Assembly: GCA_016872555.1 (NCBI GenBank)
Contig: VGZO01000024.1
Span: 1-62,789, forward strand
DNA: 62,789 bases
Direction: 5' to 3'
Origin: Planctomycetota bacterium
GTDB lineage: Bacteria; Planctomycetota; Planctomycetia; Pirellulales; UBA1268
Positions 1-62,789 of the stretch are shown piece after piece. The notes beneath the pieces were generated by a model. The model was not told the DNA's origin. It saw only the letters and a program-made list of their open reading frames with translations, and did no database searches. The position numbers and the translations under genes are program-made. Each line of letters begins with the position of its first letter. Position 1 is the first letter of the stretch.

Positions 1-196
1 CCGCGCTTCGTCGTGCCGCACGCCGCCGCCGGATCGAACGCCGCATGGCAGGTCTCCCTCTTTTCGGGGGAACCTACCGCGCTTGTCCGTCGGCGTCAAA
101 GGGACCGCGGGGGTCGGGGGAGAGGTACTCGTTCAATTGCGACTGTCTTCCGATTCCTGATGTCCTGGAACACCTGGCCTGCCGCTGCCGTGAGCT

Positions 197-358
197 TCAG
201 GAGCGCTCGTCGCGGAGCGATTCGAGCTCGGCGATCGCCTCGAGGTCCTTCGGCCGCCCGGCGGCCCGCTTCAGGGCGATCCCGGCCATGCCGCCGACGA
301 TGATCAGCCGCACGTCGCGTTCGGCCAGCGCGCGGAGGAGGCGGCCGAGGTCGATCAT
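197..358 (-). pseudogene. internally deleted nucleotidyltransferase-like gene remnant
   Basis: A 53-residue frame begins at an ATG whose bases overlap the stop of the upstream gene (ATGA, 355-358) and ends at TGA 197-199. Residues 1-28 read like the start of planctomycete nucleotidyltransferase-fold proteins (a Leu-rich helix, then LIIVGGMAGIA). Residues 29-53 read like the end of the same proteins (LKRAAGRPKDLEAIAELESL). The middle that normally carries the acidic catalytic residues is missing, although the frame stays open. I infer an in-frame deletion of roughly 100 codons, so no catalysis is expected. A genuine small protein is the alternative. The family resemblance is from memory, not a search. 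Confidence 0.55.
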
Positions 359-543
359 CGAGCGTCATCCTCCCGGCCAGCCGCGCCCTTCCGGCGCGCC
401 GCAGCTCCGGCCCGGCGCAGCTCCTCGGCGGCGGCCTGGATCTGCATCAGGTCGCGGAAGCGCTGCTCCGGCGTCTTGGCGAGATTCGCCCGGAGGAGCG
501 AGCGATCGACGTCGCGCTTGTAGATCGCGATGACGTCGTCCAT
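355..543 (-). CDS. small hypothetical protein coupled to a nucleotidyltransferase remnant
   Basis: Sixty-two residues from the internal ATG at 543. An upstream in-frame ATG at 621 would add 26 residues of Pro/Ser-rich sequence. I prefer the inner start because the recognisable part (MDDVIAIYKRDVDRSLLREN-like) begins there, as I recall for small planctomycete proteins encoded just before nucleotidyltransferase-type genes. The body is helical and charged (RDLMQIQAAAEELRRAG) with a basic tail and no signal peptide or membrane segment. Its stop overlaps the next start by four bases, so the pair is probably translated together. Function unknown; it may be the partner of a toxin/antitoxin-like nucleotidyltransferase pair, but nothing here proves that. 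Confidence 0.6.
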   Translation of the reverse strand: MDDVIAIYKRDVDRSLLRANLAKTPEQRFRDLMQIQAAAEELRRAGAAARRKGAAGREDDAR

Positions 544-827
544 CGAATCGTGCCCCGAGGGCGCGGGAGCCGCGGGGGAGTCGTGGGGCTCGGGCATCGG
601 TGGGCGGCGACGAGTGTCCATGAGCGAGCCACAGGATCTTACCCTGGCAGGGGCTCCGTCGATGGCGATCGTCGAATGCGTCGAAGGCGATGACGAGATC
701 GGCGTCGTCGGTCGCCCGGGGCGTGCCGGAGAGGTTCGCCGACAGCGCCCCGGCGGGCGAGACCAGGGGGCGGTCGCGCGGAGTGGCGAGAGGGAACGCT
801 GATCGGCAACTCACCGCCGACGGAGCC

Positions 828-3800
828 CTACCACCCCATCCGCGCCGCGAAGATGTCGGCCTCGGCACGCCCCCACACGCGCGCGGTGCCGTCGTCGCTC
901 ACCGACAACAGCCACGTGCCGTCGGGCGCGAAGGCGACCGACTTGACCCGCGCGCCGCGGCCGCGGAGGACGACCAATTGATCCCCCTTCGACCGGTCCC
1001 AGAGACGCACCGTGCCATCCGCCGACCCGGTCGCCAGCCGGTCTCCCAGGGGTGACTCGGCCACGCTCAGCACCTGGTTGTCGAGGCCGCCACGGCTGTC
1101 GACCGGCTCGCCGCTCGGGACCTTCCAGACGCGGACGTGGTTGTCTTCTCCCGCCGACAGCAGATGCTTGCCGTCGGCCGAGAACCCCAACTCGGTAATC
1201 GAGCCTTTGTGGCCGGCGCAGGTGGCGACCACCGCGGCATCACGGGGGTCTACCAGCGCGACCGTGCCGCCGCGCTCGGCGCCCGTGGCCAGCAAGCGAC
1301 CGTCCGGCGACAGCGCCAGTCGCGACACCCTCTCCTTCGCGCCGCCGACATCGGCCAGCCGCTCCCCCGTCTCGAGCGCGAACGTGGCAGCCCCGCCGCC
1401 GCCATACGAGAGCGCGATGATTCCCGGCGAGCCGTGATCGCCAGTCGTGCTCGGCCGCGGCACAGCGACGGCCAGGGCCGCCACCGCACCAGGGCCGGCG
1501 GCGGTCGCCGCGAGCGACCCTCCCGTATGGAGGAGCGTCACCCGCGCGATGCCATCGGCACCGGCCGACACACAGCGCCCGTCGGCAAGCAACACCAGCG
1601 CCCGCACGCCCCCGCGATGCTCGGCCACAAGGCCGCGCGGGGCGAGGCCCGGCAGCGCGTGCACCCGCACGCAGCCGTCGATACCTGCAGACACAAGCGC
1701 GCCGCCGTCGGCGGAGATCGCCAGCGCCGTGACCGCGCCGTCGTGCGCCGTCACCACGCTTCGGCGTTCGAGCGAGCGGGCGTCGAACACGATCAGCTCG
1801 CCAGCCTCGGTGCCGCAGGCGATCGCCGTGCCATCGGCCGCCACGACCGCGATGGTGATCGGGCTGTCGGCGGCGAGCACGGTCGCGGGGCTATCGGACG
1901 CGGGCCACAGCCGCAGGGTTTTACCGTTGCACGAAGAGGCGAGCCACTTTCCGTCGGGGCTGAAGGCGAGCGACGAAATGGCGTCGGCATGGCCGCGGAA
2001 GACGCGGATCTCCCGGCCGGTTTCGACGTCCCACAGATGGATCAACCGGTGGCGGTCATGGCTCGCGGTCGCCAGCCGGCGGCCATCGGGGCTCCACACC
2101 AGCGACGATACGAGCCGGCCATGTCCCTCGAGCCGGGCGACGACGCGGTCGAGATCCGCCGCAGCGCGGATCGTGGCGATCCCGCGCTCGTCGCCCACGG
2201 CGAGCAGGGAACCGTCGGGGTTGAACGCGAGGGCGCGGATCGGGTCGGCGGTCTCACGGACACTCTCCACGATCTGGCCGGTGACGACGTCCCAGAGCAA
2301 GACGCCGCCGCGGACATCGCCGGCGGCGACGCGGGTGCCGTCGGGACTGATCGCGGCGCAGCGAAACGGCTTGGGATACGTCACGAACAGCTTGTGGAGG
2401 CGCTCGGCCGTCGTGGCGTCGCGGATCTGGACCGTGCCGTCCATCCCGGCGGTGACGACCCGCGAGCCGTCGGGGGAATAAGCGAGGAAGCTCACGGCGC
2501 CACCATGGCGGGCCTCCCGGCCGATCCGCTGCCCCGTGACGGCATCGACGAGCACCACCGTGCCATCGGACGCGGTGGCGGCGATCTGCCCGCCGTCGGG
2601 GCGGAAGGCGACGTGGTCCCAGCGTGCGACGGGCACCTCTGCGGCGGTGACGACCCGCCGGGAGTCGGTCTCCCAGACATGGATCCCGTCGGCCGACGCG
2701 GTCGCCAGGCGCGTCGAGTCGGGGCTGAAGGCGACGTCATAGACCGCTGCCGTGCCCGACTCGAGGCGGCTTGCGAAGCGGGGATCCTCGAGCGCGACGA
2801 CAAACGCCGCATTGCCGGTACTCGCCGCGGCGAGAAACCGGCCATCGGGGCTCCAGGAGACGCGGGAGGGTTTGCCGTCGAGAAGCCCCCCCGGGGTCAG
2901 CACGGCCTGATCGATCGCCGGCCACAGGCAGCGCATTTCGAGCGGCACGCCCGGCACTTCGCTCCCACGGCGACCGGCCGGATCGATGCCGATGCCGCGC
3001 AGCGTGTCGTCGAAGCTGTCCATCGCCGCGGCCACGCTCGGCCCGTCGACGAGGTCGGCGAGCCGGTAGAGATTGGCGACGTACAGCTCGCGGCGGGCCG
3101 CGAGCGTCTCGCGGTTGGCGATGCCGAGGCGCGCTTCCGCGAGGGCGAGCGCGGCGTGTTCGGCGCGTCGGGCCCGCTCCGACCGCAGCGCGAAACCTGT
3201 CACCCCGACGATCGCTACCGTCAGCGACACAAACGCGATCCCCAGCGCCGTGGCGGCGAGCGTGTGGCGGCGGGCAAATCGCTGCAGGGCGTCGATCGCC
3301 CGCGGCGGGCTGGCGTGGATCGGTTCGCCGGCGAGATGCCGCCCGAGGTCGGCGGCAAATTCCAGCGCGCTGGAGTAGCGCTTGGCAGGATCCTTCTGCA
3401 GGCAGGTGGTGACGATCGTGGAGACGTCGCGCGGGACGCGCCGGTCGAGCCGGTGGAGCGGCGCGGGGAGCGCGGTCTCGACGAGGGCAGCAGCTTCGAA
3501 CAGTCCCCTGTCGCGCACGTCGTACGGCGGCCGGCCGGCGAGCAGCTCGTGGAGGATCACGCCGAGGGAGTAGACGTCGCCACGCGTGTCGACTCCCTCG
3601 GGCGCGCCGCGGATCTGCTCCGGGCTCATGTACTGCACGGTGCCGATCACCCGGCCGGCGATCGTGGCCTCGTGGCGTGGCGACACCGGCAGGCCGATCG
3701 CCCGGCCCCAGCCGAAGTCGATCACCCGCGGGAGGCCGTCGGCGCCGACGAGAAGATTGGCCGGCTTGAGGTCGCGGTGGATCACGCCGCGCGCGTGGGC

Positions 3801-4487
3801 GGCACCGACGGCGGTGGCGACGAGGTGAAACAGCTCGAGCCGCTGCCGGAGCGACAGCCCCGCGGCGGCGGCATGGGCGGTGATCGATCGGGCGTCGGTG
3901 ACGTGGTCCATCACCAGGTAGGGGAGCTTCCGGCCGTCGCGGTCGATCGTGCCGGCGCGGATGACCCGGGCGATGCCGGGGTGGTCGAGGCAGGCCAGCA
4001 GGTCGGCCTCGCGCTCGAAGCGGCGCACCAGTTCGCGCGACGCCACGTCGGCGCGCATCACCTTCACGGCCACCAGCCGCGCCGGCCAGTCTTCGTGCCC
4101 TTCGTAGACGATGCCGAAGCTCCCCGCACCGATCCGGCGGACGAGCACGATCGGGCCGATGGCCGTGCCGACCAGGTCGTCGTCGTCCTCGTCGGCGAGG
4201 TCGTCGTCAAAGGCGCCGTCGGCGGCGAACGCGGCGGCCAGTTCCGGAATCCGCTCCGGGAGCGGGGTGGCGAACGCGCCGCCGCCGCGGCGCTCGAGGC
4301 AGCGCCGCACCAGGTCGCCGATCCGTGCTTCACGCGCGCGGTCGCCGCCGCAGGCCGCGGCGAGAAACGGGCCGAGGCCAGCCGGATCGGCCCGCACCGC
4401 CTCGATCGCGGCCTCGAAGATCTCGGCGTCGTCGGGCAGCGGCCGCGCGGGATCGGGCGCGTGCGGCGAGGCAGGATCGGCGTCCAT
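828..4487 (-). CDS. membrane-anchored Ser/Thr protein kinase with C-terminal WD40 repeats
   Basis: A 1219-residue Hanks-type kinase. The kinase domain spans about residues 110-390: glycine loop GAGSFGIVYEG (120-130), VAVK lysine 142, HRDLKPAN with Asp239, DFG 257-259, and an SPE in place of APE near 288. All catalytic residues are present, so it should be active. A single membrane helix follows (about 409-433), then a short linker and a long run of WD40 blades (about 520 to the C-terminus; recurring FSPDG..LATAS and V..WD motifs). The cytoplasmic N-terminal kinase and extracytoplasmic propeller suit signal sensing. I chose ATG 4487 because it lies 5 bp after the sigma-factor stop; a longer open frame upstream overlaps that gene and is low-complexity. 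Its partner is the ECF sigma factor just upstream, a known planctomycete pairing. Confidence 0.93.
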   Translation of the reverse strand: MDADPASPHAPDPARPLPDDAEIFEAAIEAVRADPAGLGPFLAAACGGDRAREARIGDLVRRCLERRGGGAFATPLPERIPELAAAFAADGAFDDDLADEDDDDLVGTAIGPIVLVRRIGAGSFGIVYEGHEDWPARLVAVKVMRADVASRELVRRFEREADLLACLDHPGIARVIRAGTIDRDGRKLPYLVMDHVTDARSITAHAAAAGLSLRQRLELFHLVATAVGAAHARGVIHRDLKPANLLVGADGLPRVIDFGWGRAIGLPVSPRHEATIAGRVIGTVQYMSPEQIRGAPEGVDTRGDVYSLGVILHELLAGRPPYDVRDRGLFEAAALVETALPAPLHRLDRRVPRDVSTIVTTCLQKDPAKRYSSALEFAADLGRHLAGEPIHASPPRAIDALQRFARRHTLAATALGIAFVSLTVAIVGVTGFALRSERARRAEHAALALAEARLGIANRETLAARRELYVANLYRLADLVDGPSVAAAMDSFDDTLRGIGIDPAGRRGSEVPGVPLEMRCLWPAIDQAVLTPGGLLDGKPSRVSWSPDGRFLAAASTGNAAFVVALEDPRFASRLESGTAAVYDVAFSPDSTRLATASADGIHVWETDSRRVVTAAEVPVARWDHVAFRPDGGQIAATASDGTVVLVDAVTGQRIGREARHGGAVSFLAYSPDGSRVVTAGMDGTVQIRDATTAERLHKLFVTYPKPFRCAAISPDGTRVAAGDVRGGVLLWDVVTGQIVESVRETADPIRALAFNPDGSLLAVGDERGIATIRAAADLDRVVARLEGHGRLVSSLVWSPDGRRLATASHDRHRLIHLWDVETGREIRVFRGHADAISSLAFSPDGKWLASSCNGKTLRLWPASDSPATVLAADSPITIAVVAADGTAIACGTEAGELIVFDARSLERRSVVTAHDGAVTALAISADGGALVSAGIDGCVRVHALPGLAPRGLVAEHRGGVRALVLLADGRCVSAGADGIARVTLLHTGGSLAATAAGPGAVAALAVAVPRPSTTGDHGSPGIIALSYGGGGAATFALETGERLADVGGAKERVSRLALSPDGRLLATGAERGGTVALVDPRDAAVVATCAGHKGSITELGFSADGKHLLSAGEDNHVRVWKVPSGEPVDSRGGLDNQVLSVAESPLGDRLATGSADGTVRLWDRSKGDQLVVLRGRGARVKSVAFAPDGTWLLSVSDDGTARVWGRAEADIFAARMGW

Positions 4488-4492
4488 GGCCG

Positions 4493-5089
4493 CTACCGCG
4501 GGTGCCGCCGCGCCTCCGTGGTGCGCGAATCGTCGGGAAATCCGGGGCCGTCCAATTCCCGGGCCAACCATTCGCAGGCGTAGTCCCAGCGCCGGTCGAC
4601 GGTCCGCGGCGCCAGCCCGAGCGCCGCCGCCGTCTCGCGCACGGTCAGCCGGCAGTAGTGGCGCAGCTCGAACACCAACGCCGCGCTCGGGCTCGACGCC
4701 GCGAGGTGGTCGAGGAGGTCGTCGATCACCAGCGCCTCGGCCCACGGGTCGTCGGCCGCCACTTCCCCCAGCGCGATGTCGTGCCGCGTCAGCCCGCCTC
4801 CGGCGCGCTCCGACCGCCGCTTCCGGGCGGCATCGACGAGCAGCCGGCGCATCGTCCGCGACGCGGCTGCGACGAAATGCCCCGGGCAGTCCCAGGAAGT
4901 GCCTCCGCTGTCGCGGAGGAGCCGCTCGACCGCCTCGTGCGTGAGCACGGTCGGCTGCCAGGAATGGGCGTGGCGCTCGGCCGCCAGCCGCCGCCGGGCG
5001 ATCGCCCGCAGTTCACGGTAGAGGAGCGTGACCAGCGCCGGCGTGTCGAGGGACGCCGGCGCCGTCCGTGGATCGTCGACCGTCGCCAT
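4493..5089 (-). CDS. ECF-type RNA polymerase sigma factor
   Basis: A 198-residue sigma-70 family factor of the extracytoplasmic-function type. Region 2 is visible in LLYRELRAIARRRLAAER and the following QPTVLTHEAVERLL. Region 4 is a helix-turn-helix near the end (LTVRETAAALGLAPRTVDRR). This spacing resembles the planctomycete/acidobacterial ECF group often called TIGR02999. The start at ATG 5089 gives the normal family length; 85 extra residues available upstream do not look like protein. No anti-sigma gene is adjacent. The WD40 Ser/Thr kinase begins 5 bp downstream on the same strand, which suggests control by phosphorylation (inference from the known linkage). Confidence 0.93.
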   Translation of the reverse strand: MATVDDPRTAPASLDTPALVTLLYRELRAIARRRLAAERHAHSWQPTVLTHEAVERLLRDSGGTSWDCPGHFVAAASRTMRRLLVDAARKRRSERAGGGLTRHDIALGEVAADDPWAEALVIDDLLDHLAASSPSAALVFELRHYCRLTVRETAAALGLAPRTVDRRWDYACEWLARELDGPGFPDDSRTTEARRHPR

Positions 5090-5412
5090 CCTGGAATGCC
5101 CCCGGCACACGGGCGGGGGCTCGGGACGCAGTCGGCGCGTCACGGTGGCCGCCGGGTGCTGATCAGCCCCCGATCTCTCCGACGGCCTCCGCAGTTTACA
5201 CCCCCGTCCAGGTGACCCCACGAATCGCACCGGAATCGCCCAGAAGAAGGGTTTTTTGGCGGAAAACCGACACCCCTTCGACGGCGGGGGTGAACCTTGC
5301 GAAAAAGCCCGCCAGACCCGTGGCGTCTTTTCGCTCCGTTTCACGCCATAACCATGAGAGGAACCGCAGTGTGGGTCCTCTCCGACGCGGGGCGTGGCAT
5401 GGAGGGACGACG
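5090..5412. other. divergent intergenic region
   Basis: This is the spacer between the minus-strand sigma-factor gene and the plus-strand hypothetical gene, so it must hold divergent promoters. I see no convincing -35/-10 pair on either strand. Short A and T runs (near 5251 and 5302) stand out from the GC-rich surroundings. A GGAGGGA ribosome binding site at 5401-5407 belongs to the next gene. Confidence 0.5.
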
Positions 5413-5853
5413 ATGGAGCGCGGCGCGATCGACGAGCCGGACACCCTTCCGGTGACCGTGGAATTCGTCCGCGACCGGATCGCGGACGGGAGCATGGTGC
5501 TGACCGACACGTGCGTTGTGTGCGGGCGACCGACCTGGGAAACGGTCTGGTTCCACCTCGAGTGCGACCGGGCGACGACGGTGGAACCGCCGCGGCGGGC
5601 TCGGCAGCGCTCGTGGCTCGGTCGGCTGGCGGCAGTGATCGTCGGCCATGATGGCGCGGTCATCGAGCCACCGCGTTTCGGGATCGAGTGGATCCCGCTC
5701 GAGGTTCCGCTGAACATCCACCCCCTCTGCCGTGACGATCAGTTGTGGAACCGCAGCGAGCACTCGCTGCGGATGCTGTTGCGCGTCGTGCCCCTGTACA
5801 GCGACCTGCTGGCCCATCACCCGCGGACACGTGTCCGCGTGGTCGGATCCTGA
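5413..5853 (+). CDS. hypothetical protein with CxxC and HxxxC elements
   Basis: A 146-residue soluble protein with no signal peptide. The start at ATG 5413 is set by GGAGGGA at 5401-5407, five bases upstream. Near residue 37 it has CVVC, followed about 16 residues later by FHLECD, a spacing that could bind one zinc ion. A second IHPLC lies further on. The C-terminus ends in basic/hydrophobic strands (RMLLRVVPLYSDLL). I do not recognise a family. It stands alone between a divergent sigma-factor gene and a small transporter gene 190 bp downstream, so the context does not help. Confidence 0.7.
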   Translation: MERGAIDEPDTLPVTVEFVRDRIADGSMVLTDTCVVCGRPTWETVWFHLECDRATTVEPPRRARQRSWLGRLAAVIVGHDGAVIEPPRFGIEWIPLEVPLNIHPLCRDDQLWNRSEHSLRMLLRVVPLYSDLLAHHPRTRVRVVGS

Positions 5854-5920
5854 GGTCGCCCCGCGGCCGGCGGCGCATGGCTTCGCCGCAGCGGCGCGTA
5901 GCGGATAGGCTTTGGTGGGC

Positions 5921-5936
5921 GGGGGCGATCGCCCCC
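5921..5936. repeat. 16-bp perfect GC palindrome
   Basis: Five G, CGATCG, five C: a perfect self-complementary sequence in the spacer between the genes ending at 5853 and starting at 6041. It could form a hairpin or serve as a protein site. No T-run follows, so it is not a classical terminator. Confidence 0.4.
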
Positions 5937-6040
5937 TGCCATCGAGGAAGGCCATCCGCGCCCCCGCTCGCGCTGCGGCGTCCGGCGGACATCCGTGACC
6001 CCCGGTCTTCACGGCGCCCGAACGCCCTTAGGAAGGTGCC

Positions 6041-6487
6041 ATGCCATCCATCGGCCCGTGGTTCGTGTTTGCAGTGGCCGCATCGATCCTGTGGGGGCTG
6101 AATTACGTCCTTACCGAGCGGCTCCTGAAGACCGTGTCGACCGCCACGGTGCTCCTGGCCGCGGCCCTCGGTGGGCTCGTCGTCTCGCTGACGATGGGGT
6201 GCCTGGGCGGCGGCTTCCGCCGCGACCTGGCGCTCCTCGCCGCCGGCGGCCGGGAGGCATGGTGGCTGGCGGCGAGCGTCAGTGTTTATCTCACCGCCAA
6301 CCTCTGCATCCTGGCGAGCGTGCGCGGAAGCAATGCCACGCTCGCGGCCGTGGTGGAGACGACGTATCCGCTGTTCACCGTGATCTTCGCCTGGGTGCTG
6401 TTCCGCGAGACGCAGGCGACGCCGGGCACGTTCGCCGGGGCGGTGCTGATCATCGCCGGCGTGGCCTGCGTGCTGCTCGGCCGCTGA
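6041..6487 (+). CDS. EamA/DMT-type small membrane transporter
   Basis: A 148-residue, almost wholly hydrophobic protein with about five membrane helices. It opens with FAVAASILWGLNYVLTERLL, typical of the first helix of the drug/metabolite transporter (EamA) family, and ends with TPGTFAGAVLIIAGVACVLL, the usual last helix. The VVETTYPLFTVIFAWVLFRE segment is the conserved EamA core. Full-size members have two such halves (about 300 residues), so this is a single-repeat version that would have to act as a dimer. The start is supported by AGGAAGG about 6 bp before the ATG. Substrate unknown. Confidence 0.85.
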   Translation: MPSIGPWFVFAVAASILWGLNYVLTERLLKTVSTATVLLAAALGGLVVSLTMGCLGGGFRRDLALLAAGGREAWWLAASVSVYLTANLCILASVRGSNATLAAVVETTYPLFTVIFAWVLFRETQATPGTFAGAVLIIAGVACVLLGR

Positions 6488-6790
6488 ACGCAGTCGGTGT
6501 CTCCCGGGTGGCGAGGCTCGTCGTGCCGTTTGGAGAGTCCGAGCGGTGCACCGCGGAGTTGACCTGTCAGGGGGGGTCTCCGCCGGAACCTCCTTCGGCA
6601 CCCCTCGCTGTGGTGGCGCGGCAATCATCGTGGCGTGAATCACGAACCGATTCCGCATGTTCATCTGGGAGGTCGGTTGGCTTGGCAGACTCGATCGCCA
6701 GCCGCGCAAGGGTGGCGTCATTTGGCCGATCGTGGCCAGTGGGCCGCACTCCACGATCGACCCGCTGCCTTCCCGAGGAGAGGAATAGCC
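6488..6790. other. intergenic leader of the thioredoxin-fold gene
   Basis: No gene is supported here. It contains a roughly 40-bp segment (6629-6668) that is repeated in diverged form upstream of the next gene (8588-8628), and a strong GAGGAGAGGAA ribosome binding site just before the ATG at 6791. No clear promoter was seen. Confidence 0.5.
6629..6668 (+). repeat. diverged leader repeat, copy A
   Basis: Reads CGTGGCGTGAATCACGAACC and then GATTCCGCATG-TTCAT. It matches 8588-8628 at roughly four bases in five with one 2-base gap. Both copies lie in the leader of an exported-protein gene: copy A 123 bp before 6791 and copy B 63 bp before 8691. Confidence 0.45.
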
Positions 6791-8344
6791 ATGCGTTACA
6801 CGCTGGATCGGCTCGTCGGACGTTCACTGTTCACATGGTCGCTTCTCGCGGCGCTCGGTGCAGCCGTCTCACTTTCCATGGGCGCGGAGCCCGCGGGGCT
6901 GCCCTGGGAGGCAAACCTCGAGAGCGCCCGCTCCAAGGCCGCGAAGCAAGCGCAGCCGATGTTCGTGATGATGAGTGCGCCCTGGTGCGGGTTCTGTACG
7001 TCATTCGAGGCCAATACGTTGCCCCATCCGGAGATTCGCGGGGCGCTTCGTGACTTCGTCTGGGTCAAGGCCGTCGAAGACAAGGCGATCGAGGGCAAAT
7101 ACGGGTGCGGCGGCTATCCGACGATGGTCCTTGTCGATTCGACGGGCGATCGGATCCTCGGTAGCACCGCGGGCGGACAGGGCGTCGGTCCGTTCCTGAG
7201 ATTCGTCATCGAAACGCGCCGCGACGCTGGTTTGCCGTTGTCTCCGCGTCTGGAGAAGCTGGCGGATAAGGCCTTCACTCTGGATCGAGGGTTGATCGCG
7301 GAACTGGCCGGGAACGGTGACGTGGCGGGGATCAAGAAGCACTTGCTGCCCGCCGACGCCGATGTCCTGTGGGACACGAACTTCATGATCGGCAAGCTCG
7401 TGATTCCGTCGGGTGTCCGCATGGACCAAGTGATCATCGAAGGGATGATCGGTCGGGTTGTCGTTCCCGACTCCGGAGTGTTCGTCACCGCGGCTCCACG
7501 GTCGTCGGGGAAGGTCCGCGTGCGGATCGGCGCGCCGGGCTGCCTGGGCCTCGACCAGAACGTCTTGATTCCCATGGGGAAGGTGACAACTTCCAAAACT
7601 TTTTCGTTGAGGAAACTGACCGCGCGGGATGCGATCCGTGTCGGCGGGAGGGTGTCGCTCCCGGACGGCCGGCCTGCCGCAAAGGCGATCGTGCGGATCT
7701 GCGACTGGGACGCCGTCATTGCCAACGACGAAGGTGAGTATCGCTTCGACGCCGTCTCACCAGGCACGTTCCTCGTCCGCGCCGAGTGTCCCGGGGCGGA
7801 ATACCACCAACCACACGACATTGGCGGGCAGAAACTACAGCGGCTCGACATCGTCCTGAAGCCTGTCGCGACCGTCGGGATCAAATGGGCGGTGCAGACG
7901 GAGCCGGGCTCGCGGAAACTCGTCGGCCATGGCGTGGAGGTGGGAAGCGCCTACTTCAGCGTCGCACACAGTCGGTTTTCGCTTGACCGAGGGGCCGAGG
8001 TCCGTGGTTTCTGGGGAAGCGATCTGATGCTCGAGGATCCAGGTCCGGCTTCCGCGGTCCGGGCGGGAGGAATGCGTGCTGGCGGGCAAACGGCCGCCGA
8101 CGGGAGCGGACCGATGTTTGCCTTGGTCGATGTGGCAGAGCATCCGACCGGTCTGCACGAGGAGTCGGTCGGATTCGACTCTCTGGTCGAGGTGAGCGAC
8201 GACGCCGAACGCGACCCGCAACGCTATTTCACGAAGCTTCGCGGAAAACCGGTCGCAGCGGGACAGGTGTTCACGGTGCGGTGTGTCGGGAAGGATCGGT
8301 ACGCGAAGATCGAGATCCTGAGCCTCGATCCGCCGGTTCGGTGA
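6791..8344 (+). CDS. exported thioredoxin-fold protein with carboxypeptidase-regulatory-like domain
   Basis: A 517-residue protein. Residues 1-31 form a signal peptide (basic start, LLAALGAAVSLSMGA). A thioredoxin-like domain follows (about 35-150) with CGFC at 66-69 in the expected place (MMSAPWCGFC) and GYPTMVLVD for the cis-Pro strand. Residues 282-350 resemble a carboxypeptidase-regulatory beta-sandwich (VGGRVSLPDGRPAAKAIVRI ... DEGEYRFDAVSPGTFLVRA). The remaining parts are unrecognised. The CxxC suggests disulfide or thiol chemistry outside the cytoplasm. ATG 6791 is chosen because GAGGAGAGGAA lies just upstream and the signal peptide starts there; an upstream in-frame ATG at 6635 adds unlikely sequence. 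Confidence 0.85.
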   Translation: MRYTLDRLVGRSLFTWSLLAALGAAVSLSMGAEPAGLPWEANLESARSKAAKQAQPMFVMMSAPWCGFCTSFEANTLPHPEIRGALRDFVWVKAVEDKAIEGKYGCGGYPTMVLVDSTGDRILGSTAGGQGVGPFLRFVIETRRDAGLPLSPRLEKLADKAFTLDRGLIAELAGNGDVAGIKKHLLPADADVLWDTNFMIGKLVIPSGVRMDQVIIEGMIGRVVVPDSGVFVTAAPRSSGKVRVRIGAPGCLGLDQNVLIPMGKVTTSKTFSLRKLTARDAIRVGGRVSLPDGRPAAKAIVRICDWDAVIANDEGEYRFDAVSPGTFLVRAECPGAEYHQPHDIGGQKLQRLDIVLKPVATVGIKWAVQTEPGSRKLVGHGVEVGSAYFSVAHSRFSLDRGAEVRGFWGSDLMLEDPGPASAVRAGGMRAGGQTAADGSGPMFALVDVAEHPTGLHEESVGFDSLVEVSDDAERDPQRYFTKLRGKPVAAGQVFTVRCVGKDRYAKIEILSLDPPVR

Positions 8345-8690
8345 TCGTCCTGTCGGGCAGTCGGCATCCAGGTTGCACGATCAGCCCTCGGGCTGAGGCC
8401 GAACGGGAGATCGCACTGGAGTGGCGAAACGCTCCCCCACCACGGCACGTGTTCGCGGCCCCCGCTCCGTGACGACGTCGTTCGCTGGGCCAGTCAGCGA
8501 TGCCGTCGGTCCCGACACGCCGACGGAGGGGCGCTGAAAGCCGATTTTCTTTTTGCCAGGTACCCTCCCGAGGGGGGCGTGGCATTGCGTGGCGTGATCG
8601 GCGAACGGATTCCGCATGAGTTCATGTGAGGACCGAGCGATCGCAGTGTTGAGAGAACCCGTGACACCCGGATCGGGAAGGAGTGGGCGG
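8345..8690. other. intergenic leader of the vWA-like gene
   Basis: No gene supported. A 6-bp stem with a CTCG loop (8381-8396) lies just after the upstream stop but lacks a T-run. Copy B of the leader repeat is at 8588-8628. An AAGGAG ribosome binding site (about 8677-8682) precedes ATG 8691. Confidence 0.5.
8588..8628 (+). repeat. diverged leader repeat, copy B
   Basis: Partner of 6629-6668, sharing CGTGGCGTGA, CGAAC and GATTCCGCATG blocks in the same order and on the same strand. An ATG at 8616 lies inside it and is in frame with the downstream gene, but the better ribosome binding site is at the later ATG. Confidence 0.45.
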
Positions 8691-10778
8691 ATGGCTGCGA
8701 TGGAGTGGCTCGTCGGGGCGACGGAGATGATCCGCAGCCGGGTACCGGTCGCGCTGAAAAACGCCCCGCCGTGGGTCGTGAGCCTCGTGTTTCATGTGGC
8801 GGTGCTGCTCGTGCTCGCTCTGGCGACTTTCATGCCATCGGGCCTCGTCGGCCCCCGGTTCGTCATCGATCTGGGATCTGCCTCGGTGGCCCCGGACGTC
8901 GCGATCGAGTCCACCGTGGACCTCGGGGTTGCGGGCGACATGTCGGACGTGGCGATTGCCGAAGTCGCCGAAGCGATGTCCGTCGGCGACGTGGCCTCCG
9001 ATCCGGCGTCGGCCCTGGACGCGGTCGCTTTGGATCTGCCGCCGCGCGATTCCTCGACGGCGTTGATGGCAGATCTCCCGGGAACGGAGATCCTGAATCG
9101 CGAGTTTTCACCGACCGCCACGAAGCTCGGTGTGGTGGCAGAGCGGGCGAAGCCGGACCGTCCCCGCTGGACGGGCTTCAAGCCCCAGGCTGCGACGGCT
9201 CCGGCGGAGGGCATCACCGCGGCCGCCGATGCCACCGGCGCGGCGAACGGCCTGCTCGGGATGCTCGGCACCGATCTGGAAGAGGGCCAGACATACGTCG
9301 CCTGGGTACTTGACGCCTCCATCAGTCTCACGGAAGACCGGCGATCACTCGCCAAGACCTTGGAGCCGTTCGTGAAGGCGGAATGGCCGAAGCCGGGAAA
9401 GCCCGGCCGTCTATTGACGGCGGTCGTCGCGTTCGGGGCGGGGGTCAACCTGATGGCCGACTTTTCCCCGTATGCGAACCTGAAAGCGATCGAGAACTTG
9501 CCGATCGATCCGAGCGGCCGTGAAAACGTGATGTCGGCCGTCCTTGCCGTCGTGATCCGCTTCCAGCAACGCTTCCACAATGACGTCAAGCGGCGCCACA
9601 GGCTGCGCATCGTCATCTGGACTGACGAGTCGGGCGACGACACCAGCCTTCTCGAAGAGGCGATCGCCGCCTGCCGCGCCACCGGCACCGTCGTCCACGT
9701 CGTGGGGCCGTCGAGCGTCTTCGGTACCGATCGGGGACTGCAACCGTGGACCGTACCCGGCCACGGTCGGTTTCTCCTTCCTGTCACCCGCGGCCCCGAC
9801 AGCTTCCTCCAGGAACGGGTGCTCCTTCCCTACTGGTTCGACGACGACGACGATGCGGGAGCCTACGAAGGGGTGTTGGTCGCTGACGGCAGGCAATGGT
9901 ATGGCGGGCCGCTGCGGGAGCGGCTGATGGCCGGTATCGGCCCGTATTCATTGACACGCCTCGCCCTGCAAACGGGCGGTACGTTCAGGATCCTCGATCG
10001 ACCCGGGGAAACCGCTCCATTCGACCTCGAACGGATGAAGGACTACCTGCCGGACTACGGCAGCGCCTACGAAATCGTCGAGGCCGTGGGGGCCTCGCCA
10101 TTGCGGATGGCCGTGATGAACGCCGTGCGGTGCACACACCTGTCGGCCGATCGCTCCACACCGCAACTGCAATTCCTGGCGCCGCCGCAGACGCCAGTGT
10201 ATCCCTTCAGGATCTACTCGCCGGGATACTGCAGCCCCGAGGTTTTTCGAGTCGAGTTACCCAGCAATGTGGCGGCGGCCGTGCAACCGATCCGGCAGTC
10301 GGCGCAGATGGCGGAGGAGGCCTTGACGTCGTTCATATCAGCCATCGACTGGGAGTACGAATATGCCAAGGAACCCTCGCGTCGTTGGCAGGCCTGGTAT
10401 GACCTGACTCGCGGTCGCCTCCTCGCGATGAGCGTCCGCTACCAGGAGTATCTCGCGATCTGCAACGCGATGGTGCAGCCGAACGGCCTCCGACCGCCGA
10501 CGAATCGGGTTCTCCTCGGGCCCGGTCCACAGTTGTGCGGTGAGAACCTCGCGATTCGTAACCGCACGGCCGAAGCGATCCGGCTCCTGGAGCGCTGCCG
10601 GGAGCGGAATCGGGGAACTCCCTGGGAGTTGCTCGCCAACTGGGAACTCAACACACCGGCGGGTTTCTCCGTCCGGGAGATCGTCGTCCCTCCTCCTCCC
10701 CCTCCGCAGCCGGGCGTACAGTTCATTCCCATGGCGCCGCAGCCATCGTGGCCGAAGATCACCTTCCCGGCACTGTGA
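8691..10778 (+). CDS. membrane-anchored vWA-like protein
   Basis: A 695-residue protein. One membrane helix at about 29-48 (PWVVSLVFHVAVLLVLALAT) near the N-terminus leaves the rest outside the membrane. After an Ala/Asp-rich linker, a von Willebrand A-like domain begins near 202 with VLDASISL, which fits the DxSxS metal-site motif (Asp208, Ser210, Ser212); IVIWTDESGDD and VVHVVG are later strands of the fold. The C-terminal half is unrecognised and ends in a Pro-rich tail. ATG 8691 has GGAAGGAG seven bases upstream; an in-frame ATG at 8616 is the alternative. It follows the thioredoxin-fold gene and shares its leader repeat, so the two may be co-regulated. Confidence 0.82.
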   Translation: MAAMEWLVGATEMIRSRVPVALKNAPPWVVSLVFHVAVLLVLALATFMPSGLVGPRFVIDLGSASVAPDVAIESTVDLGVAGDMSDVAIAEVAEAMSVGDVASDPASALDAVALDLPPRDSSTALMADLPGTEILNREFSPTATKLGVVAERAKPDRPRWTGFKPQAATAPAEGITAAADATGAANGLLGMLGTDLEEGQTYVAWVLDASISLTEDRRSLAKTLEPFVKAEWPKPGKPGRLLTAVVAFGAGVNLMADFSPYANLKAIENLPIDPSGRENVMSAVLAVVIRFQQRFHNDVKRRHRLRIVIWTDESGDDTSLLEEAIAACRATGTVVHVVGPSSVFGTDRGLQPWTVPGHGRFLLPVTRGPDSFLQERVLLPYWFDDDDDAGAYEGVLVADGRQWYGGPLRERLMAGIGPYSLTRLALQTGGTFRILDRPGETAPFDLERMKDYLPDYGSAYEIVEAVGASPLRMAVMNAVRCTHLSADRSTPQLQFLAPPQTPVYPFRIYSPGYCSPEVFRVELPSNVAAAVQPIRQSAQMAEEALTSFISAIDWEYEYAKEPSRRWQAWYDLTRGRLLAMSVRYQEYLAICNAMVQPNGLRPPTNRVLLGPGPQLCGENLAIRNRTAEAIRLLERCRERNRGTPWELLANWELNTPAGFSVREIVVPPPPPPQPGVQFIPMAPQPSWPKITFPAL

Positions 10779-10814
10779 TCGCTTGCGACTGTGGTCGGCC
10801 GACGGTCGCCGCCG

Positions 10815-11732
10815 TCAGCGGTGGCCGAGGAGCCAGGCAAGCAGCCCCTTCTGGAGGTGCATCCGCGCCGCCGCCTGCTCGACGACGATGCTCCGGGCAC
10901 CGTCGATCACGCCGTCGGTCACCTCCTCGCCACGCCGCGCCGGGAGGCAGTGCATGAACAGCGCGTCGGGGCAGTGACGCATCAGGTGTTCGTTGACCTG
11001 GTAGGGGCCGAGGTCACGGGTCCGCTTCGCCCGTTCCCCCTCCTGGCCCATGCTCGTCCAGACGTCGGTGTAGACCGCCGCCGCCCCGGTCACCGCCGCG
11101 ACCGCGTCGGTCGTCTCGTGGCACTCGGCCTGCGGAAGGATCGCGCGAAGATGGCTGCGGAATGCCTCGTCGAATTGATAGCCGCGCGGCGCGGCGAGCA
11201 CGAACCGCATTCCGAGCAGCCCGCAGGCCACCGCCAGTGAGCGGGCGACGTTGTTGCCGTCGCCGACGAACGCCAGCGTCAGGCCCGCCAGCTTCCCCAC
11301 CTGGCGTTCGAGCACATACAGGTCGGCCAGCGCCTGGCAGGGATGGCTGTGGTCGGAGAGGCCGTTGATCACCGGGACGGTGGCCACCGCCGCGAGGCCC
11401 TCGATCGTGTCGTGGGCCTTGCTACGGCAGACGATCGCGTCGGCATACTGCGAGAGCACACGGCCGTAATCGGCGATGCTCTCGCGCGAGGTGGCGAAGC
11501 CGGTGTCGGCACCGAGAAACAGGCTCGTGCCGCCGAGGTGGGCCATCGCCGCCTCGAAGCTCGCCCGGGTGCGCAGCGACTGCTTCTCGAATACCAGCGC
11601 GAGCACGCGGCCGGGAAACAGCGGCTCGCGCAGCCCGGCCCGGTACTTGGTCTCGAGGTCCCGGGCGATCGAGAAGATCGCCGCGATCTCGTGGGCGGAG
11701 AGATCCTCGACGTCGACGAGGTGGCGCGTCAT
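10815..11732 (-). CDS. argF: ornithine carbamoyltransferase
   Basis: A 305-residue enzyme joining carbamoyl phosphate and ornithine to give citrulline in arginine synthesis; normal family length. Motifs in order: SLRTR at 52-56 (the usual STRTR carbamoyl-phosphate loop with Leu for Thr), HPCQALAD from 130, DVWTSMGQE near 223-231 and HCLPA at 261-265. The SMG loop supports ornithine rather than aspartate as substrate. ATG 11732 lies 4 bp after the argD stop; a 16-residue upstream extension would overlap argD. It is the last gene of the minus-strand cluster and converges with the vWA-like gene 36 bp away. Confidence 0.96.
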   Translation of the reverse strand: MTRHLVDVEDLSAHEIAAIFSIARDLETKYRAGLREPLFPGRVLALVFEKQSLRTRASFEAAMAHLGGTSLFLGADTGFATSRESIADYGRVLSQYADAIVCRSKAHDTIEGLAAVATVPVINGLSDHSHPCQALADLYVLERQVGKLAGLTLAFVGDGNNVARSLAVACGLLGMRFVLAAPRGYQFDEAFRSHLRAILPQAECHETTDAVAAVTGAAAVYTDVWTSMGQEGERAKRTRDLGPYQVNEHLMRHCPDALFMHCLPARRGEEVTDGVIDGARSIVVEQAAARMHLQKGLLAWLLGHR

Positions 11733-11736
11733 CGGA

Positions 11737-12978
11737 TCACCCGTGGCCGGCCCGGGCCGCGGTCTCGACGATCGCCTCACCGAGCCGGTCGCAGCCGTCG
11801 TGGATCTCGGCGGGCGTGATCGTCATCGCCGGCAGGAGGCGGATCACCCGCCCCTGCGTGCAGTTGACGAGGAGCCGCTTCTCGAGGGCCCGCTCGACCA
11901 CTGGCGCCCCGTCGATCGACAGTTCGACGCCGATCATCATCCCGATCACGCGGACCGCCACCACCGCGTCGCAGCGCTCCTGGAGCTCTTCGAGCCGCTC
12001 GCGGAAGATCGCCGCCGCGGCGGAGACATGGTCGAGCAGCCCCTCCTCCTCGATCATCCGGATCGCGGCGATCCCGGCCACGGCAGCCAGCGGGTTGCCG
12101 CCGAAGGTGGCGGCGTGCATCCCCGGCCGGAGGTGGCCGGCGAGATCGGCGCGGCACAGCATGCCGCCGCCGGCGACGCCGGCGCAGAGGCTCTTGGCGA
12201 GCGTCAGCACGTCGGGGGTGACGCCGAACCGCTGGTAGCCGAACCAGGTGCCCGTCCGCCCCGAGCCGCACTGCACCTCGTCGAACACCAGCAGCAGGTC
12301 GTGGGCGTCGGCGATCCGGCGCAGCCCCTCGAGGAATCCCGGCGGCGGCGGCACCACGCCCCCCTCGCCGAGGATCGGCTCGACGAGGATCCCGCCGGTC
12401 TGGTCGTCGACGAGCTTCTCGACCGCCTCGAGGTCGCCGTGGGGGGCGTAGGCGAAGCCGGGGAGCATCGGCCCGAGCCCCTCGTGGTACTTCGGCTGCG
12501 CCGTGGCCGACAGGCTCCCCATCGTGCGGCCGTGGAAACCGCCGCGAAAGGAGATGAGCTTGTAGCGCTTGCCGTCGCTGCGGAGACGGACCAGCTTGAT
12601 CGCCGCCTCGTTGGCCTCGGTGCCGGAATTGCAGAAGAAGGCCTTGCCGCCGAAGCTCCGCTCGGAGAGCAGCCGGGCCCACTCCCCCTGGGCCTCCATG
12701 TACCAGGTGTTGGGAACGTGGATCAGGCGCGCGACCTGCTCCTGGACGGCGCGGACCACCGGCTCGGGGCAGTGGCCGAGGAGGTTGCAGCCCCACCCGG
12801 GAAACAGGTCGAGGTACTCGGTGCCTTCGGCGTCCCAGACGCGCGAGCCGCTGCCGCGCACCAGGCACACCGGGAAGCGCCGGTAGTTGGGGACGACGTA
12901 GCGGTCGAAGGTGTCGATGACCGCACGGGTGACGGTGCCAATGGCGGGTGCCGGCGACGGGGCGTCGATCGTGGCCAT
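11737..12978 (-). CDS. argD: acetylornithine aminotransferase
   Basis: A 413-residue class III PLP aminotransferase that makes N-acetylornithine from N-acetylglutamate semialdehyde and glutamate. GTEANE at 119-124 binds the cofactor phosphate, VFDEVQCGSGRTG holds the PLP-pairing Asp, and the Schiff-base lysine should be Lys262 in LTLAKSL. After that lysine the usual GGGxPIGA is replaced by CAGVAGGGML, mildly unusual. It sits between argB (63 bp upstream) and argF (4 bp downstream), which makes the ArgD role much more likely than another omega-aminotransferase. The start ATG gives the family length with a short N-terminal tail. Confidence 0.95.
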   Translation of the reverse strand: MATIDAPSPAPAIGTVTRAVIDTFDRYVVPNYRRFPVCLVRGSGSRVWDAEGTEYLDLFPGWGCNLLGHCPEPVVRAVQEQVARLIHVPNTWYMEAQGEWARLLSERSFGGKAFFCNSGTEANEAAIKLVRLRSDGKRYKLISFRGGFHGRTMGSLSATAQPKYHEGLGPMLPGFAYAPHGDLEAVEKLVDDQTGGILVEPILGEGGVVPPPPGFLEGLRRIADAHDLLLVFDEVQCGSGRTGTWFGYQRFGVTPDVLTLAKSLCAGVAGGGMLCRADLAGHLRPGMHAATFGGNPLAAVAGIAAIRMIEEEGLLDHVSAAAAIFRERLEELQERCDAVVAVRVIGMMIGVELSIDGAPVVERALEKRLLVNCTQGRVIRLLPAMTITPAEIHDGCDRLGEAIVETAARAGHG

Positions 12979-13041
12979 GGTGGAAACCCTCCTCTCGCGG
13001 CGGCAGGCGCGCCGTGCGCCGGCCGCAGTGGTCTGTCGGGG

Positions 13042-14031
13042 TCAGCGCTGCGCGGGGCGTGATCCGGCGGCGACGTCGTCGCGCACCAGTTCGGTGCCGA
13101 CGCCGCTGGTGGTGTAGATCTCGAGGAGGAGCGAATGCCGCAGCCGCCCGTCGATCACGTGGACCTTCTTCACGCCCCGGTCGAGCGTCTCCAGGCAGCC
13201 CTCGATCTTGGGGATCATGCCGCCGGCGATCGTGCCGTCGGCGATCAATCGCCGCGCCTCGGTGGCGGTGAGGGAGTGGATCAGGCTCTCCGGGTCACCG
13301 ATGTCGCGGAGCACGCCGGGGATGTCGGAGAGGACGACGAGTTTCTCGGCGCCGATCGCCGCGGCGACGGCCGTCGCCGCGGTGTCGGCATTGACGTTGA
13401 GCCTGCCGCCGTCGGGGCCCAGCGCCATCGACGGGATCACCGGCACCTGGCCGGCGTAGGTGAGGTTGTCGATCGACAGCCGGTCGACGCGCGTCACCTC
13501 GCCGACATGGCCGAGGTCGACCGGACCGTCGGGGCCGGGAAGCGTGAGCCGTTCGCCGAACAGGACGTTCGTCGAGCGGAAGTTGAGCGACATCGCCCGG
13601 CCGCCGAACTCCTCGATCCTCGCCACGAGCTCGTGGTTGAGATCGGTGGCCAGCACCTGCTCGACGATCGCCAGCGTCGCCTCGTCGGTGTAGCGCCGCC
13701 CCTGGACGAAACGCGGGGTGATCCCGGCGCCGTCCATTGCCCGGCTGATCGCCTTGCCGCCTCCGTGGACGACGACGATCTTCATCCCCAAGGTCGACAT
13801 GAAGACGATGTCGAGCAGCAGGTGGCGAAGCGACTCGGGATGCTCGACGACGCTGCCGCCGAGCTTGATCACGGTCGTCGTGTCGCGGAACTTGCGGATC
13901 CAGCCGAGGGCCTCGACGAGCGTGTCGGCCTTCTGGATCGCCTTCTGCTGCGCCCTGGAGACGCTCGGGGGACTGGGCACGGCGCGACGCTTCCTCGTGC
14001 GGCTGGTTCCGGAGGGGAAACCGCCGATCAT
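13042..14031 (-). CDS. argB: acetylglutamate kinase
   Basis: A 329-residue amino-acid kinase that phosphorylates N-acetylglutamate, the second step of arginine synthesis. KLGGS at 56-60 and VVVHGGGKA near 87-94 are the nucleotide and substrate glycine loops; [19 protein letters not shown] and GGMIPKIEG are typical ArgB blocks. ATG 14031 overlaps the stop of the upstream isomerase gene as ATGA, indicating coupling. The first 30 residues are a basic, poorly conserved extension, so GTG 13980 is an alternative start closer to the usual 300-residue length. A longer open frame upstream is antisense or off-frame noise. Confidence 0.95.
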
Positions 14032-15011
14032 ACCCCGGCCTGCGGCGGGGGGAAAACGTTGGTTTCCCCCTCCTGTGCATAGGCCGCCGCGGCGGCGGCG
14101 AGCCCGCGGCCGAGGCGCGCCCGCCAGTCCTCTCCCTCCCCGGGCGGGCCGATCTCGACCGACACCCACCGGTCGTAGGCGGCGGCAGCGAGCAGCCGCG
14201 CGACCGCGCGGTGGTCGGTGCCGCCGTCGCCGAGGGGCACGAGGTGCGGCTCGCTGGCATGGACGTGCCGCCAGCGCGGCCCGGCCGCCGCGATCACGGC
14301 CGCCGCCGACTCCCCCGCGAGGTGCATCCCACCGGTGTCGAGGTGGACACCGAGACCGTCCGCCGCGACGGTGCTCACGAAGTCGATCACGTCGCGCGAC
14401 GCGGTGAGGAAGTCGCAGCCGTAGTCCGGGGGATTGGCTTCGAGGCACAGCCACACGCCCCGGTCGGCGGCGCGCCGGGCCAGCGTTCGGAAAAACGGCA
14501 CGGCGATCGCCGTCGCCGTCGCCACGTCCAGCGTGCCGCGGCGGCGCTGGCGCGGCGCGCCGAAGACGAGCGACTCCGCGCCGAGCCCGGCCGCCAGGTC
14601 GACGATCCCCGCGAGGTGGTCGGCGAGGAGCTGCCGCGGTCCCTCCGACCCGAACAGCGCCATCCCGTCGCGCCCGAAGAGCAGCGCCTGCAGCGCCACG
14701 ATCGGCAGGCCCTGTTCCTCCCAGAACCGGCGGACCGCGGCGACGCGGCGTCCGTCGGCCTCCCAGGGGCGCTCGCAGACGCGCGCCGGCACCAGCTCGA
14801 CCCCGGCGATCCCGTGCGCGACCAACAGCGCGGCGGCCTCGGCGTCGGCCCCGGGGGGCCAGGCGATCTGCGACGCGCTCAGCTTCCCGTGGACAAAGCC
14901 CTCCGTGGCCTTTGTCCACTGTGGCGACCGCGGGAAACGCCGAGGGTCTCCCGGGTCGCCTTCGGCCGCTTCCGGCGGCCGCTGATGTGGTCCGCAGCCA
15001 CTCACGCGCAT
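14028..15011 (-). CDS. TIM-barrel sugar-phosphate isomerase/epimerase-like protein
   Basis: A 327-residue frame if it starts at ATG 15011. The recognisable xylose-isomerase-like barrel begins only at KLSASQIAW (about residue 43). It continues with [33 protein letters not shown] and [10 protein letters not shown], which carry the likely metal-binding Glu, Asp, His and Glu of the family. The 40 residues before that are encoded by the 95-bp interspersed repeat (14887-14981), so the true start is uncertain: either the repeat supplies the N-terminus or a non-ATG codon near 14880 is used. It overlaps the upstream epimerase by 10 bp and argB by 4 bp. Substrate unknown; the neighbours suggest sugar metabolism. 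Confidence 0.82.
14887..14981. repeat. 95-bp three-hairpin interspersed repeat, copy 1
   Basis: Matches 46989-47083 in the same orientation with 11 mismatches and no gaps (about 88%). Three successive stem-loops can be drawn. A perfect 10-bp stem pairs 14889-14898 with 14910-14919. A 12-bp stem with one bulged G pairs 14923-14935 with 14949-14960. CGGCCG arms pair at 14963-14968 and 14976-14981. It lies over the 5' end of the isomerase gene. Confidence 0.8.
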
Positions 15012-15772
15012 CGGCGCAGGCTCCGCTCGACCGCCACGAAGGCACGGATCCCGTCGAGCACCTCGGCGGCGCCGGCGACGTAGGGACCGCTGCGGCCGAA
15101 GACCTCGCCGTGGCGGGTGCGGAAGTCGTAGGCGGGCGCCTTGCCGGGCAGGCAATTGGCAAACTCGATGCCGAACGCATGGCGCGCGACCGCCGCCATC
15201 GACACCGGCTCGGTCGCCAGGTGGACGAGCGACAGCCCCGCCAAGCGCGCCCGGTCGACGTCGGCGGCGAGGCGCTCGAGGTCGTAAAACTGGTAGCGGG
15301 CGCGGCAGTCGATCTTCTCCGGCTGGTTTCCGTGGAGCAGGTCGTAGACGGCGTTCTTCTTCAGGCCGCGGCCGTACAGCGCCGGCAGGCGCACGACGAG
15401 CGCGGGAAACCGCGCGGCCAGGGCGCGCTCGAGCTCGAGGCGGTGGCGGCCGTAGGCGGTCGCCTGCGACGGCTCGTCCGCCTCGGTGACGCCGCTGGGA
15501 TCCCCGAACACGTCGACCGTCGAGATCACGACCACGCGCCGCGCCTCCGCGGCGACCAGCGCTGCCACGAGCCGGGCGAGGTTGGCCCGGTCGGCGGCCG
15601 GGTCGTGGTTGGCCTTCCACTTCTCGGCCGGGGCCCCCGCGCACCAGATCGTCTCGTAGCGCCGGCCGGCGATCCGCTCGATGTCGGTCGAGCGGTAGCA
15701 GTCGGCGAACCGGCGCTGGCGGAGGAGCGTGCCACCGACCAAACCGGTGCTGCCGACGAGGGCGTCTCCCAT
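15002..15772 (-). CDS. NAD-dependent epimerase/dehydratase family protein
   Basis: A 256-residue short Rossmann protein. The nucleotide loop is at the very start ([13 protein letters not shown]). [13 protein letters not shown] is the conserved strand with the catalytic Ser/Thr, and [10 protein letters not shown] carries the YxxxK-type pair in altered form (Tyr followed by Arg-His-Arg). ALYGRG and [10 protein letters not shown] follow. It is shorter than typical sugar epimerases (about 310). ATG 15772 is chosen because the dinucleotide loop starts immediately after it and upstream sequence in this frame is noise. It follows the glycosyltransferase by 22 bp and overlaps the isomerase gene, so it probably acts on a nucleotide sugar for the same glycan (inference). 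Confidence 0.82.
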
Positions 15773-15794
15773 CGATGGACTCCGGGGGGGAACG

Positions 15795-16649
15795 TCAGGC
15801 GGCCCGGCGGCCGCACGGCGGATCGAAGCGGCCGAGGCAGGCGCTGGCCAGCGTGCCGAGGACGGCGAGGTTGCCGCGGAGGCCGCGGATCTTCGTCGGC
15901 ACCGCGCCGCGGGCCGGATAGGCACGGGTCACGGGGATCTCCTCGACGCGGAAGCCGAGCCGGGCGGCACGGATCGCGAGGTAGTAGTGGAGCTCGTACC
16001 CGCTGAACACGTCGCGGAACGGCGCCACCCGTGGGTCGAGGAGGAGGCGCCGCGAGTAGCCGCGGAAGCCGTTGGTGGTGTCGGTGTAGCGGCGGCCGGC
16101 GGCGAGGCTCACCGCCGGGGCGTGCACGAGTGTGACGGCCAGGTGCCGCGCGAGCGGCGTGTTGATGCCGCAGCCCCCGGGAAGGTAGCGCGAGCCCTGC
16201 ACGTGGTCGACGCCGTCGGCCAGCACCGCGTCGAAGCGCGGCAGCGCCGCGGGATCGTCCTTGCCGTTGCCGTCCATCACGACGACGCCGTCGTAGCCCG
16301 CGCCGAGGCACCAGGCCAAACCCATCCGCATCTGAGCCGAGAGCCGGCCGGGGCCGCGCTTCACGAGCAACGCGCGGACGCCGGCCGCGGCGAGGCGACC
16401 GGGATCGGTCGAGCCGTCGCGGCTGCCGCCGTCGGCGACGATCACGTCGAGGGGGTGGTCGACGTGGCGCATCCGCTCGAGCTGGCCGTGGAGGCGCTCC
16501 CCCTCGTCGATCACGAACAGGCAGACGGCGCGGCGGCCACGGCGCTCGGCGAGCACGACGGCGTCGTGCTCCGGGACGGCCCAGGCAGCGGCGGCGGCCG
16601 GATCGACGGCGCGGAGGTCAGGCGGCACGGCGTGCGGGGGCGGATTCAC
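15795..16649 (-). CDS. family 2 glycosyltransferase
   Basis: A 284-residue GT-A fold enzyme. VIVADGGSRDGST is the first nucleotide-sugar loop, VVVMDGNGKDDP stands at the DxD metal site, and DTTNGFRGYSR resembles dolichyl/undecaprenyl-phosphate sugar transferases. No clear membrane helix is seen, so it would be a soluble or peripheral enzyme transferring a sugar, perhaps to a lipid carrier. ATG 16649 overlaps the end of the upstream glycosyltransferase by 32 bp; a GTG near 16628 would give a smaller overlap. It belongs to the surface-glycan part of the minus-strand cluster. Confidence 0.85.
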   Translation of the reverse strand: MNPPPHAVPPDLRAVDPAAAAAWAVPEHDAVVLAERRGRRAVCLFVIDEGERLHGQLERMRHVDHPLDVIVADGGSRDGSTDPGRLAAAGVRALLVKRGPGRLSAQMRMGLAWCLGAGYDGVVVMDGNGKDDPAALPRFDAVLADGVDHVQGSRYLPGGCGINTPLARHLAVTLVHAPAVSLAAGRRYTDTTNGFRGYSRRLLLDPRVAPFRDVFSGYELHYYLAIRAARLGFRVEEIPVTRAYPARGAVPTKIRGLRGNLAVLGTLASACLGRFDPPCGRRAA

Positions 16650-17658
16650 GGGCGTCCTCGGGGGTCGGCACGGGGGCGCCGGCGGCGGCGAGCGAGCAGA
16701 GGTTGCGGCGCCGGGCGTCGGTCAACGCCGTCGACGACGAAGCCTCCTCGGCGACGTGGTACAGCGGGCAGTCCTTCACCTCCTCGAAGGCGTGGGCGAG
16801 GTACTCCGCGATCACCGCCAGCGTCGTGAACAGGAAGAAGAACATCACCGCCAGCTGCAGCGAGAGCGTCGTCCACCCCTCGACGACCCGGTCCTTCCAG
16901 AGGTTGGCCGCCACCACCCAGGCCATGCAGCCGACGTTGAGGAGGCTGGCGAACCCGCCGAGCCAGCTGACGAGGCGGAGCGGCGCCGGCGACTGGCTGA
17001 CGAGCATCGACACCGCCTCGCCGAGCGTGCCCAGCCACGGGCGCAGCCGCGCCGGCCCGGTCGGCTCGTAATCGAGCGTCGCGGTGCGGAATCCGACCGA
17101 GCAGCCGAGGAGGCGGAGGTGGACGGTCTTCTGGCGGTGGCGCGTGAGGGCGTTGAGGGCCCGGCGGTTGAACAGGCGCAGGGTCGAGGCGCCGCGCACG
17201 AGATCGAACCCCGTCGCCCGCCGGAAGACGTGGTGGAACAGATTCCAGGCCATGCGCCGCGGGAGCGAGCGGCCCCGCGCGCCGGTGGTCCCGATGACGA
17301 TGTCGGCGCCGCCGGCGGCCAGCGCCACCAGATCGGGGATCCGCGCCGGCGGATCGGTGGCCACCGCCATCACGACGCTCATGTCGCCGAGCGCCGAGTC
17401 GAGGCCGGCGGTGACGGCGACGTCGGGGCCGTGGCGGCGCGAGAGGCGCAGCACGCGGACGCACTCGTGGCGCGCGAGGATCGCGGCACATTCGCGGGCG
17501 CTCGCGTCGGCCGAGCCGTCGTCGACGAGGATCAGCTCGTGGTCGGCGGCCGTGGCCGCAAGGACCGCGAGGACCTCGGCAACGAACGCGTCGAGGCGCG
17601 GCGCGTCGTTGTCGACCAGGGCGACGACCGAGAGGAAGCTGGCCCGTGGAGCGGTCAT
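16618..17658 (-). CDS. GtrB/DPM1-like membrane glycosyltransferase
   Basis: A 346-residue family 2 glycosyltransferase. ELILVDDGSADAS is the nucleotide-binding loop; VVMAVATDPPARIPDL stands where the DxD is expected but has lost one acid. Two membrane helices near the C-terminus (about 235-260 and 275-300, with SLQLAVMFFFLFTTLAVIAEYL) match the GtrB layout, in which a sugar is placed on undecaprenyl phosphate at the inner membrane. ATG 17658 overlaps the stop of the FAD gene as ATGA. A partner flippase is not obvious, although the two multi-pass proteins upstream could fill later steps. Confidence 0.85.
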   Translation of the reverse strand: MTAPRASFLSVVALVDNDAPRLDAFVAEVLAVLAATAADHELILVDDGSADASARECAAILARHECVRVLRLSRRHGPDVAVTAGLDSALGDMSVVMAVATDPPARIPDLVALAAGGADIVIGTTGARGRSLPRRMAWNLFHHVFRRATGFDLVRGASTLRLFNRRALNALTRHRQKTVHLRLLGCSVGFRTATLDYEPTGPARLRPWLGTLGEAVSMLVSQSPAPLRLVSWLGGFASLLNVGCMAWVVAANLWKDRVVEGWTTLSLQLAVMFFFLFTTLAVIAEYLAHAFEEVKDCPLYHVAEEASSSTALTDARRRNLCSLAAAGAPVPTPEDARESAPARRAA

Positions 17659-18782
17659 GCGGCCCTCCGCAGGGAAGGGGCGGCGTCGAGCGGGATGGCG
17701 TCGAGCATGTCGAAGACGTTGTCGAGCTTCGAGGCGAGGATGCACGACAGGCCCGGCAGGCCGACGTCGTGCTCGAGGAGGATCGGGCGGCCGTCGTCGC
17801 GGTCGTTGGCGGGGAGGACCGTCTTGATCTCCCACAGGCTGTCGACCTGCCGGCACCCGGCCAGCACCGGGAGGAGGCGGATGGCGTCACGCTGCATCAG
17901 CGGAAAGCGTGACTTCGGCGCCGTCTCGGCCAGGTAGCGGTGGCCGTCGAGCAGGCCACCGGGGCCGTCGGTCCAGCTGGTGTGGGGCGTGTAGCGGACG
18001 TGGGTGAAGGAGTGGAGGCCACGCGACGGGAACGGCATCACCGAGAAGAATGGGCCGCACATCACCGTCACGCCGAGACCGCGGACCTCGTCGGGGACCT
18101 CGACGAGGGCGACTTCGGCGACCTCGTGGCGCAGAGGGATCGGGGCCACGCCGGCGGCGTCGAGGAGCAGGTTGAGCCGGGAGTAGGCGCAGGCGTAGAC
18201 ACGCTCGAACCGGGCGACCCCGGCGCCGTCGGGCCCGCGCGAGGCGAGCGTCACCCCGCCGCGCGGCGCACGGCCCAGCCCCGTGACCTCGGTCGCCAGC
18301 CGGACGGCGACCCCCGCCGCGGCGAGGCGCGCGTGGCAGGCGCGGCGCAGGGCGACGGCGTCGAACGCCCATTCCTCGACCGTGAACACCGCCTCGACCA
18401 GGTCGCGGTCGAAGAGCCGCGCCAGGTGCGGCGGCGCCGGGCTCACCGGCGCCCCGATCCGCCGGCAGAACCCGGCGAAGTGCCGCGCCGTGACGTGCGA
18501 GTGGCGCGCGGCGACGGCGTAGAGCATCGTGAACGAGTCGTCGATGCAGTCGGCGAACTCGGCGCGGAAGCGCGGCAGGTTGGCGCGGGAGCGCAGGCCG
18601 GTGAGCAGGCTGCGCGGGTAGTGGTAGCCGCCGTGGACGCGGGCCTGGTTGGCCAGCGACGCGCGGAGGAGGAGGTCGCCCTCGCGCTCGAAGAGGACCA
18701 CGCCGGCGCCGCCGTGGGCCAGCCGCTCGGCGAGCAGGCAGCCGTAGAAGCCTCCTCCGATGACGGCGTGGGTGGCGGGCAC
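17655..18782 (-). CDS. FAD-dependent oxidoreductase (DAO type)
   Basis: About 375 residues from a GTG at 18782. The dinucleotide loop is at the start (HAVIGGGFYGCLLAERL), followed by VVLFEREGDLLLRAS for the ribose-binding acid and NQARVHGGYHYPRS, typical of glycine-oxidase-like flavoproteins. No ATG exists close to the Rossmann loop; earlier in-frame ATGs would overlap the upstream gene by more than 200 bp, so GTG is preferred. It lies 19 bp after the membrane-protein gene and overlaps the next glycosyltransferase by 4 bp. The substrate is unknown; similar proteins occur in polysaccharide clusters. Confidence 0.82.
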   Translation of the reverse strand: MPATHAVIGGGFYGCLLAERLAHGGAGVVLFEREGDLLLRASLANQARVHGGYHYPRSLLTGLRSRANLPRFRAEFADCIDDSFTMLYAVAARHSHVTARHFAGFCRRIGAPVSPAPPHLARLFDRDLVEAVFTVEEWAFDAVALRRACHARLAAAGVAVRLATEVTGLGRAPRGGVTLASRGPDGAGVARFERVYACAYSRLNLLLDAAGVAPIPLRHEVAEVALVEVPDEVRGLGVTVMCGPFFSVMPFPSRGLHSFTHVRYTPHTSWTDGPGGLLDGHRYLAETAPKSRFPLMQRDAIRLLPVLAGCRQVDSLWEIKTVLPANDRDDGRPILLEHDVGLPGLSCILASKLDNVFDMLDAIPLDAAPSLRRAA

Positions 18783-18801
18783 GGGGGCGGTTCCGGCGAG
18801 G

Positions 18802-20334
18802 TCAGCGTGGGGGGGTGGCGGCCGCGTGGCGACCGGCGAGCCGCGCCGGGGCCGCGCGGGCGACGGCGCGCTCGACTGCGGCACGGGGGAGGAGGATCTC
18901 CCTCGGCATCGACGGATGGGCGGGAATGCCGACGAAGGCGCCGTCGACGGCCAGCTTGCCGTCAACGCCGCGCCACGCGCCGAGGGAGACGGTCCGGGCG
19001 GCCGCACGCCGGAACCAGCCGTCGTCGTCGACGATGAATTGCGAGGCGGCGACCGTCCCGGGGGGTTCCCGGCAGACCGCCAGCGCCGCCAGGCCGAACA
19101 GTGCCGCCAGCGGCAGCCGTGCCAGGAACGGCCGAGCGGCCAGGCGTGTCTGGAGATCGCTGGCGAAGGCGGCCATCAACGGCAGGCCGACGAGATACTG
19201 CGCGTAGAAGTAGCGGTCGGGGAACGTCGTCCGGTAGTCGCCGAGGTGGGCGGCCAGCTCGGGGCGCTTGAAGACCAGCGTCGCCGACGTGAGCGCCAGC
19301 AGGCCGAGGCCGCCGGCATACAGCCAGCGGTGGCGCGGGAGGCCGAAGCGCCACGTGAGCCACAGGGCCAGCGCTGCCAGCGCCACCGTGCGGTCGGTGT
19401 TGAGCCAGCGGTACACCGGCCAGGAGAGCGAGTAGAACAGGCTCCGTGCCAGGCCACATTCGATCGCCCGGTCGAACGGCATCGGCGGCGCCAGCGCGGC
19501 CCGGTCGCCGTGCGCCACTGTCGTGGGGATGCCGTTGCCGGCGAGGCAGGCGAGCACGGCGGTGGCGAGGGTCCAGACCGCCGGATCGCGGACGATCGCC
19601 AGCGCCGCGGTGCGGAGGCCGGCCCGGTCGCGGACCGGTGCGAGCCGCCGCAGCGCCGGCCAGGCGGCGACCGGCAGGAGGGCGGTGGCGATCGGGTTGG
19701 TGAGCACGCACGTGGCCAGGCCGGCGTCGATCACCGCGGCACGGGCCGGCCGGAGGTGCGTCGTGAGACGCACCCACACCAGGAGAAAGGCCACGAACAG
19801 GGCCGCGAAGCCGACGTTCATGGCGCGGCCGAGGATCTCGTAGCCACTCCACGAGCCGGAATGGATGCCCAGCGGCATCGACACCGCCAGCAGCCAGACT
19901 GCGGCCAGCGCCGCGGGACGAAGCCGGCGGCGGAGGAGGAGCACCGGCAGTGAGACGACCAGCGCGAAAGCGCAGTACGAAACGAGCGCCTGGTAGCGGG
20001 GGATCGCGAGAACGTCGTCGCCCGCCAGGTCGCACAGCCGCATCCCTCCCCAAAGCACCGCGACGTTGCCGAGGACGGCATAGTCGGGACGCGCGTGGAA
20101 CGCCGTGTGCCAGAAGCCGTGGGTCACCAGGAGCGTCGTCCAGTCGCGGTCCTCGGCGAAGAACACGGGGTTGACCCACGGCCCGGGTGCACGGGCGAAG
20201 AACACGACGAATGCGGCGGCGGTCGCGGCGACGAACCGAAACGACGGTCCGCGGAGCACGTCCCAGACGTGCTCGACGACGAGGCCGGCAAACGGCGCGC
20301 CGGTACCGCACCGGAGTGGCCGAAGCGGGATCAT
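18802..20334 (-). CDS. multi-pass membrane protein, module copy 2 (GT-C-like)
   Basis: A 510-residue protein with about ten membrane helices and a soluble C-terminal tail. The first outer loop has VFFAEDRDW; acidic pairs in this loop are typical of GT-C transferases that use lipid-linked sugars, but the match is only suggestive. Shared blocks with the paralogue at 21063-22592 include SLPVLLLR, PLGIH, GYEILGR, AFLLVW and TFPDRYF, in the same order. ATG 20334 overlaps the stop of the small anchored protein (ATGA). I infer a role in sugar transfer to a cell-surface polymer. Alternative: a transporter or polymerase of unknown class. Confidence 0.75.
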   Translation of the reverse strand: MIPLRPLRCGTGAPFAGLVVEHVWDVLRGPSFRFVAATAAAFVVFFARAPGPWVNPVFFAEDRDWTTLLVTHGFWHTAFHARPDYAVLGNVAVLWGGMRLCDLAGDDVLAIPRYQALVSYCAFALVVSLPVLLLRRRLRPAALAAVWLLAVSMPLGIHSGSWSGYEILGRAMNVGFAALFVAFLLVWVRLTTHLRPARAAVIDAGLATCVLTNPIATALLPVAAWPALRRLAPVRDRAGLRTAALAIVRDPAVWTLATAVLACLAGNGIPTTVAHGDRAALAPPMPFDRAIECGLARSLFYSLSWPVYRWLNTDRTVALAALALWLTWRFGLPRHRWLYAGGLGLLALTSATLVFKRPELAAHLGDYRTTFPDRYFYAQYLVGLPLMAAFASDLQTRLAARPFLARLPLAALFGLAALAVCREPPGTVAASQFIVDDDGWFRRAAARTVSLGAWRGVDGKLAVDGAFVGIPAHPSMPREILLPRAAVERAVARAAPARLAGRHAAATPPR

Positions 20335-20993
20335 GGTGCCGGCTCCGGGGCCGTGGCGTAGCTCAGCCGGAGGTGGAGTGCCGTCCCCAGGGGATAGACC
20401 GTGGGGGGCGTGTCGGGTGTCGGCCCGGTGATCACCGGTGTCGCGCGCCCCTCGGGCGACCTGTAGAGCGCGAGTGCCGGCGTCGGCCCACCGAGCTCGG
20501 CCGGTACGAGCAGCTTGAGGGCGTAGCGCCCGCCGCCGCTCATCGGCAGCGGCGCGAACCGGATGTCGAACCAGCCCGTCTCCCGCGCCGCGGCGAGATC
20601 GAGCGTTCCGGACGCGAGGCGGCGCTTCGCGCCCGCGGGAACGTCGGTCGCGACGATCCGCCAGATGATCTCCCCGGACGGCGGGCCCGTGGGCACCGCG
20701 CGGGCCTCGACTCGGACGCCGCAGAATCCGTCGCGGAGCGCGCACAGTGGCTGCTCGATCGTCGTGCCGGGGGCGAGCGGCAGGTCGGGGAGCGGGGTGC
20801 CGACAATCGCCAGCAGTTCGCCGTCGGGTGGCGCCCGCCCTGCCCGCCGCTCGGCCAGCGCTCCGCGCGCCTGGGCCTCGATGCCACGGAAGGCGATGCC
20901 GACCGCCGACACGAGCGCCCCCAGGCAGATGCCCCAGGCGATCGCCCGGCAGGCGAGCCAGCGGAGCCGGCGGCGGGTACGGGTGGCGGGCAT
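20331..20993 (-). CDS. membrane-anchored beta-rich protein, module copy 2
   Basis: A 220-residue protein with a basic start (MPATRTRRRLRWLACR), one membrane helix (IAWGICLGALVSAVGIAF) and an exterior domain of alternating hydrophobic residues that reads as a beta-sandwich. It resembles the 217-residue protein at 22589-23242 in layout: helix, TTIEQPLCALRDGFCGVRVE versus VRVEQPFRSERDGLDGVQVR, then SGTLDL/SGTLDP and a Pro-rich C-terminus ending in LHLRL/LHLML. The stop overlaps the following membrane-protein start, as in the other copy. No known family recognised. ATG 20993 is chosen over an upstream ATG at 21050 because the basic/hydrophobic start fits a membrane anchor. Confidence 0.75.
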   Translation of the reverse strand: MPATRTRRRLRWLACRAIAWGICLGALVSAVGIAFRGIEAQARGALAERRAGRAPPDGELLAIVGTPLPDLPLAPGTTIEQPLCALRDGFCGVRVEARAVPTGPPSGEIIWRIVATDVPAGAKRRLASGTLDLAAARETGWFDIRFAPLPMSGGGRYALKLLVPAELGGPTPALALYRSPEGRATPVITGPTPDTPPTVYPLGTALHLRLSYATAPEPAP

Positions 20994-21062
20994 GGCAGGG
21001 ATTCGAAAAAAGGGAAGCGGGACGGTAGGGGGCCCGGGGGGCCGTGTCAACGTGAGTCGGGG

Positions 21063-22592
21063 TCAGCGAGGCAGCGGCGGATTCGCTGCGCCGGCGACCG
21101 CATAGCCCCGCGCGGCCAGGGCACGGATCAACGGCTCCCGCGGGAAGACGAACTTCTTCGGCGTGCCCTCGGGATTGGGAATGAGGACGAACCGGCCGTC
21201 GGGGTCGGGGGCGAACCGCTCGTCGACGAAGCTCCCGGCGGTCACCGCGCGCGCCGCGCGCAGTGCGAACAGCCTCCCCTCCGGCCGGAGCGTCTGCGAC
21301 GGCGCGAGCCGCCACGGAGGCTCGTGGAGCACGGCCGCCACGATCCAGGCGGCGACCAGCGCCAGGGGGACGTGCCGCAACCACCGCCGGTGCAGGGCGC
21401 GCCGGGAGACGTCGGCGGCGAGGGTCACCAGGAGGGCCACGCCGACGAGGTTCTGGCCGTGGAAGTAACGGTCGGGAAAGGTGCCGTCGTAGCCCCGCAG
21501 GTGCGTGCCGAGCTCCGGCCGGAACAAGACCAGGACCGCCGCGACCAGCGCCAGCAGCGCGCCGCCGCCGAGGTACACCATCCGCCGGTGCGGCGTCGAC
21601 ACGCGCGCGACCAGCGCCACCACGAGCACGGTCGCGGCGAGCACGAGGCCCGTGCCCAGATGGCGGTAGACCGGCCACAGCACCGGGTAGAGCGTGCTGC
21701 GGGCGAGGGCGATCTCGACGATCCCGGCGACGTCGAGCGGTGGCACCGGCTCGCGGGGGCGGATCTTCCACGGGTTGGGAAGACCGCACAGGCCGGCGGC
21801 GGCCGCGGCGAGCAGCACGAGGCCGACGACGGCCGGATCGCGGGCGACGTCCGCTGCCGTCCGCCGCCCGCGCCACACGGCGCGGGCCTGCGGCCAGACG
21901 GCGGCGGGGAGGACGGCGGCGCAGATCGGATTGGTCGTGATGCAGGCCAGCAGGCCGAGATCGACCGCGGCGAGCCGCGCCCCGCGCGGCGCGGCGGTGG
22001 TCCGGTGCCAGACGAGGAGAAACGCGGCGTAGAGGCAGACGAAACCGGCGTTGGAGACGCGGCCGAGGATCTCGAACCCGGAGAACGTCCGGTCGTGGAT
22101 CCCCAGCGGTAGGACACAGCCGGCCAGCCACAGCGCGGCGAGGAACGGGGGCGGGAGGCGGTGCCGGAGGAGGAGCACCGGGAGGGAGACCACCGCCGCG
22201 ACGAACACGTAGCTCACCAGCGCGCAGCTCCGCGCGTACTCCAGGGGATCGCCACCGAAGACGAGGTGGCACCAGGCCGTCCCCGCCTCGAGGAGGAGGA
22301 TGTTGCCGAGGATCGTGTAGTCGCTCTCCGGCCGGCCGTGGAACGCGGCGTGGAGGAAGCCGCGCGTGTGGACCAGCGAGCTCCACATGCCGTCCTCGGC
22401 GAACAGCTGCGGGACGACGTACGGGCGCGGTGCCCGCGCGAAGAGGACGACGACCGCGGCCGTCGTCGCCGCCAGGTAGGCGGTGAACGGATGGAGGAGC
22501 ACCCGGTGGAGGTCCGATCCGAACGATCGTCCGCCATGCGCCGTCGCCGTGGGCGATGGCGGCAGGGGCTCTGTCGAGGGAGGGGGCGTCAT
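21063..22592 (-). CDS. multi-pass membrane protein, module copy 1 (GT-C-like)
   Basis: A 509-residue paralogue of the protein at 18802-20334. Residues 1-30 are Pro/Ser-rich, then a first helix and outer loop with LFAEDGMW. Further helices carry SYVFVAAVVSLPVLLLRHRL, PLGIHDRTFSGFEILGR and TFPDRYFHGQNLVG. The tail (about 440-509) is hydrophilic and ends in a basic segment. The AEDG form of the loop is closer to the GT-C acidic motif than the AEDR of the second copy. ATG 22592 overlaps the preceding gene's stop (ATGA). Function not established; placed in the glycan cluster by context. Confidence 0.75.
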   Translation of the reverse strand: MTPPPSTEPLPPSPTATAHGGRSFGSDLHRVLLHPFTAYLAATTAAVVVLFARAPRPYVVPQLFAEDGMWSSLVHTRGFLHAAFHGRPESDYTILGNILLLEAGTAWCHLVFGGDPLEYARSCALVSYVFVAAVVSLPVLLLRHRLPPPFLAALWLAGCVLPLGIHDRTFSGFEILGRVSNAGFVCLYAAFLLVWHRTTAAPRGARLAAVDLGLLACITTNPICAAVLPAAVWPQARAVWRGRRTAADVARDPAVVGLVLLAAAAAGLCGLPNPWKIRPREPVPPLDVAGIVEIALARSTLYPVLWPVYRHLGTGLVLAATVLVVALVARVSTPHRRMVYLGGGALLALVAAVLVLFRPELGTHLRGYDGTFPDRYFHGQNLVGVALLVTLAADVSRRALHRRWLRHVPLALVAAWIVAAVLHEPPWRLAPSQTLRPEGRLFALRAARAVTAGSFVDERFAPDPDGRFVLIPNPEGTPKKFVFPREPLIRALAARGYAVAGAANPPLPR

Positions 22593-23242
22593 CGGCGCGG
22601 TTCCCCCTCCGGATAGAGCAGCATCAGGTGGAGGCAGCCTGCGGCCGGGCCGCTGCCGGTGACGACGGCCGGGGGATGGGGGGTGGTGGGAGTGAACAGC
22701 GGAATCCCGAGCGCGGCCCCTGGGTCGTCCGCCGGACCGTCGATCACCAGCGACAGCCGCCGGCGGCTGCTGTCGGCGACCGGTGCGAAGGGGATCTCGA
22801 GAAACGTCCAATCGCGGGCGCGCCGTGGGTCGAGCGTTCCGGAGCGGATCACGCGCGCCGCGGAACCGTCGTCCGCGGCGGCGACGAGCCGCCAGCGGCA
22901 GTCGGCCGCCGCCGGGACGACCTTCCAGGTGGCGGTGCGCACCTGGACGCCGTCGAGTCCGTCGCGCTCGGACCGGAAGGGTTGTTCGACGCGCACGCCG
23001 CCGGCCAAGCGGACGACCTCCGCCAGTCCGACCACGTCGGCCATCGGCACCCCGGGGCGACCGAAGATGGCGTCCAGCTCGTGGCGTGCCGACCGCTCGA
23101 CGAAGGCGAACGCCGCCCCGCCGGCGGCGAGGATCGTGGCGACGACGAGTGCCCACGCCGCCACGCGGCGGACGGCGCCGGCCACGCGGCACGCCGTGTG
23201 GTGGTCATCGGTCGGGCCCCGGTCGTGTCGGAAGGCGGCCAC
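22589..23242 (-). CDS. membrane-anchored beta-rich protein, module copy 1
   Basis: A 217-residue protein with a helix at about 24-46 (VRRVAAWALVVATILAAGGA) and an exterior domain with repeated beta-strand patterns (VQVRTATWKVV, RRRLSLVIDG). It is a paralogue of 20331-20993 by layout and shared blocks. The porin gene ends 24 bp upstream and the stop overlaps the membrane-protein start by 4 bp. It may hold or present the membrane partner, like small anchored proteins paired with polytopic transferases; this is inference. No catalytic motif is visible. Confidence 0.75.
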   Translation of the reverse strand: MAAFRHDRGPTDDHHTACRVAGAVRRVAAWALVVATILAAGGAAFAFVERSARHELDAIFGRPGVPMADVVGLAEVVRLAGGVRVEQPFRSERDGLDGVQVRTATWKVVPAAADCRWRLVAAADDGSAARVIRSGTLDPRRARDWTFLEIPFAPVADSSRRRLSLVIDGPADDPGAALGIPLFTPTTPHPPAVVTGSGPAAGCLHLMLLYPEGEPRR

Positions 23243-23266
23243 GGTCGAGCTCCAGGAGGCGCCGAA

Positions 23267-24730
23267 TCAAAACACGATCATGAACTGCGTCTGGATCGCC
23301 GTGCCGGTGGCACCGGCGCGGTACGGATAGAGGATCGCCTGCGTGGGGCTGCGGAGGATCGACAGCGCCTCGACCGTGAACCGGCCCTGCCGCGAGCCGT
23401 TGACGTACCAATTGAGGCCGCCGCCGTACTCCTGCCCGGTGCCGAACGGCCCGGTGACCACGCTCGACCGGCCGTAGACTTCGGCGCGGCGCGGCAGGAA
23501 GCACCACGACAGGTAGCCCATCCCGCCGTGGTCGAAGACGCTCGAGCGGGTGAACGTGCCGCTGCCGGTGAAGTCGTCGAGCATCCGGAAGTAGTACTCG
23601 AACCCGAGCCCGACGCCGCGCCACTTCCAACCGGCGTCGACGCTCGACAGGTGGTAGCGGTAGGCGTCGACCTGGCTGTCGGGGCCGAGCGCCCCCGCGG
23701 CGGCCAGCGGCGTGCCGTCGGACAGCCGGACGATCGTGTTTTCAGGATTGAGGGTGGGGAGGATCTGCGCGTAGGTGCGCGCGTAGGTGCCACTGGTGCC
23801 GACGCGCACCGCCGCCTCGTCGTGGTGCTCCATGTCGCCGAAGCCGAGGCCGAACGGCGCCAGTGGTTCCCACCAGACGTTGCCGGCGAAGGCCATCGAC
23901 GTGCCGCGTCGCAGCACTCCACCGGCGCTGCCGTCGATCGCGTTCCAGATGCCCGCCTGATAGTGGAACCGTTCCTCGAACAGCGCCCCGAGAGCCAGCA
24001 CCCCGGGGCTGTACCCGGGGCGGAAGAAGGTGTTGGCCATGCTCCGGTCGACTCCCACGGTCCAGGAGTTGGAGTCGACCCACTCGCGCGTCCCCGGCAC
24101 GATCGTCATGCCGCCGCCGAGGATCGCTTCGGGCCCGAATTTCCACCCCACCATCCCGATCGGCACGACGCCCGACTGGATGCCCGGATTGGAGGTGCCG
24201 AAGATCGCGAACGCGTACAGCAGCCGTTCGTCGACGACATGGCCGGTGAACGACAGCAGATAGCGGTTGAGGGAGAAGACGTTGAGGTTCCGCACGGGCA
24301 GCGTCGTGCCGGCGGCGTTGGTCCACTCGGTCGTGCCGCGGGCGAACTCCAGCCAGCGGAGCTGGAGAAACCCGCCGATCGCCAGCGCGAAGGGAAAGCC
24401 GCCGCTGTCCGGGGGCTCCTTGAAGAGAACGAGGCCGCGCGGTCCGGCCAGATCGGTCGCCGGGATGTAGCGCGGCCGCGGGATGCCGGCGAGGCGTGCT
24501 TCGACGGCGGCGTCGATCGCCGCCTCCAGCAACGCCTCCGCCTCGGCGTCGTCCGCCGGCAGGTCCTCGGGCGACGGCATGGCCGGCACACGCTCTGCCG
24601 CCGGGCGGCTCCCGGACCATGTCCGGGACGAAATCGCGTCGGCTTCCCGGATGCGCACGTTGTCCGCCAGCGCCGGCACCATGCTGGCGATGACCGCACC
24701 GAGGAGCGCCAGGAGGAGGGGGAGTCGCAT
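23267..24730 (-). CDS. OprO/OprP-like outer-membrane porin
   Basis: A 487-residue protein with a signal peptide (MRLPLLLALLGAVIASMVPALA), a short charged segment rich in Asp/Glu, and then alternating hydrophobic/aromatic strands typical of a beta-barrel (GGFLQLRWLEFARG, NRYLLSFTGHVVDERLLYAF, GVGLGFEYYFRMLDDF). It ends with an aromatic residue (MIVF), the usual outer-membrane assembly signal. The layout matches the phosphate-selective porin O/P family; the solute is not predictable. ATG 24730 is set by the signal peptide; a longer frame to 24904 is noise. It is the first gene of the minus-strand cluster, divergent from the LysR gene. Confidence 0.85.
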   Translation of the reverse strand: MRLPLLLALLGAVIASMVPALADNVRIREADAISSRTWSGSRPAAERVPAMPSPEDLPADDAEAEALLEAAIDAAVEARLAGIPRPRYIPATDLAGPRGLVLFKEPPDSGGFPFALAIGGFLQLRWLEFARGTTEWTNAAGTTLPVRNLNVFSLNRYLLSFTGHVVDERLLYAFAIFGTSNPGIQSGVVPIGMVGWKFGPEAILGGGMTIVPGTREWVDSNSWTVGVDRSMANTFFRPGYSPGVLALGALFEERFHYQAGIWNAIDGSAGGVLRRGTSMAFAGNVWWEPLAPFGLGFGDMEHHDEAAVRVGTSGTYARTYAQILPTLNPENTIVRLSDGTPLAAAGALGPDSQVDAYRYHLSSVDAGWKWRGVGLGFEYYFRMLDDFTGSGTFTRSSVFDHGGMGYLSWCFLPRRAEVYGRSSVVTGPFGTGQEYGGGLNWYVNGSRQGRFTVEALSILRSPTQAILYPYRAGATGTAIQTQFMIVF

Positions 24731-25132
24731 GGCCTTCCAGTGCCGCTGGGCGGAACTGCCACCTCTCCAGCCGGCGTCAGGCCTCCACGGTGGGCGCGGC
24801 GGCGGAAGTGTTTCCGGTGCACACGCCGCGGACGTATCAGCGGGAATCGGGCCCGGAGATACCGGTCCTGCAAACTTTTCCGATTCCGAAGATTCCGCAG
24901 CCACGCAAACCGCACGAATGGGTGAGATGGGAGTTCTGGGTTATTGCTTTCTGCCGATTGCAGCTCCTTGACGGGAAGAATTCCGAACCTACACTCCATT
25001 TGATTTCCGAATGAAGCGACGCAGAATCATTTGCAATTGTGATTGACCTGTGGCGGTAGTGGTCCGGTCTGCGATGGCGGGGTCGGTTTCACCTTGAAGC
25101 GGGCTGCCGGCGGCACAGCGGGAAGTGGCACG
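24731..25132. other. divergent, AT-richer regulatory region between porin and LysR genes
   Basis: This stretch, especially 24840-25040, is clearly less GC-rich than its surroundings. It holds a sigma-70-like promoter for the LysR gene (24968-24995). The porin and the minus-strand cluster should also start here; I see no strong -35/-10 for that direction. It is the most likely place for a LysR operator, but no single clear T-N11-A site stands out. Confidence 0.55.
24968..24995 (+). promoter_or_regulatory. sigma-70-like promoter for the LysR gene
   Basis: TTGACG at 24968-24973, a 16-bp spacer, then TACACT at 24990-24995. Five of six bases match the -35 consensus and four of six the -10. Transcription would start near 25002, about 130 bp before the preferred GTG start, or 40 bp before the TTG at 25043. 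Confidence 0.6.
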
Positions 25133-26239
25133 GTGACTGAACGCGACGGTACGGAACACGCTGCCAAAGGCGCCTCAGCCGGGCCCGCTCCGGGTGTGAA
25201 CCTGAAGTCGCTGAAGATCTTCTGCGACATCGTCGCCCGTCGCAGCTTTTCGCGGGCGGCCGAGGACAACGGCATCTCGCAGTCGGGGGCCAGTCAGGTC
25301 GTCGGGCAGTTGGAGAGCCGCCTCGGTGTCCAGCTCATCGAGCGCTCACGCCGGCCGCTTGTGCCCACCAAAGAGGGGCAGGTGTTCTTCGATGGCTGCC
25401 TCAAGTTGATCGCCAAATACGACGCCCTCGAGGACGAGGTGCGCAGCCTGCGGGAAGAGGTGGCGGGGCGGGTCCGTGTGGCGGCGATCTACTCCGTCGG
25501 CCTGCACCTCATGAGCCGCCACGTGCAGGAGTTCACGAGCCGTCACCCGCGGGCCAACGTCCGACTCGAGTACCTCCATCCGGAGCGGGTGCTCGAGTCG
25601 GTGGAGAACGGCCAGGCCGACATCGGCATCGTCAGCTACCCCCGCAGCACGCGTTCGCTCGAGGCCGAGCCGTGGCGGGACGAGCCGATGGTGCTCGTCT
25701 GCGCTCCCGGCCATCCGTTCGCCGATCGGGTCGAGGTGTCGCTCGGCGAGCTCGACGGCGTCGCGATGGTCGGTTTCGACGCCGACCTGGTGATCCGCCA
25801 CGAGATCGACCGGGCCCTCGTCGCCCACGACGCCGCGCCCGGGGTCGTGATGGCGTTCGACAACATCGAGGCGATCAAGCGGGCGGTGGAGATCGACGCC
25901 GGCGTGTCGCTCCTCCCCGAGCCGACGATCGGGCGCGAGCTGGCCGCCGGCACGCTCGTGGCCGTTCGCCTCGCACCGCTCAAGCCGCTCCCCGGGCGTT
26001 CCGACAACCCTGCGACACCCACCGAGCTGGTGCGGCCGCTGGGCATCGTCCGCAGCCGGGGCAAGCCGCTGGCGCACACCGTGGAGCGGTTCATCGCCCT
26101 GCTTCGCGAGAACGTCGGCGACGGATTCCCTCCGCCGCGTGCCGCGCGGCGCGACGCCGACGCCGCACCCGCCGCGCGCCGCGCCGCGGCGAAGGTCGCG
26201 GCAGCCGTCCCCGGGGCCGCGGCGCCTGCCACGGCCTGA
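25133..26239 (+). CDS. LysR-family transcriptional regulator
   Basis: About 368 residues from GTG 25133. The winged helix-turn-helix lies at about 23-82 ([40 protein letters not shown]). The effector domain follows ([52 protein letters not shown]). The last 40 residues are an Ala/Arg-rich tail beyond normal LysR length. Starts are uncertain: TTG 25043 and TTG 25094 are in frame, and GTG 25133 has a modest GGAAG upstream. It is 107 bp before gltB on the same strand and divergent from the porin cluster. By analogy with GltC-type regulators it may control glutamate synthase (inference). Confidence 0.9.
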
Positions 26240-26346
26240 TCCCCGGTGCTCCGGCCGACGCCTCTCGTCCGCCGGTGAACCGGGGGCCCCTTCCCCTCCC
26301 GCCCGACACCACGATCCGACGACCCTCCTGGCCCTGCGAGTTCGCC

Positions 26347-31054
<4,708 letters not shown>

Positions 31055-31062
<8 letters not shown>

Positions 31063-32548
31063 GCCACGCGGATTCATGAAGTACGAGCGCAGGGTCTCGG
31101 GCTACGCGCCGGTGCCCGAGCGCCTCCGGCACTACAACGAGTTCCTCACGATCCTGCCCCCTGAGGAGGTGCGCACGCAGGGGGCCCGCTGCATGGACTG
31201 CGGGGTGCCGTTCTGCCACACCGGCTGTCCGCTGGGGAACATCATTCCCGACTTCAACGACCTCGTGTTCCGCAACCAGTGGCACGAGGCGAGCCAGCGC
31301 CTCCACGCCACCAACAACTTCCCCGAGTTCACCGGCCGGGTCTGCCCGGCGCCGTGCGAGGCGGCCTGCGTGCTGGGCATCAACGCCGATCCGGTGGCCA
31401 TCAAGCAGATCGAGATGACGATCGCCGACCGGGCGTTCGCCGAGGGGTGGATCGTGCCGCAGCCGCCGGCGGAACGCTCCGGCAAGCGCGTCGCCGTGGT
31501 CGGGAGCGGCCCGGCCGGCCTGGCGGCCGCCCAGCAACTCAACCGCGCCGGCCACCATGTCACCGTGTTCGAGCGCGCCGACCGCCCTGGCGGCCTGCTG
31601 ATGTACGGGATCCCCGACTTCAAGCTCGAGAAGTGGCGCGTCTGGCGGCGGGTCGAGCAGCTCGAGGCCGAGGGAGTCGAGTTCCGCTGCTCGGTGAACG
31701 TCGGCGTCGATCTGCCGACGCAGCAGCTCGTCGAGCAGTACGACGCCCTCCTCCTCACGGGCGGCGCGACCCTCGGCCGCGATTTGCCGATCCCCGGCCG
31801 CCAGCTCGCCGGCGTCCACTACGCGATGGAGTTCCTCCCACAGCAGAACAAGCGGAACGCCGGCGACGACGTGCCGGCCCAGATCTCGGCGACCGGCAAG
31901 GACGTGATCGTGATCGGCGGCGGCGACACCGGCAGCGACTGCGACGGCACGAGCAACCGTCAGGGGGCACGGAGCCTGACGCAGTTCGAGCTCCTCCCCC
32001 AGCCGCCCGACCTCGGCAAGTATCCGCGGCGCGGCGAGCGCCCGGCGGCCACCCCCTGGCCGGCGTGGCCCTCGATCCTCCGCACCAGTTCGTCGCACGA
32101 GGAGGGCTGCCGGCGCGAGTGGGGGATCCTCACCAAGGAGTTCCTCGGCGACGACGCCGGCCGGCTCCGCGCCCTGCGCACCGTGCGGATCGAGTGGTAC
32201 CAGGATCCGGCGAGCGGTCAGCAGAAGTTCCGCGAGCTGGCCGGGACCGAGGAGGAGTGGCCGTGCCAGCTGGCGCTGTTGGCGATGGGGTTCGTCGGCC
32301 CGGAGAAGCACGGGCCGATCGCCGACCTCGGCATCGAGCTCGATCCGCGCGGCAACGTCAAAGCCGGTGCCGACTTCCACACCAGCCGCCAGGGGGTGTT
32401 CGCGGCCGGCGACATGCGCCGCGGGCAGTCGCTGGTGGTGTGGGCGATCCACGAGGGGCGCGAGGCAGCGCGGTCGATCGACCTGTGGCTCACCGGTCAG
32501 ACCAACCTCCCCAGCGTGTCGGCCGGTGAATTCGCCGTTCACGCCTGA
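31055..32548 (+). CDS. gltD: glutamate synthase small subunit
   Basis: A 497-residue flavoprotein that passes electrons from NADPH through FAD and two 4Fe-4S clusters to GltB. Cysteines 46, 49, 54 and 58 ([13 protein letters not shown]) and 97, 101, 105 (CPAPCEAAC) are the cluster ligands. GSGPAG at 150-155 binds FAD and GGGDTG at 288-293 the [22 protein letters not shown] is the usual C-terminal flavin motif. ATG 31055 overlaps the end of gltB by 8 bp, so translation is coupled. The gene converges with the HExxH-protein gene nine bases away, with no terminator hairpin visible. Confidence 0.97.
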
Positions 32549-32557
32549 GCGTGGCGG

Positions 32558-33916
32558 TCAACGGTCTGCGGCGATCTCGACGTCGTAGCCGCCGCGATTG
32601 TCGGCCAGGGCGCCGGGGGCGTCGTTGACGCGGAGGAACAGCGGCCCGTCGACGGCGCCACGCAGTTTTCCGCCGGCCCCGGTGGCGAGCACCTCGAAGG
32701 TGGGGCGGCGCCCCGCCTCGACGGCGCGCCACTGGGCGGCGAGCAGGCGGCCGATCGGGCGGCCGCGGTACCAGTCGAACGAGATCCCGTCGGGTTCGCT
32801 CTCGAGCGCCGTCGTGCCGGCGCTGCCGAGCCGGCAGCGGCCGGTGGCACGGAGCCGGTAGCCGCGCCCGGCAGCGAGGCTCACGCCGGCGTTCTGCCAG
32901 CCGCGGTCGGCGGCCACCGTCGCCCGGGCCGTCGCCGCCAGCGGCGGACCGGCCGTCCAGTCGATCACCATCCGCGGCAGGTCGTAGCCGTAGTCGATGT
33001 CGTCGAGGAAGGCGTCGAAGTCGCGGCCGGCGCTCCGCGCGTCGAACCCCGCCGTGGCGATGAGCCGCGCCGTGAACTCGCCGTCGAGCGCACCGCGCTC
33101 AGCCCGCGCGAATGCCCCGGCGTGGCGCGGGTGCCCCGAGAGCAGCGCCACCGCGGCCCATGCCGCGGCGTAGGCGGGGATCTCGGCGTGGAGCGCGGGG
33201 GGCAGCGCCACGACCTCCGACAGCGACGGCTGCGACGCGGTGCCGCGGAGGCGGCGCAGGGCGTCGATCCTCCCGAGCTGTTCGACGTCGGCCGCCCGCG
33301 CCGGGATCGGCGTCGGCTCGAACCGGCCGGCGACGAGGCGATGCGTGGCCAGCAGTTCGGCGATCCCCTCGGTGTACCACGGCGGTGTCGACGCCTCGCG
33401 GACCGTGGCCATGAAGGAGTGCACACCCTCGTGGAGGAGAAGATGGCGGCGGTAGGCGGGATTGGTCTGCTCGGCGAGCCAGAAGCGGTGGCCGGCCGAG
33501 AAGCCGTTGACGAAGTCGGGCACGCTGCCGTCGGGGGGCAGCAGGCCGGCGGAGCGGAAGCGTTCGCGGTCCTCCACCAGGCACCCGCAGACATGCCAGC
33601 CGGCGAGCGACTCAGGCACGAGCCCGAAGTGCCGGCACCAGGCCGGGACGGCGTCGTCGAACACGCAGGTGAGCTCGTCGATGCCGTCGCCGTCGCGCGC
33701 CGCGACGTCGGTGACGAGCGTGAGGTGGCGGCCGGCGACGACGCGGAGGCCGGCGCGTCGCGCCAGCGCCGCAAGCGGCGCCGGGTCGAACGGCTCGGCG
33801 GCCCGGCCCGCGGCCTCGAGCAGGACGAGCGCCGCGACGGCCCGGCAGGCAGCGCGGCGGGAGACCGATGGCGCGCCTCTCGCGCGCGGAAGAAGGGTCG
33901 ATCGATGACTCGCCAT
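32558..33916 (-). CDS. exported gluzincin-like protein with HExxH
   Basis: A 452-residue protein with a basic, Ala-rich start and hydrophobic stretch (about 18-38) that fits a signal peptide. The centre has LLLHEGVHSFM (HExxH) and, about 18 residues later, WYTEGIAELLATH, giving the second Glu expected of gluzincin metallopeptidases such as the peptidase-MA/DUF1570 type. The C-terminal third (GWQNAGVSLAAGRGYRLRA onward) looks like a separate beta-sandwich. Zinc-dependent proteolysis outside the cytoplasm is inferred. ATG 33916 begins the signal-like segment; the open frame further upstream is not protein-like. It is divergent from the nuclease gene. Confidence 0.8.
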   Translation of the reverse strand: MASHRSTLLPRARGAPSVSRRAACRAVAALVLLEAAGRAAEPFDPAPLAALARRAGLRVVAGRHLTLVTDVAARDGDGIDELTCVFDDAVPAWCRHFGLVPESLAGWHVCGCLVEDRERFRSAGLLPPDGSVPDFVNGFSAGHRFWLAEQTNPAYRRHLLLHEGVHSFMATVREASTPPWYTEGIAELLATHRLVAGRFEPTPIPARAADVEQLGRIDALRRLRGTASQPSLSEVVALPPALHAEIPAYAAAWAAVALLSGHPRHAGAFARAERGALDGEFTARLIATAGFDARSAGRDFDAFLDDIDYGYDLPRMVIDWTAGPPLAATARATVAADRGWQNAGVSLAAGRGYRLRATGRCRLGSAGTTALESEPDGISFDWYRGRPIGRLLAAQWRAVEAGRRPTFEVLATGAGGKLRGAVDGPLFLRVNDAPGALADNRGGYDVEIAADR

Positions 33917-34038
33917 GTTCCCCAGTTCATCCGCTTCACCGGGATGCGGCAAGGCGACCGGGGAGGTGGCCGACAAAGTCACGGTCTTCCGCCCGAACCG
34001 CCGAAACAACCCCTGCGGCGCCCCTGCCGCGCCGTGAC

Positions 34039-34043
34039 GGAGG
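34039..34043 (+). promoter_or_regulatory. ribosome binding site deciding a GTG start
   Basis: GGAGG at 34039-34043 is seven bases before GTG 34051, while the nearby ATG 34060 is 16 bases away. This favours the GTG as start of the thermonuclease-like gene. Confidence 0.6.
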
Positions 34044-34050
34044 CCCGGCG

Positions 34051-35433
34051 GTGCTGTCGATGCGGAGCAAACGAGCGGGGCCTTGCAGAGCCGTGTCGCT
34101 GCCGTGGGCGGTGGCGATCGCGGTGTTCTGCGCGGCGCTCGTCCCCGCCCGGGGGGCTGACGACACGCCGGGGGCGACGGGCTCGCCGGCTGTTTCCGGA
34201 ACAGGTGCCGCGGCGGCCCCCGCGCCCTACCGTTCGACCAGCGCGGTGCCGATCGGCCAGGCACCGGCCTTCGCCAGCGCGGTGATCCAGGGGGGCACGA
34301 TCCCGCCGGGCTGGCAGCCACAGGCGGTGACGTGGCCGGCGATCGGCGGTGATGGACGACCGACGACGATGGTCGTCGCCCCGACGTACACGTTCACCTA
34401 CGCCGTCGGACCGCCGGTGCCGATGGCGGTTCCCGTCGCCCGGCCGCAGGTCGTGGCCCGCCCGCAGGCGGTGCCCGGCTGGACCTACGCGATGCAGTCG
34501 GCTGCGCCGGCCGGCTATCAACTGCCCACGCAGGTCGCGCGCCCGGTCCCGTGGCAGTATCCCCCCGGCGCGCCGGTGCTGGCGGGGACACCGATCGTCG
34601 CCCCGGGCCCGCCGCCGGTCATGCAGCCGATGATGCCGCCGCCGATGATGGTTGCCCCGGCACCGCCGCAGCCGCTCGCGTACCCGCCGCCGATCTATGC
34701 CGGCCCGCCATCGGCGCCGCAGTCGCTGCCGGTCGCGGCGGCGCCCCCGCCGTTCATCCAGCCGGCGGCGCCCGACCAGTGGGTGCCCGGTGTGGCGGCA
34801 TCCGGGGCGCCGGCCAACGTCGGCCAACCCGGCAACGCTGTCGGCCAGTCACTTGCCGCCGCGGCGCCGCCGGTGATCGCAGGAAGCGCGGCGGCGATCG
34901 CGGCGGGGCAGCCTTCCAATCCGCCCCCGCCGGTCGCGCCGCAGTCGGCGCCGCTCGTGCCGGTCGCGACCGGGCCGGCAGCCCCGGCCGGCGCCGCGCC
35001 CCGCGGCACCGTCCACGTGTGGCGCGTCGTCGGGGTCCACGACGGCGACACGATCACCTGCCTCGACGAGACCAACGTCCAGCAGAAGGTGCGCCTCGCG
35101 GAGATCGACGCTCCGGAGATCGGCCAGGACTACGGCAAGGTGTCGCGCGAGGCGCTCGCCGACCTCGTGTTCGGCAAGACCGTCCAGGTCGTCGACCAGG
35201 GCAAAGACCGCTACGGCCGTTGGATCGGCCGTGTCAGCGTCGGTGGCACCGACGTCAACCGGCAATTGGTCGCCAGCGGCAACGCCTGGCACTACGCCAC
35301 CTACTCCCAAGACGCCGCGCTGGCAGGGCTCCAAGCCCAGGCCCAGGCCCAGCGGCTCGGACTGTGGGCCGAAGCCAACCCCACGCCGCCGTGGGACTAC
35401 CGCCGCGCCAGCCAGCCACCGGCGACGACCTGA
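34051..35433 (+). CDS. secreted thermonuclease (SNase)-like protein with Pro/Ala-rich stalk
   Basis: A 460-residue protein. An N-terminal signal segment (about 14-33, VSLPWAVAIAVFCAALVPAR) is followed by roughly 280 residues of low-complexity Pro, Ala, Gly and Val sequence and then a C-terminal staphylococcal-nuclease domain (about 325-450). GVHDGDTITC, VRLAEIDAPEIGQDYGK, the SREAL helix and DRYGRWIG carry the two catalytic arginines and the glutamate of the family in their usual order. It should cut nucleic acid outside the cell membrane, with the stalk spanning the periplasm or wall (inference). GTG 34051 is chosen by its ribosome binding site. A terminator follows. Confidence 0.88.
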   Translation: MLSMRSKRAGPCRAVSLPWAVAIAVFCAALVPARGADDTPGATGSPAVSGTGAAAAPAPYRSTSAVPIGQAPAFASAVIQGGTIPPGWQPQAVTWPAIGGDGRPTTMVVAPTYTFTYAVGPPVPMAVPVARPQVVARPQAVPGWTYAMQSAAPAGYQLPTQVARPVPWQYPPGAPVLAGTPIVAPGPPPVMQPMMPPPMMVAPAPPQPLAYPPPIYAGPPSAPQSLPVAAAPPPFIQPAAPDQWVPGVAASGAPANVGQPGNAVGQSLAAAAPPVIAGSAAAIAAGQPSNPPPPVAPQSAPLVPVATGPAAPAGAAPRGTVHVWRVVGVHDGDTITCLDETNVQQKVRLAEIDAPEIGQDYGKVSREALADLVFGKTVQVVDQGKDRYGRWIGRVSVGGTDVNRQLVASGNAWHYATYSQDAALAGLQAQAQAQRLGLWAEANPTPPWDYRRASQPPATT

Positions 35434-35454
35434 GGCGGAGCGGCACGACCGGCC

Positions 35455-35475
35455 GCCGGGCCTGCGCCCGGTTTT
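35455..35475 (+). terminator. intrinsic terminator after the nuclease gene
   Basis: CCGGGC (35456-35461), loop CTGC, GCCCGG (35466-35471), then TTTT. A G-U pair extends the stem by one. It lies 22 bp after the nuclease stop, between convergent genes. Confidence 0.65.
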
Positions 35476-35511
35476 GGGCCAGGGCATCCCCAGGGCGCTC
35501 GGGCCGCCGGC

Positions 35512-36336
35512 TCAGCGCCCGCGCTGATCGCGCTTCGCCTGCTTGATCTTCACGCGTGCCGCGGCATGGCCGCTGCGGCGCGTGTCGAGCCCTTGCACCG
35601 CCAGCCGACGGGCCTTGGCGGCGGTGGCCGCGGAGCGCTGCTTCGCCCGATCGAACTGGATCGCCTGGTTACCAGCCTGGGCGCCGAGCGCGGCCCGGAG
35701 CCCGGCATTGCGGACCTTCTTCGACACCTTCCTCGAGTCTGCGGCCGGCCGGGGGGCCGGTGCGGGCGGGGCCGGTGGATTGGCGGCAGCCACGACCTTG
35801 CGGAGCGTCTGCTCGACGATGCCAGCCGCGGGTGCCGCGGCCTTCGCCGGGCGGGCGGGGAGCGTCGGCCGGGCTGCCGTCCGGCGCGAGGCCCGCGTCA
35901 CGATCTTCTTGCCGCGCCCCTTCTGCCCGGCGTCGGTCTTGAGACGCACCTTGGCCGGCGTCCGTTTGGCGGTGACGGTCGTCGACAGCTCGGCGAGCCG
36001 CCGCTCGAACCGTGCCACGGCGCCATGAAACAGGTCGAGTTTCTCGCGGCTCCGGCTGGCGGCGACGTCGATCCGCGCCGCGGCGCGGCGCTTGTTGGCC
36101 CGCTGCTGGCCGCTGGTGAGAGCGTGCCATTTGTCGCGGAGGGCCCGGGCCTGCTTGGAGGCAGCGGCGACCTGCTCGTGGGTGGCTTTCGCGAGGCTCG
36201 CGCCGAGGCTCGAGTCGAAGATCCGCTGCTCGGCCGCCGTGAACAGTTCGCGGGCACGCTCGAGGACCGCTGCCGGGAGCTCACCGATCGTGTGGGCCGT
36301 GTGGGCCGCGCTCGTGGACCGCTTCGCCTTCGCCAT
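35512..36336 (-). CDS. very basic Ala/Lys/Arg-rich protein
   Basis: A 274-residue protein with a strongly basic composition. The first 130 residues are helical with mixed charge (AAVLERARELFTAAEQRIF, SREKLDLFHGAVARFERRLAEL). The middle (about 130-200) is Pro/Ala/Lys-rich and flexible. The end is again basic (KAKQRSAATAAKARRLAV-like, ending RDQRGR). No signal peptide, membrane helix or catalytic motif. The composition recalls histone-H1-like or nucleoid-associated proteins, but no family is recognised. The start at ATG 36336 (MAKAKRSTSAAH) is the only good one. It converges with the nuclease gene. Confidence 0.75.
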   Translation of the reverse strand: MAKAKRSTSAAHTAHTIGELPAAVLERARELFTAAEQRIFDSSLGASLAKATHEQVAAASKQARALRDKWHALTSGQQRANKRRAAARIDVAASRSREKLDLFHGAVARFERRLAELSTTVTAKRTPAKVRLKTDAGQKGRGKKIVTRASRRTAARPTLPARPAKAAAPAAGIVEQTLRKVVAAANPPAPPAPAPRPAADSRKVSKKVRNAGLRAALGAQAGNQAIQFDRAKQRSAATAAKARRLAVQGLDTRRSGHAAARVKIKQAKRDQRGR

Positions 36337-36412
36337 GGACTTCTGCCTCGACGGGTGTCATCCACCGGGCCGGGACGCGACCGGGCGTTCGACAGTGCCG
36401 CGGCAGTCAGTT

Positions 36413-37150
36413 TCAGCGGCCACCGCCGCCACCGCTCCGCTTGGCGCGGGCTTCGTCCATCATCCGCCGGTATTCGGTTCGACGGGCCCGATCATCGGGG
36501 CTCGTGCGATTGATGCCGGCGAGCCGTCGGGCGTTCGATGCATCCTCGCTGCTCCCACGCCGGCCGCCTCCCGGAGGCCCACCGCCTCCCGGCGGACCGC
36601 CGCGCCCACTCCCGCCCGGAGGCCCACCACGGCCTGCGTTTTGCTGGCCATCGGGGCGCGGGGGGCGAGGTTGATTTCCTTCCTGCTGGCGGCGGGCCAT
36701 CCACTCCTTCCGCCGGTCCTCCTCCGACTTCAACCGCCGGTCCATCTCGGCCTGCCGCTGCTGCGGCGGCAGCGCGAAGAACGAATTGGCCGCCGCCCGC
36801 TCGCGAGCCTCGATCAGCCGCATCATCTGCTCTTCACGCACCTCACGGGGAACGTCGCGCATCTTCTCGAACATCCCCCGCATGCCGTCGAACGACTCGG
36901 TGTAGGGCTTCTCGTTGCGGGCCATCTTGTCGAGGTCGGCGACCTGCTGATCGACGAGCGACTTGAACTCGGCGACGTTCTTCGGAGTCGTGAACCAGCC
37001 GAGAAAGAACCCGGCAACCCCGACGGTAGAACCGAGCAGGAGCAGCAGGAGGAGAATCCAGAACACCCAGCCCCCTTTGCCCGATCCCTTGCGTTCGGCC
37101 GCGAGCTCCCGAAGGGCACGCCGGGTGTCGGCAGCGGACACAGTGGCCAT
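36413..37150 (-). CDS. membrane-anchored protein with Gly/Pro-rich region
   Basis: A 245-residue protein. A short cytoplasmic start is followed by one membrane helix (about 28-51, WVFWILLLLLLLGSTVGVAG). A charged helical section follows (about 55-150, FEKMRDVPREVREEQMMRLI, QQRQAEMDRRLKSEEDRRKE), then a Gly/Pro/Arg-rich stretch (about 165-200), then a basic helix ending in RSGGGGGR. No enzyme motif is seen. The layout suggests a scaffold or an envelope protein that binds something acidic. It lies 76 bp upstream of the basic-protein gene on the same strand, so the two may share a transcript. Confidence 0.75.
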   Translation of the reverse strand: MATVSAADTRRALRELAAERKGSGKGGWVFWILLLLLLLGSTVGVAGFFLGWFTTPKNVAEFKSLVDQQVADLDKMARNEKPYTESFDGMRGMFEKMRDVPREVREEQMMRLIEARERAAANSFFALPPQQRQAEMDRRLKSEEDRRKEWMARRQQEGNQPRPPRPDGQQNAGRGGPPGGSGRGGPPGGGGPPGGGRRGSSEDASNARRLAGINRTSPDDRARRTEYRRMMDEARAKRSGGGGGR

Positions 37151-37632
37151 GGAAGCTCTCCTGACAGGTGCGGTGGCGGTGCCAGCCCGGGGCGCGATCG
37201 GCCGCCGGAAGGTGCCCCAACAGGGGCAAACCGGGGTGGACAGGTCGTTCTAACGGCCATTTCCCCTGCAAGGTTGCGGCGCTCAGGCTGAGAGGCGACC
37301 AAGGCCGTGAAAACCCTCGTGCGGGGTGCACAGCCGGCGACCCGCGCCGACGCGTTTGCCCCCTTTATGGGGGTCAGTCGCCGCCCCGCAGCCGCCGGTC
37401 CGCCAGTGCCCGTGCACCGAGCGCACGCGAGCTTCTCTGTGTCGACGGTTCTCTCCTGCCCCGCGGCCGGCGGGGAGGATCACGCCGGCGGTACCGAGCC
37501 CGGTTCGGCGCCAGCATGGCCTGGGGCCCGGTGATCGGCTCGGTGGCGACCGCAGAGGCGGGGAATCGAGCCTGCTACCGAGGGGTATACTCGCCGCCGC
37601 GACTGCCGCTGACGGCATCCGGGGCCACTCCC
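37151..37632. other. 482-bp divergent intergenic region
   Basis: No gene is supported. Two short hairpins are visible: TGCCCC/GGGGCA at 37213-37228 and CCCCC/GGGGG at 37359-37373, neither with a T-run. A good -10 hexamer TATACT lies at 37586-37591, 42 bp before the next ATG, but with no convincing -35. Divergent promoters for the genes at 36413-37150 and 37633-38052 should be here. Confidence 0.45.
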
Positions 37633-38052
37633 ATGGCAGAAGACATTGCCCGATCGTCGCTGTCGATCGCCGACCTGGAACGACACCACGGCATCCCGGC
37701 AGACACCTACTGCGGTCTCACCGCCGACGACATGAGCCGGGCGATCGTCGCCTACCACGGCAGCCCGCGGGAGCCGGGCGCACCGGTCGGCTACTGGCCG
37801 ATCGGCTCCCCCGAAACGCGTCTGGCCCGGCTGCGCGACGAGTTTGGCCCCGAGGCGGACATCGAACGGATCCTGCTGCTCGAGCAGTTCTTCGGGGCGC
37901 GCGTGAGCCGGGCACTGAACCTCGACTGGATGCTGCCCGACGCCGAGTTCGACCGTGCGGTGGCCGACGGCCTGCGGCGGTCGTTTCCCGAGCTCAGCGA
38001 GGACGCCCGGACGGTGATCGCCGGCAATTACTCGTACAGCCACGCGAAATGA
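37633..38052 (+). CDS. conserved-looking hypothetical protein upstream of kynU
   Basis: A 139-residue acidic soluble protein with no signal peptide or membrane helix. It reads as well-formed helices (SIADLERHHGIPADTYCGLT, RLARLRDEFGPEADIERILL, FDRAVADGLRRSFPELSEDA). I do not recognise a family. The start at ATG 37633 is the first in-frame start that gives protein-like sequence; a -10-like TATACT precedes it. It is 76 bp upstream of kynU on the same strand and may be part of that operon, though nothing in it points to tryptophan catabolism. Confidence 0.75.
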   Translation: MAEDIARSSLSIADLERHHGIPADTYCGLTADDMSRAIVAYHGSPREPGAPVGYWPIGSPETRLARLRDEFGPEADIERILLLEQFFGARVSRALNLDWMLPDAEFDRAVADGLRRSFPELSEDARTVIAGNYSYSHAK

Positions 38053-38128
38053 CGCGGCCGCCGTCGTTGGCGCCGGCGTGTCGCCGGGATGCGGCACACC
38101 CCCTCGGTCGTCGGCGGAGAGCGATCGC

Positions 38129-39361
38129 ATGAACCGATCCGAGTGCGAAGCCCTCGACCGGGACGATCCGCTCGCCCCGAAGCGCGGTGCCTTCGCCATT
38201 CCCGCGGGGCTGATCTACCTCGACGGCAATTCGCTCGGGGTGCTTCCGGCCCACGTGCCGGGGCGCGTGCGCGAGGTGGTGGAGACGCAGTGGGGCGGAT
38301 CGCTGATCCGATCGTGGAACGAGCACGGCTGGCTGACGCTGCCGCGCCGGGTGGGCGATCGGATCGCGCGGCTGATCGGCGCGCCGGCCGGGAGCGTCGT
38401 CGCGGGCGACACGATCTCGGTCAATCTCTTCAAGCTCCTCGGCGCCGCCGCGCAACTCGCCGGCCCGCGTCGCGTCATCCTCTCTGACGACGGAAATTTT
38501 CCCTCCGATCTGTACGTCGCCCAGGGCTTCCGCGACCTCGTCGACGACGGTTACACGCTCGAGATCGTCGCTCCGGAGGAGGTCGCGGACGCGATCGACG
38601 AGCGCGTCGCCTTCACGATGCTCACGGAGGTCGATTACCGCACGGCGCGCCGCCACGACATGCGGGCCGTGACGGCCAAGGCCCATGCCCGGGGCGCGCG
38701 GGTGATCTGGGATCTCGCCCATTCGGCCGGGGCGATCCCGGTCGACCTCGCCGCCGCGGGGGCCGATTTCGCCGTCGGGTGCACCTACAAATACCTCAAC
38801 GGCGGACCGGGCTCCCCCGCCTTCCTCTACGTCCGCCCCGATCTCCAGGACCTCGTGCGGCCGCCGCTCACCGGCTGGTGGGGCCACGCCGAACCGTTCG
38901 CCTTCACGCCGGACTACCGGCCCGCGCCGGGGATCGACCGCTTCCAGTGCGGCACGCAGCCGATCCTCTCGATGGCGGCCCTCGATGCGGCGCTCGACGT
39001 GTGGGATGGCATCGTGATGCGTGACGTGCGCGAGAAGTCACTCGCCCTGTGCAGCCTGTTCATCGATCTCATCGAGGAGCGCTGCGCCCGCCACGGCGTC
39101 ACGGTGACCGGCCCGCGCGAGACAGCCGCGCGGGGGTCGCACGTGTCGCTCCGCCACCCCCAGGGCCATGCGGTGATGCAGGCGCTGATCGCCTCCGGTG
39201 TCGTCGGCGATTTTCGCGCCCCCGACATGATGCGTTTCGGCTTCGCCCCGCTGTACACCCGATTCACCGACGCGTTCGACGCCGTGGCGGTCATGGCGGG
39301 GATCCTCGACACGCGCCGGTGGGACGAGCCTCGATTTCAATCGCGGAGGGCCGTCACGTGA
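38129..39361 (+). CDS. kynU: kynureninase
   Basis: A 410-residue PLP enzyme that splits kynurenine into anthranilate and alanine. LIYLDGNSLG opens the fold. ISVNLFKLL holds the phosphate, WDLAHSAGAIPVDL carries the PLP-pairing Asp195, and CTYKYLNGGPGSPAF contains the Schiff-base Lys221. WWGHAEPF and FQCGTQPILSM are further kynureninase blocks. ATG 38129 gives the usual length and has a GGAGAG ribosome binding site upstream. Its TGA overlaps the kynB GTG start as GTGA. With kynB it covers formylkynurenine to anthranilate; no tryptophan dioxygenase is in the window. Confidence 0.95.
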   Translation: MNRSECEALDRDDPLAPKRGAFAIPAGLIYLDGNSLGVLPAHVPGRVREVVETQWGGSLIRSWNEHGWLTLPRRVGDRIARLIGAPAGSVVAGDTISVNLFKLLGAAAQLAGPRRVILSDDGNFPSDLYVAQGFRDLVDDGYTLEIVAPEEVADAIDERVAFTMLTEVDYRTARRHDMRAVTAKAHARGARVIWDLAHSAGAIPVDLAAAGADFAVGCTYKYLNGGPGSPAFLYVRPDLQDLVRPPLTGWWGHAEPFAFTPDYRPAPGIDRFQCGTQPILSMAALDAALDVWDGIVMRDVREKSLALCSLFIDLIEERCARHGVTVTGPRETAARGSHVSLRHPQGHAVMQALIASGVVGDFRAPDMMRFGFAPLYTRFTDAFDAVAVMAGILDTRRWDEPRFQSRRAVT

Positions 39362-39978
39362 TCATCGACATCACCCAGCCGCTGGCGCCCGGCATGGCGG
39401 TGTTTCCCGGCGATGCCCCCTACGCCGAAGACTGGACGTGCCGGATCGGCGCGACGTCGCCGGTCAACGTCGCGCGCGTGGCATTCTCCGTCCACTGCGG
39501 GACCCATGCCGACGCACCGCTGCACTACGACGCCCAGGGCACCGCGGCGGCGGGCCTGGATCTCGCGCCGTTCATCGGCCCATGCCGCGTGATCGACGCG
39601 CGGGGGCCGGGCCCGCTGTGCGAGCCCGGCGCGATCGCGGCCGCCCTGGAGGGAGCGCCGTCGCGGATCCTCCTGCGGCTGATGGACCGGCTCGACCCGC
39701 TCGTCTGGCCGACCGGGTTCCGGGCGCTGGCCCCGGAGACGATCGCGCTGTTGGCGTCGTGCGGCGTGGTCCTCGTGGGTGTCGACACGCCATCGGTCGA
39801 TCCCGAGACCTCGAAGTCGCTTCCCGCCCATCACGCCTGCTGCCGGGCCGAAATGCGGATCCTCGAGAATCTCGTCCTCGCGCATGTGGAGCCTGACGAC
39901 TACGAGCTGGTGGCGCTGCCCCTGAAGTTCACGAACCTCGATGCCAGCCCGGTGCGGGCGGTGCTGCGGCGCGGATGA
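39358..39978 (+). CDS. kynB: arylformamidase (kynurenine formamidase)
   Basis: A 206-residue cyclase-family metal hydrolase that removes the formyl group from N-formylkynurenine. The HxxxHxDxPxH signature is present (His46, His50, Asp52, His56 in HCGTHADAPLHY). VVLVGVDTPSVDP and ALPLKFTNLDASPVR are the usual later blocks. The start is GTG 39358, fixed by the GTGA overlap with kynU, by GGAGGG at about 39345-39350 and by the typical opening IIDITQPLAPG. No other start is near. Clear operon partner of kynU. Confidence 0.94.
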   Translation: MIIDITQPLAPGMAVFPGDAPYAEDWTCRIGATSPVNVARVAFSVHCGTHADAPLHYDAQGTAAAGLDLAPFIGPCRVIDARGPGPLCEPGAIAAALEGAPSRILLRLMDRLDPLVWPTGFRALAPETIALLASCGVVLVGVDTPSVDPETSKSLPAHHACCRAEMRILENLVLAHVEPDDYELVALPLKFTNLDASPVRAVLRRG

Positions 39979-40101
39979 GGTAGCACCCCCTTCTGAAAAT
40001 CGCGGGTGGCAGAGGTCGGGCATCCGGCTCCGATGGTGAGGGAAGCCCGTTCAGCCTCCCGATCCTCACGGATCTCGGAGCGCGGGGCGTGAGCCCGTTG
40101 G

Positions 40102-40129
40102 TTGCCAACGCGCTCGGATCGGCTATGAT
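40102..40129 (+). promoter_or_regulatory. sigma-70-like promoter for the DUF1559 gene
   Basis: TTGCCA at 40102-40107, a 16-bp spacer and TATGAT at 40124-40129 (five of six -10 consensus bases). Transcription would start about 40136, at the beginning of the AT-rich inverted repeat and about 55 bp before the ATG. Confidence 0.6.
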
Positions 40130-40134
40130 TTTGA

Positions 40135-40161
40135 GTAATCAAAAAAATTATTTTTGATCAC
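40135..40161. promoter_or_regulatory. AT-rich inverted repeat (operator or leader hairpin)
   Basis: Arms of 11 bases, GTAATCAAAAA (40135-40145) and TTTTTGATCAC (40151-40161), match at 10 of 11 positions around a 5-bp AATTA centre. In a strongly GC-rich genome this run is exceptional. It begins about 5 bp after the -10 element, so it could bind a repressor or form a hairpin at the RNA 5' end. Confidence 0.5.
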
Positions 40162-40190
40162 AAAAAAAGCTGTTCCGCGAGGGTGCTGCG

Positions 40191-41225
40191 ATGGCCGACC
40201 GCGAAGCCGGTTCTCGGGGAGCCCCGGGAGTTTTCCAAGGTCACTCGGCACGCGGCGGGTTCACGCTCGTCGAGTTACTCGTCGTGATCGCGATCATCGG
40301 CACGCTCGTCGGCCTCCTCCTTCCGGCGGTGCAGGGCGCGCGAGAGGCGGCGCGACGGGTGAGCTGCGGCAACAACCTTCGTCAACTCTCGCTGGCACTG
40401 GCCAACCACGAATCGGCGCGGCGGCGATTTCCCGCCGGGTATGTCAGTGGCACGGCGCGAACGCCGGTCGATCCCGCCACGCGCGACCGCCCACCGGGAA
40501 CCGGCTGGGGGCTTCTCGCGGCCCCGTATCTCGAGGAGGGGGCGCTGGCCGCCGCGTACCGCGCCGACGTGGGAGAGGGGATCGCCGATCCGGTCAACCG
40601 CGCCGTCGTTTCCGCCTCACCGGCGCTGTTCCGCTGCCCGTCCGACAGCGGACCGCTGGGTCCGTTCGCCGCGCTCGACGCGGCAAGGCGTCCGCATGCC
40701 TCCGGGGCCCTCCTCGGCCGGTCGAGCTACGTCGGCAACGCCGGGCATGCCGAGCCCTGGTCGGCCCCGCTCGACGACTGGGCCCCCCTGGCCAACGGAC
40801 CGCTGTACCGCAATTCGTGGACGCGCGTCGCCGACATCACCGACGGCACCGCGCGGACCGTGCTCCTCGGAGAACACACGTCGCGACTGTCCCAGAAGGC
40901 ATGGGCGGGAACGGTGGTCGGCGCGGCCAGTGTTCCCGGCGACGGATTCCGCTTCGGCGGGGGGACGATCGCCGCGACCGAGGCCGACGCGGCGGCGACG
41001 CTGCTGCTGGTCCACAGCGGTCCGGCTCCGACCGAGCCGGGGGTGATCCATCCGCCCAACGATCGAGCCGCCCACGTTTGCCAGATGTATGCCGAACATC
41101 CGGGCGGGTGCAACGTGGTGTTCGTCGACGGTGGCGTGCGGTTCGTCGCCGACACGATCGACAAGGGGGCGTGGGCGGCCCTGTCGAGCATGAACGGAGG
41201 TGAGTCCGCCGCCACCGTGGACTGA
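40191..41225 (+). CDS. DUF1559 protein with prepilin-type N-terminus
   Basis: A 344-residue member of the family greatly expanded in planctomycetes. A short basic leader ends in Gly, followed by FTLVELLVVIAIIGTLVGLL, the prepilin processing site and helix, with Glu at position +5. LLPAVQGAREAARR and NNLRQLSLAL are typical next blocks. Near the C-terminus, HPGGCNVVFVDGGVRFV is the family's HxxGxN...DG motif. It is probably exported by a type II/IV-pilus-like route and forms a pseudopilin or surface protein (inference). The leader of about 22 residues before the cleavage Gly is usual. The gene has its own promoter and AT-rich leader. Confidence 0.93.
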   Translation: MADREAGSRGAPGVFQGHSARGGFTLVELLVVIAIIGTLVGLLLPAVQGAREAARRVSCGNNLRQLSLALANHESARRRFPAGYVSGTARTPVDPATRDRPPGTGWGLLAAPYLEEGALAAAYRADVGEGIADPVNRAVVSASPALFRCPSDSGPLGPFAALDAARRPHASGALLGRSSYVGNAGHAEPWSAPLDDWAPLANGPLYRNSWTRVADITDGTARTVLLGEHTSRLSQKAWAGTVVGAASVPGDGFRFGGGTIAATEADAAATLLLVHSGPAPTEPGVIHPPNDRAAHVCQMYAEHPGGCNVVFVDGGVRFVADTIDKGAWAALSSMNGGESAATVD

Positions 41226-41320
41226 ATCGGGGTGGCCGCGAAAAAACCCGATCATCGCCGCTGCCGGCGGAGTCGACTCTCCCGCTCTGAGCAGGCCAAA
41301 CCGGCTGAATCCGCCCTGGG

Positions 41321-42913
41321 TCACGGGTGTTCGCGGAGGAACGGCTGGCATGACCAGGCGGTGAGCGATCGCCACAGCCATTCGGCCGGACCGAGTCGGA
41401 ACCGCGCGAGCCACCATGGGCTCCAGGCGAGCTGCAACGTCCAGATCACGACCGCGATGACGACGAGCCCAGTCCTCGGCACCGTGCCGGCCAGCGCCAG
41501 ACCGTGGCCAAAGAACAGCAGCGAGCAGATCAGCGACTGGGAGAGGTAATTCGACAGCGCCATCGCCCCCACGGCCTCGAGGCGTGGCCCCAAGGAACCG
41601 AACGCCCCGCCGCGCCAGGCCCAGAGGATGGCCCCGGCATGAGCGCAGACCAGCGCCAGCGTTGCCACCAGCTCGAGTGGCACGACCACGCGGAGGTACG
41701 TCGCGAACGCCACGCCGCCGCGCAGTGAGACCATCACCGCGGCCCAGGCCAGTGGCACGCCGATGGCGTAGCCGGGCACCGCCCAGCGTCGATACGCGGC
41801 GGCGCTCCATTCCCCGCCGAGGAATCCGTTCTTCACGAGCGCCATCCCGAGGATCATCGGGGTTCCCCAGAGGACGATCCCGAACAGCAACTCCCCCGCC
41901 TGCGCCCCGATCATGCTCGTGAACCGCTCGACGATCCCCGCGGCATAGCCTTGGTTTTGCCTCCGGCGGATCGCGAGCGTCGTGAGCTCAGGCCGCTGGC
42001 GGTCGTGTCGTTGGGCGGTGAATTGACGGTGGAAGTCGAGAACGAACTCGTCGACCTTGGACAGATCGTCGTCGCCCGGCGCGAAGGCGTCGGCGCCGCG
42101 ATCGGCGGCATCGGCACGGGCGACCATCTCCACGAGGCGCGCCTCGACCGCCGCGCCGCGGCGATCGACCCACCCGATCGCCGGTACCAGAAACCATGCG
42201 ATCACGACGTGGGCCGCGACGAGCCCCAGGGCGACGGCAGCCAGCGCCCGGGCGGCGAGGTTTCGCAGCGGGTACAGCCACAGCCCGGCGGCCGCGTAGC
42301 CGAGGAGAATGTCACCCTCCCAAAGGAGATAACAGTGCGCGGCGCCGATCACGGCCAGCCAGAACATCCGCCGGTAGTGCCACCGTCCGGCCCGCGCCCC
42401 CCGCGCGGCGACGGCGGCGGTGGAGAGGACGACACCGGCACCGAACAGCATCGACAGCAACCCGCGCATTTTGTTGGCAACGAAGATCTCAGCGAGGACG
42501 AATTCGACCCGGTCGGCATCGGTGGAGACGGCGCCGAAGCGGATCTCCCCGGTGGGAAACCGCGGCTGCTCACGCTGCCGCGCCAGGCGCCGCCGCTCGC
42601 GCTCGACCCACGACATGCCTTCATCGTCACGGGCCACGCGGGCGTCGACCTCGTCCGGGTCGTCGACGGGGCCGATGCTGTCGAGGGCGTAGTACGGCGC
42701 GGCGACGCGAAAGTAGGCGTCACCCGGCCATCCGAAGTCGACGATGTTCATCAGCAGGATGCCGCAGACCGCGACACCGCGGAGCAGGTCGAGAGGGGCG
42801 AGCCGCCGTGGCGTCGCGGCGGGATCGCCGTCGGCCGGCGGCGGGCGAACGCCCGGAGGACTCGGGCCGCCCGTCGCGGCGGTGTCGACGGCATTGCAGG
42901 CGTCACGGCCCAT
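41321..42913 (-). CDS. DUF418/YeiB-like multi-pass membrane protein
   Basis: A 530-residue protein with about eight to ten helices. RRLAPLDLLRGVAVCGILLM is the typical opening of the DUF418 family, and the C-terminal part (ALSNYLSQSLICSLLFFGHG, SPWWLARFRLGPAEWLWRSL) is its conserved core. A roughly 60-residue charged insert follows the first helix and another (about 265-330) lies mid-protein. Members are probably transporters or acyltransferase-like proteins; the substrate is unknown. ATG 42913 is chosen because residues 1-35 form a plausible cytoplasmic tail; the open frame further upstream runs through the tRNA gene. Confidence 0.88.
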   Translation of the reverse strand: MGRDACNAVDTAATGGPSPPGVRPPPADGDPAATPRRLAPLDLLRGVAVCGILLMNIVDFGWPGDAYFRVAAPYYALDSIGPVDDPDEVDARVARDDEGMSWVERERRRLARQREQPRFPTGEIRFGAVSTDADRVEFVLAEIFVANKMRGLLSMLFGAGVVLSTAAVAARGARAGRWHYRRMFWLAVIGAAHCYLLWEGDILLGYAAAGLWLYPLRNLAARALAAVALGLVAAHVVIAWFLVPAIGWVDRRGAAVEARLVEMVARADAADRGADAFAPGDDDLSKVDEFVLDFHRQFTAQRHDRQRPELTTLAIRRRQNQGYAAGIVERFTSMIGAQAGELLFGIVLWGTPMILGMALVKNGFLGGEWSAAAYRRWAVPGYAIGVPLAWAAVMVSLRGGVAFATYLRVVVPLELVATLALVCAHAGAILWAWRGGAFGSLGPRLEAVGAMALSNYLSQSLICSLLFFGHGLALAGTVPRTGLVVIAVVIWTLQLAWSPWWLARFRLGPAEWLWRSLTAWSCQPFLREHP

Positions 42914-43064
42914 CGCGCCCCCCTCAGCGACCGCTTGCCGTTCGGACGCGGCTGACAGAGCAGGATCGTCCCGAGCCAGCCACCGCGGCGATGCGGTCCT
43001 GCGCGGCTGTGCACGCCACGAAACCTCGAACCCTTGCAGGCAGGCCGCAGAGGCCCTGCAGAAA

Positions 43065-43137
43065 AGCGGGCGAAGGGACTCGAACCCTCGACATCCAGCT
43101 TGGGAAGCTAGCGCTCTACCAACTGAGCTACGCCCGC
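43065..43137 (-). tRNA. tRNA-Gly(CCC)
   Basis: A 73-nt cloverleaf read on the minus strand. Acceptor GCGGGCG pairs with CGCCCGC, D-arm GCTC/GAGC, anticodon stem CTAGC/GCTGG (one G-U) with loop TTCCCAA giving anticodon CCC, and T-arm with GGTTCGAGTCC. The discriminator base is U, as usual for glycine. CCA is not encoded (the next bases are TTT). Confidence 0.93.
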
Positions 43138-43368
43138 GAGACTTTACCTGCCGCGATTCTATCAGCCGTGGCGCGATGTCCACCGGGAAGGCAGGCCGCC
43201 GCTGAAAGCCACGTTCCGCGCCCCCGCGCGATCCCGCCACCCCTCGGCCACGTATTCCTCCGGGCCCGAATCGGGCTGCTACCACCGGAATGTACGATGA
43301 GGGTTGCCGCGGATCCCGGGAGGCAACGCCCCGGTGCGCCGCGATCGGCCCGCCAGGAGCAGCGCCCC

Positions 43369-45201
43369 ATGACCGATCCCGTCGCCCCCCAACCCCAGGC
43401 CCCCACAGGGGCCGCGCCGAGCGGCGGTGCGGCACATCGGCCGGCGCCCGCCCGGGGAAAATTCCGCCGCGTCGGCCAGATCGCCCTCCTTCTGGCCGGT
43501 ATCGCGATGGTGGCGCTGGGCGTCGCCCCGTGGTTGCTCGGCCAGCCGGCGCGGCTTTCGGCGCTCGTCGCCCGGGCGCTGCCGGCGTTGCGGGCCGACG
43601 TCACGTTCGGTCGTGTGCGGCTCGGTTGGCTGGTGCCGCCGGTGTTTGAAAACGTGCGCGTCGAGCCCCGCGACGGCTCGCGCGCCCCGCTTTCGATCGA
43701 ACGGATCGAGGGGAGCTACGGCCTGGCGGCGATGCTGTTCACCGGCGGTGACCTGGGGCGGTTCCACGTCTCCGGGGCCGAGCTCGACGTCGTCTTCGAT
43801 GCCGACCGCGAGTCGAATCTGTCGCGCGTCGTCGCCGCCGCGCCCGCGGCAGCCGGGCCCGTCGCGCCCGGGGGACCGCAGCGGTCCCCCGTCCACCTCC
43901 GGCTCGACTTCGACGACGCCGTCGTCAAGGTGTCGGGGCCGTGGGCCGAGGGGGTGTGGACGAGCAGCCCGATCGATTTCCAGGCCGGCATCGAACGGGC
44001 GCCGAACGCCGCCCACAGCGACCTCGTCCTCGGGCGGACGCGGCTCCTCGACGACTCGCGCCTCGACCCGAATGTCGCCCAGGGCGTGCTTGCCTACGTG
44101 GCCCCGATCCTCGCCGACACGACGCGCACCGCCGGCCGCTTTTCGCTCCAGGTCGACGAGGTGCGCCTCCCGCTCGGCGCCGCCGAGGAGGGCACGCTGT
44201 CGGGGGAGCTGACGATGCACGCGGTCGATCTCGGCCCCGGCCCGTTGGTGACCGACATCCTCGCCGCCCTCCCGGGCAAGCTCGACGCCCCGCCGGCGAT
44301 CCGCATCGCCGACGACTCGCGGATCGCGTTCCGGATGGCAGACCGGAAGGTGTGGCACGCGGGCCTGCGCTTCGGCGTGCCGCTGCCGGGCCCGGCGCGG
44401 CGACTCGACATCACCTCCGCGGGAAGCGTCGCGCTCGACGACGGCGCACTCGACCTGAAGCTGTCGCTGCCGCTGCCCGAGCAGCTCCCCGCCGATCGGC
44501 CGCTCCTTTCGGCAGTGGCGGGCAAGACCGTCTCGCTCGGCGTCGGCGGCGAACTGGGGACGCCGAAGGTCAATTTCGACGGGTCGCTCCGTCGCTTCGC
44601 GGGCGACGTCGTCGTCGATCTCATCGATCGGGTCGCCGGGCAGGGCCGCGTGCGTGGCCAGGGGCCGCTCCTTCCGGCTCCCACGCCCGCGGGCGCTGCC
44701 ACCGCGCGAACCGTTCCGCCACCGCCGGCCCCGGGGTGGTCGGGACCGCGCGACGATGCGGATGCCACCGCAGCAGGCGAGCCGGGCCGATTGCCCACCG
44801 GCGAAGACGTCGAGCCGCTGGCGTTGCCGGCCCCGCGGAGCGGCGGCGGGGCGGCGACGCCCCCCCCGCCGCGGCCGCAGTGGAACGGCCCCGGCGATGC
44901 CGCGGCCGCGGGAAGCACGGCGGGACAACCGCGGCCGTCGGGCACTGCCGACCGGCTCGACCAACTCAAGGACCGACTCCCGCCGGAGGTCGCCGGTAAT
45001 CCGTCGACCGACAAGCTCATCGACCTCGTCGGAGGTGTGATCGACGAGCTGGCCCGCCGCCGCGCCGAACGAGCGGCCGCCGAGGCGGCGGTGCCGGCGG
45101 GAACCGAGCCGGCCCCGGCCGCGCAACCGCGCCGTGGCCGGCTGCTGCGGAGGTTCCTCGGTCCGCAGGCCCCGCCCACGCCGCCATCCTCCGCGCCGTG
45201 A
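43369..45201 (+). CDS. AsmA-like membrane-anchored protein
   Basis: A 610-residue protein. A Pro/Ala-rich cytoplasmic start is followed by one helix (about 41-62, IALLLAGIAMVALGVAPWLL) and a long beta-rich exterior part. TFGRVRLGWLVPPVFENVRV resembles the opening of AsmA-type proteins. Repeated strand pairs follow (GTLSGELTMHAVDLGPGPLV, SAGSVALDDGALDLKLSLPL, GGELGTPKVNFDG). The last 150 residues are Pro/Ala/Gly-rich and end in a basic tail. AsmA-like proteins act in envelope lipid transport or assembly; the role here is inferred only. ATG 43369 has AGGAGC upstream. The gene is divergent from the tRNA. Confidence 0.78.
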   Translation: MTDPVAPQPQAPTGAAPSGGAAHRPAPARGKFRRVGQIALLLAGIAMVALGVAPWLLGQPARLSALVARALPALRADVTFGRVRLGWLVPPVFENVRVEPRDGSRAPLSIERIEGSYGLAAMLFTGGDLGRFHVSGAELDVVFDADRESNLSRVVAAAPAAAGPVAPGGPQRSPVHLRLDFDDAVVKVSGPWAEGVWTSSPIDFQAGIERAPNAAHSDLVLGRTRLLDDSRLDPNVAQGVLAYVAPILADTTRTAGRFSLQVDEVRLPLGAAEEGTLSGELTMHAVDLGPGPLVTDILAALPGKLDAPPAIRIADDSRIAFRMADRKVWHAGLRFGVPLPGPARRLDITSAGSVALDDGALDLKLSLPLPEQLPADRPLLSAVAGKTVSLGVGGELGTPKVNFDGSLRRFAGDVVVDLIDRVAGQGRVRGQGPLLPAPTPAGAATARTVPPPPAPGWSGPRDDADATAAGEPGRLPTGEDVEPLALPAPRSGGGAATPPPPRPQWNGPGDAAAAGSTAGQPRPSGTADRLDQLKDRLPPEVAGNPSTDKLIDLVGGVIDELARRRAERAAAEAAVPAGTEPAPAAQPRRGRLLRRFLGPQAPPTPPSSAP

Positions 45202-45232
45202 GCGACGCGCGGTCGCTGTGCGGCAGGGCATG

Positions 45233-45267
45233 AAAAAAGCCGGACCACCCCTGCGGATGGCCCGGCT
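45233..45267 (-). terminator. intrinsic terminator of the Cys/His/Gly-repeat gene
   Basis: On the minus strand AGCCGG and CCGGCT pair, extended by TGG/CCA with one mismatch, and are followed by TTTTTT (the plus-strand A-run at 45233-45238). It lies 63 bp past the stop of the minus-strand gene. In the plus direction the T-tract is weak (CTTGTTGT), so it could also slow transcription from the AsmA-like gene. Confidence 0.75.
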
Positions 45268-45330
45268 CTTGTTGTCGCCAGCCTGTCCGCCGTCGCCCGC
45301 TCGGGCGTGACGGAAAAGAGGCGTCCGGGA

Positions 45331-45882
45331 TCAGGTCGAGGCCGGAGCGGCGGGGGCCGCCGGGGCAGCGGGGGCCTCGGTCGGAACGCCGTCGGTGATG
45401 ATGCTCGAGCCGCTCTCGATGACGGCGCCCTCGCCGGTCGAGATCACCGACTCACCGCTGCAGCCGCCGCCGGCACAGCCACCGCTGATCACGCCACCCT
45501 CGCTGCTGATCGTCTCGCCGCCGCAGCCGCTGCAGCCGGAGGAGATCGTCTCGCCGCCGCAACCGCTGCTGCAGCCAGTGCTGATCGCCTCGCCGCCGCA
45601 AGCACTGCCGCAGCTGGCCGGAGCGGGAGCAGCCGCACCGTGGCACTTGGCCTTCCGCGAGTGCAGCTTCGACAGCAGACCGCCGCCATGGCAGCCCGAC
45701 GAGGCCGCCGAGCTGGCACCGTGGCACTTCTTGGAGTGCAGCTTGGAGAGCAGGCCGCCACCGTGGCAGCCGCCACGCCCATGGCACCCGTGACCAGCGA
45801 CCGCACCCGAATCGCCACCAACCAGGGCGATCGCGACCAACGCCGCGAACATCGCCACACCGTATCCGACGAACCGCTTCAT
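45331..45882 (-). CDS. exported Cys/His/Gly-repeat protein
   Basis: A 183-residue protein. Residues 1-30 form a signal peptide (MKRFVGYGVAMFAALVAIAL). The mature part has two near-copies of GCHGGGLLSKLHSKKCHG (about 43-85) and then repeated GCGGETIS blocks (about 100-135), ending in an Ala/Pro tail. Cysteines come as isolated CH pairs and CGG units rather than CxxCH, so heme binding is not indicated. Metal binding or disulfide-linked surface structure is possible (inference). ATG 45882 is preferred over an upstream ATG at 45912 because the signal peptide starts there. It has a strong terminator of its own. Confidence 0.82.
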   Translation of the reverse strand: MKRFVGYGVAMFAALVAIALVGGDSGAVAGHGCHGRGGCHGGGLLSKLHSKKCHGASSAASSGCHGGGLLSKLHSRKAKCHGAAAPAPASCGSACGGEAISTGCSSGCGGETISSGCSGCGGETISSEGGVISGGCAGGGCSGESVISTGEGAVIESGSSIITDGVPTEAPAAPAAPAAPAST

Positions 45883-46292
45883 CTGTTGTCTCCAGACAAG
45901 GAACGAAAGCACCCACGGTCATCCGGCTTTTCCCGGACCACGAGGATCCGGGACCGCCGCCGGACCAAAGCCCCGAGCAACCCGTTGCTCGGCAGAGCCG
46001 CAGGCACGATCGCGTGTCTCCGACGGTCGCCACCGCCGGCCATTCGCTGGTGCGAGTGGCCGCCGTTGGGTTTGTCGGTTAGCGAAAAAATCCCGCCTGG
46101 GCAATTTGGGCAAGCTGTAAGGCTAGCAGGCCCCCCGCGCGTGTCAAGAACGCGCATCCCCCTCTAGGGAACGAGAAGAACGAGGCAACTCCCGCAGAAA
46201 ACGGGTGCCGTGAGGGGCGGTTCCCATCCCGTGAGGGCGGTCGGGCGCCCCGGGAGGAGCTCCGCCGTCGCCTCCACGGGCAGGCGGAGCTG
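45883..46292. other. intergenic region upstream of the Cys/His/Gly-repeat gene
   Basis: No gene is supported; a 92-residue open frame here looks like noise. The part near 46070-46130 is less GC-rich and is the likely promoter zone for the minus-strand repeat gene, but no clear hexamers are visible. The hairpin at 46258-46291 belongs to the upstream lipoprotein gene. Confidence 0.45.
46258..46291 (-). terminator. 9-bp stem-loop just after the lipoprotein stop
   Basis: AGCTCCGCC (46258-46266) and GGCGGAGCT (46283-46291) are perfect complements around a 16-base loop. The stem begins 1 bp past the lipoprotein stop. No T-run follows, so it may be a transcript-stabilising hairpin rather than a terminator. 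Confidence 0.4.
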
Positions 46293-46943
46293 TCACTTCA
46301 CCGGCACGGTGCCGGCGGGAGCCCGTGCGGTGCGGTCCCCCTCGCCCTGGGCGGAGGCGGTGGCGCGGCGCTGGAGCTCCTCGGCGACCAGCTCCTGCTT
46401 GGCCACCATGTCGTCGGGGTCCTCGAAATTCAAAAGCAGCGGTGGCATGTCGGGAAACACCTTCATCGCCATCCCGACCACGCGCCAGCCCTCCGGATCG
46501 AGACGGACGACCCAGACCACTTCCTCGCTGCTCTTGAATCCCTCTTCGTCGGTGTCGGTCCAGGTCGTGGCGACGTGCACGAGATCGCCGGCGTCGCCGA
46601 CCATTTCCGACTCGCTCACGGAGTAGGTCGCCGACGGCTTGACGGGGGGGGCGACCATCATCCCGAGCTCTTCGGTGCGGGCCTTGGCGACTTTGCTCAG
46701 TTGGGCAGAGGCCGCGTCGTTGTCGCCGCGCTTGATCGCCTCGAGAAACGTCACGACCGCCTGCTTCGCCGGCTCGGTGGCGGCGCCCGATGCGCCCGTG
46801 GCCGGAGCCGGTCCCGACGCCGAGGAGCATCCGGTGACCGTGAGCGCGGCCACGGCCGCACACCCGGCCACGAAGCTGACCAGCCACAGCGACCATTGGC
46901 CACGGGTGACGGCACGGGACGACGAGTCGGTCGCGGATTGCAT
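46293..46943 (-). CDS. putative lipoprotein
   Basis: A 216-residue protein. The N-terminal segment (about 17-39, WSLWLVSFVAGCAAVAALTV) ends in LTVTGC, a lipobox with Cys39. After a Gly/Ala/Pro linker, residues about 55-175 form a compact mixed domain that resembles small alpha/beta proteins of the DUF4878/NTF2-like kind (AVVTFLEAIKRGDNDAASAQ, then VHVATTWTDTDEEGF and WVVRLDPEGWRVVGM). This family match is tentative. The tail is charged. ATG 46943 has GGAGG seven bases upstream. The 95-bp repeat copy 2 begins 45 bp upstream of the start. Confidence 0.82.
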   Translation of the reverse strand: MQSATDSSSRAVTRGQWSLWLVSFVAGCAAVAALTVTGCSSASGPAPATGASGAATEPAKQAVVTFLEAIKRGDNDAASAQLSKVAKARTEELGMMVAPPVKPSATYSVSESEMVGDAGDLVHVATTWTDTDEEGFKSSEEVVWVVRLDPEGWRVVGMAMKVFPDMPPLLLNFEDPDDMVAKQELVAEELQRRATASAQGEGDRTARAPAGTVPVK

Positions 46944-47269
46944 GCGCGAGCCTCCGGAAAAGCCGAATGGAATTGGCGAGCTGGCTGTCCGTGGACAAAG
47001 CCCTCTGAGGCCAGTGTCCACTCAGGCGACCGCGGGAAACACCGAGGGTTTGCCGGGTCGCCGTCGGCCGCATCCGGCGGCCGATCACTTTTTCCACGGG
47101 TTGCTGAGGGGCGATCGGGGCGGGAAGAGTGACCGCTGACCGGCAACGGGTCAAGGTCAATCGGGCGACTCTCCCGCCCTGCGGCCGGCGGTTGGTAAGG
47201 TGGGAAAGACGGCAGGACGGGCGTGGGGCGTCTGGGCCGGTGCACGTGGCGAGGCCCGCGGAGGCGACG
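46944..47269. other. divergent intergenic region holding repeat copy 2
   Basis: This is the spacer between the minus-strand lipoprotein and the plus-strand cytochrome-like gene. It contains the 95-bp repeat at 46989-47083. GGAGG near 47260 is the ribosome binding site of the plus-strand gene. No clear promoter hexamers were found. Confidence 0.5.
46989..47083. repeat. 95-bp three-hairpin interspersed repeat, copy 2
   Basis: Partner of 14887-14981, same length and orientation. The first stem is shortened to 7 bp (GTGGACA/TGTCCAC, 46991-46997 with 47015-47021). The second keeps GGCGACC/GGTCGCC. The third keeps both CGGCCG arms. It lies 45-140 bp upstream of the minus-strand lipoprotein start and is not read in that gene's frame. 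Confidence 0.8.
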
Positions 47270-48265
47270 ATGACGACGGGACGGCGGGGCGGTGGAGCGG
47301 CGGCGACGATCGTCGTGCTGACGGCGCTGGTTGCCGCGGGCCGGTGCGCTGTCGAGCACGGCGCCCTGGCGGCGCCCCCGCCCGCTGAGCGACTCCGGGC
47401 GCGGCCCCCGGAACGCTGGCCGCCCCTGGTGCAGTCGACGTTCTTCGACGACGCGTTCGCGACGCTCGAGGGACAGCGCCCCGACTTCGCGGCGCTCGGA
47501 GGCCGGCCCGCGTCCACGGCGGTGCAACCGGAAGGGGGGAATCCGCCGGCCGGGGACGGCTTCCGCTGGTCGGCGCTGGTGTCGGCGGAAACCCTCGCCG
47601 ACGAGGTGAAGGACCAGAAGGGGATCGTCGAGGAGGCAATCGGGTCGGCGACGACCTTCAAGGGGGGAGGCTACGAGCGGGCGCGGGTGGCGTTTTCGTC
47701 GATCGCGCTGGTGTACGGCGTGATCGCCGCCTACGACGGCGACATCCGCTGGAAGAAGGAGGCGGCCGCAGCCCGTGATCTGTTCGGCCGCGTCGGCTTC
47801 AATTGCAAGGTCGGGACAGACCAGTCGTTCGCCGAGGCGAAGGCGCGGGGCGCCGACCTCGGCACGCTGCTCGAGGGAAACGGCCTGGCGTCGCGCCCCG
47901 ACCGCGATCCCGACGCCGGCGACCCGCCGTGGAGCCAGATCGCCGCCCGGCCGGCGCTGATGAACCGCCTCGCGCAGGTCGATGCCGTCGCCGCCGCCGC
48001 CACCGGATCGCGGACGGTGTTCAAGGAGCAGCTCGCGCAGTTGGTCCACGAAGTGGAGATCGCGGCGGTGATCGCCGAGGCCATCCAGCGCCCCGATTAC
48101 GAATACCACGATGACGAAACCTACCGCGGCTATGCCGCCGCGATGCGGGCCGCCGCCGAAGCCGCCCGCGTTGCCGCCGGCCGCGACGATTACGACGGCT
48201 TCAGAACGGCCGTGGGCAGCCTGAAGAAATCGTGCGACACCTGCCACGACGCCTACCGGAGCTGA
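47270..48265 (+). CDS. exported cytochrome c'-like protein with C-terminal CxxCH
   Basis: A 331-residue protein. A signal-like segment (about 10-30, AAATIVVLTALVAAGRCAVE) is followed by a Pro-rich linker and a long helical body (VKDQKGIVEEAIGSATTFKG, YERARVAFSSIALVYGVIAA, VFKEQLAQLVHEVEIAAVIA). The only heme motif, CDTCH (322-326), is ten residues from the C-terminus, as in cytochrome c' four-helix proteins, but two such helical bundles appear to fit in the length. Periplasmic electron transfer or gas binding is inferred. ATG 47270 has GGAGG just upstream. The neighbours give no pathway. Confidence 0.78.
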   Translation: MTTGRRGGGAAATIVVLTALVAAGRCAVEHGALAAPPPAERLRARPPERWPPLVQSTFFDDAFATLEGQRPDFAALGGRPASTAVQPEGGNPPAGDGFRWSALVSAETLADEVKDQKGIVEEAIGSATTFKGGGYERARVAFSSIALVYGVIAAYDGDIRWKKEAAAARDLFGRVGFNCKVGTDQSFAEAKARGADLGTLLEGNGLASRPDRDPDAGDPPWSQIAARPALMNRLAQVDAVAAAATGSRTVFKEQLAQLVHEVEIAAVIAEAIQRPDYEYHDDETYRGYAAAMRAAAEAARVAAGRDDYDGFRTAVGSLKKSCDTCHDAYRS

Positions 48266-48315
48266 CCGGACCGGCGCCGAGACGCGAGCGGGCGCTTGAC
48301 GGGAACGCGTTCGGG

Positions 48316-48343
48316 TTGCGTCAGCGGCTCGCGGGGCTACGCT
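48316..48343 (+). promoter_or_regulatory. candidate promoter for the ClpP-like gene
   Basis: TTGCGT at 48316-48321, a 16-bp spacer and TACGCT at 48338-48343. The match is moderate and the start would be about 120 bp before the ATG. Offered as a weak candidate. Confidence 0.3.
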
Positions 48344-48472
48344 GATCCGCCCGGTCCCCACATCCCTCGGTTCGGGCGGAGGGACGGTGCCGGTTTCCGG
48401 TAGAGTGGGGGGGTCAACGGCCGGTTTCGATCGCGCTCCGTCGGCAGTTGCACGGAGCGCATCATTCAATCA

Positions 48473-49108
48473 ATGGAATCCAGCATGGCAGCGCGCAAGG
48501 CGGCACCGCGGCCCGAGTCCGACTCCGAGTCCGAGTCCGAGTCCGAGTCCGACGAGGGGCCGGCCGGCCCGATCGAAATCGCGATCCTCGGCGACCTCGG
48601 CAACCACGAGGGGGAGATCACCGGCAGCCTGATGGGAATCGAGCCCGGCGGCGAATGCATCGTCTACTTCGATTCGCCCGGGGGCAGTCCGTACTGCGCG
48701 ATGTCGCTGGTGTCGCTGATCAAGCTGCGGGGCATCGAGGCCACCGGGATCGTGACCGGCGAGTGTTCGTCGGCGGCACTGTGGCCGTTCGCGGCCTGCA
48801 GCCGCCGCGTGGTCACGCCCTACAGCGTGTTCCTGTTCCACCCGATGAAGTGGCAGAGCGAGGAACACATCGGGATCACCGAGGCGGCGGAATGGTCGCG
48901 GCATTTCGGCCAGCTCGAGAAGGAGATGGACGTCCTTCTCTGCGAGCTGTTTGGCACCGCGGTCGACCTGATCACCGAGTGGATCTGCACCCACCGCTAC
49001 GTGACCGGCCGTGAGATGGTGAAGGCGGGCCTGGCCGAGATGGTCCCCCTCGCGCCCCTGCCCGGACTGGTGCCGGAACGCCAGCCCAGCCCGCACAAGG
49101 GGCGCTGA
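48473..49108 (+). CDS. divergent ClpP-fold (crotonase-like) protease homologue
   Basis: A 211-residue protein. Residues 15-28 are an acidic Ser/Glu repeat. The ClpP fold starts near 33 (IEIAILGDLGNHEGEITGSL). YFDSPGGSPYCAMSL corresponds to the oxyanion region, GECSSAALWPFAAC places the nucleophile at Ser100, and VFLFHPM gives His123. By hand alignment the catalytic Asp of E. coli ClpP (171 of the mature protein) falls at His174 here (THRYVTGREM), so the triad may be altered or a nearby Asp used. No ClpX gene is adjacent. ATG 48473 or 48485 are both possible starts; the ribosome binding site is weak. Confidence 0.8.
   Translation: MESSMAARKAAPRPESDSESESESESDEGPAGPIEIAILGDLGNHEGEITGSLMGIEPGGECIVYFDSPGGSPYCAMSLVSLIKLRGIEATGIVTGECSSAALWPFAACSRRVVTPYSVFLFHPMKWQSEEHIGITEAAEWSRHFGQLEKEMDVLLCELFGTAVDLITEWICTHRYVTGREMVKAGLAEMVPLAPLPGLVPERQPSPHKGR
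48515..48550 (+). repeat. GAGTCC hexanucleotide repeat
   Basis: Six 6-bp units (the second is GACTCC) encode alternating Glu/Asp and Ser at the N-terminus of the ClpP-like protein. Such arrays can change length by slippage without a frameshift. Confidence 0.85.
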
Positions 49109-49229
49109 GCGGCCCCGGCGACGGGGTGACAGCGGCCTGCGGGGCCCCCGGCTGCCGATCGCGGCTATCATGGGGGGCGTGCGGGGGCCGCTTCGCGGCC
49201 CAGCGCTGCACCCCGTCGAGGAATTCGTC

Positions 49230-49802
49230 ATGCGCCCCAGTCGTCTGCCGAGTGTCGCCGCCGTCGTCGCCCTGGCCGTGGTCCCGGTCGCGGCACTGGC
49301 CCAGGATGGCCAGCGTGCCTTCCGCATCGGCGACGGTGCCTTTTCGCTCGAGGCCCCGGCCGGTTGGACACGGGTCCAGCCCAAGTCGACGATCGTCGAG
49401 ACCGAGTTCGCGATCCCGTCGGAGGGAGACGCCCCTGCCGGGCGGATGACGGTAATGGGCGCCGGCGGCAGCGTGCAGGCCAACATCGACCGTTGGTACG
49501 GGCAGTTCACGCAGCCCGACGGCAGCGCCACCAAGGACAAGGCGGTCACCAAGACGGTGAAGATCGCCCAGTGCACGGTGACGATGGTCGACGTCGCCGG
49601 CACCTACAAGGACGCCCCGGCCGGGCCGTTCGCCGGCGGCAAGGCGGTCGACCGTGCCGGCTACCGGATGCTCGCGGCGATCGTCGAGACCCCGGCCGCC
49701 GGCATCTACTTCCTCAAGTTCTATGGCCCTGCGGCCACCGTCTCGAAGCACGCCGACGGCTTCCGGGCGATGGTCGAGGGGCTCGTCCCGGCGGCCCGGT
49801 GA
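49230..49802 (+). CDS. small exported hypothetical protein
   Basis: A 190-residue protein with a clear signal peptide (RLPSVAAVVALAVVPVAALA, cleaved near residue 25). The mature part is a mixed alpha/beta domain (AFRIGDGAFSLEAPAGWTRV, TKTVKIAQCTVTMVDVAGTY, GYRMLAAIVETPAAGIYFLK) that resembles other secreted proteins built on the 'APAGW' opening, of unknown function. One cysteine. ATG 49230 is set by GAGGA upstream and by the signal peptide. It is 9 bp upstream of the ATPase gene and may be co-transcribed with it. Confidence 0.82.
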   Translation: MRPSRLPSVAAVVALAVVPVAALAQDGQRAFRIGDGAFSLEAPAGWTRVQPKSTIVETEFAIPSEGDAPAGRMTVMGAGGSVQANIDRWYGQFTQPDGSATKDKAVTKTVKIAQCTVTMVDVAGTYKDAPAGPFAGGKAVDRAGYRMLAAIVETPAAGIYFLKFYGPAATVSKHADGFRAMVEGLVPAAR

Positions 49803-49811
49803 CCAGCCACG

Positions 49812-51293
49812 ATGCGCATCCAGGAATTCCTCGAACACCACGGTATCGGCGGCAATCCGTTCGCCGAGGAAGACGCCCAGAACGACACCGTCTTCAAGCG
49901 GACCTGCCTCGAGTCGACGTTCCACCCGGCGTGGGACAAGGTCTACGGTGATCCCGACGACCCGAGCACGGCGATCGTGTTCGGGGAGAAGGGCTCCGGG
50001 AAGACGGCGCTCAAGCTGCAGATGGTGCGGCAGTTCGAGCGCCACGCCGCCGACCATCCCGACCGGAAGACGTTCGTCGTCGTGTACGACGACTTCAATC
50101 CGTTCCTCGACCGGTTCATCGGCCGCGTCGGGCCGCGGCGACCGGTCGAGAAGGTGCTCGCCCACTGGAAGCTGTGGGACCACATCGACGCCATCCTCAC
50201 GCTGGCGACGACGCAACTGGTGTCGCAGCTGCTCGATGGCGGCCGCGGCAAGCCGCGCCTCGGGCCGGCCCGGGCCCGCGATCTGGCGCTCCTCGCCGCC
50301 TGCTACGACCAGTCGACCGGAGAGACGTTTCCCTCGCGCTGGGCGCGGTTGCGGCGGCTGGTGGGGTACCGGACGTGGCGGGCGACCTGGCCCTGGTGGC
50401 TGGGCATCATCGTGCTGACGGTGTTTCTCGGAGCGCTGGCCGTGTCGCTCACCAGGGGAGCCGGCTGGGGTGGGATCGTCCCGTCGGGAGCACCGTGGTG
50501 GGTGCCGGTGGCCGTGGTGCTCATCGCCTGGGGGCCGTGGGTCTGGCAGCGGGCACGGGCCTGGTGGACCGCCCGCACGGTGGTCGGCAGCATGCGGACC
50601 GGGAACCGCACCGTCGGCCAGCTGACGCAAGCCCTGGCGCGGATGCCGACGGTGGACCTGGCGGGGCAGCCGCTGCCGCGGCATGCCCGCAGCGACGACC
50701 GCTATGAACTGCTGGCGAAGTTCCAGGGGATCCTCACGAGCCTCGGCTACGGCGGGATGGTGGTGATCGTCGACCGGGTCGACGAGCCGCACGCCATCAA
50801 CGGCCAGGCCGACCGGATGCGGCAACTGGTCTGGCCGTTGCTCGACAACAAGTTCCTCAAGTCGCCGGGGCTGGGCTTCAAGCTCCTCCTCCCCGACGAG
50901 CTGTATCGGTTCATCGAGCGCGAGGACGAGCAGTTCAACCAGCGTGCCAGGCTCGACAAGCAAAACCTCGTGCCCAACCTGGAGTGGACCGGCGAGACGC
51001 TCTACGACATCGCCTCGCAGCGGGTGAAGGCGGCGAGCACGGGCTCGCCCCCGGCGACGCTCGCCCAGCTGTTCGACCCGGCCGTCGACCAGCGCCGCCT
51101 GATCGACGGCCTGCGGACGCTGCGCGTGCCGCGGCACTTGTTCAAGTTCCTCCACCGGCTGTGCGTCGCCCACTGCCACTCGCACACCTCCGAGCAGCCG
51201 GTGTGGACGATCCCGCTGGAGCGCTTCGAGAAGGAACTGGCGGTGTTCCGGCGCGACCAGGAAGCGTTCGACCGGGGGCTCGCCCCGCGCTGA
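49812..51293 (+). CDS. P-loop ATPase with two internal membrane helices
   Basis: A 493-residue protein of a kind I recall as common in planctomycetes. It opens with FLEHHGIGGNPFAEEDAQ, then the Walker A GEKGSGKT at 58-65. Two hydrophobic helices (about 195-213 and 229-246) interrupt the ATPase before a Walker B-like GGMVVIVDRVDE (Asp320, Glu324). Two helices inside a P-loop domain are also seen in KAP-type NTPases, a tentative match. The remaining part is charged and unrecognised. It probably sits on the inner face of the membrane. The stop and the next start share one base (TGATG), so it is tightly coupled to the ApbE-type gene. Confidence 0.82.
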   Translation: MRIQEFLEHHGIGGNPFAEEDAQNDTVFKRTCLESTFHPAWDKVYGDPDDPSTAIVFGEKGSGKTALKLQMVRQFERHAADHPDRKTFVVVYDDFNPFLDRFIGRVGPRRPVEKVLAHWKLWDHIDAILTLATTQLVSQLLDGGRGKPRLGPARARDLALLAACYDQSTGETFPSRWARLRRLVGYRTWRATWPWWLGIIVLTVFLGALAVSLTRGAGWGGIVPSGAPWWVPVAVVLIAWGPWVWQRARAWWTARTVVGSMRTGNRTVGQLTQALARMPTVDLAGQPLPRHARSDDRYELLAKFQGILTSLGYGGMVVIVDRVDEPHAINGQADRMRQLVWPLLDNKFLKSPGLGFKLLLPDELYRFIEREDEQFNQRARLDKQNLVPNLEWTGETLYDIASQRVKAASTGSPPATLAQLFDPAVDQRRLIDGLRTLRVPRHLFKFLHRLCVAHCHSHTSEQPVWTIPLERFEKELAVFRRDQEAFDRGLAPR

Positions 51294-52294
51294 TGGACGC
51301 CGACCTGCACACGCTGGCCGTCGGCCGCGATGCGATGGCCTGCCGGTTCGAAGCGGTGTTCAACGCCGGTGAGCCGGACGATGCGACGCAGCGCGGGATC
51401 GATGCCCTGGAGGTCGTCGAGGCACTCGAAGCGCGGCTCACGATCCACCGCCCGGGAGGAGAGTTGTCGCGGCTCAATGCCGCCGCCGCCGGAGGCTGGC
51501 AGCCGGTCGCCGACGATCTGTTCGCGTTGTTGGAGCGCGCCGACGAATTGTGGCGGCTGACCGACGGTGCGTTCGACATGGCGACCGGGGCGCTGTCGCG
51601 CTGTTGGGGCTTTCTCCGCCGCAGCGGCCGCACGCCCGCGGCCGAGGAACTCGCCGCCGCGCTGGCGGTATCGGGGTGGGGGCGGGTCGAACTCGACCGC
51701 GCTGGCCGTCGGATCCGCTTCACCACCCCCGGGGTGGAGCTCAATCCGGGCGCGATCGGCAAGGGGTATGCCCTCGACCGTGCCGCCGTGGCCCTCGCCG
51801 GCGTGCCGAGCTTCCTCCTCCACGGCGGATCGAGCAGTGTCGTGGCGCGGGGCGTGCAGGGCCCGGCCCTTCCCGGGCGGCGCGGCTGGCGGGTCGGCGT
51901 GCGCCATCCGCTCCGCCCGCAGACGCGCCTCGCGACACTCACGCTCGTCGACCGGGCGCTGGGCACGAGCGGTTCGGGAACGCAGTTCTTCATCGACCGC
52001 GGCCGCCGCCTCGGCCACATCCTCGATCCGCGGTCCGGGTCGCCGGCCGAGGGGGTGCTGTCGGCGACCGTCCTCGCGCCGAGTGCGGCCGACGCCGACG
52101 CCCTGGCGACGGCGGCCTACGTGCTCGGCCCAGCGGGACTCGACCGGATCGCGCCGCCCGGCGGCGCCGTCGCGGCGTTGGTCGCGGTGCCGGCGCGCAC
52201 GGCCGGTGGCGTGCGGGTCGTGACCGCGAATCTGCCTGACAAAGCAGTCGAATGGAGCACCGAGCCGGGGTTGGAGATCATCCGTGCCTCCTGA
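51293..52294 (+). CDS. apbE: ApbE-family FAD:protein FMN transferase
   Basis: A 333-residue protein. ApbE enzymes attach FMN to a Thr of target proteins such as Nqr or Rnf subunits. ELNPGAIGKGYALDRA is the flavin/metal region, FLLHGGSSSVVARG the next glycine block, LGTSGSGTQFF a strand with the metal-binding Ser/Thr, and LGHILDPRSGSPAEG carries the family's HIxDP motif. No signal peptide or lipobox is visible, unlike many ApbE proteins, so it may act in the cytoplasm. The ATG lies on the last base of the ATPase stop. No flavinylation target is adjacent. Confidence 0.9.
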   Translation: MDADLHTLAVGRDAMACRFEAVFNAGEPDDATQRGIDALEVVEALEARLTIHRPGGELSRLNAAAAGGWQPVADDLFALLERADELWRLTDGAFDMATGALSRCWGFLRRSGRTPAAEELAAALAVSGWGRVELDRAGRRIRFTTPGVELNPGAIGKGYALDRAAVALAGVPSFLLHGGSSSVVARGVQGPALPGRRGWRVGVRHPLRPQTRLATLTLVDRALGTSGSGTQFFIDRGRRLGHILDPRSGSPAEGVLSATVLAPSAADADALATAAYVLGPAGLDRIAPPGGAVAALVAVPARTAGGVRVVTANLPDKAVEWSTEPGLEIIRAS

Positions 52295-52399
52295 TCCCGG
52301 GGTGGATCGCTGCTGCCCGGCGCGTTGCGCCGGGGTAGACTCGTGTCGAGGCCAGGATGGTCCGGCCGCCGCTCCCCGCCGCCTGTCACGCTGCCGCAC

Positions 52400-53215
52400 A
52401 TGATCGAGTGGGTCGAGCGGGGTTCCTACCTCGGCATCGTGTTGTTCCTGACCCTGACCGGGATCGGGCTCCCCGTTCCCGAGGAAGTGCCGATCGTCGC
52501 CGCCGGCGTCGCCAGCCGCGCCGGGGCGATCCACTGGTATTACGCCCTCCCCGCCTGCCTCATCGGGGCGTTGCTCGGCGACAGCCTGATGTACGCGATC
52601 GGCCGGTTTTTCGGGGCCCGGATCCTCAAGGAACACCCCTGGTGGTCGGGATTCCTCACGCCGCAGCGCGAACGGACGATCGAGGACCTCATCCAGCGGC
52701 ACGGCATCAAGGCATTTTTCGTGGCCCGGTTCCTCGTCGGGCTGCGCAGCCCGTTCTACCTCACCGCCGGGATACTTCGGGTGAAGTACCGCTGGTTCCT
52801 GTTCGCCGACCTGATCTGTGCGACGGTGGTGATCGGTGGGTTCTTCGGTTTGTCGTATTTCTTCGGCGACCGGATCTTCGGTCTGATCCGCTCGGCCGAG
52901 GCGGGGCTGACGCTCGTCGTCGTGTCGTGCGCCGTCCTCGCCGTGAGCGCGTTTTTCTGGTTCCGCAAGCGGCGGATGCTGCTCCTCGACCAGGATCCAG
53001 AGAGGCTCTTCGAGAACCGTGAGCTGATCTTCGGCCCGGCCGCCGACCGGATCACCGACGGGATCGGGTTCGACCCCGGCCGGACCCACGCGGCCGACGA
53101 CGGGGGCACGGGAGACGATGCCGCGGCAACGCTCGACGGTGCCCGCGGGGACGTGGCCAACGGCCGCGCCGACCACCGCGGCGGGCAATCGCTGCCGCGA
53201 CTGCCGCTGGAGTGA
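52400..53215 (+). CDS. DedA/SNARE-associated family membrane protein
   Basis: A 271-residue protein. LFLTLTGIGLPVPEEVPIVA holds the conserved acid and Pro pair of DedA proteins, followed by GALLGDSLMYAIGRFFGARI (the conserved Gly-Asp helix) and FFVARFLVGLRSPFYLTAGI, the Arg-containing core. Four to six membrane helices follow, then a hydrophilic tail from about 200 that is longer than usual. DedA proteins flip or carry lipid intermediates such as undecaprenyl phosphate; this fits loosely with uppP 1.5 kb downstream. ATG 52400 begins at MIEWVERGSY, the normal family start; an upstream ATG at 52325 adds basic noise. Confidence 0.9.
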   Translation: MIEWVERGSYLGIVLFLTLTGIGLPVPEEVPIVAAGVASRAGAIHWYYALPACLIGALLGDSLMYAIGRFFGARILKEHPWWSGFLTPQRERTIEDLIQRHGIKAFFVARFLVGLRSPFYLTAGILRVKYRWFLFADLICATVVIGGFFGLSYFFGDRIFGLIRSAEAGLTLVVVSCAVLAVSAFFWFRKRRMLLLDQDPERLFENRELIFGPAADRITDGIGFDPGRTHAADDGGTGDDAAATLDGARGDVANGRADHRGGQSLPRLPLE

Positions 53216-53375
53216 CACCGGCGCCGAACCATCGGCCTCGTTCTGGGCGGTCGTGGCGGTCGTGACGGTGGTGCGGGCGGGCTGCGCCGCGCGGCAGGGC
53301 CTGACGGCTGCGGTGAGTTTGCCGGCGTGACGGAGCGACCTAGGTTCTGACGGTGACATTCCGTCGGAGCCTGGC

Positions 53376-54803
53376 ATGGCGTCTTCTCGCACCTCCCCGC
53401 GCGGCCCCGGTCGCGTGCTCGTCGTCGACGACGACCGCCGCGCTGCTTCGGCGCTGGCGGAGTGGCTGTGCCGCACCGGCTGGCACGCCCGCGCGGCTGG
53501 ATCGCGCGGCGAGGCCGAGCGCCTCGTCGGCCGCTGGTCCTGCGACGTGTGTGTGATCGACGGTGGGCTGCCCGACGCGCCGGCGCTGCTCGCGGCGTTG
53601 GCCCGTGCCTTGCCCGCAGCCGCCACGCTCGTGATCCGCACCGCCACCGGCCCCGATGCGACTGAGTCGGGGGCCGACGCCGTCGTCGGTCCGCTGCCGG
53701 CCGACGCCGATCTCGAGGCGGGGATCAGCGCCGCCCGCGAAGCCGCCCGGCTCCGCGGAAAGACGCATGCCGCTCCGACCGCAACGCCGCTCGGACGCGA
53801 TCCGGTCTTCCGCCAGGCCTTCGAGACCGCGCTCCGGATTGCGGCGACCGATGCCACGGTGCTCGTCACCGGCGAGAGCGGCACCGGCAAGTCGCTGCTG
53901 GCGCGGGCGATCCACGCCGCCAGCCGGCGCGCCGCGCGGCCGCTGGTGGAGGTGTCGTGCGGGAGCCTCGCCGACGGCCTTCTTGACAGCGAGTTGTTCG
54001 GCCACGTCGCCGGGGCGTTCACCGGCGCGGTGGCCGACCGCCCGGGCCGGTTCGTCGAGGCCGACGGGGGCACCATCTTCCTCGACGAGATCGCCACGGC
54101 GTCGCCGGCGCTGCAGGTGAGGCTGCTGCGCGTCCTCCAGGAACGGCGGCTGGAGCCGGTCGGCAGCGGCCGGACCCGCACCGTCGACACGCGCGTGATC
54201 CTCGCGACCCACGAGGATCTCGAGGCCCTGGTGGCGGCGGGGCGGTTCCGCGCCGACCTGTTCTGGCGGGTCAACGTGGTGTCGATCGACCTGCCGCCGC
54301 TGCGCGCGCGGCCCGACGACGTTGCCGTGCTGGCCGACCACTTCCGCACCGCCGCCGCCGCCCGGGCCGGACGCGAATCGCTCGGTTTCACGGCGGCGGC
54401 CCTGGCGGCGCTGGCCCGCTACCCCTGGCCGGGCAACGTCCGCGAATTGGAGCACGCCGTGCAGCGCGCGGTGTTCCTCGGCCGGTCGCCGTTGATCGAT
54501 GTCGCCGACCTGCCGCCGGCGATCGCCGCTGCCGGCGGTGGCCAACGTCCGGGGGCGCTCCGCGAGGCGTTGTTCGATCCCGAGCGCCGGCTGATCCTCG
54601 AGGCGCTCGAGCGCCACGGCTGGCGGCGCGACGCCGCCGCGCGGCACCTGGGAATCAACCGCACCGCGCTCTACAAGAAGCTCAAGCGATTGGGGATGGA
54701 TCCGCGTTCGCTGCCGCCGCCGGGGAGCCCCGCCGCCGCCGGCTCCGGGAGCCGCCCGGCCGCAAGCAGCGCCGCCAGGAGCGCGGCGAGCAGGAGCCGG
54801 TAG
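53376..54803 (+). CDS. NtrC-type sigma-54 response regulator with weakened receiver
   Basis: A 475-residue protein. The receiver (about 13-120) has VLVVDDD and a phospho-acceptor candidate Asp62 in VCVIDGGLP, but the conserved Lys (usually in a 'KP' pair) is replaced: DAVVGPLP. The AAA+ domain has GESGTGKS at 166-173, GAFTGA at 213-218 for sigma-54 contact and TIFLDEI at 233-239. The C-terminal helix-turn-helix is AARHLGINRTALYKKLKRLG. It should activate sigma-54 promoters. The start has GGAG six bases upstream. Its last 133 bp overlap uppP on the other strand; the final 40 residues are Pro/Ser/Ala-rich. Confidence 0.9.
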   Translation: MASSRTSPRGPGRVLVVDDDRRAASALAEWLCRTGWHARAAGSRGEAERLVGRWSCDVCVIDGGLPDAPALLAALARALPAAATLVIRTATGPDATESGADAVVGPLPADADLEAGISAAREAARLRGKTHAAPTATPLGRDPVFRQAFETALRIAATDATVLVTGESGTGKSLLARAIHAASRRAARPLVEVSCGSLADGLLDSELFGHVAGAFTGAVADRPGRFVEADGGTIFLDEIATASPALQVRLLRVLQERRLEPVGSGRTRTVDTRVILATHEDLEALVAAGRFRADLFWRVNVVSIDLPPLRARPDDVAVLADHFRTAAAARAGRESLGFTAAALAALARYPWPGNVRELEHAVQRAVFLGRSPLIDVADLPPAIAAAGGGQRPGALREALFDPERRLILEALERHGWRRDAAARHLGINRTALYKKLKRLGMDPRSLPPPGSPAAAGSGSRPAASSAARSAASRSR

Positions 54804-55600
54804 GCGACGAACGGCCACAGCGTCCGCGTCGCGAGGAGCCGCAGCAGCCAGCGGATCGAGAGAAAGCCGACCAGCGCCGCTGTCGCCGTGCCCCAGATCA
54901 TCGCGGCGCGGGCGTCGGGGGATCCGAGGATCGCCGCGCGCTCTTCGACCGCCTCGAGCACCGCGGCCGCGGTGATCGCCGGCAGCGACAACAGGAACGA
55001 GAACCGCGCCGCGGTCGCCCGGTCGAGTCCCGCGAACATGCCCGTCGCGATCGTGATCCCGCTCCGCGACGTGCCCGGGAGCAGCGCCAGCGCCTGGGCG
55101 CAGCCCATCGCGAGCGTGTCGCGGAAGGTCACCGCGTCGAGGCCGTGACGACCGTGTTGGCCGTGGCCGGCGCGGCGGCGGGCGACGATCTCGGCCGCGG
55201 CCATCACCACCGTGGCCCCGACGAGGGCGGCGATGATCGACTCCAGCGACCGCAGCGGGCCCTTGATGAGGTCCTTGAACAGCAGCCCGCAGACGACGAT
55301 CGGCACGGTGCCGACGACGATCGCCAGGGCCGTCCGGGATTCGGGGTTGGCCAACGGGCGGCCGCTGGCCAGCGCCGTCAGGCAGCCGCCGGCGAGGCGG
55401 CGCAGGTCGCGCCACATGACCGCCACCACCGCCGCCAGGGTGCCGAGCTGGATGACCGCCGAAAACGCCCCGCCGGGGTCCCCCCGGCCGAGCAGGGCGG
55501 GCACGATCCGCAGGTGCGCGGTGCTCGAGATCGGCAGGAACTCGGTCAGCCCCTGGACGATCCCGAGGATCACTGCATCGAGGATCGTGAGGCTGCTCAT
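54671..55600 (-). CDS. uppP: undecaprenyl-diphosphate phosphatase
   Basis: A 309-residue inner-membrane enzyme (BacA/UppP) that recycles the undecaprenyl carrier needed for peptidoglycan and glycans. GLTEFLPISSTAHL at about 17-30 and LLPGTSRSG near 173-181 are the two catalytic signatures. About eight helices fit the normal fold. The length is slightly above the usual 270 because of an Arg/His-rich loop (about 141-156) and a Gly/Pro-rich tail. It runs opposite to the NtrC-type gene and overlaps its 3' end by 133 bp. ATG 55600 is the family start (LDAVILGIVQG). Confidence 0.95.
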   Translation of the reverse strand: MSSLTILDAVILGIVQGLTEFLPISSTAHLRIVPALLGRGDPGGAFSAVIQLGTLAAVVAVMWRDLRRLAGGCLTALASGRPLANPESRTALAIVVGTVPIVVCGLLFKDLIKGPLRSLESIIAALVGATVVMAAAEIVARRRAGHGQHGRHGLDAVTFRDTLAMGCAQALALLPGTSRSGITIATGMFAGLDRATAARFSFLLSLPAITAAAVLEAVEERAAILGSPDARAAMIWGTATAALVGFLSIRWLLRLLATRTLWPFVAYRLLLAALLAALLAAGRLPEPAAAGLPGGGSERGSIPNRLSFL

Positions 55601-55853
55601 GGCGGATCATGGCGGACGGAGGGAGCCGGGGCCGGAGAGCGAGGGCGGAGGAGGGGGTCTGGATCTTCCCTCGCCTGACGGCGGAGAGCATAATGCCCCA
55701 TCCGCCGCTCCCCAGCCAGTTGGCCATGGCAGCCGTCATCGTCGACGGTTGCCACCCGATCGACACCAGGCGCCCCACCGGGTGCCGGAGTCGACGGACG
55801 CCGCATCGTGTGGGGGCGGGCCTTTCAACCGTCTGCCAGGAGTCGTTCGCCGC

Positions 55854-56822
55854 ATGTTCCGCAATCTCAGCACCGTCGGCCTGCCCCTGTCCGGCCGTCC
55901 CAGCGAGCTCATCGAATTGGCCCTCTCGTTCGGCTTCGACGGGATGGACATCGACATCGTCGATTTCCAGCGGCAGGCGGAAATCTTCGGTGTCGAGCAC
56001 GCCCGCCGGTTGATGGTCAGCGCCCGGCTGAAATCGGGCGTGTTCCAGATTCCCGTCACGCTCGACACCCACGACGAGCGGTTCGACGCGCAGGTGAAGG
56101 AGCTCGGCAAGCGGATGGAGTTGGCACGGGCCACCGAGCTGTCGCGGGCCGTCGTGCCCGTGGCCCCGGGCAGCGACAAGCATTCGTTCAAGGACTTCTT
56201 CGAGTTGCACCGCAGCCGGTTGAACACCCTCGGCGATCTCGCCGCCTCCCACGGCATCCAGGTCGGGCTGGTGTTGGTGCCGGAGACCGAGCTCCGTGCC
56301 GGTCAGTCGCTGCAATTCATCCACACCTACGAGGGCCTGATCGGTCTGGTGGCGGCTTCGCACCCGGCGATCGGTGTCGTCGTCGATGGCTGGGCGCTGG
56401 CGGTGACCGGCGAGCCGTTGTCGATCATCGGGCAGATCCCCGCCGGAAAAATCGTCGAGGTGCGGCTCTCCGACGCTCCGCGTGAGACGCCCGGAGCGGA
56501 GCTCCATCCCGGCCAACGATTGATGCCCGGGGAGACAGGGGTTGTCGACTCGGCCGCGATTCTCGCGGCGGCCCGTGACGCCGGCTTCGATGGCCCGGTG
56601 ACGCCGTGGGCCGATCGGCAAACGCTCGTCGGCCGGGGGCGCGAGAAGATCGTGCGCCTCTCTGGCGACCGCCTCGATGCGGCGTGGCGCGCCGCCGGTC
56701 TGCCGATCACACCGCGCTGGTTCGCACCGGTCGTCCGCGAACCGGGGCGGATCGGCGACGAGGGGGGCCCGGCCCCGGTCCCCGGCAGCGGCGCGGTGCC
56801 GAGCCGCGGCCCGGCGACCTGA
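55854..56822 (+). CDS. TIM-barrel sugar-phosphate isomerase/epimerase-like protein
   Basis: A 322-residue barrel. LALSFGFDGMDIDIVDFQRQ is the opening strand-helix. RAVVPVAPGSDKHS, VGLVLVPETELR, GVVVDGWALAVTG and VEVRLSDAP follow in the order of xylose-isomerase-like proteins, with Glu and Asp in positions used for metal binding in that superfamily, though several usual His residues are absent. No signal peptide. The C-terminal 30 residues are Pro/Gly-rich. ATG 55854 has CAGGAG upstream and begins at MFRNLSTVGLPLSGRP, a plausible start. Substrate unknown; divergent from uppP. Confidence 0.82.
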   Translation: MFRNLSTVGLPLSGRPSELIELALSFGFDGMDIDIVDFQRQAEIFGVEHARRLMVSARLKSGVFQIPVTLDTHDERFDAQVKELGKRMELARATELSRAVVPVAPGSDKHSFKDFFELHRSRLNTLGDLAASHGIQVGLVLVPETELRAGQSLQFIHTYEGLIGLVAASHPAIGVVVDGWALAVTGEPLSIIGQIPAGKIVEVRLSDAPRETPGAELHPGQRLMPGETGVVDSAAILAAARDAGFDGPVTPWADRQTLVGRGREKIVRLSGDRLDAAWRAAGLPITPRWFAPVVREPGRIGDEGGPAPVPGSGAVPSRGPAT

Positions 56823-56908
56823 GCTTTGGCCCCGTTGGCCTCCGCTCCTTCCACGGCCTCTACGGCGGTCGATCCCGCTCGGCCCGCGGGAGGTGGGGTG
56901 TCGGGGCG

Positions 56909-57910
56909 TCAGGCCCCTTCGCGGATCCACTGGATTTTCGGCGAGCCGGCGCCGTCGCTGGTCGCGCCGCGCGCGAATTCCGAGACGTAGCGGAGCGTCT
57001 GCGCCGGGCGGTCTGGATCGCGGAAGGCGTCGCCCTTCTGGAGGATCGGGAGCTGGTCGGGCATTCCACCGAATGCGCGCGATCCGGCGGCCTGGCAGGG
57101 GAACCACCATCCCTCGCCCGACCCGTCGACGAGGTGGAACTCCGGGTAGCAATGCCCCTCGACCCATACCGTCCTGGCCGGCACTGCCATCGCGCGCGCC
57201 ATCGCGATGAACAGGCAGGTCAGCTCCTCGCAATCGCCCCAACCGTCGGCGAGCGCCCGGGCGGCGCCCTTGAGGGGGCCGTTGCGGTACTCGACCTTCT
57301 CGCGGACGGTGTCGTACAGCGCCTCGACCAGTCCCCAGCCCTCGCGATCGGCGGCGGTGGCCTTGGCGAGCTTGACGATCCGCGGATGGCGGCTCTCGAT
57401 GTACGGGCTCGGGGCGAGGTAGGGCCGGAGCTCGCGGGACGGTTTTTCAGGAATGCGGAGGGCGCTGATGTCCTCGGGCGCCACGAGCGCCGCCCGGTCG
57501 AGTTCGAACGTCACCAGCGCCCGGGCCCGTTCGCCGGCCGGGAGGTCTGGTATCTCGACGACCAGCTGCTTCACGCCACCGGGCAGGCTCCGGTAGCGCA
57601 GCGTGCGGACATCAGGGGACAGGTCTTCGCCCGCAACCTCGACGCGCTGCTCGGGCCATGAATCGGGGACCGGCATCGTGGCGTACAGGCCGCGCACGGC
57701 ACCGCCCACGGCCGTCACCATCATCCCGACCTTGTAGCGCTGTCGGCGGACGTCACCGAGCGACGGCCCACCGGGGCGCGGGGCTGCATCGGCAAACTGG
57801 GCCCGCGCTGGGCGGGCCAGCGCACCGCAGCCCGCGAGCGTCCCGAGGATCATCGAGGCGCGCCGCGGCAGGCGTGTGGCGCTGCCGGGCAGCGGTCTGC
57901 GTTCGGCCAT
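56909..57910 (-). CDS. exported transglutaminase-like cysteine protein
   Basis: A 333-residue protein. The N-terminus has an Arg pair and a hydrophobic stretch (RRASMILGTLAGCGALARPA) that fits a signal peptide, possibly Tat or with a LAGC lipobox. A beta-rich part (about 55-140) precedes the transglutaminase-like core: DGWGDCEELTCLF with Cys227, then VEGHCYPEFHLVD with His259 and an Asp nearby. The Cys-His-Asp order matches the superfamily; a peptidase or amidase role outside the cytoplasm is likely (inference). ATG 57910 is chosen over a longer frame that runs across the rpsA promoter region. It is divergent from rpsA. Confidence 0.85.
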   Translation of the reverse strand: MAERRPLPGSATRLPRRASMILGTLAGCGALARPARAQFADAAPRPGGPSLGDVRRQRYKVGMMVTAVGGAVRGLYATMPVPDSWPEQRVEVAGEDLSPDVRTLRYRSLPGGVKQLVVEIPDLPAGERARALVTFELDRAALVAPEDISALRIPEKPSRELRPYLAPSPYIESRHPRIVKLAKATAADREGWGLVEALYDTVREKVEYRNGPLKGAARALADGWGDCEELTCLFIAMARAMAVPARTVWVEGHCYPEFHLVDGSGEGWWFPCQAAGSRAFGGMPDQLPILQKGDAFRDPDRPAQTLRYVSEFARGATSDGAGSPKIQWIREGA

Positions 57911-58223
57911 CGTTTTCTCCCGGAGCGCTCGCCCTCCCCGTGCCGTCGGTGGCGGTGCCGATCGGCGTGCCGGCCGGCGGGGCGAACGCCGACCGCACGT
58001 CGCGGCCCAACCGAGGTATCGGCCAGACACATGCGTCAGGCCCGGGTGCCGGGCGCCCCTTTCGGTCGGGCAAACTCCGGAAACAGGGCAAAGCGATCGA
58101 TTGTTCGCTGCCGCCTCCGCTGATATACTCAGGGATTCCCGTTTTTTGGGAGTTTTTCCGGGCGGAAGGTCTGCCCGCTTCCCTGCTTTCCCACACCCCC
58201 CACCCTCCCCACTCCCCACCAGC
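57911..58223. other. divergent region with the rpsA promoter and leader
   Basis: Holds the rpsA promoter (58101-58129) and an 88-base leader that includes a T-rich stretch (TTTTTT and TTTTT runs near 58142-58157) between CCCG and CCGGG arms, then a C-rich tract before the ATG. No Shine-Dalgarno sequence is visible before the rpsA ATG, a feature often seen in rpsA genes. No promoter hexamers for the minus-strand gene stand out. Confidence 0.55.
58101..58129 (+). promoter_or_regulatory. sigma-70-like promoter of rpsA
   Basis: TTGTTC at 58101-58106, a 17-bp spacer and TATACT at 58124-58129 (five of six consensus bases). Predicted start near 58136. This is the strongest promoter-like sequence in the window. 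Confidence 0.7.
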
Positions 58224-59912
<1,689 letters not shown>

Positions 59913-59930
59913 CCGCGGGGTGGTGGACCG

Positions 59931-60563
59931 TCAGGCGGGGCCGATCGTGATCGCCAGCACCGGCCCGGTGCTTTCCATCCTGGAGCCACCGGCCTGGTCG
60001 TGGAGCGATCCCACCGGGAGCCGCGTGAGGTCGTCGTCGCGGGTGATGACGCCGGTCGCGAGGCGCATCCGTCGCGGCGGCAGTGGTGGAGTGTCGCTCG
60101 TGGCCGTCGCGCAGTGGCGGTATTCGAGCACCTCGCCCGCGGCCGGATCGATGACGTCGAGGCGGATCACCTCCACGGCCCGGCGCCTCACCCAGCGGCC
60201 ACCCTGACCGATCCAGACGTGGATCCGCGTGCCCGGCGCGAGCGTCGCGATCTCGACGACGGCGATGCCGTTGGTCGGAGGCGCGTCGATCGGCCGCGAC
60301 GCCAGCGGGTCGGAGGGGTCCTCGACGTCGAATCGCCCCAGGGGCAGGAGGGCGTTGGCCGGCTGGAGGGAATCGGCTGCCGGCGCCTGTTCGACGGGTG
60401 GAGTCACCGCCGACGGTTTGCGGGCCGGCACCGCCGCATCGGGGACGTCGCTGGCGCCGATCAACCGGCCCAGTCCACGCGACAGCCTCGAAACGTCGCC
60501 GGTGCAGACGAACCCCGTCAGCAACAGCGCGACCAGGCAGCAGCGGGCGAGAAACGACTGCAT
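59931..60563 (-). CDS. exported hypothetical protein
   Basis: A 210-residue protein with a signal-type start (MQSFLARCCLVALLLTGFVC, followed by TGD). Residues 35-90 are Pro/Ala-rich and unstructured; about 95-205 form a beta-rich domain (GIAVVEIATLAPGTRIHVWI, RWVRRRAVEVIRLDVIDPAA, RMRLATGVITRDDDLTRLPV). No catalytic motif or known family recognised. ATG 60563 is chosen to begin the signal peptide; an upstream ATG at 60602 adds Pro-rich noise. It converges with rpsA with no visible terminator between them. Confidence 0.75.
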   Translation of the reverse strand: MQSFLARCCLVALLLTGFVCTGDVSRLSRGLGRLIGASDVPDAAVPARKPSAVTPPVEQAPAADSLQPANALLPLGRFDVEDPSDPLASRPIDAPPTNGIAVVEIATLAPGTRIHVWIGQGGRWVRRRAVEVIRLDVIDPAAGEVLEYRHCATATSDTPPLPPRRMRLATGVITRDDDLTRLPVGSLHDQAGGSRMESTGPVLAITIGPA

Positions 60564-60711
60564 GATCGGCACGGCAGGGGACGGCGGGGCACGGCGCCCC
60601 AAACCCTACACCCCGCGGCCGCGCCGGGAGGCCGCACCACCGCCGATCGGCGCCGCCGACGGTGCGGACCGTGCCCGAGGTGACCGGTCGTGAGGGTTCT
60701 GCCGCACCGCC

Positions 60712-61365
60712 TCAGCCGAGGTCGGTGAGCGCCGCCAGGACCTCGTCGGCATGGCCGGCCGGTTTGACCGTCGTGAACACGCGGGCGACCCGCCCCTTGG
60801 CATCGATGACGAACGTGCTCCGGGCGATTCCCATGTATTTCCGCCCATACAGGCTCTTTTCCCGCCACGCTCCGAACTGTTCGGCGACGGTGTGGGCCTC
60901 GTCGGCCAGCAACGTGAAGGGGAGCTTGTGTTTGGTGCGGAAGCGAGCATGGCTCGCGGGGCCGTCGGGGCTGATCCCGATGACGACGGCACCACGTTTG
61001 CCAAACCTTGCCGCGGCGTCGCGGAAGCCGCAGGCCTCGACCGTGCATCCGGGGGTGTCGTCCTTGGGGTAGAAAAAGATCACGACTGGCTTCCCGCGGA
61101 GCGCTGCCAGCGAGACACTCACCCCGGCGTGATCAGGGAGGGTGAAATCGGGAGCGAGGCTGCCGACCGCCAGCCAACCGTCGGCCGCGGGGCCGGCCTT
61201 CGCCGGCGCCGGGCTCCGGGCCGCCGGACGGCCGCCTGTGGCCGGTGCCGGCGGTGTGCGTACCACGCGGCGGACGGCGGATTTCGTCGGTTTGCGGGAG
61301 GCGCCGGCCGGTTTCTTCGTAGGCTTGCCGGCCTGGCTGGTGGAACGACGGACTTTCTTCGCCAT
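60712..61365 (-). CDS. bcp: BCP/PrxQ-type peroxiredoxin with basic N-terminal extension
   Basis: A 217-residue thiol peroxidase. The thioredoxin-like domain begins near 64 (VGSLAPDFTLPDHAG). VVIFFYPKDDTPGCTVEACG holds the peroxidatic Cys107 and the resolving Cys112, spaced as in atypical two-Cys PrxQ. GISPDGPASHARFRTKHKLP and RSTFVIDAKGRVARVF complete the fold. The first 60 residues are Lys/Arg/Pro/Ala-rich and unlike normal BCP (about 150 residues), perhaps binding nucleic acid or membrane. ATG 61365 has AGGAG upstream, so the extension appears to be translated. It is divergent from the GTPase gene 13 bp away. Confidence 0.92.
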   Translation of the reverse strand: MAKKVRRSTSQAGKPTKKPAGASRKPTKSAVRRVVRTPPAPATGGRPAARSPAPAKAGPAADGWLAVGSLAPDFTLPDHAGVSVSLAALRGKPVVIFFYPKDDTPGCTVEACGFRDAAARFGKRGAVVIGISPDGPASHARFRTKHKLPFTLLADEAHTVAEQFGAWREKSLYGRKYMGIARSTFVIDAKGRVARVFTTVKPAGHADEVLAALTDLG

Positions 61366-61378
61366 CGGATGACTCCTC

Positions 61379-62587
61379 GTGAACGATCGTGATGCCCCCG
61401 GGCAGCCGCGCCGGCGGCCGGGCCGCTCGGCGGCCGCCGCTGATGCCCAGGGTTGTAGCGGGGGCGAACCGTCGCGGCCAGTCGCTCCCGTCGCGGCGCT
61501 GCTGACGCCGCCCGGGCGCGGGGCGCTGGCGGTGGTTGGCGTCGCCGGGCCGGGCGCCGGCGACTTGGTCATGCGGTTGTTCCGTCCCTTCGCCGGCGGT
61601 TTGCCCGCGTCAGGCGTACGGGTCGGGCGCTGGGCACCGGTGCTGCCCGGTGGCGCGGGGGAGGAGGTGGTCGTCACGGTCGTGCCCAAGGGTGGCTGGA
61701 GCGTCCATGAAGTCCACTGCCACGGCGGCGCGGCCGCCCCGGCCCACGTGCTCGGCGGTCTCGCCGCCGGCGGGGCGGCGGTAATCGACTGGCGGGAATG
61801 GCTCGGGCACGTCGGTGTGGGCGTGGTAGCCATCGAGGCCCGTGAGGCACTGTGCCGCGTCGGCGGCCCGCGGGCGGCGTCGATCCTCGCCCGGCAACTC
61901 ACCGGAACACTCGACCGGGCGCTGGCCGACCTCCGCAGGCTCGTCGACGAGAATCCGGCGGCGGCCCGCGCCCTCGGTTCGCGATTGCGCGCGGCGGCCG
62001 TTATCGGCCGGCGGCTGGTGGACCCGTGGCGCGTCGTCCTCGCGGGCCCGGTCAATGCCGGCAAGAGCAGCCTCGTCAACGCGCTGGCGGGCCACGCGCG
62101 GAGCATCGTCTCATCCGTCCCGGGGACGACGCGCGATCTGCTCGTCACCCCCGTCGTCATTCACGGCTGGGAGATCGATCTGGTCGATACGGCCGGCCAC
62201 CGCGCCCCTGGTGAGCCGGCCGCGCCGACCGAGTCTGCGGGGATCGCCGCGGCCGCGCGGGCAGCCGCGGATGCCGATCTGGTGCTCCTCGTCCGGGAGG
62301 CGGGTGCCGCCGCACCGCCGGTGATCGGGCCGGCCGACCTCGTCGTGGTCACCAAGCACGATCGTGCGCCGAACGCCCATCTCCCCCGGGGAGCGATCGC
62401 GACCTCGGCGATCTCGGGCACCGGTATCGACACGCTCGCGAAGGCGATCGTCGACCGCCTCATCCCTACCGGACGGAGCGACCCCGATCTCCTCGTCGGC
62501 GCGGTGCCATTCACGGCTCGCCAGATGGCCGAGATCGATGCGATCCTCGGACGGCTGGGGCCGCCCGCCGGCGACTTCGATCAGTAG
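61379..62587 (+). CDS. shortened MnmE-like GTPase
   Basis: A 402-residue protein from GTG 61379. Residues 38-60 (LLTPPGRGALAVVGVAGP) and HCHGG (113-117) match the N-terminal part of the tRNA-modification GTPase MnmE in weakened form. The G domain has GPVNAGKSS (223-231), PGTTRD (248-253, the MnmE-type G2), DTAGHR (270) and TKHD, where NKxD is normal. The C-terminal helical segment is short and the essential CxGK at the end of MnmE is absent. So tRNA uridine modification is doubtful; it may be a paralogue with another role. Its last 7 bp overlap the rhodanese gene. Confidence 0.82.
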   Translation: MNDRDAPGQPRRRPGRSAAAADAQGCSGGEPSRPVAPVAALLTPPGRGALAVVGVAGPGAGDLVMRLFRPFAGGLPASGVRVGRWAPVLPGGAGEEVVVTVVPKGGWSVHEVHCHGGAAAPAHVLGGLAAGGAAVIDWREWLGHVGVGVVAIEAREALCRVGGPRAASILARQLTGTLDRALADLRRLVDENPAAARALGSRLRAAAVIGRRLVDPWRVVLAGPVNAGKSSLVNALAGHARSIVSSVPGTTRDLLVTPVVIHGWEIDLVDTAGHRAPGEPAAPTESAGIAAAARAAADADLVLLVREAGAAAPPVIGPADLVVVTKHDRAPNAHLPRGAIATSAISGTGIDTLAKAIVDRLIPTGRSDPDLLVGAVPFTARQMAEIDAILGRLGPPAGDFDQ

Positions 62588-62789
62588 CGTGGCACCCGAG
62601 GGTCGATCGCGGTGCTCCAGGCCTCGATTCCTCCGGCCATGCTCGTCGCCTGGGAAAACCCTTGCTCCCGGAGCCACCCGGCGACGCGGAGGCTGCGCAT
62701 CCCGTGATGGCAGTGCACGATCAGCAGCCGATCGCGGTGCGATTCGAGCTCGCCAAGGCGCTGCGGAATCTCCTGCGTCGGGATCAGCA
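62581..62789 (-). CDS. rhodanese-like sulfurtransferase, 5' end outside window
   Basis: The last 68 residues of a minus-strand gene that enters from beyond the right edge. LLIVHCHHGMRSLRVAGWLR has the rhodanese active-site Cys in the CHHGMRS loop, followed by FSQATSMAGGIEAWS, the usual GG-x-x-AW end. Sulfur transfer, or use as a domain of a molybdopterin/thiamine-type enzyme, cannot be told from this part. The stop at 62581-62583 lies inside the GTPase 3' end (7-bp overlap, convergent). Confidence 0.88.
   Translation of the reverse strand, partial: LIPTQEIPQRLGELESHRDRLLIVHCHHGMRSLRVAGWLREQGFSQATSMAGGIEAWSTAIDPRVPRY

Follow-up and report, generated by a model that had tools for sequence, protein, structure and literature searches.

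Two adjacent pairs of membrane-protein genes lie on the minus strand of a 62,789-nucleotide stretch of DNA from a Planctomycetota bacterium (GCA_016872555.1, VGZO01000024.1), referred to here as the window. Each pair encodes a small and a large protein, and the question raised by this locus is what a module of this composition does and why it is present twice. As detailed below, we consider that each module is probably a two-subunit extracytoplasmic polyprenyl-phosphate-sugar transferase of the GT-C superfamily, in which a large enzyme is accompanied by a CBM-like subunit, and that this module has been duplicated in tandem.

Organization and paralogy of the gene pairs

An earlier note on this DNA had delimited four ORFs, and all of them were re-derived on the minus strand at the same positions (Table 1). 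In both modules the end of the small gene overlaps the start of the large one by four bases, ATGA, and inspection of the junction sequences confirmed that both overlaps are real. This arrangement suggests that translation of the small and the large protein is coupled.

Table 1. Features of the two modules and of their operon neighbours. Positions are counted from the first base of the window.
Feature	Position	Strand	Remarks
NAD-dependent epimerase-like protein	15002-15772	-	Conserved operon neighbour
Xylose-isomerase-like TIM barrel	14028-15011	-	Conserved operon neighbour
Second GT2	15795-16649	-	No membrane helix; MDGNxKDDP kept; weakly similar to dolichyl-phosphate hexose transferase, AglJ
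GtrB-like GT2 (polyprenyl-phosphate sugar synthase family)	16618-17658	-	C-terminal membrane helices; DxD lost
FAD-dependent oxidoreductase (DAO)	17655-18782	-	PF01266, E = 4e-18; same order in L013, L040, L041 and L042
Large B	18802-20334	-	510 aa; paralogue of large A
ATGA stop/start overlap, small B to large B	20331-20334	-	Junction ACC ATGA TCC
Small B	20331-20993	-	220 aa; paralogue of small A
Large A	21063-22592	-	509 aa
ATGA stop/start overlap, small A to large A	22589-22592	-	Junction CCG ATGA CG
Small A	22589-23242	-	217 aa; GTG start
Probable outer-membrane beta-barrel protein	23267-24730	-	Assigned by sequence character only; no Pfam/NCBIfam match

Comparison of the two modules revealed that the large proteins share 45% identity over 439 aa (E = 5e-79) and the small ones 31% over 172 aa (E = 1e-16). 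At the sequence level both likenesses are far above chance, in agreement with the duplicated two-gene module that the note had described. The orthologues of the nearest relative, a Planctomycetota MAG belonging to a sister species (G001), served as the reference for dN/dS, which was 0.37 for large A, 0.33 for large B, 0.42 for small A and 0.43 for small B. These values argue for purifying selection on all four genes, which can thus be taken as maintained protein genes. Of the two subunits, the small one is the faster-evolving.

Fold and conserved residues of the large protein

The AlphaFold2 model of the large protein, built with 17 homologues, reached a pLDDT of 82 and a pTM of 0.85, and its predicted structure is a multi-pass GT-C fold. 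With Foldseek the best match was AftA (E = 7e-4), and the first six matches were all GT-C enzymes (AftA, ALG9, OST). The first 48 matches listed by VIA-align were likewise GT-C enzymes or PIGU, with Z scores going from 16.1 to 7.5. They included Pmt1-Pmt2 (16.1, 360 residues), ALG12 (15.5), ArnT (14.0), AftB (13.9), PglB (12.2), AftD (12.0) and EmbB/EmbC (about 11). FtsW, the first unrelated fold after them, gave Z scores of 6.5 and 5.9.

At the sequence level, scans of Pfam, NCBIfam and PHROGs gave no match for the small and large proteins of the window, and those of Pfam and NCBIfam revealed no sequence link to the curated GT families. A sequence search of solved structures with the window proteins yielded chance matches only, the plasmid collection contained no match to the window protein P0001, and no relation to the large protein was found when P22 GtrC was used as a sequence yardstick. 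The large proteins constitute a new sequence family within a known superfamily.

In the model, the membrane helix formed by residues 35-53 is followed by two short helices (65-77 and 79-85) in the first outer segment, and the AED motif opens these two helices. The first outer segment is the place where the catalytic acid of GT-C enzymes sits. The note had pointed to AEDG in one copy and AEDR in the other at this place. Both sites were located, at residues 65-68 of large A and 60-63 of large B, and the acidic pair (E66-D67 and E61-D62, respectively) was kept in all 16 sequences covering it; by their position in the model, E66 and D67 are putative catalytic residues of large A. The contrast between glycine and arginine carries little information, since any of G, R, W, Q and A may follow AED in the large-protein family. 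AEDR is confined to the window species and its closest relative, and a functional difference between AEDG and AEDR was rejected because the fourth position varies freely. A second motif, D-R-Y (D374-R375-Y376 in large A), was also kept in 16 of the 16 sequences covering the site.

Structure of the small protein

The small protein was modelled with AlphaFold2 from 9 homologues (pLDDT 86). The model consists of a long N-terminal helix (residues 13-60), within which the membrane helix of small A falls, followed by ten strands that form a jelly roll (about residues 62-212 in small A). In most members of the small-protein family Lys and Arg exceed Asp and Glu before the helix. This excess weakly suggests that the beta domain lies outside, and the domain is probably extracytoplasmic.

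Structure matches of the model included CBM61, CBM16, CBM32 and CBM51 modules, with Z scores of 8.3 for the CBM of BT0996-C and 9.0 for the lectin-like domain of Cwp84. Jelly rolls of phage baseplates and capsids ranked above the CBMs, and jelly rolls also serve non-carbohydrate roles. The small protein is CBM-like in fold only, at middling Z scores, with glycan binding as a prediction from this fold. By sequence no known CBM family was recognised, and Pfam and NCBIfam gave nothing at E <= 1 for the small proteins P0003 and P0004. Pbn1 and PIG-X were absent among the structure matches listed, to which no weight is given either way.

Distribution and history of the module

A profile of the small protein matched exactly 7 of the 72 genomes of the family, and these are the same seven that hold the close clade of large proteins; none of the 65 others was matched. 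The gene pair, whose search in other planctomycetes the note had proposed, was found with both genes together in every genome of this clade (7/7), one ancestral copy of the partner being reduced to the helix. Large homologues lacking a partner gene would have counted against the note's reading, and here the result is mixed: the close clade is always paired, but the remote homologues, about 24-33% identical, are unpaired where their flanks are readable. No small partner was found beside L043 and L044, two remote large homologues located by serS/clpS in the sister genus, nor beside the prophage homologue L059. These remote homologues without a partner indicate that the subunit was added within a single clade and is not a universal component of the superfamily.

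The genetic settings of the remote relatives were also considered. L059 lies on a viral contig, adjoins a tail-protein gene and shares 28% identity with large A over 421 columns (E = 7e-29). It also matches the 'glucosyltransferase' family phrog_19534 (E = 5e-6), a match that the window copies do not give. Another homologue, L057, from a different lineage of the phylum (genome G622), is found beside a GtrB-like GT2 and rfbB/rfbA-like genes, on a contig that ends too soon to be read for a partner. Settings of both types are typical of O-antigen side-chain transferases (Gtr systems; PMC11127046). Judged by gene context, they support a transferase reading of the family. The plasmid and phage collections contained no match to L059, and a related profile revealed no further members in the order of G622.

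The window genome (G000; 4.47 Mb, 98% complete) contains exactly two copies, even when a broad profile is used, and no remote paralogue was found in it with that profile. Among its genus mates, G001 has two modules, G002 has two large genes, each on a short contig of its own, and G003 has three modules in tandem, the last one truncated where the contig stops. Every one of the four genus members sampled retains at least two copies. The three genomes of the sister genus, which belongs to the same family (G242, G246 and G292), have one module each, in a matching operon. Their copies are 50-62% identical to each other and 40-49% identical to A or B. Trees of the large and of the small proteins each recovered the A and B groups and also the sister-genus group, but did not resolve the basal branching order of A/0, B and the sister genus. 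The simplest history compatible with these sequences would be that of a single ancestral pair whose two genes were multiplied together within the window genus.

A third, upstream paralogue, named module 0, is present in G002 and G003 but has no counterpart in G000 or G001. The large gene of module 0 is highly conserved, with 80% identity and a dN/dS of 0.18, the lowest of the pairs compared. The small gene encodes only 90 residues, corresponding to the helix without the beta domain. This truncated partner is the best natural argument that the roles of helix and beta domain are separable, and it is also the main caution against the beta domain being essential.

Genetic context of the modules

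The order formed by the small-large module, the FAD oxidoreductase, the GtrB-like GT2, the second GT2, the epimerase and the TIM barrel is common to the window and the sister-genus loci, as far as the contigs reach. The gene for the probable outer-membrane barrel is located 24 bases upstream of small A and occupies the equivalent position in G001, G002 and G003. In the window genus the modules are thus preceded by this barrel gene, on whose far side a divergent LysR gene is found. Upstream of the sister-genus module there are instead genes for a sulfotransferase-like protein and for a large glycosyltransferase of the GT2/WsaF type.

The GtrB-like GT2 shares 24% identity along its length with GtrB of P22 (E = 4e-23). 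It also matches the GtrB crystal structure 5eke (E = 1.5e-30) and, below the cut-off of the model, the NCBIfam PgfS model (E = 4e-28). Its DxD motif reads AV-ATDPP and is lost in 5 of 5 orthologues. In addition, a search for the GtrA flippase (PF04138) gave no match at E <= 0.01 in the 98%-complete genome; a control search found this family in 8 of 14 genomes. With the DxD motif lost and no GtrA found, donor supply is not explained. The gene content of the operon points to extracytoplasmic glycan building with polyprenyl-phosphate donors, and the operon GT2 enzymes plausibly make the sugar donors.

Proposed function and alternative explanations

The reading that we favour draws on the paralogy of the pairs, their co-occurrence, the conserved operon, the predicted folds, the conserved acidic pair and the selection described above. 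The large protein would be oriented to take a sugar from a polyprenyl-phosphate donor at the outer surface of the cytoplasmic membrane, for transfer to an acceptor. In such a catalysis, Glu-Asp after the first membrane helix would be the base or an acceptor-positioning acid, and the invariant Asp-Arg-Tyr, placed at the start of a late helix, would contact the phosphate or the sugar of the donor. The small protein would be held beside the large one, in physical contact with it, by its single N-terminal helix. Its CBM-like beta-sandwich may bind the acceptor glycan, gripping or selecting it, in a role like that of the fused CBM in other GT-C enzymes or of Pbn1 when it assists Gpi14; the faster evolution of the small protein fits a specificity module. 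The ATGA overlap would couple the synthesis of both proteins and the GT2 enzymes of the operon would supply the donors. Duplication of the pair, in two to three tandem copies, may, in the simplest view, have led to a division of labour in which a single surface glycan receives sugars at two of its positions or on two of its acceptors.

The role of the small protein admits another explanation, namely that the large protein is a GT-C transferase whose partner acts as a chaperone or stability factor, in the manner of PIG-X, with a jelly roll devoted to protein-protein interaction and not touching the acceptor. The module 0 partner of G002 and G003, reduced to its helix and devoid of the beta domain beside a well conserved transferase, is in accordance with it, as is lobe 2 of Pbn1, a protein-interaction domain (PMC12653191). 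However, all the other copies retain the beta domain, and its evolution is faster than that of the enzyme, as would be expected of a specificity role more than of a structural one; the fold of the small protein is also CBM-like, and we regard a chaperone or stability factor of this kind as rather unlikely. It has also to be considered that A and B might build one hetero-oligomer working on one acceptor, in the style of Pmt1-Pmt2 or EmbA-EmbB. The two copies are adjacent and of similar length, at least two are present in all four genus members, and the best structure match of the large protein comes from the Pmt1-Pmt2 heterodimer. Nevertheless, the sister-genus operon has one module and G003 has three, which means that pairing is not obligatory, and homodimers or monomers fit equally; this arrangement seems improbable to us.

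Catalysis itself could be questioned, given that PIGU, a non-catalytic relative of GT-C enzymes paired with the beta-rich single-pass PIGT, was among the structure matches. A PIGU-like scaffold or lipid-binding subunit with a GT-C fold devoid of catalysis is nonetheless very improbable, as the acidic pair of the first loop is invariant here and PIGU has SSW at this site (PMC12653191), and as a phage glucosyltransferase family is matched by one of the remote relatives, with others lying in Gtr-like settings. A multi-pass protein encoded in a polysaccharide operon could also be a flippase, a transporter or a polymerase of the Wzy type, but the GT-C matches lead over polymerase and transporter folds by a wide Z margin (16 versus 6.5 and 5.9 for FtsW), and such an identity is hardly credible.

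A two-subunit transferase thus remains the probable reading of each module. The earlier note had envisaged glycan-building transferases with accessory subunits, to be checked by structure prediction, and the predicted folds (GT-C in the large protein; in the small one, a lone helix followed by a CBM-like jelly roll) support this proposal in outline. Going further, the modules might represent an undescribed class of extracytoplasmic transferases of bacteria in which the CBM that binds the acceptor is a separate, exchangeable, helix-anchored subunit, duplication of the pair and trimming of one subunit copy down to the helix diversify a surface glycan, and the donor comes from a 'split' polyprenyl-phosphate sugar synthase formed by the membrane-anchored, DxD-less GtrB-like protein and the soluble GT2, in which the metal motif is kept. 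We put forward this wider proposal tentatively and hold it as doubtful.

If the two-subunit reading is true, these genomes offer a clean natural experiment on the role of the subunit, with complete partners in one clade, a helix-only partner in one ancestral paralogue and none in the remote homologues. It would also provide an initial way into how surface glycans are built in these planctomycetes, whose small and large copies match no Pfam or NCBIfam family. The copying of the pair side by side suggests how two related sugar-adding machines could be made from one.

Comparison with known systems

The Gtr systems (GtrA/GtrB/Gtr*) of Shigella and Salmonella phages resemble the window in that the same cluster encodes a GT-C enzyme together with a GtrB-like GT2, and a remote homologue of the large protein is found in a prophage beside a tail gene. 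They differ in that no GtrA was found in the window genome, the GtrB-like protein lacks DxD and no sequence relation to GtrC of P22 was found; moreover, the window enzyme has an additional partner subunit and is encoded in an operon of the chromosome that includes an oxidoreductase and an epimerase. In the Pgf operon of Streptococcus mutans (PgfS-PgfM1-PgfE-PgfM2), a PgfS-like GT2 is likewise located among glycosylation genes, of which there are three more, pgfM1 and pgfM2 being a pair related by name. The acceptors are surface proteins, and the abstract on this operon mentions no partner subunits (PMC5856776). The likeness drawn here is that of the PgfS-like GT2 and its operon setting.

Fused CBMs are already known on GT-C enzymes (PMC11127046, PMC3044687). 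EmbC, EmbB and AftD combine a GT-C fold with one or more CBM-like domains (PMC3044687); these are single large mycobacterial proteins with the CBM in the same chain, in contrast with the separate subunit of the window. The founder of GT136, ORF12 of Citrobacter youngae O1, carries a fused CBM and has D31, E34 and R349 as essential residues and Y350 as an important one (PMC11127046). It resembles the large protein in being a GT-C enzyme whose first membrane helix is followed by a helical domain, with acidic residues near that membrane helix. Further likenesses are an Arg preceding the important Tyr (R349-Y350), an extracytoplasmic beta-rich CBM and a multi-gene system with a polyprenyl-phosphate donor. 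By analogy, the ED and RY residues of the large protein may correspond to D31, E34, R349 and Y350. This likeness to GT136 is drawn from the published description of ORF12. The CBM of ORF12 is fused at the C-terminus, whereas the CBM-like domain of the window belongs to a separate helix-anchored protein, and, unlike in the ORF12 system, no phosphoribosyl-based donor synthase was recognised in the window operon.

In eukaryotes, the GT-C enzyme GPI mannosyltransferase I, formed by Gpi14-Pbn1 or PIG-M-PIG-X, is known to have a beta-rich partner with a single membrane pass, and PIGU-PIGT has been likened to it (PMC12653191). As in the window, a GT-C catalytic subunit with an acidic motif in its first loop is accompanied by a single-helix beta-rich auxiliary subunit, which packs on the outer side. 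This complex is eukaryotic and located in the ER, and its likeness to the window pair is one of architecture. Pbn1 has a C-terminal helix and a two-lobed domain; the small protein of the window has an N-terminal helix and one jelly roll. In the literature searched, no bacterial GT-C enzyme with a separate, co-translated and membrane-anchored CBM-like subunit was found. Compared with all these systems, what is new in the window is the separate CBM-like partner, the GT-C superfamily itself being known.

Operon organization and homologues of the large protein

The operon is likely to start at the gene encoding a probable beta-barrel protein, assigned from its sequence and matching no Pfam or NCBIfam family. 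This protein is highly conserved with respect to that of the genus mate G001 (96%, dN/dS of 0.18). At the other end, argB and argD appear to be joined to the operon across little or no gap, and arginine biosynthesis genes and a sugar-isomerase-like gene would thereby be linked. In the sister genus (L040), the single module is preceded by genes for a sulfotransferase-like protein and a GT2/WsaF double glycosyltransferase of 1019 residues.

Features of the operon and of related loci
Feature	Location	Strand	Remarks
LysR regulator	window 25196-26239	+	divergent from beta-barrel gene
Signal-peptide, probable beta-barrel protein	window 23267-24730	-	upstream of modules
GtrB-like GT2	window 16618-17658	-	orthologues at L013, L040, L041, L042
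Soluble GT2	window 15795-16649	-	adjoins GtrB-like GT2; MDGNxKDDP retained
Apparent operon continuation	window 11737-15011	-	includes the sugar-isomerase-like gene, argB and argD
Module 0 partner genes (G003, G002)	L010:6501-6773 and L012:1448-1720		upstream third module
Sulfotransferase-like and GT2/WsaF double glycosyltransferase genes	L040:989-4048 and 4286-5269		sister genus
Large-protein homologue	L059:4917-6539		28%; IMG/VR viral contig
Large-protein homologue	L057:5550-7229		other planctomycete lineage

In both G003 and G002, the partner gene of module 0 encodes exactly 90 residues, in which the helix is retained and the beta domain is absent; the GT-C gene of the module, by contrast, is well conserved. 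A remote paralogue of the large protein lacking any partner was found in the sister genus (L043, L044 and L045), adjoining clpS-like and serS-like genes and, in L044 only, also a gene for a very repetitive Cys-rich protein. The planctomycete homologue at L057 is interrupted by a single in-frame TGA, for which a pseudogene, recoding or an assembly error may account. The viral homologue (L059) has a filamentous-haemagglutinin-like gene on one side and a gene for a tail protein on the other, and is probably a surface-glycan converting gene.

GT2 pair

The DxD metal motif has been lost from the GtrB-like GT2 in all five orthologues, which carry AV-ATDPP or DA-ASDPP where IDVDLQDP would be expected. 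Judging from these motifs, this protein and the soluble GT2 possibly constitute a split polyprenyl-phosphate sugar synthase.

Follow-up and report, generated by a model that had tools for sequence, protein, structure and literature searches.

What kind of protein is encoded by the open reading frame (ORF) at positions 45331 to 45882 (minus strand) of the window, the 62,789-nucleotide stretch of planctomycete DNA analyzed here, and how is its gene controlled? The 183-amino-acid product is an exported Cys/His/Gly repeat protein that starts with the ATG at 45882, a start codon backed by the MKRF sequence conserved in relatives. Residues 1 to 30 form the signal segment, followed by the repeats and an Ala-Pro tail. 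The original prediction, made from the letters of the window, had described two near-copies of a repeat block, and GCHGGGLLSKLHS was indeed found at residues 38 to 50 and 63 to 75, identical over 13 residues, after which the copies diverge (SKKCHG versus SRKAKCHG). The several GCGGETIS blocks that it had listed correspond to CGGE[AT]IS, present three times (residues 95 to 101, 108 to 114, and 120 to 126), and CHG occurs five times. Of the 153 residues past AVAG, 13 are Cys (8.5%) and 8 are His (5.2%), versus 0.6 to 1.3% Cys and 0.5 to 2.8% His in six neighboring ORFs, which confirms the claimed excess over background, and CxxCH is absent, as had been stated.

Neither Pfam nor NCBIfam holds a family matching the window protein, a Pfam search with 17 family members returned zero families for all 17, and a profile search of the PDB gave no relative, its single match (E = 0.38) being at chance level. 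The predicted structure is disordered except for a helix at residues 3 to 22 (mean pLDDT of 53). Paralogs were ruled out, since the genome carries a single strong copy of the gene, the three other matches having E values of 0.07 to 6.9. The titles and abstracts covered contained no description of this protein or of its leader RNA.

The Cys-rich protein family

The original prediction had named the lack of relatives with conserved Cys and His positions as the outcome that would indicate drift in a low-complexity sequence. A profile search instead found a relative in 134 of 296 genomes sampled from the order, spread over 65 of 121 genera, and a search of 59 related genomes found relatives in 33, own genome included. 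These counts are lower bounds, as one diverged member (in genome G023) was missed by the protein search and found by the RNA search. As a rule, there is one ortholog per genome. When 297 genomes from across the class were sampled, 49 had a match, 48 of which belong to the order of the window; the one match from outside the order is partial and lacks the start of the export segment. With a family present throughout the order and positions conserved within it, we reject low-complexity drift as an explanation.

Export is supported by a conserved segment that begins with MKRFLG.. or MNR.. and ends in AVAGHGC, with a mean pairwise identity of 0.74 over 30 residues among 26 members of the window's own family and of 0.62 over 29 residues among 40 members of other families. 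The expectation of conserved Cys and His positions held in part: all of the 23 members aligned share the first Cys past AVAG and the A-x-A-G junction, but His is not what is conserved. The Cys/Gly repeats vary in number, as does the His content, among family members, and most own-family members have GGCxGGxC near the C terminus. Cys makes up at least 11.4% of each of the 40 other-family members, in which His ranges from 1.5 to 14.6%. The reading of the protein as a His-based metal binder is weakened, because Cys is always high and His is not conserved. Purely intramolecular disulfides are not supported either, as the number of Cys is even in only about half of the members (13 of 26 in the own family, for which trimming began some residues early with no effect on the Cys counts, and 22 of 40 in other families); the odd numbers in the remainder would fit intermolecular cross-links or metal binding. 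Separately, an FRxVxFRR-like motif, possibly a sorting signal, was observed at the C terminus of 23 of the 40 other-family members (L088 to L127).

Promoter, terminator, and transcription unit

On the minus strand, upstream of the gene, a -35 element (TTGACA, 46142 to 46147) and, 16 nucleotides from it, a -10 element (TAGCCT, 46120 to 46125) were found. The pattern TTGACW-N15-18-TANNNT is present in 66 of 66 upstream regions (26 from the own family and 40 from other families), with a spacer of 16 nucleotides in 65 and of 17 in the remaining one, and in about 1% of shuffled sequences. From the end of the -10 element, 168 to 266 nucleotides lead to the ATG across the 66 regions. With the transcription start placed from the promoter, the 5' leader of the window would span 45883 to 46119 (minus strand) and include a Shine-Dalgarno-like GGAGA (45889 to 45893, minus strand); a GGAGG, GGAGA, or AGGAG site is present in 66 of 66 leaders. 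Downstream of the stop codon lies an intrinsic terminator (45238 to 45267, minus strand), a 16-bp hairpin (-29.8 kcal/mol; z = -4.8) followed by U6, which a pattern scan had overlooked. The same arrangement, a hairpin and a T-run past the stop, was found in 25 of 25 relatives' loci examined.

With its own promoter in 66 of 66 regions and a terminator in 25 of 25 loci, the gene is therefore most likely monocistronic across the order. This agrees with the original prediction, which had claimed a strong terminator of its own, expression alone, and a long upstream spacer; that spacer, about 410 nucleotides from the ATG to the next same-strand ORF (from 46293), contains the leader of about 200 nucleotides, an RNA that the prediction had overlooked. 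A leader peptide was rejected as not conserved, a start codon with a Shine-Dalgarno-like site occurring inside the leader in 16 of 26 own-family and 8 of 40 other-family cases. Upstream boxes noticed by eye are not claimed, as their counts were low in the stretch tested (CTTACA in 4 of 26 and 6 of 40; TTACA..AGGG in 0 of 26 and 5 of 40). GGTAC was observed within 60 nucleotides of the ATG in 27 of the 40 other-family leaders (L088 to L127) and in 0 of the 26 own-family ones.

A pseudoknot in the leader

Own-family leaders share the sequence GGTCCGG-TR-GCCGTC-CCGGATC ... GACGGC, the arms of which cross and thus form an H-type pseudoknot, with GGTCCGG/CCGGATC as helix P1 and GCCGTC/GACGGC as helix P2. 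Across 27 own-family loci, 97% of the P1 cells and 95% of the P2 cells pair. Covariation within this family is modest, the pairs changed on both sides being matched by 150 of 500 shuffles. Outside the own family, P1 has a very different sequence but still pairs, each of its positions showing several standard pair types, and its register shifts between families. Among 24 nonredundant leaders, drawn from 31 canonical other-family leaders, the P1 pairing score averaged 17.7, versus 10.8 with swapped flanks, and 0 of 2,000 permutations reached the observed sum. With L006 left out of the leaders, a P1 score of at least 14 was obtained for 26 of 31 leaders in one set and 24 of 24 in the other. For background, 65 P2-like sites from other places in two genomes had a mean P1 score of 7.1, and 2 of them reached 14. 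P2, on the other hand, reads GCCGTC/GACGGC in 44 of 56 canonical leaders and varies too little for its pairing to be proven by covariation; compensated variants are ACCGTC/GACGGT and GCCGCC/GGCGGC, and L006 has GCGGTC/GACCGT. Loop lengths of 2, 0, and about 12 nucleotides prevail and suit the simultaneous formation of both helices.

In a P2-anchored search, a fully paired candidate was found in 61 of 66 leaders, five of which (L001, L103, L116, L119, and L122) were excluded because they do not have the canonical site or form, and five leaders (L089, L098, L100, L110, and L124) had no paired candidate. This leaves a canonical pseudoknot in 56 of 66 leaders and 10 leaders lacking one; in L119, visual inspection suggests a P2 that is longer and compensated. 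The pseudoknot lies about 41 to 68 nucleotides before the ATG in 55 of the 56 canonical leaders and 32 nucleotides before it in one, and it does not touch the Shine-Dalgarno site.

The leader of the window itself departs from this form. Both P1 arms are kept (GGTCCGG, 45960 to 45966, and CCGGATC, 45945 to 45951, both on the minus strand), and P2 is displaced or lost: its 5' arm reads GCGGTC (45952 to 45957, minus strand) instead of the GCCGTC of most relatives, and the place of the canonical 3' arm (45925 to 45930, minus strand) reads AAAGCC, which does not pair with it. A possible displaced 3' arm, GACCGT (45915 to 45920, minus strand), sits some ten bases past the canonical site and could pair with GCGGTC with one G-U pair. 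A sister genome (L006) has the same P2 arrangement, and two other species of the genus (L005 and L007) have a canonical pseudoknot. In the best unknotted fold of the window leader, the P1 3' arm pairs with the downstream GGTCCGGG. The knot score of the window was 36, versus a shuffle maximum of 37, and several other leaders likewise do not exceed their shuffles (15 per sequence). Since P2 is displaced or lost here, we regard the pseudoknot, as judged by sequence comparison, as established for the family and not for the window.

A leader element probably dedicated to one gene

A model of the own-family element gave one strong match (E < 1e-10) in each of 29 of 59 genomes, every time at the Cys-rich gene; as most other families lie beyond the reach of the model, this single-gene linkage applies to the family of the window. 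A putative second RNA copy at G030:C126 (E = 6e-6) was rejected, being located inside a long open reading frame. For the other families, a genome-wide count of P2 as a bare pattern showed no enrichment in either of two genomes (40 versus 45 for the control and 111 versus 95, per strand). Searches of Rfam 15 with the window leader, 8 loci, and 20 loci returned only matches far below the gathering scores.

From the protein family, its promoter and terminator, the RNA structure of the family, and the one-gene linkage in the window's family, all of them read from sequence, we infer a regulatory leader RNA, a reader of that RNA, and a role for the protein. The explanation that we favor, with moderate confidence, is that of a control element, dedicated to a single gene, on an exported, disordered, Cys/Gly-rich envelope protein that is kept across the order. 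The strong promoter of the gene would produce a leader of about 200 nucleotides, with the pseudoknot, in most relatives, shortly before the start codon, where it would act in cis on translation or mRNA stability. Recognition could take place at the nearly invariant P2 (GCCGUC/GACGGC), with P1, which covaries freely, serving as scaffold. Composition and export suggest a thiol-rich envelope component, the exported chain probably being cross-linked through its cysteines into a surface matrix.

Alternatively, the leader might be a static 5' stabilizer or a ribosome stand-by structure that keeps an abundant mRNA stable. The strong, constitutive-looking promoter, the conserved terminator and knot, and the apparent lack of a regulon would all agree with this, but a static structure should not need a P2 of nearly invariant sequence while P1 changes freely, and we consider this possible but unlikely. 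More doubtful still is a riboswitch, with the pseudoknot as an aptamer for a metal ion or a thiol/redox metabolite, that would adjust the level of an exported protein that buffers metals or thiols. A compact, conserved leader structure does precede a Cys-rich gene, and a ligand might be bound in a pocket formed by P2, which hardly varies. Riboswitch classes, however, usually precede several genes, and with the own-family model no placement before several genes of one theme was seen in 59 genomes, the element being confined, in the window's family, to this gene. Moreover, inspection of the leader by eye revealed neither an intrinsic terminator nor an anti-Shine-Dalgarno switch, and what stays constant is a plain helix, with variable loops.

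Gene neighborhood and a putative GGCX-fold membrane protein

Among the flank loci, gene order around the Cys-rich gene is largely kept on both sides, so that adjacency alone says little. Upstream, most loci have a small gene of lipoprotein-like type and one for an AAA-type ATPase. The lipoprotein-like gene of the window (46293 to 46949, minus strand) matches no Pfam family, and almost every flank locus keeps it next to the Cys-rich gene. Farther on, positions 47270 to 52294 of the window hold a conserved neighborhood with a cytochrome c', a ClpP-like protein, and an AAA-type ATPase, as well as an ORF that we take to be ApbE-like.

Downstream, 19 of 24 other-family flank loci have a companion gene, next to which a membrane protein is encoded (e.g., L136:7926-8936 and L138:4401-5435, in addition to 17 further loci). 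Of 18 membrane-protein members, 8 weakly matched the SdpB family TIGR04033 (best E = 2.5e-7), the single score seen being 17 against a curated cutoff of 178 bits, and 1 matched HTTM. In a Foldseek search, one structural model of this protein (pLDDT of 88.8) matched the vitamin K gamma-carboxylase (GGCX) fold (E = 1.6e-5; probability of 1.00; TM score of 0.63). In the own family, the membrane protein is absent from this place in 8 of 8 loci, 7 of which, the window included, have a convergent AsmA-like gene there instead. Homologs of the membrane protein do occur elsewhere in the window's own genome, and on its contig C10 a companion-like ORF (L162:804-1484) adjoins a GGCX/HTTM-like ORF, away from the Cys-rich gene.

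These neighbors bear on another suggestion of the original prediction, a modified peptide precursor, here one that would be processed or modified by the nearby GGCX-fold (SdpB/HTTM-like) protein and its companion. Besides the neighbor itself, with its SdpB and HTTM matches and its fold, the combination of a conserved export segment and a variable remainder, resembling a leader-core layout, would favor such a precursor. However, no maturation genes were found in the same operon: judging from gaps of 65 to 386 nucleotides and from the terminators, the membrane protein probably forms a separate transcription unit. Additionally, the companion product matches no SdpA family, and the conserved gene order makes the adjacency weak evidence. 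The proposed look for modification enzymes in other genomes thus yielded a candidate in most other-family loci, but one that is probably transcribed separately and is missing next to the gene in the own family, and we think it improbable that the protein is such a precursor.

Finally, both helices of the leader are inverted repeats in the DNA as well, but a DNA operator for a transcription factor is highly improbable, since the entire P1 sequence differs between families with pairing kept, which a protein-read operator would hardly tolerate, and since the promoter is a good distance upstream of the site, the loop lengths of which fit pseudoknot geometry.

To return to the dedicated leader element, it might be extended into a new class of order-wide, gene-dedicated RNA, in which the knot senses metal, thiol, or envelope state, directly or through an RNA-binding protein, and thereby determines how much is made of a rapidly evolving, disordered surface protein rich in Cys that is partnered, in most families, with a nearby GGCX-fold membrane enzyme; we offer this as a speculation that is rather unlikely to hold in full. 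The envelope of these bacteria is said to be protein rich, and a pseudoknot that many families of the order have kept in front of one and the same gene, for an orphan exported protein, may offer a handle on the control of a surface component. Likewise, the GGCX-fold neighbor may provide a lead on the function of bacterial HTTM-like proteins.

Comparison with known systems

With SdpABC and other GGCX/HTTM systems, the locus shares an exported, Cys-containing protein and, in most other families, a putative GGCX-fold neighbor; it differs from them in that the genes do not form one operon, are not adjacent in the own family, and include no SdpA match, and in that the exported protein has no known target site. 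Pfam holds a model for the YTV domain. The Cys-rich cell wall proteins with this domain (PMC8567305) are planctomycete envelope proteins rich in Cys. The proteins described here share this richness in Cys but are small, disordered, and built of repeats and match no Pfam family.

As for the RNA, the element resembles riboswitch candidates and orphan leader RNAs in being a conserved, structured leader found by comparison alone; it differs from those in being linked, in the window's family, to a single gene and in having no Rfam match and no known ligand. Rhodopirellula-1, listed as a probable cis-regulatory RNA of Planctomycetes and Proteobacteria (Weinberg 2010, PMC2864571), is similar in being a probable cis-regulatory RNA in Planctomycetes and differs in being listed for Proteobacteria as well; its alignment is absent from Rfam.

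In position and shape, with no sequence relation or membership claimed, the element resembles the translational operators of phage T4 gene 32 and Escherichia coli rpsO (S15), in which a single gene likewise has an H-type knot in its leader (PMC3014915). Those knots are bound by the protein that the gene encodes (PMC3014915), whereas the Cys-rich protein is exported and is not known to bind RNA. An H-type leader pseudoknot shortly before the start codon is present in the family, with the window itself departing from the canonical form, and where the gene 32 pseudoknot is described as lying 67 nucleotides before its start codon, the distance here is 41 to 68 nucleotides in 55 of 56 leaders (PMC3014915).
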